A DNA stretch of 35,249 nucleotides from Clostridiales bacterium (GTDB lineage: Bacteria; Bacillota; Clostridia; Christensenellales; Aristaeellaceae), in the NCBI GenBank assembly GCA_015056265.1, contig SVGR01000012.1, forward strand, positions 1-35,249. Direction: 5' to 3'. The notes below the pieces were generated by a model. That model did no database searches, was not told the origin of the DNA, and was given only the letters and a program-made list of their open reading frames with translations. Positions 1-35,249 of this stretch are shown here, piece by piece. The position numbers and the translations under genes were made by a program. Numbering within the stretch: position 1 is the stretch's first letter; the number at the start of each line of letters is the position of its first letter.

Positions 1-62
1 GTCTCCACGACTTTCTGTTTGAACTCTCCTGTGTACCTCTTGTTCGGAATTCCCTTCGGCAT
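1..62 (-). CDS. IS3-family transposase OrfA, N-terminus (partial)
   Basis: From an ATG at 62 the minus strand reads MPKGIPNKRYTGEFKQKVVE before the window ends. This is the typical start of the small helix-turn-helix OrfA protein of IS3-family elements, which binds the element ends and is normally fused by frameshifting to the DDE-type OrfB. Only about 20 residues are visible, so the group within IS3 and whether the gene is intact cannot be told. There is no classic ribosome binding site. A GGGGTG stretch 8-13 bases before the ATG is the nearest candidate, and it lies inside one arm of the hairpin at 70-119. Confidence 0.75.
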   Translation of the reverse strand, partial: MPKGIPNKRYTGEFKQKVVE

Positions 63-69
63 AAGTAAA

Positions 70-119
70 CACCCCATTTCTTTGTTCAAGTATACCATAC
101 TTGTCTATCAAATGGGGTG
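70..119. promoter_or_regulatory. Nested inverted repeat in the IS leader, with an extended -10 promoter
   Basis: Outer arms are CACCCCATTT (70-79) and AAATGGGGTG (110-119). Inner arms are CAAGTAT (87-93) and ATACTTG (97-103) around a 3-base loop. On the minus strand TGGTATACT (97-89) is a good extended -10 element, placing the transcript start near 82. The element's own mRNA would then lack the outer arm 110-119, while mRNA reading in from outside would contain both arms and fold over the GGGGTG before orfA. The folding is seen in sequence; the regulatory role is inferred by analogy with IS10/IS50. Confidence 0.55.
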
Positions 120-159
120 CATTTCACAATCTTTCTCCTTCGGCGTTTTTCTCGTTTTC

Positions 160-178
160 CCGGATGCTGAGCATCCGG
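160..178. repeat. Perfect 8-bp hairpin
   Basis: CCGGATGC and GCATCCGG flank a TGA loop. There is no T-run on either side, so it is not a standard terminator. The surrounding gene-free stretch 127-358 holds this and the two hairpins at 292-336 and nothing else I recognise. Confidence 0.5.
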
Positions 179-291
179 CGGGTGGCAATGCCGCCCTGCC
201 CGTGGAACCGACAATCGACTCTGCCGTTCGTTCTCTTTTGCTTCATCGGGAAATCGTTTGTTAGTAAAACATCCCCAGTCCGAAGACGGGT

Positions 292-336
292 CCAGGGGCT
301 ATGCCCCTGGTGGGGGAGCGGGGCGCAGAGCCCCGC
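292..336. repeat. Two tandem GC-rich hairpins downstream of the beta-galactosidase gene
   Basis: The first hairpin is CCAGGGGC-TAT-GCCCCTGG (292-310) and the second is GCGGGGC-GCAGA-GCCCCGC (318-336). They lie 23 bases beyond the stop codon of the minus-strand lacZ-type gene and could end or protect that transcript, although no U-tract follows. This style of GGGTCCAGGGGC element is common between genes in Clostridial genomes, so it may be a dispersed intergenic repeat. Confidence 0.55.
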
Positions 337-358
337 AGGGGTCTTACCTGCAGGTTGG

Positions 359-3331
<2,973 letters not shown>

Positions 3332-4213
3332 CTATGAATATAGTTTTCTGAATTGACCGGGGGTCATGCCTTCATATTTTTTGAACAGACGGATGAAGGC
3401 ATTGCTGTCGGAGAAGCCCACCTTCCGGGCGATTTCCGTGATGGAATCATGGGACGCCAGCAGGGCCTTGGCCCGGATGAGCCTGAGCTTCAGCAGATAA
3501 TCGTAGGGGGAAAAGCCCATCTGGCGCTTGAACTGGCGGGAAAAATGATACTGGCTCACCTGACAGTGCCGGGCGATTTCCTCCAGCGTGAGGGGATCGG
3601 TATAGTGCGTATTCATGAAGTTGATGGCGTTTTCGATATAGGGCAGGCTGGTTTCTGTTCCGCCGCTGTTTTCTGCAGCCTGGGCTACTTCTGTCAGCAA
3701 TTGCAGCAGCACGGGGGACGATTGGGCCTCCATCTGGGGAATGGGCAGGGCGGTGAGCCGTTTCAATTGATTCAGCAGCTCCTCCACCTGATTATTCTTG
3801 GGCATGGTGATGACAGGCCCGCAATTTTTGATGACACGGTCGAAATATTTCTGGCTGTTGCTGCCGTTGAAATGCACCCATTTGTTTTCCCAGCAATCGC
3901 ATTTCCAGGATCCGTATTCCTGCATTTCAAAGCAGCTGATGAAAATCACCTGGCCGGGACGCACCGTGTATTCCTGATCCCGGTAGCGCAGAAAGCCCTG
4001 TCCCCGGAGCGTATATTTGATCAGATAGCTGTCGTATTGCCAGCGCTGCAGATGAAAGGAAGGGCTGCAGCAGAAATGGCCCAGCCCCTGTACATAATAA
4101 TACATATCCCGGGCGATGGCGCTGGGGATATGGCCGAATTCAATATCCCCTGTTTCCCCGGTGTTGAGCAGAGAACGGCGAATGACGATTTTTCCCCAAT
4201 CACGGTTGGGCAT
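3332..4213 (-). CDS. AraC-family transcriptional regulator
   Basis: A 293-residue regulator. The N-terminal half is a cupin-like sensor (VRPGQVIFISCFEMQEYG near residues 85-105). The C-terminal 100 residues contain two helix-turn-helix motifs, LEEIARHCQVSQYHFSRQFK and ITEIARKVGFSDSNAFIRLF, followed by the family's usual ending MTPGQFRKLYS. AAGGAGG lies seven bases before the ATG. It is the first gene of the operon with the beta-galactosidase and is divergent from the long plus-strand operon. It is therefore the likely sugar-responsive activator of one or both, probably through the direct repeats at 4306-4342. The inducer is unknown. Confidence 0.93.
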   Translation of the reverse strand: MPNRDWGKIVIRRSLLNTGETGDIEFGHIPSAIARDMYYYVQGLGHFCCSPSFHLQRWQYDSYLIKYTLRGQGFLRYRDQEYTVRPGQVIFISCFEMQEYGSWKCDCWENKWVHFNGSNSQKYFDRVIKNCGPVITMPKNNQVEELLNQLKRLTALPIPQMEAQSSPVLLQLLTEVAQAAENSGGTETSLPYIENAINFMNTHYTDPLTLEEIARHCQVSQYHFSRQFKRQMGFSPYDYLLKLRLIRAKALLASHDSITEIARKVGFSDSNAFIRLFKKYEGMTPGQFRKLYS

Positions 4214-4271
4214 GCCTCATCCTCCTTTCCAATTTGATTGGAGGCAAGAAAAACGATAAATGGTTGAATTA

Positions 4272-4300
4272 ATTATAAAACAAAGGAAAAATGAATGCAA
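4272..4300 (-). promoter_or_regulatory. Promoter of the araC-lacZ operon
   Basis: On the minus strand, TTGCAT (4300-4295) and a perfect TATAAT (4277-4272) are separated by 17 bases. The -10 lies 58 bases before the araC start codon. The -35 is weak. Confidence 0.6.
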
Positions 4301-4305
4301 TACAT

Positions 4306-4342
4306 GAGCAAGATTTTCATATGAAAAGAGCAATATAAAGAT
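4306..4342 (+). promoter_or_regulatory. Tandem AraC-type half-sites (candidate operator)
   Basis: Two direct 15-base sites, GAGCAAGATTTTCAT (4306-4320) and GAGCAATATAAAGAT (4328-4342), share 10 of 15 bases and are 22 bases apart, about two helical turns, as for AraC-family binding sites. They abut the poor -35 of the plus-strand promoter, the position expected for direct activation. A 14-base palindrome, TTTTCATATGAAAA (4314-4327), sits between them. The repeats are seen in sequence; the binding protein is inferred. Confidence 0.55.
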
Positions 4343-4364
4343 TTTTCCGGTATGGAAATCGTGC

Positions 4365-4370
4365 TATACT
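4365..4370 (+). promoter_or_regulatory. -10 element of the long plus-strand operon
   Basis: TATACT matches TATAAT at five of six positions. The sequence 17 bases upstream (TTTTTC) is a very poor -35, so the promoter probably depends on an activator. Transcription would begin near 4377, about 55 bases before the chosen start codon. Confidence 0.5.
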
Positions 4371-4431
4371 ACATTTGAAAAGAATGAATGATATCAGCAA
4401 AAGTAAACCCTATGGAGAGGAGGGCATTCTG

Positions 4432-5355
4432 TTGACCACCTATCTGCACAGCGGCTGGTACAAATATAATCGCAATCCGGTGATCGGGGGCGGGGAAGCA
4501 GGCAGCTGCTTTGACGTCAGCGCCGTAAAGACGGAAAACGGTATGCGGCTGTATGTCAGCTGGCGGGAAAAGCATTGCATCGCTGCGGCGGATTCTGCGG
4601 ACGGGCTGTTCTTTTCCCCTTTACAAAAGGTGCTTGCTGTGGATGAAAATGTTCCCGGCGAGGATGAGGTAAACCGTCCCTGCGTAATCCGCAAGGATGG
4701 AAAATGGCTGATGTGGTATACATCCCAGCACAGGCCGAGCAAGGCGGACGGTACCTCCTGCCTGTACATGGCAAAGAGTGATGACGGCCTCAAATGGACG
4801 CGGCTGCCCGGGCCGGTGATGAAGCCGGAAAACCCCTGGGAAAAGAATGCGGTGATGTGCCCCCATGTGCTCTATGATGAAAAAAAGCAATGCTTCCGTA
4901 TGTGGTATTCCGCCGGAGATCAGTATGAGCCGGACGCCATCGGATATGCCGAAAGCAAGGACGGCCTGCATTGGGATAAGCTTCCCGCGCCTGTCTTTCA
5001 GGCGGATTCCAACTTTCCCTCCGAATGCCATAAGGTGACTGCCTGTTGCGTGATTCCCTATGAGGGATGGCATTATATGTTCTATATTGGTTTTCGGGAT
5101 GAGGATCATGCTACCATCCATCTGGCCCGCTCCCGGGACGGTATTGCGGGATGGCAGCGGTTTGATAAAAACCCCATCGTCTGGCCTAAGCCCTGGGGGC
5201 AGGGATTTGACCGGGAGGCCTGCTATAAGCCCAGCGTCCTGCCCATGGGCGACGGATGGATGCTATGGTATAACGGCCGGAGCGGTATTATGGAAGCCAT
5301 TGGCGCGGTGATGCACCCCGGATTTGATCTGGGCTTTGGCCCGGATGAAGCATAA
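4432..5355 (+). CDS. Five-bladed beta-propeller glycosidase (GH43/GH130-like)
   Basis: A cytoplasmic protein of about 307 residues built from repeated propeller strands: NPVIGGGEAGSCFD, NRPCVIRKDGKWLMWYTS, PHVLYDEKKQCFRMWYSAGD, HYMFYIGF and YKPSVLPMGDGWMLWYNGRS. This layout is shared by GH32/43/62/68/117/130 and related DUF families, which hydrolyse or phosphorolyse glycosides of various sugars. I cannot fix the family or catalytic triad by eye. The TTG start is chosen because GGAGAGGAGG precedes it at a good distance; an in-frame TTG 19 codons earlier overlaps the promoter and has no binding site. It is the first gene of the long operon, 20 bases before the SBP gene. Confidence 0.75.
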   Translation: MTTYLHSGWYKYNRNPVIGGGEAGSCFDVSAVKTENGMRLYVSWREKHCIAAADSADGLFFSPLQKVLAVDENVPGEDEVNRPCVIRKDGKWLMWYTSQHRPSKADGTSCLYMAKSDDGLKWTRLPGPVMKPENPWEKNAVMCPHVLYDEKKQCFRMWYSAGDQYEPDAIGYAESKDGLHWDKLPAPVFQADSNFPSECHKVTACCVIPYEGWHYMFYIGFRDEDHATIHLARSRDGIAGWQRFDKNPIVWPKPWGQGFDREACYKPSVLPMGDGWMLWYNGRSGIMEAIGAVMHPGFDLGFGPDEA

Positions 5356-5375
5356 ATACACAAGGAGGAAGGAAT

Positions 5376-6845
5376 ATGAAAAAGGTTTTGTCTTTGCTGC
5401 TGGCGTTGATGATGCTGTTGCCTGCGGGCGTGGCCCTGGGCGAGGAAACGGATGAATTCGATTCCTTCGACAGCTTCGACGAATTTGATTCCTTTGATGA
5501 ATTTGACGAATTCGATTCCTTCGGCGGCTTTGGTGAGGATGAAGGGGAGGAAGCGGACGGCTATGTCATTCCTCGGCCTGAAGTGGTCTCCGCCAAAGAA
5601 TTGGTAAAGCTGGACGCCTCTTTGGGAGAAATCAGCGCATCGGCCCGGGCGTTGTATGCGCCGATTGCGGGTACGCTGGTGCGGGTGCCTGTGTTCGCTG
5701 AGCCCAGCGAATCCATGATGAAGAAAAAAGAAGCTTTTGAAAAGGAATTTGGCTGCACGCTGCAACTTGAAGTCTATGGCTGGAATGAATGGCGCTCCCA
5801 GCTGATTCAGATGGTAGCGGCCAAGGACGTGCCGGATGTGGTGCCCATTTTTGACGAGCAGTTCGTCACTTATGTGACCCAGGGCGTGGTGCAGCCGGTG
5901 GAGGCTTATGTGGACCTGAACGACCCCGTCTGGAATAAGGAATTGAGCGATTTGTATTCCTGGGGCGGCAAGGTATACGGCGCGGCCTCCGAAGCGGACG
6001 TGATTACCATCTATTACAACAAGGATCTGGTGCAGGAATACGGCCTGGAGGATCCTTATGAACTGTATCTCAAGGGCGAATGGGACTTTGAAAACTTCCG
6101 GAAAACTGCCAAGGCGCTGACGATTTTTAACGGTGAGAAGCGGAAAATCATCGGCTTTTCCACCTGGATTACCGATGTGCTCTGCCAGGCCAACGGCAGC
6201 ACCAGCGTGATCCTCAATGCGGACGGCACCATCACCCCCACTCTGCATGAAAAGGCATGGCTGGAGGGCATGGAGCTGACCCAGAAGATGATCATTGAGG
6301 ATAAATCCTTCAATCCCGGCGATACATCCCTCACCAAATTCCTTTCCGGCCGGGTGGGGATGTATGCGGAGCGGGCGGATTATTCCATTGCCCAGTATAA
6401 AATGTATGAAACTGCTCCCTTTGAAATCGGCTTTGTGCCCCTGCCCAAGGGCCCCAGCACTGTGGGCGAAGTGGCCCCTGCCATCATCGAATCCTTCGGC
6501 GTGCCCACCAGCGCAAAAAATCCTCTGGGCGGCATGGCCTGGCAGTATTTCTCCCTGGTGTACGGCCATCAGCGGCTGATGGGTATCGGCGTAGAGGAAG
6601 ATAAGCTGGATACGGTCTGGAACAGCTTCTATCAGAAATGGACGGATGAGCATTACTGCCAGTACCTGGATTATATGAGCCGGGCCAAGCTGCAGTGCTC
6701 TTTTGTCAATGGCATCGGCGATTGGTTCATCAAGCGCTGGGGATTGCTGGGCGATATCGAGGCGGGCACGCCTCCGGCCGTAGCGGTGGAAGCCCATATC
6801 GGCGAATTGCTTTTTGAAATCAAATCCATGACCGGTCAGGAATAA
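5376..6845 (+). CDS. Extracellular sugar-binding protein (SBP) with acidic DxF-repeat N-terminus
   Basis: A 489-residue substrate-binding protein of the carbohydrate ABC importer class (bacterial SBP family 1 style). A signal peptide (1-23) is followed by eight D-E-F/D-S-F triplets and an acidic stretch up to about residue 63. The binding domain shows the usual features: FEKEFGCTLQLEVYGWNEW, VAAKDVPDVVPIFDEQF, YGAASEADVITIYYNKDLV and the hinge FLSGRVGMYAERAD. There is no cysteine near the signal peptide, so it is not a classical lipoprotein. AAGGAGGAA precedes the ATG. The likely partners are the permeases at 10750 and 11677, reached after three secreted CBM-like genes. The ligand is probably an oligosaccharide. 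Confidence 0.9.
   Translation: MKKVLSLLLALMMLLPAGVALGEETDEFDSFDSFDEFDSFDEFDEFDSFGGFGEDEGEEADGYVIPRPEVVSAKELVKLDASLGEISASARALYAPIAGTLVRVPVFAEPSESMMKKKEAFEKEFGCTLQLEVYGWNEWRSQLIQMVAAKDVPDVVPIFDEQFVTYVTQGVVQPVEAYVDLNDPVWNKELSDLYSWGGKVYGAASEADVITIYYNKDLVQEYGLEDPYELYLKGEWDFENFRKTAKALTIFNGEKRKIIGFSTWITDVLCQANGSTSVILNADGTITPTLHEKAWLEGMELTQKMIIEDKSFNPGDTSLTKFLSGRVGMYAERADYSIAQYKMYETAPFEIGFVPLPKGPSTVGEVAPAIIESFGVPTSAKNPLGGMAWQYFSLVYGHQRLMGIGVEEDKLDTVWNSFYQKWTDEHYCQYLDYMSRAKLQCSFVNGIGDWFIKRWGLLGDIEAGTPPAVAVEAHIGELLFEIKSMTGQE
5451..5522 (+). repeat. Eight tandem 9-base units coding D-(E/S)-F
   Basis: The order is DEF, DSF, DSF, DEF, DSF, DEF, DEF, DSF, followed by GGF. The Asp, Ser and Phe codons vary silently between units (gat/gac, tcc/agc, ttc/ttt), so the repeat is not a fresh DNA duplication. 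Confidence 0.9.
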
Positions 6846-6863
6846 AGAAAGAGAGGGATAACC

Positions 6864-8000
6864 GTGAAAAAGTTTACTTTTCTGGTGCTGGCGGCGCTGA
6901 TGCTGTTGGTATATATTCCTTCCCTGGCCGCCCCAGCCTATGAAAAGGTGATCGATTACCAGACCTTTGACGGGGACAGCGTGGACAGCGCTTTCGGCTT
7001 CATTTCCAGCACCGATTCCGCGGCCTCTCTGGAGAACGGGGCGCTGGTGGTGAGCAGTGAAAGCTGGGCGTCCTGGGTGCAGTCCCGGGTGTATGCCCAG
7101 AACGGCAATCTGCAGGAGGCGGAAGGCCTGATCTTCCATCTGGAAAGGACAGGCGCCACCAGCACGGAATATTTTAATTTCACCTGTCAGTTGGGCGACG
7201 GCAGTGCGGAAAAGGATTATACCGGCTCCACCCTGTGGTATAAGCCCGACGGTTCCGATGAATGGCAGGAGCTGCCCTTCTACGGCGGCTGGGGATCCAA
7301 TCTGCCTGCGGATACTGCCGGCCAGATCTATCTGCCCTTTGACGGCTTCACCGGCGGGGACGTGGATCTTTCCGCAGTCACCTATGTTCAGTTCTGGCTG
7401 AACACCTACGGCGCCCAGAACGGCTCCCTGGTGCTGGACGCTATGGGCGGCGCAGTGGATGGCCCGGTGGTCGCCCCGGCCCCCGTCAGTTCTCCGGTGG
7501 GCTATCTCAACAACACTGTATGCGTGGCCGGCCCCTCCTTCCGGGATTTCGAAAATCCCATTACGGATAAGTGGTATACCTTCCTGCCCCTGGATCTGTC
7601 CCGGGACGGGGTATACAGCCTGCCTCTGATCGGCGGCAACTGCTATGTGATCGGCGAAATGGCCGTGGTGGTGGAAGGTGACAATCTGAGCGCCTATTAC
7701 GCCTATTGGGGCGGCGGCGATTATGCCACTGAGGATCTGGGCCAGTATCTGAATTTCTTCAGCGATTACGCAGCCGTCACTGCCGACGCCCTGGCCGGGG
7801 AATCTCCCTTCCTGTTCGGCAAGACCTACTCTATCTCGAACGATCTGGGCGGCGATACCGATGTGCTGCTGTATGTATGCAACCGGGCCAGCTTCTATGA
7901 TCTGAACCGCGCCATCGAGCGCTATAACCCCAACGACAGCGTGAAGACCTACCGGGCCATTGCCGAAGGCCTTGGCCTGGGCGGCGCGTATCTCAAGTAA
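6864..8000 (+). CDS. Secreted two-domain protein with CBM11-like N-terminal domain
   Basis: 378 residues with a signal peptide ending about residue 22 (YIPSLAAPA). Residues 25-195 form a beta-sandwich resembling CBM11/galactose-binding-like modules: YQTFDGDSVDSAFGF, LWYKPDGSDEWQELPFYGG, IYLPFDGF and VQFWLNTYGAQNGS, then LVLDAMGG. It is closely related to the whole protein encoded at 8073. The C-terminal domain (about 210-378) has no family I recognise; it contains a WYTFLPLDLS strand and an aromatic YYAYWGGGDY stretch. GTG start with GAGAGGG nine bases upstream. Its place between an SBP and the permeases suggests capture or presentation of glycan outside the cell. The carbohydrate-binding role is inferred from fold and context only. 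Confidence 0.7.
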   Translation: MKKFTFLVLAALMLLVYIPSLAAPAYEKVIDYQTFDGDSVDSAFGFISSTDSAASLENGALVVSSESWASWVQSRVYAQNGNLQEAEGLIFHLERTGATSTEYFNFTCQLGDGSAEKDYTGSTLWYKPDGSDEWQELPFYGGWGSNLPADTAGQIYLPFDGFTGGDVDLSAVTYVQFWLNTYGAQNGSLVLDAMGGAVDGPVVAPAPVSSPVGYLNNTVCVAGPSFRDFENPITDKWYTFLPLDLSRDGVYSLPLIGGNCYVIGEMAVVVEGDNLSAYYAYWGGGDYATEDLGQYLNFFSDYAAVTADALAGESPFLFGKTYSISNDLGGDTDVLLYVCNRASFYDLNRAIERYNPNDSVKTYRAIAEGLGLGGAYLK

Positions 8001-8027
8001 GCTTTCGGCAAAACAAACGGATATTCC

Positions 8028-8043
8028 CAGGCTGGACAGCCTG
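8028..8043 (+). promoter_or_regulatory. Intergenic stem-loop before the small CBM-like gene
   Basis: CAGGCT-GGAC-AGCCTG forms a 6-bp stem with a 4-base loop in the 72-base gap. No T-run follows, so it is more likely an mRNA processing or stability element than a terminator. Confidence 0.4.
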
Positions 8044-8072
8044 AGAAATAAAATTTTAAGGAGGAAATACCC

Positions 8073-8735
8073 ATGAAAAAGACCCTGTCTCTGGTACTGG
8101 CTATGCTGATGCTGCTGTGCGGCTTCGCCGTAGCCGAAGAACCCGCTGCTGAAGAAGCCCCTGCCCCCGTTGTGATCGAAGCTGTCACCGTTTACCAGGC
8201 CTTTGACGGCGAAAACGTGGAAGAAGCCTTCGAATTCATGAATCCCGACTGCGACTCCACCGCTACGCTGGTGGAAGGCCAGCTGGTTGTGGCCAATGAA
8301 TTCTGGACCGAATGGACCCAGGTGCATGTGCTGCCCCAGGCCGAAGGCACCCTGGCCGGCGCTGACGGCATCATGTTCTACCTCAAGCGTCAGGACGTGA
8401 CCGTGGAAAAAGGCAACTTCAATTTCACCATCCAGATTGGCAGCGAAGGCGAAACCAAGGTGGAAAAGGAATATGTGGGCGAAACCCTGTGGTACAAGGC
8501 TGACGGCACCGAAGAATGGGTTGAACTGCCCTTCTACGGCGGCTGGGGCTCCAACTTCCCCGTGGAAACTGCCGGCTGGGTGTACCTGCCCTTTGACGGC
8601 TTCATCAAGACCACTTCTGGCGGCGGCGAACTGGATCTGACCAACGTCAAGTTCGTTCAGTTCTGGCTCAATACCTACGGCGCTCAGCACGGCTCTGTGG
8701 TGATCGACGCCATGGGCGGCGCTGTGAAGCAGTAA
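8073..8735 (+). CDS. Small secreted CBM11-like single-domain protein
   Basis: 220 residues: a signal peptide (MKKTLSLVLAMLMLLCGFAV, cut near AVAEE), a short Ala/Glu/Pro linker, then one beta-sandwich domain. It is nearly co-linear with the N-terminal domain of the preceding protein and shares the blocks YQAFDGENV, TLWYKADGTEEW, LPFYGGWGSN, VYLPFDGF, VQFWLNTYGAQ and DAMGGAV. The gene has stronger codon preference than its neighbours: its only arginine codon is CGT, and it favours GAA, AAG and CTG. It also has a perfect AAGGAGG, which suggests abundant production. It is bracketed by stem-loops. It may act as a free or cell-wall-associated carbohydrate-binding protein; no catalytic motif is visible. 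Confidence 0.7.
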   Translation: MKKTLSLVLAMLMLLCGFAVAEEPAAEEAPAPVVIEAVTVYQAFDGENVEEAFEFMNPDCDSTATLVEGQLVVANEFWTEWTQVHVLPQAEGTLAGADGIMFYLKRQDVTVEKGNFNFTIQIGSEGETKVEKEYVGETLWYKADGTEEWVELPFYGGWGSNFPVETAGWVYLPFDGFIKTTSGGGELDLTNVKFVQFWLNTYGAQHGSVVIDAMGGAVKQ

Positions 8736-8760
8736 TCCCAACTGAATCAACTTGACTTTC

Positions 8761-8784
8761 GGGCGCGGCAGCAATGCCGCGCCC
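8761..8784 (+). promoter_or_regulatory. Perfect 10-bp GC hairpin after the small CBM-like gene
   Basis: GGGCGCGGCA-GCAA-TGCCGCGCCC begins 25 bases after the stop codon. There is no U-tract, so full termination is unlikely. It would block 3' exonucleases and could raise the level of the upstream transcript relative to downstream genes. Confidence 0.65.
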
Positions 8785-8808
8785 GACCAGAAGAAAGGCG
8801 TGAAGAAC

Positions 8809-10713
8809 GTGAAAAAATTCCTGCTGATGATGCTGACTGCCCTGCTGGCGTTTTCCTGCACGGCTGTTTTGGCAGAAAGCCGCCTGCCCCATGGGCTGCA
8901 GACGGTTTTGTTCCAGACATTTGATGGGCCCCAGCCCAGCAGACCGGTGGTCTTTCCGGAAAAAAGCGGCAGCGTTTCGCTGGTGGATTCTTCCGTTGGG
9001 GGCCTGGGAAGCCTGATCACCATGGAGGATGACGGGGAATTTTATCTTTACGCTGAAAAGAACGGCGCTTTTACCGATGCAAAGGCCATCCTTTGGTATC
9101 TGGAAAACCGGGGAACGGATGAAATCCGGCTGTCTGTGGAGGCCCATCTGTCTAAAAAACGGGGCGAAGCGGATGAAATCTGTTCCTATGACGGGCTGTA
9201 TGCCTATGTGAGCGATGAGCAGGGCGTATGGCAGGAAAGAATATATCACATTACCAAGGGCGTGGAGCTGGAGGCCGGCGAAAAGGCATGGATGGCGCTG
9301 CCGCTGGCCGATTTCGGGCTGGATGAAACCCGGGCAGCCAGCATTACCCGGCTGAAAGTATCTCTTTACGGCCGGAATATGGCCCTTTTCCTGGATGAAT
9401 GCCAGGGCTCCGTCTATGGATTGGATGGAAAACAGGAAGAAGAATGGATTTACGTGGATCAGGAGGAAACGGATATGGAATCTTCCATCGTGCGCATTAC
9501 CGGCTATACCAAGCTGCAGGCCATCACCGATCGGCGGCCCGCCTTTGGCTCCACCGCCCCCGGGGCGTGGACGGAACTGCCTCCTTTCCCTGTTTTTAAC
9601 GGCGAAAAGGCCGTGATTACCACCAAATTATCTGCTATTTTTGATTTGAAGCCGGGGAAAACGGTGCTGGATACCAGCTGCTTTGATATTGCAGGCGGCG
9701 AAGTGATCACCGGCCCTGCCTACAAAAATCTGGAAACCCATCAGATGTATGATCCGGAGAATGTGCCGGACGGCCTTTACTGGCGCAGGAATTACTGCGG
9801 CATTTTCGGTTCCTATATTCTTGACGATGTATTTTATGCTGTGATCCACGGGGAAAACAAAAATGAAATCGTGGACGGCAAGTATTATAAAACCAATGTG
9901 AAGCCCCTCACCACCCAGTACAGCGGCGACAGCGATTTTTCCGGCGTAGGCAAGGACGGCAAATACCGGGACGCCTGGCACAATTATTTCAATTTTCTGG
10001 CGATTCAGTGGGCGCCCGTGGATGAATTGCATGAAAATGCATCCCTGCTCAATCATGATGAAGGCCCCATCGTCTGGCCGGCCGACGGATATATTTTCAC
10101 CTTCAACGGGAAGATTTATCAGGCCTGCGACGGCATCCGCCATCCTTCCGTGTATGTGGATGACGAATATATTTACGTCTATTATCTGGATTCCTCCAGC
10201 GCCAATTTCGGCATCAATGTGGCCCGGGCGCCCATTGCCTCCAAAGGCCTTCCCGGCAGCTTTATGAAGTATTACAAGGGTGAGTTTTCCCAGCCCGCCC
10301 TGCCGGAAGGCTTTGACAAGGATGATTATTCCTTCCTCTCCGTCCGGGGCGCGCCCTCCACACCGGTGGTGAAGGCCCATAATCCCATCCGTTTCTCCGT
10401 GGCGAAAATCAAGGATACGGATTGGTATGTGGGCGTGCTGGAGGATCTGGAGAACGGATATAACACCATCAAGATCAGCGTTTCCAAGGATCTGGTCACC
10501 TGGTGCGAGCCGGTGGAAATTCCTGGGGTAGGCGTGGCAGATGGATGGAGCGAAGGCAACCTTCACGATCCCTGCGTCTATAATCTGGATTTCACCTCTG
10601 CCACGGAGGTTTCTGCCGACGGATTCTATATCGTAGGCACTTCTATGGCTGCCGATCCCGAACGCTGGCCTATTACCCAGTGGATGAAGGTAGCCATTGA
10701 AATCAATGAATAA
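8809..10713 (+). CDS. Secreted protein: CBM11-like domain fused to a propeller-like domain
   Basis: About 634 residues. A signal peptide ends at TAVLAES; an AFSC stretch within it is only a weak lipobox. Residues 25-215 repeat the pattern of the two preceding proteins in diverged form (LFQTFDG, then WMALPLADFGLDETRAASIT, then LFLDECQGSVYG). The C-terminal part (about 300-630) has recurring strand patterns typical of GH43-like or sialidase-like propellers: CDGIRHPSVYVDDEYIYVYY, FSVAKIKDTDWYVGVLED, IKISVSKDLVTWCEP and NLHDPCVYNLDF. No activity can be assigned. The GTG start is preferred to an in-frame TTG 19 codons upstream, which would place the signal peptide inside the protein and overlap the hairpin. 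Confidence 0.65.
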   Translation: MKKFLLMMLTALLAFSCTAVLAESRLPHGLQTVLFQTFDGPQPSRPVVFPEKSGSVSLVDSSVGGLGSLITMEDDGEFYLYAEKNGAFTDAKAILWYLENRGTDEIRLSVEAHLSKKRGEADEICSYDGLYAYVSDEQGVWQERIYHITKGVELEAGEKAWMALPLADFGLDETRAASITRLKVSLYGRNMALFLDECQGSVYGLDGKQEEEWIYVDQEETDMESSIVRITGYTKLQAITDRRPAFGSTAPGAWTELPPFPVFNGEKAVITTKLSAIFDLKPGKTVLDTSCFDIAGGEVITGPAYKNLETHQMYDPENVPDGLYWRRNYCGIFGSYILDDVFYAVIHGENKNEIVDGKYYKTNVKPLTTQYSGDSDFSGVGKDGKYRDAWHNYFNFLAIQWAPVDELHENASLLNHDEGPIVWPADGYIFTFNGKIYQACDGIRHPSVYVDDEYIYVYYLDSSSANFGINVARAPIASKGLPGSFMKYYKGEFSQPALPEGFDKDDYSFLSVRGAPSTPVVKAHNPIRFSVAKIKDTDWYVGVLEDLENGYNTIKISVSKDLVTWCEPVEIPGVGVADGWSEGNLHDPCVYNLDFTSATEVSADGFYIVGTSMAADPERWPITQWMKVAIEINE

Positions 10714-10749
10714 AGGTTTTCCCCGGCTATACGGAAGGAGATTATCATC

Positions 10750-11661
10750 GTGATGCTGCGCGCAGGAAAAAAATTGCCCATTGCCCGGCGGCGTGCCCGG
10801 GCGGGGTGGTGCTTCATTGGCATATGGGTGGCTGGCTTCGCCCTCTTTTTTCTCTGGCCTTTGATTCAGACGATGCTGTATTCCCTGCATGATCTGAAGC
10901 TGGCATCTGCGGGCGGGCTGGATTGGCGGGCGCTGGAAGGCGGGGCTTTTGCCAATTACAGCCGGGCCTTCCTGGTGGATCCGGATTTTCTGCCCAAGCT
11001 GACGGGAAGCCTTGGCACCACCCTGACCAAGACCGTTACCATTGTGCCCTTCAGCCTGTTTATCGCCATTGTGCTCAATCAGAAATTCCGGGGAAGATTA
11101 TGGATGCGGGCCATGTTTTTCCTGCCGGTGGTGATTACATCCGGCGTGATTATTTCCGTGGTGCGCTCTTCGGTGAATGATGTGGCCCAGGCGGGGGAGG
11201 CAGGCACCAATCTGTTTAATGCGTCCATGATGATTTCCTATCTGTATCAGATCGGTTTGCCCCCCTCCGTGGTGGATACGCTGGGCAATATCATCAATAA
11301 CAGCGTGGACGTGGTATGGTATAGCGGGGTGCAGGTGCTCTTGTTCCTGTCCGGATTGCTCTCCATTCCGGAAAGCTACCGGGAAGTGGCCAATGTGGAA
11401 GGGGCCACGGGCTGGGAATATTTCTGGAAGATTATTTTGCCGGTGATATCGCCCTATATGCTGGTCAATGCGGTATACACCATTATTGACAGCTTCTCTG
11501 ATTTCAACAACGAAGTGATGCGCTTTGTGGTGGATCAAACCTATGTGAAGGGCGCCTTTTCCTACGGCGCGGCACTGGCCTGGCTGTATTTTGCGGCGGT
11601 GTTGCTGCTCATTGGTGTGGTGGCCTGGCTTTTGAACCGGTATATCAAGAAGGTGCTGTAA
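10750..11661 (+). CDS. Sugar ABC transporter permease, MalF type
   Basis: An inner-membrane subunit of a carbohydrate importer: 303 residues with about six membrane spans, beginning WCFIGIWVAGFALFFLWPL. The EAA loop that docks the ATPase is YREVANVEGATGWEYFWKII followed by LP. GTG start, with GGAAGGAG nine bases upstream; an ATG is the very next codon. It forms a pair with the MalG-type gene 15 bases downstream, and probably serves the SBP at 5376. Confidence 0.93.
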   Translation: MMLRAGKKLPIARRRARAGWCFIGIWVAGFALFFLWPLIQTMLYSLHDLKLASAGGLDWRALEGGAFANYSRAFLVDPDFLPKLTGSLGTTLTKTVTIVPFSLFIAIVLNQKFRGRLWMRAMFFLPVVITSGVIISVVRSSVNDVAQAGEAGTNLFNASMMISYLYQIGLPPSVVDTLGNIINNSVDVVWYSGVQVLLFLSGLLSIPESYREVANVEGATGWEYFWKIILPVISPYMLVNAVYTIIDSFSDFNNEVMRFVVDQTYVKGAFSYGAALAWLYFAAVLLLIGVVAWLLNRYIKKVL

Positions 11662-11676
11662 GAAAGGGGGAGCAAA

Positions 11677-12645
11677 ATGAACAGAAAGCATCGGCAGATA
11701 AAGGATGCCCACGGCTCCCCCGTGCGGGATTTGGGCCAGATGGGATGGAAGCTGTTCCGCTTTGCTATGATGGTGGCCTTTTCCTTTGTTATCCTTTATC
11801 CCCTGATCTATATGGTTTCCATGGCTTTCCGTCCCTCCAGGGATGTATTCGATCCGTCCGTGGTGTGGATCCCCCGGACGGTCACGGTGGAAAGTTTTGG
11901 AGAAGTGGTGCGGGTATCCAATTATCTCACCTCCTTGAAGAATACCATGATTCTTTCCCTGGGCAGCACCTTACTGCAGGTGTTTTCCTGCTCGCTGGTG
12001 GGATATGGCTTTGCCCGGTTCAAGTTCCGGGGGAGGAACCTGATGTTCTTCCTGGTGATCTTCACCATTGTTGTGCCTCCCCAAACCATCTCTCTTCCCA
12101 CCTTTATCCTCTTCCAGGATTTTGATCCCTTCGGCATTTTCCGGGCCATTACCGGAAAGGGTACCGGCATTACCCTCTTAAACAATCCCCTTTCTTTTTT
12201 CCTGATGGCCTTTATGGGCCAGGGGCTGCGCAGCGGGCTGTTCATTTTCTTTATGCGCCAGTTCTATCGTTCCATGCCCCAGGAACTGGAGGACGCCGCT
12301 ATGGTGGACGGCTGCGGCTTCACCCGCACGTATTTCCAGCTGATGCTGCCCAATGCCAGGAGCGTGCTGCTGGTAGTATTCATTCTTTCCTTGGTATGGT
12401 ATTGGAACGATTATTATCAGAGCACCATTTATCTCAGTTCCTATTCCACCGTATCCACCAATCTGGCCAATCTGACCGCCATTATGGAATCCCGCTTGGG
12501 CAATGAAGTGGCCTACGATCCCTATCAGACAGTGACCATGATCCAGGCCTGCAGCTTGCTGACCCTGGCGCCGCTGCTGCTGATTTACATTATCGTCCAA
12601 CGGAAATTTGTGGCTGGTGTGGAGCGCAGCGGTATCGTGGGCTAA
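11677..12645 (+). CDS. Sugar ABC transporter permease, MalG type
   Basis: 322 residues and about six spans. The EAA loop is ELEDAAMVDGCGFTRTYFQL followed by MLP, and the protein ends on a VQRKFVAGVERSGIVG tail typical of MalG-like proteins. AAAGGGGGAG precedes the ATG. It is the second subunit of the pair with the gene just upstream. It is followed after 11 bases by a second SBP gene, so two complete import sets without ATPases are fused in one transcript. Confidence 0.93.
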   Translation: MNRKHRQIKDAHGSPVRDLGQMGWKLFRFAMMVAFSFVILYPLIYMVSMAFRPSRDVFDPSVVWIPRTVTVESFGEVVRVSNYLTSLKNTMILSLGSTLLQVFSCSLVGYGFARFKFRGRNLMFFLVIFTIVVPPQTISLPTFILFQDFDPFGIFRAITGKGTGITLLNNPLSFFLMAFMGQGLRSGLFIFFMRQFYRSMPQELEDAAMVDGCGFTRTYFQLMLPNARSVLLVVFILSLVWYWNDYYQSTIYLSSYSTVSTNLANLTAIMESRLGNEVAYDPYQTVTMIQACSLLTLAPLLLIYIIVQRKFVAGVERSGIVG

Positions 12646-12656
12646 GGAGGAAACAA

Positions 12657-15347
12657 ATGATGAAAAAGCAATGTGCCCTGGCCCTGGCGCTGATGATGCT
12701 GTTTGCCTGCGCCGGTATGGCGGAAACTGCGTCCGCCGGCGGGGAAGAGGGGCGCCTTCTGGCAGAGGGGGAATGCCTTTCCCTCCCCATGCCCCTGGAT
12801 CAGCCCGGAGAATATGCCATCCGGCTGGATTGGTATTGCCCCCAGGGCAGCGTGAACCCGGAGATTTCCCTGACGGTGGACGGCACGGTTTTGCTTGCCC
12901 GCCACAGCCTCACCCGCGTGTGGCAGGATACGGCGGAATCCTTCCTGGAAAACGGCCGTTTCCGCACCGATAACCGGGGCAATGAAATTACCCCTTCTCA
13001 GGAAAATGCCCTGATCTGGCAGCAGGGCTTGATCCGGGATATGGATGGATACAGCGATGACCCCATGACCGTTTCTCTGCAGGCTGGCGAACATACCCTG
13101 GAAATCCGCTGCCTGAGGGAGCAGGTGATGATCGGCGGCGCCGCCTTTGTTCAGATCCCATCCCCTGCCCCTTATCAGGCGGATGCGGGGATGGAAAAGG
13201 CCGGGGCTACGCTGGTTCTGGAGGCGGAAATGGCCGCCCGCCGCTCCGATGCGGTGCTGACCCCCGGCTCTGACCGGTCCACCCCCTCCACCCAGCCCAA
13301 TGACGCCTACAAAAAAATGCAGAATATCATCGGCGGCGCCTCCTGGCGCTATCCCGGCCAATGGATTGAATGGGAAGCGGAGATTGCGGAAAGCGGCTGG
13401 TATCTTTTGCAGTTCAAATATCGGCAGGATACTCTTCGGGGGCTGCCTGCCGCCCGGCGGCTGTATGTGGACGGGCTTGTTCCCTGCGCCGAGATGGCCT
13501 GCCTGGAATTTGGCTACGGCCAGGATTGGCAGACCCTGATCCCCCGGACCGAAAACGGGGATGCCATCTATCTGTATTTGGATGCAGGCGTGCACACCAT
13601 CAGGCTGGAGGCCATTCTGGGAGAAATGGGAGGAACGCTGGAGATTCTGGAACAGGCGGTGTATGATCTCAACGCCCTGTACCGGCGCATCATCATGATC
13701 ACCGGCACCTCCCCCGATCCTTACCGGGATTATTATCTGGAAACGGAAATCCCCGAACTGATCGACACCATGTCCGGTACCGCCCGGCTGCTGGAGCAGC
13801 AGGTGGCCCTGCTGGAGGAAAAGAGCGGAAGCGGCAACCAGGCTGCCATCATGCACGAGGTGATCCGTCAGTTGGATAGCTTCGTGGAGCGGCCCAATAC
13901 CATCCAGAAGCGGCTGGACAGCTACAAGAACAATATTTCTTCCCTGTCCGAACTGCTGCTCTCCCTGCGGGAACAGCCCTTGGCCCTGGATACCATCGCC
14001 CTTTCCGGCAGTGAAAAAATCGCAGTGAAGGAAAATGCCTCCGGCCTGGAGCGGATCGGTTATCGGGGCGAAATGTTCCTTTCTACCTTCTCTGCCGATT
14101 ACAATGCGGTGGGAAGCGCCTATGATCAGGAGCAGAGCCTGACGGTGTGGATCAACACTGGCAATATTGCCGCCGCCGGTACCGCCAGCGGCAGCGATCA
14201 GGCCCAGGTGCTCAAGCAACTCATTGACGATGATTTTGTGAAAAACACCGGCATTGCCGTCAACGTATCCCTGGTCAGCACCTCCGATACCCTGACCCAG
14301 GCCATCCTGGCCGGGGAAGGCCCGGATGTGGCGCTGTTCGTGCCCAAGGGCACCCCCACCACTTTGGGCATGCGGGGCGCGGTCAAGGAACTGACAAAAA
14401 TGCCGGGCTTTGACCAGCTGAAAGGGCGCTTCGGAGAGGCTTCCTTTATCGGCTATTCCTGGCAGGGACAATGCTATGCCCTGCCGGAAACCATGAGCTT
14501 TAATATGCTCTTTGTGCGTACGGATATTTTTGAGGAGCTGGGTCTTTCCATCCCCAATACCTGGGATGAATTTATGGACGTTACCGCCAAGCTGCAAAAG
14601 CGTAATCTGATGGTGGGCATTCCGGAAAATCAGCAGGTATTTGAGGCGCTGCTGATGCAGCGGGGCGGGGCAGTGTATGCGGACGATCTCAGATCCACCG
14701 CTCTTTCCGGGGAGGCGGGCATCGATGCCTTCACCCAGTGGACCAATCTGTATGTGCAGTATGGTCTTCCGGTGAGCTTTGATTTTTTCAACCGCTTCCG
14801 TACCGGCGAAATGGCCATGGGCATCGTACCCCTGACCATGTATACCCAGCTTTCCGTGGCCGCTCCGGAGCTGAAGGGCCTGTGGCAGATGGCCCCCATC
14901 CCCGGCACCGTGACGGAAAGCGGCCTGTCCCGACTGGAAAGCTGCTCCGGCACCGGGGCCATGATCATTGCGGGCACGGATAAGGCGGACGCCGCCTGGC
15001 AATTTATCGACTGGTGGACCAGCGATGATATCCAATATCGCTTCGGCGTCATGCTGGAAATCCTCATCGGCACCGCCTCCCGGTATAATACCGCCAATCT
15101 GAACGCTTTTGAAAGGCTGCCCTGGTCTCATCAGGAACTGGAGGCCCTGTCCGCCCAGCGGCAGCAGGTGTGGGATACGCCCCAGACCCCGGCCACCTAT
15201 TACATCACCCGCAGCCTGACCAACGCCTTCCGCGCAGCGGTTTACAGCCACGAAAATCCCCGGGAGGTATTGGAAAAATACAGCCATGACATGGATGCGG
15301 AATTGAAGCGCAAATACGAAGAGTTTTCCTGGGAGGGGATGCCATGA
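12657..15347 (+). CDS. Large SBP fused to two N-terminal carbohydrate-binding-like domains
   Basis: 896 residues, roughly twice the length of a normal SBP. The signal peptide contains MLFACAG, a possible but imperfect lipobox. Residues about 30-170 and 180-345 are two beta-sandwich domains in the style of CBM6/CBM35 or similar modules (GEYAIRLDWYCPQGS; YPGQWIEWEAEIAESGWYLL; DGLVP...GVHTIRLEAILGEMGG). Residues about 345-465 are mostly helical (YLETEIPELIDTMSGTARLL, SYKNNISSLSELLLSLREQ). From about 485 to the end it is a sugar-binding SBP (GEGPDVALFVPKGTPTTLG, FNMLFVRTDIFEELGLSIPN, FNRFRTGEMAMGIVPLTMYT). Its stop codon overlaps the next permease start. The fusion suggests that glycan capture and delivery happen on one polypeptide. 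Confidence 0.85.
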   Translation: MMKKQCALALALMMLFACAGMAETASAGGEEGRLLAEGECLSLPMPLDQPGEYAIRLDWYCPQGSVNPEISLTVDGTVLLARHSLTRVWQDTAESFLENGRFRTDNRGNEITPSQENALIWQQGLIRDMDGYSDDPMTVSLQAGEHTLEIRCLREQVMIGGAAFVQIPSPAPYQADAGMEKAGATLVLEAEMAARRSDAVLTPGSDRSTPSTQPNDAYKKMQNIIGGASWRYPGQWIEWEAEIAESGWYLLQFKYRQDTLRGLPAARRLYVDGLVPCAEMACLEFGYGQDWQTLIPRTENGDAIYLYLDAGVHTIRLEAILGEMGGTLEILEQAVYDLNALYRRIIMITGTSPDPYRDYYLETEIPELIDTMSGTARLLEQQVALLEEKSGSGNQAAIMHEVIRQLDSFVERPNTIQKRLDSYKNNISSLSELLLSLREQPLALDTIALSGSEKIAVKENASGLERIGYRGEMFLSTFSADYNAVGSAYDQEQSLTVWINTGNIAAAGTASGSDQAQVLKQLIDDDFVKNTGIAVNVSLVSTSDTLTQAILAGEGPDVALFVPKGTPTTLGMRGAVKELTKMPGFDQLKGRFGEASFIGYSWQGQCYALPETMSFNMLFVRTDIFEELGLSIPNTWDEFMDVTAKLQKRNLMVGIPENQQVFEALLMQRGGAVYADDLRSTALSGEAGIDAFTQWTNLYVQYGLPVSFDFFNRFRTGEMAMGIVPLTMYTQLSVAAPELKGLWQMAPIPGTVTESGLSRLESCSGTGAMIIAGTDKADAAWQFIDWWTSDDIQYRFGVMLEILIGTASRYNTANLNAFERLPWSHQELEALSAQRQQVWDTPQTPATYYITRSLTNAFRAAVYSHENPREVLEKYSHDMDAELKRKYEEFSWEGMP

Positions 15348-16246
15348 TGAAGCGGCGGCAGATTTATACACAGAATCGCAGCCTGACCAGCTATCTGATG
15401 CTGGCCCCCTGGCTGACTCTGTTTACGGTGTTCACCATCCTGCCCATTCTCTCTTCGGTGGTTTTGTCCTTTACCAATTTTGATATGGTGCGCGCCCCCA
15501 AATTCCTGGGCATCAACAATTACCTCAGGCTGCTGCTGGAGGATGATGTATTCCTCATTTCTGTGAAAAATACGCTGATCTTCGCCATCGTTACCGGGCC
15601 CGTTGGGTATCTGTTCAGCTTTCTAATCGCATGGATGATCAATGACGCCGGAAAATTCGCCCGGCCGGCGCTGACGCTATTGTTCTATTCACCGGCCCTG
15701 GCAGGCAATGTGTATTTCGTATGGCAGTTTATCTTCAGCGGTGACAGCGTGGGCCTGATCAATGGGTTTCTGCTGAACCTGGGGATGATCAATGATCCCA
15801 TTCAGTGGCTCACCGACCCCAGCTACAACCTGTATGTGTGCATCATTGTGATGCTCTGGAGCAGTATGGGCACGGGCTTTCTGGCCTTCGTTGCCGGATT
15901 CAAGGGCCTAAACCGCAGCCTGTTTGAGGCGGCAGCGGTGGATGGACTGCGCAATCGCTGGCAGGAACTGTGGTATGTGACTTTGCCCCAGATGGTGCCT
16001 CAATTGCTCATCGGCGCGGTGCTTTCCATTTCCGGCGCCTTTGCGGTGGGGTATCAGACCATGGCCCTGTGCGGCTTTCCCAGCACCGATTATTCGGTGC
16101 ATACCATCGTATTGCACATTCTTGATTACGGCAATTACCGCTTTGAAATGGGATATGCCAGCGCCATCGCCGTGGTGCTGTTTGCGGCCATGGTACTCAG
16201 TTGGTTTGCCATCAATCGGGCGCTGCGCGGGATGCGGGAGGATTAA
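15344..16246 (+). CDS. Sugar ABC transporter permease, MalF/UgpA type
   Basis: 300 residues and about six spans, starting SYLMLAPWLTLFTVFTILPI. The EAA loop is LFEAAAVDGLRNRWQELWYV followed by TLP. The ATGATGA at 15344 overlaps the stop of the SBP fusion, so translation is coupled and the two should work as partners. A second in-frame ATG at 15347 is equally possible. Pairs with the following permease. Confidence 0.93.
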   Translation: MMKRRQIYTQNRSLTSYLMLAPWLTLFTVFTILPILSSVVLSFTNFDMVRAPKFLGINNYLRLLLEDDVFLISVKNTLIFAIVTGPVGYLFSFLIAWMINDAGKFARPALTLLFYSPALAGNVYFVWQFIFSGDSVGLINGFLLNLGMINDPIQWLTDPSYNLYVCIIVMLWSSMGTGFLAFVAGFKGLNRSLFEAAAVDGLRNRWQELWYVTLPQMVPQLLIGAVLSISGAFAVGYQTMALCGFPSTDYSVHTIVLHILDYGNYRFEMGYASAIAVVLFAAMVLSWFAINRALRGMRED

Positions 16247-16249
16247 TGC

Positions 16250-17110
16250 ATGAAGATTTTCCATTTTCATCGGCGGGTTTCCCGATCCCTGGGGGGCAAT
16301 CTGGCCGCCAATTTGTTCCTGCTCATCGGCGGCGCCTTTACCGCCCTGCCCCTGATCTATGCCATTCTCAATTCCTTCAAGCCCCTGAACGAGCTGTTCC
16401 TCTATCCACCCCGATTCTTTGTGCAGAATCCCACCCTGGAAAACTATTCGGGGCTGATGCGGCTGCAGCAGGAATTGCTGGTGCCCATTGAACGCTATGC
16501 TTTCAACAGCATTTTCATTTCTCTGGTGACCACGGTGGGCTATGTGCTCATTGCTGCCCTGGCAGCCTATCCCCTGGCCAAGCATCGCTTCCGGGGCAAG
16601 ATTTTTCTCACCCAATTGGTGGTTTTCGCTATCCTCTTCCGTTCGGAGGTCACCGCCATTCCTCAGTATGTGATCATGGCCAAATTGGGTATGGTGGATA
16701 GCTATTGGGCGGTGATTCTGCCGGCCATGGCCACCTCCTTTGGGGTATTCCTGATGAAGCAGTTCATGGAATCCATCCCTGCCGAGATCCTGGAATCCGC
16801 CCGGATGGACGGGGCCGGGGAATGGCGCACCCTGTGGACGGTGGTGATGCCCATGGTAAAGCCCGCCTGGCTGACGCTGGTGATTTTTACTTTCCAGGGC
16901 ATTTGGAACAACACAGGGGTGCAGTATCTCTATACCGAAACCTATAAAACCCTGCCCACCGCCCTGAGCCAGATCAGCAGTGCGGGCATCGCCCGGGCCG
17001 GCGTGGCCAGCGCCATTGCGGTGATATTGATGCTGCCGCCCATTTTGCTGTTCCTGATTTCCCAGGGTTCCGTTATTGAAACCATGGCTCATTCGGGCCT
17101 AAAGGAGTAA
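16250..17110 (+). CDS. Sugar ABC transporter permease, MalG type
   Basis: 286 residues and about six spans, with the EAA loop EILESARMDGAGEWRTLWTV followed by VMP. It begins three bases after the preceding stop, with GGGAGG upstream. The C-terminus lacks the usual VQRYFVKGL-like ending and instead reads LFLISQGSVIETMAHSGLKE, a difference seen in this kind of NHL/YIP1-linked permease. It is followed three bases later by the NHL-repeat gene. Confidence 0.92.
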   Translation: MKIFHFHRRVSRSLGGNLAANLFLLIGGAFTALPLIYAILNSFKPLNELFLYPPRFFVQNPTLENYSGLMRLQQELLVPIERYAFNSIFISLVTTVGYVLIAALAAYPLAKHRFRGKIFLTQLVVFAILFRSEVTAIPQYVIMAKLGMVDSYWAVILPAMATSFGVFLMKQFMESIPAEILESARMDGAGEWRTLWTVVMPMVKPAWLTLVIFTFQGIWNNTGVQYLYTETYKTLPTALSQISSAGIARAGVASAIAVILMLPPILLFLISQGSVIETMAHSGLKE

Positions 17111-17113
17111 GCC

Positions 17114-18601
17114 ATGAAAAGATACAGTTTGGTTTGCATGGCCGTCCTTCTGACGCTGCTGTGCGTGCCCGGATATGGGGATGTGATCTATACCGGAAGC
17201 ACCTATCAATATGATGACTGGGGCCAATCCGCCCCCGGGCCCGCCGCCTATGAGGCCGGCCAGATTATTGACGGCGCTTTCATGGGCGCCGGAAAGCTGA
17301 ATGATCCCCAAGATTTGTATGTGGATGCCGAAGGAAAGATCTATCTGGCAGATGCGGGCAACAAGCGGGTGCTGTGCCTGGATGAAAACTGGCAGCTGCA
17401 AAATACCCTGACGGGCTATACCTGGCAGGGCCAGTACATGCCCTTCCAGTATCCCTGCGGCCTGTATGTCGATGGAGAAGGAAAGCTGTACGTCTGCGAT
17501 TCTGCCCGGGGGGAAACGGTGATCCTGAATGAGGAAGGCCAGGCCATGCTGTGCCTGGGCAGGCCGGAAACGGATCTGCTGGCGGATACCGCCTCCTTCA
17601 AGCCAACCCGGGTGGTATCCGATACCACCGGCACCATTTATGTGGCATGCTTTGGACTGTATCAGGGACTGGTCACCTACGATTTTGAGGGCAATTTCAC
17701 CGGCTTTTTCGGGGCCAACCGGGTAACGGTGACGGCTGAGGTGCTGGCCTCCGCCTTCTGGAAGAGCATTTTTTCCCAGGAGCAGGCCCAGGCCATGACC
17801 CGCATCATTCCCACCGAATACGCCAGCATCTACATCGACAAAAACGACTTTATCTATGCGGTGGCCACCTCCACCGATGATTCCCGGAACGAACTGAAAA
17901 AGCTAAACGCCCTGGGCAACAATATTTTGCGTTACGTACAGAATTCCGGTTACTATGCCAAGAATAATTACGGCGATCTGGAGCGTGGCTCCATTCGTTC
18001 CAAGACCATTGACAGCCGCTTTGTGGACGTGCATGCAGGGGAAAATGGCGTCATTGCCATTCTGGATGCGGAAAAAGGAAGGGTATTCCTCTACGATCAG
18101 CAGAGCAATCTGCTCTCCATTTTCGGGGGCAGCGGCAGCCGGAGGGGCAGTTTCCTGGGCGCCAGCGCCCTGGAAAAGGTGGGGGATAATTACGCGGTGC
18201 TGGATAAGGAAAAGAATGCCGTTACCATTTTCCGTCCCACCCGTTATGGAAAAACACTGCTGGAGGCCCTATCCTTCTACAGCAAGGGATTCTATCAGCA
18301 GTCCATGGTTCTGTGGCAGCAGCTGCTGGAGGAGAACGCCGGTTTGTCTCTGGCCTATACGGGCATCGGCAAGGCACTCTATCAGGAGGGGGAATATGAA
18401 GAATCCCTTTCCTATTTTGAAAAGGCCCATGACCGGGAAGGTTATTCCCGGGCGTACCGGGAGGTGCGCAAAGAATACATCCGCAACAATCTGATCTGGA
18501 TGCTGCCCTTGGCAGCGGCCGCCCTGTGGGGCATGGCCCGCTTGATTCGGCTGATCCGGGTGAAGGCGGGCCTTGCTAAGGCCAGAAAGGGGAAGGCATG
18601 A
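17114..18601 (+). CDS. Secreted NHL-type beta-propeller with TPR segment and C-terminal membrane anchor
   Basis: 495 residues. Signal peptide (1-22), then repeated NHL-like strands: LNDPQDLYVDAEGKIYLADA, FQYPCGLYVDGEGKLYVCDS, VSDTTGTIYVACFG and DVHAGENGVIAILDAEKGRV. Residues about 395-450 look like two tetratricopeptide units (FYSKGFYQQSMVLWQQLLEE; KALYQEGEYEESLSYFEKAH). A single membrane span (about 468-487) and a basic cytoplasmic tail follow. The propeller and TPR would face outward and could hold partner proteins or glycans. Its stop codon overlaps the start of the YIP1-like gene. No enzymatic motif is evident. Confidence 0.8.
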   Translation: MKRYSLVCMAVLLTLLCVPGYGDVIYTGSTYQYDDWGQSAPGPAAYEAGQIIDGAFMGAGKLNDPQDLYVDAEGKIYLADAGNKRVLCLDENWQLQNTLTGYTWQGQYMPFQYPCGLYVDGEGKLYVCDSARGETVILNEEGQAMLCLGRPETDLLADTASFKPTRVVSDTTGTIYVACFGLYQGLVTYDFEGNFTGFFGANRVTVTAEVLASAFWKSIFSQEQAQAMTRIIPTEYASIYIDKNDFIYAVATSTDDSRNELKKLNALGNNILRYVQNSGYYAKNNYGDLERGSIRSKTIDSRFVDVHAGENGVIAILDAEKGRVFLYDQQSNLLSIFGGSGSRRGSFLGASALEKVGDNYAVLDKEKNAVTIFRPTRYGKTLLEALSFYSKGFYQQSMVLWQQLLEENAGLSLAYTGIGKALYQEGEYEESLSYFEKAHDREGYSRAYREVRKEYIRNNLIWMLPLAAAALWGMARLIRLIRVKAGLAKARKGKA

Positions 18602-19299
18602 GCACGACGGCGCAATTTTTCCGGCATCTTTCCCAAAGCGCTCGCCGCTATGATTGGGGAAAGCTGCGGTGGAGGAATCTGGATAAGACCAAGCTGGTGT
18701 GGCCCTTCCGCATCATGTGCCATCCCATTGCCGGGATGAATGAATTAAAATATGAAGGAAGAGGATCCCTGGCCATTGCAAACGGATTGCTGATTGGGAT
18801 GCTGATCATCAATTGTTTGCAGTATACCTTGCAGGGCTTCGCCTTCAATACCAATAAGCTGACGAATTTCAGCCTGGTCAGCCAATTGGCGTCCTCCTCG
18901 CTGCTGGTGGTGCTTTTCTCCATCTGTGGCTGGGCCAGCGGGGCGCTGCTGGATGGGGAAGGCAAATTCCGGGAGATATATATCGCCGCCTGCTATGCCA
19001 TCACCCCCCAGATTCTGATGGGGGCGGTGAGCCTGGTGCTTTCCCAGTCTCTGGTGCTGGAGGAGGCGGTGTTCCTGACGCTGGTGGACGGCATCCGGCT
19101 TTTGTGGACGGCGGTCGCATTGGTGATCGGGTTTATGACGGTGCAGCAGTTCACCGTCAAAAAGACGCTGGGCGCCCTGCTGCTCACCGCATTTTTCATG
19201 GCGGCGATCTTGTTTTTGTCGGTGCTGTTCTTCAGCATGCTGCAGCAGCTTTTCGCCTTCCTTGCCTCCGTATTTACCGAAATCAACAGCCGCAGATAA
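18598..19299 (+). CDS. YIP1-family integral membrane protein
   Basis: 233 residues with a basic N-terminal cytoplasmic stretch, the HPIAGMNELKYEGRGS motif common in bacterial YIP1-like proteins just before the first span, and about five hydrophobic segments (around 60-80, 93-115, 130-150, 165-185 and 195-225). Eukaryotic Yip1 proteins work in membrane traffic; the bacterial relatives have no established function. ATGA overlap with the NHL gene and a 13-base gap to the DUF5696 gene suggest the three products act together, perhaps as a membrane platform for the adjacent permeases. Confidence 0.82.
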   Translation: MSTTAQFFRHLSQSARRYDWGKLRWRNLDKTKLVWPFRIMCHPIAGMNELKYEGRGSLAIANGLLIGMLIINCLQYTLQGFAFNTNKLTNFSLVSQLASSSLLVVLFSICGWASGALLDGEGKFREIYIAACYAITPQILMGAVSLVLSQSLVLEEAVFLTLVDGIRLLWTAVALVIGFMTVQQFTVKKTLGALLLTAFFMAAILFLSVLFFSMLQQLFAFLASVFTEINSRR

Positions 19300-19312
19300 G
19301 GAGAGAGTGGGC

Positions 19313-21460
19313 ATGAAGAAAAAAATCCTGTGCTGCCTGCTGGCGGTGCTGTGTATGCTCTCCGCACTGCCCGCCTATGCCGCCGATGTGAAATGGGCGG
19401 CGGCTGGGGAGAGCGATCAGTTGAAGCTCTATCTGGATACAAAAAATGTGATCCTGGGGGTGCAGCATAAAAAGACGGGCATGGCCTGGTATACTTCGCC
19501 ACAGGACCGCGCATCCGATACCATTGCCCAGGGCGCCATCCCCAATGATCTGGGATCCATGCTGCTGGTCAGCTATGTGGATCAGGATAACGTTCCATCT
19601 GTGGTCAGCGCCCGGGCGGGTAGTATCGCCCAGGGAACGGTGGCCCTGAAGAAAATGAAAAACGGCCAGGGGCTGGTGATTGAATTTACTTTCTCCCGCA
19701 AAAAGGAGGGCTTCATGATCCCCCTGCGCATTACCGCAGAGGGTAATGCCCTGCGGGTGGAAATACAATATGAAGGAATTGTGGAAAACGGCCCCGGCCG
19801 GATCACGGAAATAGCATTGCTTCCCTATTTTGGAGCAGGCAATGAAAAGGAAGAGGGCTTTGCCCTGATTCCCGACGGCAGCGGCGCCACCATCTCCTTC
19901 CAGGGGATGAAGCCCTGGGCCAAGGCCTACCGGGCCCGGGTTTACGGCACCGATACCACCATGAATCCGGTGTATGAAGGGGCGGGGCTCTCTCAGGTGT
20001 ATCTGCCGGTCTTCGGCCTGAGCCGGGAAAAGGGCACGGTGCTGGGGGTGATTACCCAGGGGGATGAAAATGCCTGGATTGAGGCCGTGTGCCCCGGCAT
20101 CACCAGCGGGTATGCCGCCGTGTGGCCCACCTTCATTTATCGCCAGACGGATGTGACGGTGCTGGCGGACAACACCTGGAAGGAAAAGCAGATCAATGTG
20201 ACCGGCGACCGGGTGGAAAATGTGAATCCGGTGGTGTACTATTACTTCTCTCCGGAAAGCGGCATTGGAGAAATGGCCCGACTGTACCGGGGACACCTGA
20301 AAGAAAAAATGAACGCCAAGCCCCGGACGGCGGATGCGCCTTCGCTGGTGCTGGAGGTATTCGGCGTCACCCAGAAGGCCCAATCGGTGGCCGGGGTGGT
20401 GCAGGAAACCCAGGTGACCGCCACCACCTTTGCCCAGGCCGCGCAGATGGCGGAAAAGCTGTCTCAGGCGGGGATTGATAATGCGGAAATGCAGCTTTTC
20501 GGCTTCCTGGAAGGGGGCATGTATTATGCCGACCCCGGGGAAAGCAGGTGGAATGGCCTGGCCGGGGGTGAAAAGGGCTTCCGTCAGTTGAAAGCGGCGA
20601 CGGATAAAGCGGGCATTGCCCTCTACACAGCGGCAGATGCCATGAATAATTACCAGGGCGGCAGCTTGGCAGCCATGGGCATGGCCCCTCGGCGGCTGGA
20701 TAACAGCACTGCTTGGCAGTATGCCTTTGCCCTGAGCACCGGCAACAAGAATACGGAAAGCAAATGGTTCGCCATTCGGCCCGGCAGGCTCGCCGATGTG
20801 CTGCAGCGGCTGCAAAAGGGCCTGGATGGAACGGCGGGGTTGCTGCTGCTGGGTTATGGGGACACACTGTACGGCGACTGGGGAGCGGATGAATACATCA
20901 CCCGGGTCCAGGCGGAAGAAATGATATCGGATGCCTTGCGCGGCCTGCCGGAGGAGCGGTCCTTGGCCCTGTGCGGCGCCAATCTCTACGGCGCGCTGAT
21001 TGCAGGCAGAGTGGCGGAAGCGCCCTTGCATTCCAGCGGGTATGACCTGACGGATGGAGATGTCCCCTTCTATTCCATGGTGATGGGGGAATTTGCGATC
21101 CTTTCCTCGGTGCCCCTCAATGCCCTGGGGGATGGAGCGCTGCTTTCTTGCATGGCGGCGGGCATGGCCCCGGCTTTCCGGGTGACGGGGGATTCCCCTG
21201 CAGTCTATGGGGAATCCCGGCTGAATTTTCTGTATAATTCCCGGTTTGACGCCCGGTGGAAGGATATGACCGCTGCGGCAGCGGCCTGGAAAGAAGTGCG
21301 GGAAAGAACGGAGGGCAGCCTGATGACATCCTTTGAACGCCAGGGGGATGTGAGCATCAGCACCTACGAAAATGGCGTACATCTGGCCGTGAATCACGGA
21401 ACAGAGGAAGCGGCTGCAGACGGCAGGACGATCCCTGCCGGCGGATGGCTGATCTATTGA
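19313..21460 (+). CDS. DUF5696-type secreted protein, possible glycoside hydrolase
   Basis: About 715 residues after choosing the ATG with AAGGAGAG upstream, which places a clean signal peptide (ending LPAYAAD) at the N-terminus. Residues about 30-330 look like a large beta-sandwich (LYLDTKNVILGVQHKKTGMA, FALIPDGSGATISFQGMKPW). Residues 350-640 have alternating strands and helices compatible with a barrel (GIDNAEMQLFGFLEGGMYYA, GLLLLGYGDTLYGDWGADEY), and a short C-terminal sandwich follows. A sandwich-barrel-sandwich order is common in glycosidases acting on alpha-linked sugars, but I cannot identify catalytic residues. I name it by resemblance to DUF5696 proteins; the enzymatic role is inferred. 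Confidence 0.75.
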   Translation: MKKKILCCLLAVLCMLSALPAYAADVKWAAAGESDQLKLYLDTKNVILGVQHKKTGMAWYTSPQDRASDTIAQGAIPNDLGSMLLVSYVDQDNVPSVVSARAGSIAQGTVALKKMKNGQGLVIEFTFSRKKEGFMIPLRITAEGNALRVEIQYEGIVENGPGRITEIALLPYFGAGNEKEEGFALIPDGSGATISFQGMKPWAKAYRARVYGTDTTMNPVYEGAGLSQVYLPVFGLSREKGTVLGVITQGDENAWIEAVCPGITSGYAAVWPTFIYRQTDVTVLADNTWKEKQINVTGDRVENVNPVVYYYFSPESGIGEMARLYRGHLKEKMNAKPRTADAPSLVLEVFGVTQKAQSVAGVVQETQVTATTFAQAAQMAEKLSQAGIDNAEMQLFGFLEGGMYYADPGESRWNGLAGGEKGFRQLKAATDKAGIALYTAADAMNNYQGGSLAAMGMAPRRLDNSTAWQYAFALSTGNKNTESKWFAIRPGRLADVLQRLQKGLDGTAGLLLLGYGDTLYGDWGADEYITRVQAEEMISDALRGLPEERSLALCGANLYGALIAGRVAEAPLHSSGYDLTDGDVPFYSMVMGEFAILSSVPLNALGDGALLSCMAAGMAPAFRVTGDSPAVYGESRLNFLYNSRFDARWKDMTAAAAAWKEVRERTEGSLMTSFERQGDVSISTYENGVHLAVNHGTEEAAADGRTIPAGGWLIY

Positions 21461-21479
21461 CACAAAAGGGGAGAAATGG

Positions 21480-22979
21480 ATGAGGGATCATCAACTGCTG
21501 CGGGCATATTTTGAGGAATTTGCCGCACAGGATCAGGAACTGTATATCAATCTGGTGGATAATGCCCATGCGGCGGATTTCATGGCGGAGCGGGTTCCCC
21601 GGTTCAGCTGCGCGGATAAGGCATTGGAAAAATGCTGGTATTTCCGCTGGTGGACCTACCGCAAACACATCAAAAAAACCGATGGGGGCTATGTGATTAC
21701 GGAATTTCTTCCCCCTGTACCCTGGGCGGGCACCGATAATTGCATTCCCCTGGCGGCGGGCCAGCATATTCTGGAAGGCCGGTGGCTGAAGGATGAACAG
21801 ATCCTCAGCGATTATGCAGCCTTCTGGTTTGAACGGTGCAGGAAGATGCGGTATTATACCTCCTCCATTCCTTATGCCATTGGCCAGGCCTGTTTGGTGC
21901 AAGGCAAGGATGATCTGGGGCTGCGGCTGCTTGACGGTATGGATCAGGATTACCGTACCCGGGAAAAGGGCGTTACGGAAGCAGGCGTCTTCATGTCCCT
22001 GCGGGATGAAGGGCTCTTTTTTACCAGCGATAATATGGACGGCGGGGAAATTTCCGTGGGCGGCGACGGCATGCGTCCCTTTGCCAATGCCATGATGTAC
22101 GGCAATGCCCGGGCTATCGCCCGCTTTGCGGAAGCGGATGGGAACACGGATTTGCAGGCGGCCTATACCGAGCGGGCGGATAAACTGCAGCAGATGCTGA
22201 AGGAAAAGCTGTGGCAGGAGGAAGACGGATTCTTTGAAGTGCTGCGGGACGGCGGCAAGCTTTCCCGAGTGCGTGAATTGTATGGCTACGCCCCCTGGTT
22301 CACCGGCATGGATGTGGAGGAGTTCGGGGATTGCTGGAAGCATGTGATGGAGGAAGATGGCTTCCTGGCGCCCTTTGGCCTGACCTTCTGCGAACAGCGG
22401 CATCCCGGATTTTCCCTGGCCTATGAAGGCCATGAATGCCAGTGGAACGGCCCGGTATGGCCGCTGTCCAGTTCTATCGTAATGACGGGCATGATTAATG
22501 CCATCCGTCAGGGCGCTCCCGTCACCCGGGCGGACTTTGGCGAGTTGATGAAGCGGTATGTGAAATGTCATTCCTTGACGGAAAATGGCGTGACGAAGAT
22601 GTGGATTGACGAAAATCTGCATCCCTATACGGGGGATTGGATGGCCCGCACCATGCTGCGGGACCGCAAGCAGCCGCCCCTGGAGCGTGGAAAGGATTAT
22701 AATCATTCCACCTTTGCTGATCTGGTGATTACCGGCGTTGCCGGGCTGCAGCCGGCGGCGGATGATATCGTGCGTATTGATCCCATCTGCACCGCTCAGT
22801 GGCTGCCCTATTTTGCGTTGGAGGGCGTCGCTTATCACGGTGCATCCCTGGATATCATCTGGGATCAGACGGGGGACGTCTACGGCCGGGGTCATGGCCT
22901 GTCTCTGTATATTGATGGACGGCTGGCCGCCTGCAGGGCCGATCTGGGGTATCTGGAAGCGTCCATTACGAAGGCGTAA
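21480..22979 (+). CDS. MGH1-like (alpha/alpha)6-barrel glycoside hydrolase
   Basis: 499 residues without a signal peptide, so cytoplasmic. Motifs are those of the GH63/MGH1-like clan: SIPYAIGQACLV, DGGEISVGGDGMRPFANAMM (candidate acid Asp about 196), APWFTGM, YEGHECQWNGPVWPLSSSIV (candidate base Glu about 316 or 319) and DYNHSTFADLVITGVAGLQP. Such enzymes release glucose or mannose units from short oligosaccharides or glycosylated small molecules. AAAAGGGGAGAA precedes the ATG. It is the last gene of the long operon; no clear terminator follows before the next promoter at 23067. Confidence 0.82.
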   Translation: MRDHQLLRAYFEEFAAQDQELYINLVDNAHAADFMAERVPRFSCADKALEKCWYFRWWTYRKHIKKTDGGYVITEFLPPVPWAGTDNCIPLAAGQHILEGRWLKDEQILSDYAAFWFERCRKMRYYTSSIPYAIGQACLVQGKDDLGLRLLDGMDQDYRTREKGVTEAGVFMSLRDEGLFFTSDNMDGGEISVGGDGMRPFANAMMYGNARAIARFAEADGNTDLQAAYTERADKLQQMLKEKLWQEEDGFFEVLRDGGKLSRVRELYGYAPWFTGMDVEEFGDCWKHVMEEDGFLAPFGLTFCEQRHPGFSLAYEGHECQWNGPVWPLSSSIVMTGMINAIRQGAPVTRADFGELMKRYVKCHSLTENGVTKMWIDENLHPYTGDWMARTMLRDRKQPPLERGKDYNHSTFADLVITGVAGLQPAADDIVRIDPICTAQWLPYFALEGVAYHGASLDIIWDQTGDVYGRGHGLSLYIDGRLAACRADLGYLEASITKA

Positions 22980-23066
22980 GGGGCCCTGAACTGCAGCGAA
23001 GGCAAAAGCAGACACGGATTTCATCCTGATTTATTCTCCGTTTATCATATTTTTCCCAAAGAAAAC

Positions 23067-23095
23067 TTGACGCGATTGCTGATGTGGTTGATAAT
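23067..23095 (+). promoter_or_regulatory. Promoter of the URO-D-fold gene
   Basis: TTGACG and GATAAT are separated by exactly 17 bases, each five of six to consensus. Transcription should begin near 23102, about 45 bases before the start codon. The 22980-23066 stretch upstream holds no feature I recognise. Confidence 0.75.
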
Positions 23096-23147
23096 ATACA
23101 TACATCAAAGGAAAAAGGGAAAAACATTCCAGAAGCAGGAGGATAGG

Positions 23148-24212
23148 ATGGCCATTCGTTTTGATATGGAGCGCATGGAAAAAGTGCGCCGGGCCCATGA
23201 GCTGTGGTGGAAGGGACAATTGGATCGGCCTCTGGTGCAGATGCGGCTCTGGGGTGCGTATCCTGCGGAAAAACGGTGCCCTGCGCCGGTGCTGAGCCAG
23301 GCCAACTGCGCCGATTTTTCCTGGTCCCCGGAGCAAGTGATAGACGCCATCGATGGACACCTTTCTCAGTTTGAATATTTGGGGGATGCTTATCCCCTGG
23401 TGAATTTCGATTGTTATGGCCCGGGGGTGCTGGCTGCCTTTTGCGGGGCAAAACTGGATAATTCTTCCGGCCGGGTGTGGTTTTTCCCGGAGGAGGAAAA
23501 GGAAATACAGGATATCCATGTGCATTACAATCCTGAAAGCCCCTGGGTGCAGCGGATCAAGGCCATTTACCGAGCGGGATTGGATAAATGGCAGGGTCTG
23601 GTGATCATGGGCATGCCGGATTTGGGCGGCGTTATGGATGTGGCCGCCACCTTCCGGGGCACGGAAAACCTGATGATGGATCTGTATGACGAACCGGAGG
23701 AAGTGCAGCGCCTATGTGGTGAAATCCAGGACGCCTGGTATGCGGCGTATCGGGATCTGGCCGGGGTGCTGGCGCCCCAGAGGTTCAACAGCAATTGGGC
23801 TGGACTGCTGTCGGAAGGGGATTCATATGTACTGCAGTGCGATTTTGCCTATATGATCGGCAATCCTATGTTCCGTCAGTTTGTGCTGTCTACCCTGAAA
23901 AAAGATACGGAAACCCTGACGCATTCCATCTATCATCTGGATGGGGTGGGTCAATTGAATCATTTGGATGATCTGCTTTCCTTAGAGGGGCTGAACGCAG
24001 TGCAGTGGGTGCCAGGGGACGGAAAACCGGGAGCCATGCATTGGCTGGATGTATACCGCAGGATTGAAAAGGCCGGAAAGCAGTGCCAGATTCTGTGCAA
24101 CGCTGGGGATTTCACTCGGGTGATGGCGGAATTCCACGGTACGCCTTATGTAAACCTGTCGATGCCCGCCGGTGAAAAGGATGCGGCCCTGAAAACCTTA
24201 GCGATTCGCTGA
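23148..24212 (+). CDS. URO-D/MtaA-fold family protein (function unknown)
   Basis: 354 residues with the uroporphyrinogen decarboxylase-like barrel pattern: FPEEEKEIQDIHV, GMPDLGGVMDVAATFRGTEN, LMMDLYDEPEEVQRLCGEIQ and YHLDGVGQLNHLDDLL followed later by NAVQWVPGDGKP. True HemE proteins have an arginine-rich substrate site that is not evident, and no other heme genes are nearby. This branch of the fold is repeatedly found beside glycoside-utilisation genes in Clostridia, where it may act on methyl groups or on an unknown metabolite. AGGAGGAT lies before the chosen ATG; an in-frame start 27 codons earlier lies inside the promoter. It has its own promoter and terminator. Confidence 0.75.
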   Translation: MAIRFDMERMEKVRRAHELWWKGQLDRPLVQMRLWGAYPAEKRCPAPVLSQANCADFSWSPEQVIDAIDGHLSQFEYLGDAYPLVNFDCYGPGVLAAFCGAKLDNSSGRVWFFPEEEKEIQDIHVHYNPESPWVQRIKAIYRAGLDKWQGLVIMGMPDLGGVMDVAATFRGTENLMMDLYDEPEEVQRLCGEIQDAWYAAYRDLAGVLAPQRFNSNWAGLLSEGDSYVLQCDFAYMIGNPMFRQFVLSTLKKDTETLTHSIYHLDGVGQLNHLDDLLSLEGLNAVQWVPGDGKPGAMHWLDVYRRIEKAGKQCQILCNAGDFTRVMAEFHGTPYVNLSMPAGEKDAALKTLAIR

Positions 24213-24235
24213 AAGAAAACAATATATGCCGGGAA

Positions 24236-24262
24236 AGGCTGCCCCTGATGGCGGCCTTTTTT
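24236..24262 (+). terminator. Rho-independent terminator after the URO-D-fold gene
   Basis: AGGCTGCC-CCTGAT-GGCGGCCT is an 8-bp stem with one G-U pair, followed by TTTTT. Confidence 0.85.
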
Positions 24263-24298
24263 GTTGAAAATAAATTTGTATTTTTTCAAAAAAAACTA

Positions 24299-24327
24299 TT
24301 GCAATTTGAAAAGTAATGTGATATTAT
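24299..24327 (+). promoter_or_regulatory. Promoter of tRNA-Arg
   Basis: TTGCAA and TATTAT with a 17-base spacer; the -10 ends 28 bases before the tRNA. Confidence 0.6.
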
Positions 24328-24355
24328 ATACAAGCTGTGTGGAACATGCAGCCTT

Positions 24356-24432
24356 GCGCCCCTAGCTCAGCTGGATAGAGTGTTTGACTACGAATCAAAA
24401 GGTCACAGGTTCGAATCCTGTGGGGCGCGCCA
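24356..24432 (+). tRNA. tRNA-Arg (anticodon ACG)
   Basis: A complete cloverleaf of 77 bases. The acceptor stem pairs GCGCCCC with GGGGCGC, with a G discriminator and an encoded CCA. The D-arm carries AGCTCAGCTGGATAGAG, the anticodon stem pairs TTTGA with TCAAA around CTACGAA (ACG, read as ICG), and the T-arm is ACAGG-TTCGAAT-CCTGT. It reads CGU/CGC/CGA arginine codons. Its own promoter and terminator make it a single-gene unit. Confidence 0.97.
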
Positions 24433-24434
24433 TG

Positions 24435-24464
24435 AAGCAAATCCTGAAGGGATTTGCTTTTTTT
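24435..24464 (+). terminator. Terminator of tRNA-Arg
   Basis: AAGCAAATCC and GGATTTGCTT pair around a TGAAG loop and are followed by a T-run to 24464. Confidence 0.9.
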
Positions 24465-24804
24465 GTGCAGCAGAAAAGGACCTGAACAATGGCGGGACGG
24501 ATGGTTATGCCGTTTGCCAAGGATGCAATTCTACTGTCGACCGCTCGCTGCAGCGGTTTTTTTATTTCACGGCGGATATTTTGATGCACAGAATACATCC
24601 TTGCGATTCAATGCTGCGTATTGGATCGGGAGGAAGAAAGAGGCGGAAGGAGGGCGGTGGGCCTGAAAAAACGATTGTTATAGCCTGGAAAGCGGAGGAT
24701 GGCGAGAGAAACAGTTTGGGGATCCCGATGAAGATAAAGCTGCAATAAATGGAAATAATGCTGCCAAAAACATTAAAAAAACGATAAATTCCCCGCTTTT
24801 GCGC
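24465..24804. other. Gene-free spacer with a second terminator-like hairpin
   Basis: No convincing coding region on either strand. The only structured element is ACCGCT-CGCTGC-AGCGGT followed by seven T (24540-24563), a good rho-independent terminator with no gene or visible promoter of its own upstream. It may back up the tRNA terminator or end an unannotated short RNA of about 75 bases. Confidence 0.55.
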
Positions 24805-24834
24805 TTGACATAATTAGTTAATATAATATATAAT
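24805..24834 (+). promoter_or_regulatory. Consensus promoter of the second uptake operon
   Basis: A perfect TTGACA and a perfect TATAAT are separated by 18 AT-rich bases. Transcription should start near 24841, which rules out the upstream ATG at 24849 as a well-spaced start. No operator-like symmetry stands out. Confidence 0.8.
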
Positions 24835-24881
24835 ATGTGGCATGTTAAATGAAAAGCCTTCAAGTGGGAGGAAAGTTATCC

Positions 24882-25844
24882 ATGAGCATCAAAGTGTTGG
24901 ACAGCAAAAAGCCGATTCAACAGGATCTGCGGCATCGCGGATATCGCAGGACGCTGAAGAGGATTGCCCAGTCCTGGCAGCTGTATGTCCTGATTCTTCC
25001 GGCATTTGTTTATGCCTTTATGTTTATGTACATGCCCATGTACGGCATTCAGATTGCGTTTAAGCAATTCTCCAGTAAGGCTGGCATCTGGGGCAGCAAA
25101 TGGGTAGGGATGAAGCATTTCATTCGCTTTACGAATGACCCTTATTTCGGCAATATTGTCCGCAATACCGTCATGCTTTCCCTGTATTCGCTGATTGCGT
25201 TCCCTGTGCCGATTATCTTTGCCCTGCTGATCAATGAAATCCGCAATACGCGCTTTAAGAAAACGGTGCAGATGGTTACCTATGCGCCGCATTTCATTTC
25301 CACGGTTGTGCTGTGCTCCATGGTTACCCTGTTCCTGAGTAAGAGCGACGGCGTCATCAACAAGTTGATTGCGCTCTTGGGAGGCACACCGCAACAATTC
25401 ATGGCCGATCCCGGCGCGTTCCCCTGGATTTATGTGCTCAGTGGCCTGTGGCAAGGCATGGGATGGGGCGCCATTTTGTATCTGGCGGCGCTTGCTGGCG
25501 TATCTCCCGAATTGCATGAGGCGGCATATCTGGATGGCGCCAACCGGTTCCAGATTATCTGGCATATCAATATTCCCACCATCCTGCCCACCATCATCAT
25601 TAAGTTCATTCTGGAATTCGGCAGCATCATGAGCATCGGCTTTGAAAAGGTATATCTGCTGCAGAACTCCCTCAACCTGGATACGTCCCAGGTAATTTCC
25701 ACCTACGTATATGAAATGGGTCTGCGTTCCGGTAAATTGGACTATTCCGCCGCAATATCCCTGTTCAATACGGTGATCAATATCGTGTTGATGCTCAGCG
25801 TGAACCTTATTTCCAAGAAGGTATCGGATATTTCCGTTCTGTGA
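24882..25844 (+). CDS. Polysaccharide-type ABC transporter permease, LplB/YteP family
   Basis: About 320 residues and six spans, opening with the LplB-type pattern YVLILPAFVYAFMFMYMPMY followed by GIQIAFKQFS. The EAA loop is ELHEAAYLDGANRFQIIWHI followed by NIP, and the end VYLLQNSLNLDTSQVISTYV is diagnostic of the family. Relatives import complex oligosaccharides such as rhamnogalacturonan fragments in Bacillus. GGGAGGAAA before the ATG at 24882 decides the start. It is the first gene of the operon, with the partner permease next. Confidence 0.93.
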   Translation: MSIKVLDSKKPIQQDLRHRGYRRTLKRIAQSWQLYVLILPAFVYAFMFMYMPMYGIQIAFKQFSSKAGIWGSKWVGMKHFIRFTNDPYFGNIVRNTVMLSLYSLIAFPVPIIFALLINEIRNTRFKKTVQMVTYAPHFISTVVLCSMVTLFLSKSDGVINKLIALLGGTPQQFMADPGAFPWIYVLSGLWQGMGWGAILYLAALAGVSPELHEAAYLDGANRFQIIWHINIPTILPTIIIKFILEFGSIMSIGFEKVYLLQNSLNLDTSQVISTYVYEMGLRSGKLDYSAAISLFNTVINIVLMLSVNLISKKVSDISVL

Positions 25845-25856
25845 GGAGGGATGATT

Positions 25857-26774
25857 GTGCAAAACAAAATTCGCAAAACACGGGCTGATCAGATATTCGA
25901 TGCCATTAACGTAACCATCATGGTGGTGATACTGCTGATCGTGCTGTATCCGCTGTATTTCACCATCATCGCCTCTGTTTCTCAGCCGGAAGCGGTTGCC
26001 AGCGGCGAAGTGATTTTCTATCCCAAGGGCTTTTCGCTGGAATCCTACGAAAACGTATTCAAAAGCGATACCATCTGGCGCGGCTATCTGAACACGGTGA
26101 TCTACACGGTGGGCGGCGTGATGTTCTCCCTGTTCCTGACGGTGCCCCTGGGCTATGTGCGCAGCAAGCAGAATCTGCCCGGCCAGAAATTCTTCGCATG
26201 GTATTTCCTGATTCCCATGTATTTCGGCGGCGGCCTGGCCCCCACCTATCTGATGGTGAAATCCTACGGCCTGCTGAATAAGCCCTATACCCTGATCGTT
26301 CTGGGTTCCCTCTCCCTGTATTACGCCATTGTGGCCCGCACCTTCTTCTCCAGCTCCATTCCCCGGGATATTTACGAGAGCGCGGAAATCGACGGCGCCA
26401 GCGAATTTACCGTTTTCTTCCGGATTGCGCTGCCGCTATCCAAGCCCATCCTGGCTACCTTGGTGTTGTTCTTCGCATCCGGCCGGTGGAACACCTATTT
26501 CAATGCCTTGATCTACGTCACCAAGCAGGAACTGGCGCCGCTGCAGATTGTGCTGAGGAATATCCTGCTGCTAAATCAAAATGCATTGAGCATGATGACG
26601 GAAGATATAGCGGAAAACCAGGAATTGATGGAATCGCTGATTCATATGAGCCGTGTGGCCCAGACCATGAAATATGCGCTTATCTTCGTTTCCTGCGCGC
26701 CGCTGCTGGTGGCCTACCCCTTCGTGCAGAAGTATTTCGTCAAAGGCGTAATGATCGGTTCCCTCAAGGGCTGA
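25857..26774 (+). CDS. Polysaccharide-type ABC transporter permease, YtcP family
   Basis: About 305 residues and six spans. It contains TIIASVSQPEAVASGEVIFY and YPKGFSLESYENVF (family hallmarks), the EAA loop DIYESAEIDGASEFTVFFRI followed by ALP, and the ending YPFVQKYFVKGVMIGSLKG. AGGAGG lies seven bases before the GTG at 25857. The ATG two codons earlier nearly touches that site and is less likely. It forms the channel with the LplB-type permease and works with the SBP downstream. Confidence 0.93.
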   Translation: MQNKIRKTRADQIFDAINVTIMVVILLIVLYPLYFTIIASVSQPEAVASGEVIFYPKGFSLESYENVFKSDTIWRGYLNTVIYTVGGVMFSLFLTVPLGYVRSKQNLPGQKFFAWYFLIPMYFGGGLAPTYLMVKSYGLLNKPYTLIVLGSLSLYYAIVARTFFSSSIPRDIYESAEIDGASEFTVFFRIALPLSKPILATLVLFFASGRWNTYFNALIYVTKQELAPLQIVLRNILLLNQNALSMMTEDIAENQELMESLIHMSRVAQTMKYALIFVSCAPLLVAYPFVQKYFVKGVMIGSLKG

Positions 26775-26797
26775 TGCGCCAATCTCATTTTTGTTCA

Positions 26798-26820
26798 TAA
26801 CGCGTTGTTTGGACGCGTTA
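26798..26820 (+). promoter_or_regulatory. Intercistronic stem-loop before the SBP gene
   Basis: TAACGCGT-TGTTTGG-ACGCGTTA is a perfect 8-bp stem without a T-run, 34 bases before the SBP start. Such elements often protect the SBP mRNA from decay or mark a processing site, allowing more SBP than permease. Confidence 0.55.
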
Positions 26821-26853
26821 GAGATTAATCTACCAAGCGAAAGGAGTACCCCC

Positions 26854-28602
26854 ATGAAGAAACTCGTTTCCCTGCTCCTGCTGGTCTGCCTGGTGCTGAC
26901 CGCTGTCCCCACCCTCGCGGAGGATCTGGTTCCCGCGGAACTGCCCGAATATCTGGACGTATACTATGAAGGCGGCCAGAAATTCAATGTCAAGGATCAG
27001 AACATCACCCTGAAGATTGCCGCTGTTTACAACGAAACCAACGGCCGCGACATGAATGATGCCTGGATCACCCGTTACATCAAGAAGCACACCGGCATCA
27101 CCCTGGAATGGACCATGATTCCCGCCAGCGCTGCTGCCGAACAGCTGACCCTGCTCATGCTGAACCAAGATGATATGCCCGACATTTTCTGGGGCTTCAA
27201 CATGAACACTGCTACCATGCTGAAGTACGGCGATCTGGAAGGCCAGCTGCTGGATCTGACCCCCTACATCAACGAAAAGACCATGCCCGCCCTGAACTAC
27301 ATCTTCTCCATCTATCCTGAGAAGAAGGCCTCCATCACCACCCCCAGCGGCGCTATCTATTGCATGCCCCGCCTGATGAGCGCTTCTCTGCAGACCCTGA
27401 ACCAGGGCTATCTGTGGGAAGGCTGGCTGAAGGAAAACGGCCTTGAAATGCCCAAGACGCTGGATGAACTGACCGCTGTGCTCTACGCTTTCAAGGAAGC
27501 CAACCCCGACAGCACTCCTCTGGGCGGCGCCGAAAGCTATCTGGATCCCCGCTCCTACATCCTCAATGCCTTCGGCTTCGTCAATCAGGCCAAGGGCAAC
27601 TCCGTTGGCAACAGCCCCGCCATCTCCGACGGCAAAGTGGTTATCCCCGTCATGGAAGATAAGTACTATGACTTCCTGAAGCTGATGAACCAGTATTACG
27701 CTGACGGCATCATCAACGAAGAATTCTTCACCATGAGCCAGGACGCCGTGAAGGCCCAGTTTGCCGCCGGCGAAACCCTGTACACCGGTGACCGTGCCAC
27801 CTACTTCATGACCGGCACTGAACATCCCGAACTGGAAGGCGTAGGTAACTACGTGCCCTATCACTCTGTATACCCCCTCACCAGCAAGTGGAATGAAACC
27901 CCTGCCATCCAGGGCCCCAACCCCATCACCGTTGGTAACCTGTGCGTCAGCACCAGCTGCAAGTATCCCGAAATCGCTTGCGCTCTGTTTGACTGGGTCT
28001 ACACCGACGAAGGCGGCATCTACATCCACAGCAGCGCCATGGCCGGCGAAGACACCCTGGGTATGTATGAAGGCTGGAGCTGGAACGAAGAAAAGCAGAG
28101 CTTCTTCGATCCCGATACCGCTACCGTTGAAAACGGCGGTAACGGCCGCTGGTCCGCTTTCTATGCCAAGAACGGCGCTGTGGCCAACCCCACTGCTAAC
28201 CTGCGCTTCGGCAACCGCATGGGCCCGCTGGAATACATCCATCTGGCTGCCAACACCTCCATCAATGCTCAGTACGTCCTGTGCGACATGCCCGTTGTTG
28301 TTCCCGAAGAAACCACTTGGGATTACCTGACCAACTATGCCGCCAATGAAGACCATGTGGTCACCGGCTTCCCCACCATCGTGTGGCTGAATGATGACGA
28401 CCAGATGGATATCGACGATATCAAGGATGCTCTGAACAACTACATCAAGACCGAAGTTGCTAAGTTCATCGTTGGTCAGCGTCCTCTCAACGAAACCGAA
28501 TGGGCTGATTTCCAGGCCAACCTGAAGAAGCTGGGTATCGACACCATGGTGCGCATCTACACCGGCGTGTACGAAGGCTACATCAACGCCCTGAAGAAGT
28601 AA
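26854..28602 (+). CDS. Extracellular oligosaccharide-binding protein, LplA/YtcQ type
   Basis: 582 residues, the larger size typical of SBPs that pair with LplB/YtcP permeases. The signal peptide ends at VPTLAED. No cysteine sits in a lipobox position (LLLVCLVL does not fit), so it is probably released or held by another means. Recognisable features are WITRYIKKHTGITLEWTMIP, LMLNQDDMPDIFWGF, the YLWEGWLKENGLEMPKTLDE segment and the C-terminal KFIVGQRPLNE. Arginine codons are nearly all CGC/CGT and the gene favours AAC, AAG, GAA and CTG, unlike its neighbours, which implies high expression. AAAGGAG precedes the ATG at 26854. Confidence 0.93.
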   Translation: MKKLVSLLLLVCLVLTAVPTLAEDLVPAELPEYLDVYYEGGQKFNVKDQNITLKIAAVYNETNGRDMNDAWITRYIKKHTGITLEWTMIPASAAAEQLTLLMLNQDDMPDIFWGFNMNTATMLKYGDLEGQLLDLTPYINEKTMPALNYIFSIYPEKKASITTPSGAIYCMPRLMSASLQTLNQGYLWEGWLKENGLEMPKTLDELTAVLYAFKEANPDSTPLGGAESYLDPRSYILNAFGFVNQAKGNSVGNSPAISDGKVVIPVMEDKYYDFLKLMNQYYADGIINEEFFTMSQDAVKAQFAAGETLYTGDRATYFMTGTEHPELEGVGNYVPYHSVYPLTSKWNETPAIQGPNPITVGNLCVSTSCKYPEIACALFDWVYTDEGGIYIHSSAMAGEDTLGMYEGWSWNEEKQSFFDPDTATVENGGNGRWSAFYAKNGAVANPTANLRFGNRMGPLEYIHLAANTSINAQYVLCDMPVVVPEETTWDYLTNYAANEDHVVTGFPTIVWLNDDDQMDIDDIKDALNNYIKTEVAKFIVGQRPLNETEWADFQANLKKLGIDTMVRIYTGVYEGYINALKK

Positions 28603-28625
28603 TTGATACGAATAAGTCACTTTAT

Positions 28626-28657
28626 AGGAGGCAAAGGGCGAAAGCCCTTTGCCTCCT
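28626..28657 (+). promoter_or_regulatory. 14-bp hairpin with GAAA tetraloop after the SBP gene
   Basis: AGGAGGCAAAGGGC-GAAA-GCCCTTTGCCTCCT is perfectly paired with a stable GNRA loop. It begins 24 bases after the SBP stop and is followed by TCAATATC, not by a T-run. It is probably a 3'-end stabiliser or a leaky attenuator separating the abundant SBP message from the catabolic genes. It buries a Shine-Dalgarno-like AGGAGG. Confidence 0.75.
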
Positions 28658-28677
28658 CAATATCATGGAGGAATATT

Positions 28678-29652
28678 ATGAATACAACAGTGGAGCAGGT
28701 CAGGAATGAATACGGACTGAACGATTTCAAACCCCTCTGGCTGGGGAAATTGAATGTGCGGCCGGACATGTGTGATTTTGAAGAGAAAAAACGCACGTTC
28801 TATCAGTTCAATTCCCGTATGATGGTTTGCGCCCATCGTGGGGATAACAACAATCTGTATCCCGAAAATTCCCTGGAAGGAACGGAAAGCGTCTTGCTGG
28901 CCGGGGCGGATATGGTGGAAACCGACGTTCACCTGACCAAGGACGGCGTGGCGATCATTATGCACGATCCCACCGTAAGCCGCACCACCGACGCAGAAAA
29001 CTATCTGGGCAAGCCCGGCTTCCCGGAAAGCGACAGCATCTGCGATTGGACGTTTGAGCAAATCCGGGCCCTCCGGCTGCGTGCTGCCGACGGCACGGTA
29101 ACCAATTGTCTGGTGCCTACGCTGATGGATCAGATTCTGCTGTGCAAAGACCGCGCTTTCCTGACGCTGGATAAGCACAATGAATTTGATTGGGATCGTG
29201 ATATTTATCCCCTGATTCAGAAGGCCGACGCCTATGAAACGGTACTGATCCCCTATACGTATTCTCCCGCCCGCGCCCGGGAAATCACCGAAAAGGTGAA
29301 GGCAGACAGCGGAAAGCAGATTTTCTATTTTGCCAATGCCCGGGTCGTTCCCGCCGATTACGGCGATCATGGTCCGATCCGCAAGGCTATCGCTGATCTG
29401 CAGGCGGCGGAACTGCCCGTATGCCTGCGGGGCAGTGTGCGGGGATATGATAAGGAACACGACGCCCAGTGGGCGGAAAAAGCGCAGCTGGCGGCTGAAG
29501 CCGGCGGAAAACTGTATATCGAAACCCTGGCCCGGGAGACGGATTTCGAAGAAAACTGGCGCAGAATCATTGAAATGGGTTGCGGCTACCTGATGGGCAA
29601 TAAGATTTATGAGCATCTGGCGCTGTTGAGCGAGCTGTATCCCGCTTATTGA
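28678..29652 (+). CDS. Glycerophosphodiester phosphodiesterase family protein
   Basis: 324 residues, cytoplasmic. The GDPD catalytic set is complete: HRG at residues 53-55, the acidic pair in YPENSLEG and ETDVHLTKDG (Glu 63, Glu 81, Asp 83), and the second histidine in IIMHDPTVSRTTD (His 96). The family cleaves glycerophosphodiesters to an alcohol and glycerol 3-phosphate. In this operon it may act on phosphodiester-linked glycans or teichoic acid-type substrates, but that is inference from position. GGAGGAATATT sets the ATG at 28678. Confidence 0.9.
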   Translation: MNTTVEQVRNEYGLNDFKPLWLGKLNVRPDMCDFEEKKRTFYQFNSRMMVCAHRGDNNNLYPENSLEGTESVLLAGADMVETDVHLTKDGVAIIMHDPTVSRTTDAENYLGKPGFPESDSICDWTFEQIRALRLRAADGTVTNCLVPTLMDQILLCKDRAFLTLDKHNEFDWDRDIYPLIQKADAYETVLIPYTYSPARAREITEKVKADSGKQIFYFANARVVPADYGDHGPIRKAIADLQAAELPVCLRGSVRGYDKEHDAQWAEKAQLAAEAGGKLYIETLARETDFEENWRRIIEMGCGYLMGNKIYEHLALLSELYPAY

Positions 29653-29677
29653 CATCAAAAACATATTCCTGTATTAT
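29649..29677 (+). promoter_or_regulatory. Internal promoter before the second GH2 gene
   Basis: TTGACA and TATTAT are separated by exactly 17 bases, and the -35 overlaps the stop codon of the phosphodiesterase gene. This would let the GH2 and URO-D genes be expressed separately from the transporter. Confidence 0.7.
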
Positions 29678-29728
29678 TTTCTTGGATAAAATCTGAATAA
29701 TTATCGGCATGGAAAAGGTGGGCTGGAA

Positions 29729-31885
29729 TTGAAACAAACGATTTTTCTGAATGAGGATTGGCTGATCTTGCAGGATGTGCACGATACCGGCGAGCGGATG
29801 GGCATGTATCGGGAAGCGTTTGACCAATACAACCATATCCCCAACCAATTATCCGAATGGGAACCGCTGGAGTCTCTGCGCCATTTGCAGCTGCTGCTGG
29901 CGGATCAGCCCTACTTTGGCAGAGAACTGAGGTATTTCAATCAGGCGCCCTGGTGGTATCGCCGCACGATTCAACTGGAGAAAGTGCCCGGGCGCGCCCG
30001 GCTCACCTTTACCAATGCCGATTATTACTGCCGGGTATGGCTCAACGGTGTTTTCCTGGGAGAGCATGAGGGCTATTCCGATCCCTTTACCTATGACGTA
30101 TCGAGCGTCCTCCGGGCGGGGGAGAACCTGCTGATGGTGAAGGTGTGGTCCCCCTGGGATACAGAGGTGGACGGCGACTGCATTGACCGGCGTACCTTCC
30201 TGGTGCAGCGCAATATGGTCAAGGGCACCTATGAGCATTCCGATACCTTCGTGCAGCGGGATGTGAACCCGGTGGGCCTGTACGGCAACGTAATCCTCAC
30301 CCTGGGCGACGACGCCTGTTTTGAACGGGAGCCGGATATCCGCTATACGGTGGAGGCGGATACCAATGATATCCTGCTGGATGCAGCATGTGCATTTGCT
30401 TGCATTCCGGCGGACGGCGGGGATTTGACCCTGAGGATCCAGTGCAAGGACGCCCAGACCGGCGAAATCAAGCTGAGCAAGCAGCTGCCGCTGCCCCCCG
30501 GTGCAGAAGAATTGACTGTACAGGAAAGGATGGGCGGCCTGCGCCTTTGGAATACCTGGGACAGGGGCGGCCCCTGGCTGTATGACGTCACCGTTTCCCT
30601 CTGCCGGGAGGATGAAATCCTGGATCAGTATTCCAGGCCCTATGGTTTCCGCCGGATCGCAATGATCCGTACCACGGAAAAAACCCAGTTCATGCTCAAC
30701 GGCAAGCCCTTCTATGTGCGGGGCACCTCCTATTTCCCGGATGCTTACATTTCCAATATGTGCCCGGAACGGTACGAGCGGGATCTGGCCGCCATGCGCC
30801 GGCTGGGCTTCAATGCGCTGCGGGTGCATGTGCATGTGGAGCTGCCGGAGTTTTATGCCCTGTGCGACCGCTACGGCATCGGTGTGATCCAGGATTCGGA
30901 ATACAATTGGATGCATCCCGTCAGTGATGCATTCTGCGCCCAGTTTATTGAGGTATTCCTGAACAATGTGCGCTGGCTGAAGCGTTATGCCTCGATTTTT
31001 GCGTGGATTTGCATGAATGAGCCGGGGCTGCAGGATCCGGCAGGCCCCTTGCTGGGCAGGGCCATGACCGTAAATCCCGGCCCGGAACTGTACCGCCGGG
31101 TATGCCTGGAGGATCCGGATCGCCCCGCCATTAAGGGATCCTTTTGCACGGAGGATCTGACCAGCGGCGACAGCCACAATTATCTGGGCGCCCTGACCAA
31201 CAATACGCTGTATACCCAGATCGACGGCACCACGGAGAAACTCAATACCGAGTTTGGCTTTGATGCAATCCCTTGCGAACACAGCCTGCGCAAATGCCCG
31301 CCGCTGTACCGTCGGCTGAGGCCGCTGATGCCCCGGGTGAAAAAAATCCAGAAGTATCAGTATCAGCTGCTCAAATATTATATTGAGCATTACCGCGCCC
31401 AGAAATATCAGCCCAATGCAGGGTATATGCAGTTTTTGTTCTGCGATATGTGTCCCCAGAGCTTCTATGGAGTTTATGACTGGTGGGGACTTCCCAAAGC
31501 AGGGGTGCAGGCTCTGGAAGAAAGCAATCAGCCCCTGGCGGTCTTCCTGCATTACGGGCCCCAGGGCATCTACGGTATTTGTGCCGTAAATGATACGGAT
31601 CATGAATACAAGAATGTGACGATCCGCCTGCTGATGCACCAGCGGGGCAATGAAAGCGTGTATACGTTCCGCGGGGATCTGGGGGCGGATGGAGCGTTGC
31701 GTTTTGCGGCAGATGAACTGCAGTTTGATCGGGAGAATCCCATTGATATCGATCTGGTGATGGAAAATGACGGCCGGATCCTGGCCCTGAACCATTATCA
31801 GGATGTGCTTTCGTTCCCGGCACCGCCTCCCGGCTATCCCAGCCGGATCAGCCATGAATTGGGCGTAAGGCTGTATGACGTCTGA
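29729..31885 (+). CDS. GH2-family glycosidase (beta-galactosidase/beta-mannosidase/beta-glucuronidase type)
   Basis: 718 residues, cytoplasmic. The N-terminal sugar-binding domain reads FNQAPWWYRRTIQLEKVPGR and RVWLNGVFLGEHEGYSDPFT, then an immunoglobulin-like domain, then a TIM barrel opening KTQFMLNGKPFYVRGTSYFP. The acid/base Glu is in FAWICMNEPGL (431) and the nucleophile Glu in LNTEFGFDAIP (508), both in the correct context. The C-terminal region continues beyond the barrel (about 560-718). The TTG start has AAAGGTGG upstream. It is only distantly like the LacZ at the left end and lacks its Bgal_small domain, so the substrate is probably different. Confidence 0.88.
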   Translation: MKQTIFLNEDWLILQDVHDTGERMGMYREAFDQYNHIPNQLSEWEPLESLRHLQLLLADQPYFGRELRYFNQAPWWYRRTIQLEKVPGRARLTFTNADYYCRVWLNGVFLGEHEGYSDPFTYDVSSVLRAGENLLMVKVWSPWDTEVDGDCIDRRTFLVQRNMVKGTYEHSDTFVQRDVNPVGLYGNVILTLGDDACFEREPDIRYTVEADTNDILLDAACAFACIPADGGDLTLRIQCKDAQTGEIKLSKQLPLPPGAEELTVQERMGGLRLWNTWDRGGPWLYDVTVSLCREDEILDQYSRPYGFRRIAMIRTTEKTQFMLNGKPFYVRGTSYFPDAYISNMCPERYERDLAAMRRLGFNALRVHVHVELPEFYALCDRYGIGVIQDSEYNWMHPVSDAFCAQFIEVFLNNVRWLKRYASIFAWICMNEPGLQDPAGPLLGRAMTVNPGPELYRRVCLEDPDRPAIKGSFCTEDLTSGDSHNYLGALTNNTLYTQIDGTTEKLNTEFGFDAIPCEHSLRKCPPLYRRLRPLMPRVKKIQKYQYQLLKYYIEHYRAQKYQPNAGYMQFLFCDMCPQSFYGVYDWWGLPKAGVQALEESNQPLAVFLHYGPQGIYGICAVNDTDHEYKNVTIRLLMHQRGNESVYTFRGDLGADGALRFAADELQFDRENPIDIDLVMENDGRILALNHYQDVLSFPAPPPGYPSRISHELGVRLYDV

Positions 31886-31899
31886 AAGGAAGAATGAGC

Positions 31900-33039
31900 A
31901 TGAAGAAGCTGCATTACGATAAAAGCCGGGTGATGGAAGCACGGGATTTGCGCCGGCGCTGGTATGATGGGCAAAAAATTGAACGGCTTCCTTTTACTTA
32001 TGCCGTCCGGGCCAAGGATGGCACCCGCCAGGGCAATCCCTATACCTTTGGGCAGATGTGCCGGGATACGGAAAAGGCGGTAGAAGGCCAGATTGCAGCC
32101 ATGCAGTATCAGTTTGATACCTTTCCGGATTGCGATTATCTGCCTTGTTTTGATCCTTCCTACATGGGCGAGGGCATCCTGGCCTCCATGTTTGGCGCAA
32201 AGCAACTGATTGTGGAAAATAACCCGCCCTTTGTGGAGGGCCGCTTTCTGCAGTCCATTGAAGAGATTGATCGGCTGGCTGAGCATCCGGACATTGAAGA
32301 CAGCGAATGGGGAAAAAAGCTGAAGCATTTTGTCACCATGTGTGTGGAGGCAACGGATGGGGAAATCCCGGTGGCGGTATGCGATTATCAATCCCCTTAC
32401 GGCACGGCCACCAAGCTGCTGCCCAATGAGGAACTGATGATGGCTATGTATGATGAGCCGGAATTGGTGCATACATTGATGGATCACATGACCCGGGCCA
32501 TCATTGAGGTGCTGAATGCCATGGAAAAATGGATCGGCAAGGATTTGCTGGCCGTCAACCGCAATAATCCCATTCCCGACCATGGGGGCATCATCATGTG
32601 GGATGATTATGTGTCCGTCATTACGCCGGAACTGTATCAGGAATTTTGCGCCCCTTATAACCGCAAGCTGTTTGATCACTATGGGCCCGGCCATTTGCAC
32701 ACCTGCGGCCCCTATTTCCCCCGGTTTATTGAATCCTGTCTGGCCTGCAAGCCCCGTTCCATGGATATCCGAATCATGCGCGGCATGGCCAGAACCAGAG
32801 AAGACCTGATTGAATTCCGCCGCATTACGGCAGAGCAGGGCATTCTGCTCTTTGGCGAGCCCATCATTCACCAAGGCTCCATCTTTGAGGGCAAGGGGCA
32901 GGAGCCGGATGAAGCACTGTGGAGGGCGCTGCTGGCGGACGGGCTGGCCCTGGCCCAATATACCGGAAAAACCGCGGAAGAAGGCCGGGCATTTGCCGAA
33001 ATGGTTCGCCGCATTGGGGAAGAAACGCTGAACCGGTGA
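31900..33039 (+). CDS. URO-D-family protein with a zinc-type HxC motif (MtaA/CmuA-like methyltransferase fold)
   Basis: 379 residues. The core resembles uroporphyrinogen decarboxylase and corrinoid methyltransferase proteins: FDPSYMGEGILASMFGAKQL, SPYGTATKLLPNEELMMAMY, MWDDYVSVITPELYQEFCAP and YGPGHLHTCGPYFPRF. The His-x-Cys in HLHTCG matches the first two zinc ligands of MtaA/MtbA-type methyltransferases. No third cysteine is obvious at the expected C-terminal site (LFGEPIIHQGS), so the mechanism is uncertain. AAAGGA suits the ATG at 31900 better than the one two codons earlier. It lies eight to fourteen bases after the GH2 gene and is the last gene of the operon. Confidence 0.8.
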   Translation: MKKLHYDKSRVMEARDLRRRWYDGQKIERLPFTYAVRAKDGTRQGNPYTFGQMCRDTEKAVEGQIAAMQYQFDTFPDCDYLPCFDPSYMGEGILASMFGAKQLIVENNPPFVEGRFLQSIEEIDRLAEHPDIEDSEWGKKLKHFVTMCVEATDGEIPVAVCDYQSPYGTATKLLPNEELMMAMYDEPELVHTLMDHMTRAIIEVLNAMEKWIGKDLLAVNRNNPIPDHGGIIMWDDYVSVITPELYQEFCAPYNRKLFDHYGPGHLHTCGPYFPRFIESCLACKPRSMDIRIMRGMARTREDLIEFRRITAEQGILLFGEPIIHQGSIFEGKGQEPDEALWRALLADGLALAQYTGKTAEEGRAFAEMVRRIGEETLNR

Positions 33040-33080
33040 GACGGTGTGCAAAGGATGCGCGCCGCACAAGAAACGATGCA

Positions 33081-33110
33081 AAAAAAGCAGTCCGATCGGG
33101 CTGCTTTTTT
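33081..33110. terminator. Terminator at the end of the second operon, probably bidirectional
   Basis: AAAAAAGCAGTCC-GATC-GGGCTGC followed by six T. Because the left arm is preceded by an A-run, it would also work for transcripts arriving on the minus strand from 33135 onward. Confidence 0.88.
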
Positions 33111-33134
33111 GTATGGAGCATGTAAAAAAATCCG

Positions 33135-33374
33135 TCAATTGAACAGCGTCGGTTCGTCGGTATACTCGATGAAAGGATGGCCGTTTTCGTCGAACTGGAT
33201 TTTCAGTGCGATATGGGTGAAGCTGAAGGATCCCTGGCCGGACCGGTGATCGCCAATGTACCAGATCTTCCCGTCCCGCGTGGGGACGAAGGCGGCTTGG
33301 GGGCGGGGGGCGCTATCATCTTTAAAACGGCGGGCGGTCCCCATGAAGCTCATCCGTGGCATGGAAATCGCAAG
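33135..33374 (-). pseudogene. Unrecognised gene fragment (C-terminal end)
   Basis: The minus-strand frame reads GTARRFKDDSAPRPQAAFVP, TRDGKIWYIGDHRSGQG and ALKIQFDENGHPFIEYTDEP. This looks like real protein sequence, unlike antisense shadows in the window. The frame is closed by a TAG just upstream (about 33375), and no ribosome binding site is evident before the possible ATG at 33362. It is probably the end of a decayed gene. I do not recognise the family. Confidence 0.4.
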
Positions 33375-33456
33375 CTATGATCTGATTTTCGACCGACTGA
33401 GAAGGGCGGCGGGGAACACTGACAATTGATAAAACCGGGATGACAGTGCGGGAGAG

Positions 33457-33681
33457 ACCCCCCCAATGTTGTGCGGAGGTTTCGCCCTTTTTCACTTGCT
33501 TCATGAACGCAGCGCAGCGCTCGGCGTTATTGCGCATGAAAGCGGCCCGATATTTGTACATGGCCTTGGAAAACTGGGCGGAAGTAACAAAGGCATAATC
33601 CTTTCTGCGTAGATGATTTTTGATGATGCGGATCCGGGCACGCAGCTTTACCGGCGTGCGGCGGTATTCTGTATCGGTCAT
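33457..33681 (-). pseudogene. Unrecognised basic-protein fragment
   Basis: The minus strand from about 33681 reads MTDTEYRRTPVKLRARIRII, then KDYAFVTSAQFSKAMYKYRA and NNAERCAAFMKQVKKGE, an amphipathic, basic helical segment with protein-like composition. Downstream the frame turns into implausible sequence. It lies between the IS3 relic and the fragment at 33135. No ribosome binding site and no known family. Confidence 0.35.
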
Positions 33682-33696
33682 GCCCGGCGCACGGGC

Positions 33697-33840
33697 GATT
33701 TTTTTGCCCTTGCGTTGTGTAGTTCCAACGCGATCCGGCGATATCCGCATCTTCCTTGTTTTCATGATAAATTTCCAGGATTTCCGCCTTTGCATCTTCA
33801 TACTTATCGGGTCAGGCAATTCGCTTCATTTGGTTTTGCA
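33697..33840 (-). pseudogene. IS3-family transposase OrfB relic, frameshifted
   Basis: The minus strand encodes KNQMKRIA, a TGA stop, then PDKYEDAKAEILEIYHENK. After loss of one G the adjacent frame continues RCGYRRIALELHNARAKKS. This matches the IS3 OrfB region just before the DDE catalytic domain, usually DKYxEAKAEIxxIYHENKGRYGYRRI. One stop and one frameshift make it inactive, and the DDE domain itself is missing. It shows that IS3 elements have inserted and decayed here, near the intact-looking end at the left edge. Confidence 0.65.
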
Positions 33841-34018
33841 TTGGGGATTGCTTTTTCCCTGGACAGATGCAGAGATCCGGATGATGTATGGCGGGGAAGA
33901 CGTTGGCGGCGGAAAAGGGAAGTGCCGGCTGCAGGATGGGGAAAATTGCGCACCTATTGCGCAAATATTAAGAAAAAATTAAATATATAAAATAAGAAGA
34001 TTATTCCCAGTTTCTGTC

Positions 34019-34046
34019 TCGACAAAAAACTTAATAATATTATAAT
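34019..34046 (+). promoter_or_regulatory. Promoter of the VWA-protein gene
   Basis: TCGACA and a perfect TATAAT with a 16-base spacer in an AT-rich stretch. Transcription should begin near 34053, leaving a leader of about 80 bases. Confidence 0.65.
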
Positions 34047-34131
34047 ATACTTGGTATGGTGTGATATTTCTATCTATACAGATGGTATACCATCCGTTCC
34101 GTATATTTTTCTTGCCCGGAGGCGAATTACT

Positions 34132-35249
34132 GTGACAAAGAAGCACATTCTCATTTCCCTGTTCCTGGTATTGGCGATGCTGGCGGCCCTCTCTCCTGCC
34201 GGGGCTGCGGCGGTTAACCAGGTGGCTGTTTCTCAGGAAGGCGTAACCTATTATTATGACGCCGCCGGGAATCGGCTTTATAATGCTGCGTCTCTTTCCG
34301 GGGATGCCGTGGTGGAAATGAAGAAATGGGCTGAGCAAAGGCTGGATGCCAGCGGCAACCCCATTGAGAATGAATTTCTGGTCACGCTGCAGGTGCGCAC
34401 CACCGAGCGGATTGAGGAGCTTTCCTCCGATACCCCCGATGCTGCCGTTACCCTTGTTGTTGACGTATCCAATTCCATGGACGATTGCTATCACTGCGGC
34501 CAGGAGGCCAGCCATATCAACCATGGCGGCATGGGCTATAAGTGCCCCACCGGGGACACCTATTACGAGGGCGATAATTATGGCCGCTGCGAAAACTGTC
34601 GCCGCTATTTCAGGAATCATACCCAGACGACGATCCCTGCCCTGCATGACTATGAATCCCGCCTGAGCCAGGCCCAGGCCGCCGCCCTGGAATTTATCAA
34701 CCAGTTCGCCAATGAAACCGGCGCCGAAGAAGGGGATAAGCGCTATGCCGCCCTGATCACTTTCGGCTCCCATGCCGCCGCCCGCACCGAATACATCGAT
34801 GTGGCCACTGCAAGCGGCATGCTGGCCATGGAGCTGGCCATCAAGAATATCACCGTTGCCAACGCCGGCGTAAGCTTCGGCAATAACAACACCGACCCTG
34901 GCGGAACCAATATCGAGGGCGGCCTGATGCTGGCCGATAATATGATCGCCGCCAATACGGCCAGCGGCCGGGCGCTGGAGGGCATCAATTATCTGTACAC
35001 CATCCTGCTGACCGACGGTACCCCTACCTATTATGTTAACGGCGATAACGCCTCCGCCAGCACCATCCTGGGCACCCGGGGCGGCGGCAGCAGCACCACC
35101 AAGGAAGACGTAAAGGATGTGGGCGTGGAGGCCGCCAAGATCCTGGCCCATTCCGCTCAGTCCCGGCTGTTCTCCATCTGCTTTGGCACCGACAGCACCG
35201 GCGACGACGTGTGGGATTCCCAGCCCTTCAGCACCTGGAATGATACCAC
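34132..35249 (+). CDS. Secreted von Willebrand factor A protein with a cysteine-rich insert (partial, runs off the right edge)
   Basis: At least 372 residues; no stop before the window ends. GTG start with GGAGG nine bases upstream. Signal peptide (1-27, ending SPAGAAA). After a linker the VWA domain begins with VTLVVDVSNSMD, giving the MIDAS D111-x-S113-x-S115. The other metal-site elements follow: DPGGTNIEGGL (Thr) and ILLTDGTP (Asp). Between the MIDAS loop and the next helix there is an insertion of about 45 residues with cysteines at 119, 122, 138, 153 and 156, spaced like a zinc ribbon. VWA domains bind proteins or surfaces in a metal-dependent way. The likely role is a surface adhesin or pilin-like protein; the C-terminus, which would show any anchor, is not visible. 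Confidence 0.88.
   Translation, partial: MTKKHILISLFLVLAMLAALSPAGAAAVNQVAVSQEGVTYYYDAAGNRLYNAASLSGDAVVEMKKWAEQRLDASGNPIENEFLVTLQVRTTERIEELSSDTPDAAVTLVVDVSNSMDDCYHCGQEASHINHGGMGYKCPTGDTYYEGDNYGRCENCRRYFRNHTQTTIPALHDYESRLSQAQAAALEFINQFANETGAEEGDKRYAALITFGSHAAARTEYIDVATASGMLAMELAIKNITVANAGVSFGNNNTDPGGTNIEGGLMLADNMIAANTASGRALEGINYLYTILLTDGTPTYYVNGDNASASTILGTRGGGSSTTKEDVKDVGVEAAKILAHSAQSRLFSICFGTDSTGDDVWDSQPFSTWNDT

Follow-up and report, generated by a model that had tools for sequence, protein, structure and literature searches.

What kind of machine is encoded by a gene block in which an oversized sugar-binding protein (SBP) and a permease pair are followed, almost without spacing, by an anchored NHL-repeat protein (NHL-TM), a Yip1-family protein (YIP1), and a large secreted DUF5696 protein? 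In the window, i.e., the whole 35,249-nucleotide stretch of clostridial DNA analyzed here, the first-pass annotation had delimited six such genes (12657..21460) and proposed that they form a single glycan-acquisition complex. The ORF map bears out that these genes are real and tightly packed, with 4-base overlaps or gaps of 3-13 bases. The borders were drawn too narrowly: a second permease pair (P1A-P1B), whose end lies 11 bases from the start of the long SBP, and a probable second binding protein (SBP1) were missed. P1A and P1B are conserved members of the block elsewhere, which rules out a unit of just six genes, and SBP1 probably belongs with the block as well. The features of the region are as follows:

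362-3325, minus strand: LacZ-type GH2, upstream and divergent; probably a locus-specific enzyme
3335-4213, minus strand: AraC-family regulator, upstream and divergent; probably a locus-specific regulator
5376..6845, plus strand: SBP1, conventional extracellular sugar-binding protein (SBP_bac_8, 6.8e-19); probable partner of the P1 pair
8752..10713, plus strand: secreted protein in the same gene run, no Pfam match; outside the nine recurring roles and probably a local addition rather than core module
10750..11661, plus strand: P1A, MalF-like permease of the first pair (BPD_transp_1, 26.2 bits, cut-off 26.4; UgpA, 8.1e-8)
11677..12645, plus strand: P1B, MalG-like permease of the first pair (BPD_transp_1, 9.9e-11; UgpE, 2.5e-20)
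12657..15347, plus strand: long SBP, with a signal peptide, about 480 residues weakly CBM35/6-like, then the SBP domain
15344..16246, plus strand: P2A, MalF-like permease of a module-specific family (BPD_transp_1); overlaps the long SBP by 4 bases
16250..17110, plus strand: P2B, MalG-like permease (BPD_transp_1); gap of 3 after P2A
17114..18601, plus strand: NHL-TM, secreted NHL beta-propeller with a TPR-like stretch, C-terminal membrane anchor, and basic tail; gap of 3
18598..19299, plus strand: YIP1, five-TM Yip1-family protein (Yip1, 6.3e-11); 4-base overlap with NHL-TM
19313..21460, plus strand: DUF5696, secreted GH129/DagB-like protein, Met start, gap of 13 after YIP1 (the program-made ORF begins further upstream, with the TTG at 19262)
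21480..22979, plus strand: MGH1-like glycoside hydrolase (PF22422, 1.5e-51), 19 bases after DUF5696; probably a locus-specific enzyme

A block of roughly nine genes with these roles is conserved in plant-fiber-eating gut and rumen bacteria, the named loci belonging to Clostridia, Lachnospiraceae, and Treponema/Spirochaetaceae. Its canonical order elsewhere is long SBP, P2A-P2B, NHL-TM, YIP1, DUF5696, P1A-P1B, and SBP, from which the window and locus L013 differ in having the P1 pair upstream instead of downstream. A neighborhood survey, set beforehand as the refutation test for the proposal of one conserved unit, was strongly favorable to it, both in 80 named loci and in 60 genomes. In the 80 loci, which were anchored on P2A and are biased toward close relatives because a single query yielded all of them as its best matches, each of the first eight genes was found wherever at least 1.5 kb of stretch was left, with permeases counted by best-role assignment. 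P1A and P1B were present in 65 of these loci, the other 15 having less than 1.5 kb left, and an SBP followed P1B in 58 (the position of SBP1 differs in the window). Across the 60 genomes, a P2A model built from 12 module copies of the source genome and its relatives gave 71 matches of at least 343.9 bits, the next reaching at most about 178, and long DUF5696 matches and module-type P2A were confined to the same 32 genomes. Co-occurrence is far above chance. The block has also been copied as a unit, with seven copies in the source genome; in one of them (L010), P2B was not found in the stretch examined. Mantel correlations among 19 loci with all eight genes by profiles, paralogs of one genome included, were 0.83-0.96 for all gene pairs (p = 0.0005, the test minimum). 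Conserved order and correlated distances can, in general, reflect linkage and co-regulation only.

The transport genes have the marks of the CUT1 class, namely an SBP_bac_1/8-type sugar-binding protein and two distinct BPD_transp_1 permeases that carry an EAA loop. This loop was found by a sequence pattern in P2A and P2B and was seen by eye in P1A and P1B, both of which the same pattern misses. An SBP with MalF/MalG-like permeases and EAA-type loops is shared with the known CUT1-type ABC importers of oligosaccharides (MalEFG-K, UgpABE, and MsmEFG with the shared MsmX); no ATPase of the MalK/MsmX type was found in the block or among the other window proteins scanned, and four OB_MalK matches elsewhere in the source genome, one of them under the cut-off, are candidate ATPases. 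A CUT1 importer is usually viewed as a single SBP combined with one pair of permeases and an ATPase dimer, whereas the module has two permease pairs, usually two SBPs, one of them of double size, and three extra conserved proteins. The double size of the long SBP, noted in the first-pass annotation, stands: its SBP_bac_1 match (Pfam, 1.7e-32) covers only residues 514-793 of an SBP domain placed at 514-814, the nearest PDB entry for this domain is Lin1841 (1.6e-16), the helical part of the preceding 480 or so residues was judged by eye, and mean column identity in the family alignment (A6) is 47%. The carbohydrate-binding character claimed for its other half is fainter, the window protein scoring 20-21 bits for CBM_35 against a cut-off of 28. 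Among five other long SBPs scanned with Pfam, L072 lies just above the CBM_35 cut-off (29.2), L046 (CBM_35) and L013 (CBM_6) lie under it, and L109 and L106 gave no CBM match.

NHL-TM had been described as an outward-facing NHL/TPR protein with a membrane anchor, and this agrees with the NHL match (8.4e-13) and with a hydropathy profile that shows a signal-like start and a single TM-like segment (460-478); its TPR match is under the Pfam cut-off. YIP1 is polytopic as annotated, with five TM-like segments by hydropathy. All six Yip1 matches in the source genome fall inside such modules, and in the 60 genomes 66 of 68 YIP1 genes lie directly upstream of DUF5696, a near confinement to the module that rules out Yip1 as a random neighbor. 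Three of the seven own-genome copies carry NHL-TM and YIP1 as a fusion, and 19 of the 66 DUF5696-adjacent YIP1 genes lie in frames of more than 500 aa. Some other genomes hold about ten Yip1 matches, mostly in fusion-sized frames, and together with the seven own-genome copies these suggest that the module serves several glycans. At the phylum level, Yip1 is common outside the module (130 of 299 genomes), and it lies upstream of DUF5696 in at least 30 of the 44 matches listed; this count scores at most four DUF5696 per genome, its Yip1 matches come mainly from DUF5696-bearing genomes, and no listed Yip1 match left out of it shares a contig with an unmatched DUF5696. A parallel is offered by YknWXYZ of Bacillus, in which a Yip1-family protein (YknW) and an anchored extracellular protein likewise accompany an ABC transporter and YknW is reported to modulate assembly of the exporter complex YknXYZ (PMC4887032). 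YknYZ is a MacB-type exporter, whereas the module permeases are BPD_transp_1 proteins of the SBP-dependent importer type rather than MacB/FtsX proteins with their own ATPase, and the extracellular protein of the module is an NHL propeller instead of a membrane-fusion protein.

DUF5696 is indeed large and secreted (Pfam, ~2.7-2.9e-114; only an N-terminal signal-like segment by hydropathy). Its family profiles match 5opq, 8rzg, and 5wzn, the alignment taking in the N-terminal domain and some of the barrel of the alpha-glycosidases DagB (5opq, 7.9e-13) and GH129 NagBb (5wzn, 2.1e-9), and at the level of these profiles DUF5696 is distantly related to GH129-like glycosidases. GH129 proper (PF11308) was matched in 2 of the 60 genomes, on contigs without a long DUF5696 among the matches listed. 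The further claim that DUF5696 cuts the glycan is unsupported for the window copy, which, unlike GH129/DagB enzymes, is embedded in a transporter block and lacks Asp at both aligned catalytic positions. Aligned with MAFFT at identities of about 20-25%, it carries Phe in the column that we equate with what we take to be the catalytic Asp330 of NagBb, a column in which 82 of 84 module copies lack Asp (60/60 canonical copies and 22/24 copies of the source genome and relatives). The D435 column contains Gly in the window and Asp in 51/60 canonical, 2/7 own-genome, and 9/17 relatives' copies; its match is approximate because it was assigned via the GH129-like L035, whose two Asp are 113 residues apart against 105 in NagBb numbering. 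Module copies L033 and L036 have Asp at both columns. Since Glu occupies the window position that is aligned with a third acidic residue of L035 (Asp/Glu in 37/60 canonical copies, in a gappy region), the loss of catalysis in the window copy is not certain. The absence of Asp at both aligned positions rules this copy out as a plain GH129-type cutting enzyme; it probably binds rather than cuts, and it may possibly be an enzyme of another design. A literature search found no paper naming DUF5696 and none describing the module, judged by title or abstract start; the jobs of NHL-TM, YIP1, and DUF5696 seem to have been worked out by nobody.

As for the glycan, a GH10 homolog is present in 17 of the 80 named loci (Pfam-confirmed for L067), and GH10 xylanases beside some canonical copies indicate xylan, which, from this gene content, is probably the substrate of those copies. 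Among the relatives of the window the GH10 signal is weak, with 8 of 116 matches within 12 kb of a module gene against a hand estimate of 3-4 by chance. In the window itself, the upstream LacZ-type GH2 and AraC regulator make a beta-galactoside possible. AraC regulators account for 19 of 102 flank proteins scanned with Pfam: a script found 182 flank ORFs; A7 took in 119 of them, chiefly the two closest upstream of each locus together with downstream ones, and A8 holds 102 of these, the last 17 being left out. A7 and A8 join unrelated proteins and were used only as a Pfam scan list. GH10, GH43, and AraC genes adjoin sugar ABC genes at canonical loci, as they do in polysaccharide utilization loci of Gram-positive bacteria such as the Butyrivibrio xylan loci; the main text on the latter describes SBPs and permeases, and NHL and YIP1 terms are absent from it (PMC6344614).

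We favor the reading, at a probability of about 0.47, that the block encodes one CUT1-type glycan importer in which YIP1 and NHL-TM scaffold surface receptors onto two permease pairs. Outside the cell, glycan chains trimmed by other enzymes would be held by DUF5696, by the propeller of NHL-TM, and by the long SBP through its CBM-like half; the long SBP and SBP1 would pass fragments to P2A-P2B and P1A-P1B, respectively; YIP1 and the anchored NHL protein, fused in many copies, would scaffold the parts with the permease pairs side by side; and both pairs would handle products of the same glycan, with ATP hydrolyzed by shared MalK/MsmX-type ATPases encoded elsewhere. The physical assembly of the module is something we infer, with YknW as likeness. 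A stronger form appears rather doubtful, namely a single membrane supercomplex of one Yip1/NHL scaffold, four permeases, two binding proteins, and a pseudo-glycosidase receptor, which would act as a double-barreled polysaccharide importer with a SusCD-like role in Bacillota and Spirochaetes. Neither the SusC TonB-dependent barrel nor the SusD lipoprotein family was found among the window proteins scanned.

P1 and P2 are tied genetically only, and each could take separate sugars. Two ordinary, independent CUT1 importers might share one operon, with NHL-TM, YIP1, and DUF5696 co-regulated in separate jobs and no supercomplex. P1A shares only 21% identity with P2A, an SBP of its own usually lies close to each pair, the P1 pair lies upstream in the window and L013, and in the Mantel comparison the strongest correlations of the P2 genes are with one another and with the long SBP (0.93-0.96), those of the P1 genes with one another, NHL, and DUF5696 (0.93-0.95). 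However, in the 80 named loci P1 is not missing where room is left, all eight genes are copied as a unit, and NHL-YIP1 fusions recur; we regard this explanation as unlikely.

If DUF5696 instead worked as an exo-glycosidase, through an active site like that of DagB, and fed the permeases directly, the module would both cut and import. The profile matches to DagB and NagBb point this way, as do the Asp at the D435 column and the third acidic position in many canonical copies and the two copies with both Asp. DagB keeps only one of the two catalytic residues of NagBb and is active (PMC5698469), and activity of DUF5696 is kept open for this reason, more so in canonical copies. The near-universal absence of Asp at the D330 column, and the Phe and Gly of the window copy, make such a machine distinctly unlikely. 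Even less can be said for NHL-TM and YIP1 as a membrane glycan sensor or organizer that regulates the operon or clusters transporters without being a structural permease part. Both NHL propellers and TPRs serve generically as interaction modules, and the many AraC regulators in the flanks would suit a sensor, but no kinase, cyclase, sigma, or DNA-binding domain was found by Pfam at 0.001 in the window proteins or two fusions, and the NHL-YIP1 pair lies between transporter genes in the named loci, except in the window and L013; we consider this role very unlikely.

In the 80 named loci of Bacillota and Spirochaetes, no module was seen without its second permease pair, Yip1 protein, anchored propeller, or DUF5696 where the sequence continued, which suggests that fiber degraders build larger import machines than those of the textbooks. 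If this is true, a testable role would be at hand for bacterial Yip1 proteins and for DUF5696, and the finding would bear on the competition of rumen and gut Clostridia for plant fiber.

The first-pass annotation placed the six genes of 12657..21460 correctly in the window, as it did their short gaps and overlaps. In the long solute-binding protein (SBP), Pfam found SBP_bac_1 in the C-terminal half; it also found BPD_transp_1 in both permeases (P2A and P2B), NHL with a sub-threshold TPR in the NHL protein, and Yip1 and DUF5696 in their respective proteins. The preferred DUF5696 start is 19313. The neighboring features are as follows.

362-4213: LacZ-type GH2 and AraC regulator, divergent
5376-6845: conventional SBP, farther upstream
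6864-8000 and 8073-8735: two small secreted proteins, upstream, between the conventional SBP and the next protein
8752-10713: secreted protein, upstream, same direction as the six genes, gaps of 11-36 bases
10750-12645: second permease pair (P1A-P1B), upstream, same direction as the six genes, gaps of 11-36 bases
19 bases downstream of DUF5696: MGH1-like glycoside hydrolase (Pfam)

The two small secreted proteins resemble each other by eye and have no Pfam match at 0.001; a 1155-aa protein at L013, a further module copy in the same genome, is related to the second (8073-8735).

The proposal that the six genes form one unit holds in that they belong to a conserved block, but its borders were too narrow, as the distinct pair P1A-P1B also recurs. 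Seven DUF5696 loci occur in the genome that contains the window (2.36 Mb, 176 contigs, completeness 77.65%), as do six Yip1 matches, each adjoining DUF5696, and the stretches around these copies share the long SBP, P2A, P2B, NHL, YIP1, DUF5696, and P1A-P1B. There are three exceptions: the copy on contig C117 (L011) starts at the contig end with NHL first, P2B is displaced downstream in L012, and P2B was not found within the stretch analyzed in L010. The P1 pair precedes the long SBP in the window and in L013. A module-type P2A on a separate contig (G000:C175:774-1673) may be the front part that the C117 copy lacks.

Beyond this genome, 80 named loci were retrieved by P2A alignment only; as the top-scoring 80 out of at least 588 matches, they lean toward close relatives. 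The canonical order, long SBP-P2A-P2B-NHL-YIP1-DUF5696-P1A-P1B, is maintained in these loci. With each ORF assigned to its best role only, they contain the long SBP (80/80), P2B (79/80), NHL (76/80), YIP1 (71/80), DUF5696 (70/80), P1A (65/80), and P1B (65/80), and wherever a core gene is absent, less than 1.5 kb of the stretch remains beyond its final module gene. In 58 of the 80, P1B is followed by an SBP; 20 have less than 1.5 kb remaining, and in L046 and L072 (2/80) no SBP was found despite some 2 kb of remaining sequence. All eight genes are present at strict thresholds in 60 loci, 55 of which also have the SBP, and median gaps among the eight range from -8 to 16.5 bases (mechanical ORF starts). 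The hosts are chiefly Clostridia and Lachnospiraceae MAGs, together with three Butyrivibrio records without a MAG label, Candidatus Epulonipiscium viviparus, and nine Treponema/Spirochaetaceae loci.

The expected co-occurrence was borne out in 60 genomes, the window's own included: 66 of 68 Yip1 matches sit 377-1620 bases upstream of DUF5696 on the same strand. By script, 65 of 70 long DUF5696 matches have such a Yip1; for a 66th, in genome G011, the Yip1 was credited to a row for a fragment of that gene, and no other of the 25 weak or partial DUF5696 rows has a Yip1. Among the four remaining long matches, that on C40, in the window's genome, has a YIP1 detected by profile, not by Pfam. Scores of the P2A model, built with 12 copies from this genome and relatives, are bimodal (71 matches at 343.9 bits or more, the others at about 178 or less); long DUF5696 and high-scoring P2A occur in an identical set of 32 genomes, and DUF5696 lies at most 8 kb downstream in 63 of the 71. 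At phylum level, DUF5696 was detected at 1e-30 in 26 of 299 genomes, including the window's own, and at least 30 of the 44 matches outside the latter have Yip1 directly upstream, 23 of these in frames >600 aa. Five genomes (G121, G141, G099, G194, and G224) have 8-11 Yip1 matches each, mostly in frames of 690-840 aa, a size that fits an NHL-YIP1 fusion.

NHL and YIP1 form a single open frame in L008, L010, and L012 of the window's genome, and Pfam detected both domains in the single proteins of L010 and L029. In four such fusions, hydropathy indicates a signal, one anchor, and then five TM-like segments, with the junction on the basic side, which is probably cytoplasmic. Over 19 loci, pairwise comparison of the distance matrices for the eight proteins gives r 0.83-0.96 (p 0.0005 throughout), although shared descent of linked genes alone would also yield high r. 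The tightest correlations link the long SBP with P2 (0.93-0.96) and, likewise, NHL, DUF5696, and P1 (0.93-0.95). Mean identity is highest for P2A (51%) and P2B (47%) and lowest for DUF5696 (25%).

DUF5696 had been proposed to cut the glycan. Module DUF5696 profiles do match the glycosidases DagB (5opq) and NagBb (5wzn) and the related 8rzg (3.8e-13 to 2.4e-9; weaker with alignment A1). The NagBb Asp preceding Gly-Trp, which we take to be residue 330, aligns with Ser/Thr in 48 and with Asp in none of the 60 canonical copies; Asp occurs there in 2 of 24 copies from the window's genome and relatives (L033 and L036) and in the GH129-like protein L035. The L035 Asp equated with NagBb Asp435 is retained in 51/60 canonical copies and is Gly in the window. 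With Asp at neither of the two aligned positions, cutting was not upheld for the window copy. A further acidic position of L035, in a gappy alignment region, is Glu in the window and Asp/Glu in 37/60. The carrageenan paper (PMC5698469) describes DagB as active and reports that, of the two NagBb catalytic residues, it conserves only Asp435. From the aligned catalytic positions and this comparison, the window DUF5696 is probably not an enzyme of the GH129/DagB type. The L033 and L036 proteins, with Asp at both positions in differing local context, may on the same alignment be active enzymes. Enlarged DUF5696 proteins of about 1570-1600 aa occur at L027:5131-9849 and L028:9076-13884; the extra regions of the former, the only one scanned, have no Pfam match.

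Xylan is the likely glycan for part of the canonical copies. Flank proteins of canonical loci (n = 102) include 13 GH10, 13 GH43, and 19 AraC, and 17 of the 80 named loci have a homolog of the xylanase family GH10. In nine of these (L064, L066, L067, L070, L073, L075, L082, L090, and L105), it lies within 85 bases of, or overlaps, the long SBP frame in the same direction, and in the window's genome a GH10 match (C60:33197-34180) lies about 0.4 kb ahead of the frame for the long SBP in copy L009. Xylan is not likely to be general, because only 8 of 116 GH10 matches in the 60 genomes have a module gene no more than 12 kb away. Other copies in the window's genome neighbor GH43, GH2, and BNR-type proteins (L011), two GH43 (L012), or a DUF4874/DUF4832 protein (L013); the one protein scanned beside L008 had no match. 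The window's own neighbors (LacZ-type GH2, MGH1-like, and a GH32/43/130-like protein) do not single out a substrate. Two uroporphyrinogen-decarboxylase-like proteins lie among its glycan genes, at 23067-24212 (URO-D 18.7 bits, under the cut-off) and 31894-33039 (62.7 bits). URO-D-type folds include methyl-group transferases, and O-methylated sugars are thus a possible substrate.

After the cluster come a tRNA-Arg (anticodon acg, 24356-24432), overlain by a 122-aa ORF that looks spurious, and a terminator-like hairpin. A separate ABC importer (24805-28602; two permeases and a 603-aa SBP) has a sigma-70-type promoter match (12/12, 18-base spacer) just ahead of it. A probably secreted protein with a weak, under-cut-off von Willebrand A match (34051-35247) continues past the window end.

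No publication on DUF5696/PF18952 or on a YIP1-NHL-sugar ABC set was found among the open-access papers searched. By family, the module permeases and SBPs are importer components; no ATPase was found within the block, and OB_MalK proteins are encoded elsewhere in the genome. The Yip1 protein YknW is described in PMC4887032 as acting with the anchored extracellular YknX to modulate assembly of the ABC transporter YknXYZ. The module resembles YknWXYZ, as described there, in having a Yip1 protein and an anchored extracellular partner (here NHL) beside an ABC transporter. By analogy with YknW, YIP1 and the anchored NHL protein would link surface proteins to the permeases, and we infer a complex of the two permease pairs joined by YIP1 and NHL, in which DUF5696 would act as a receptor.
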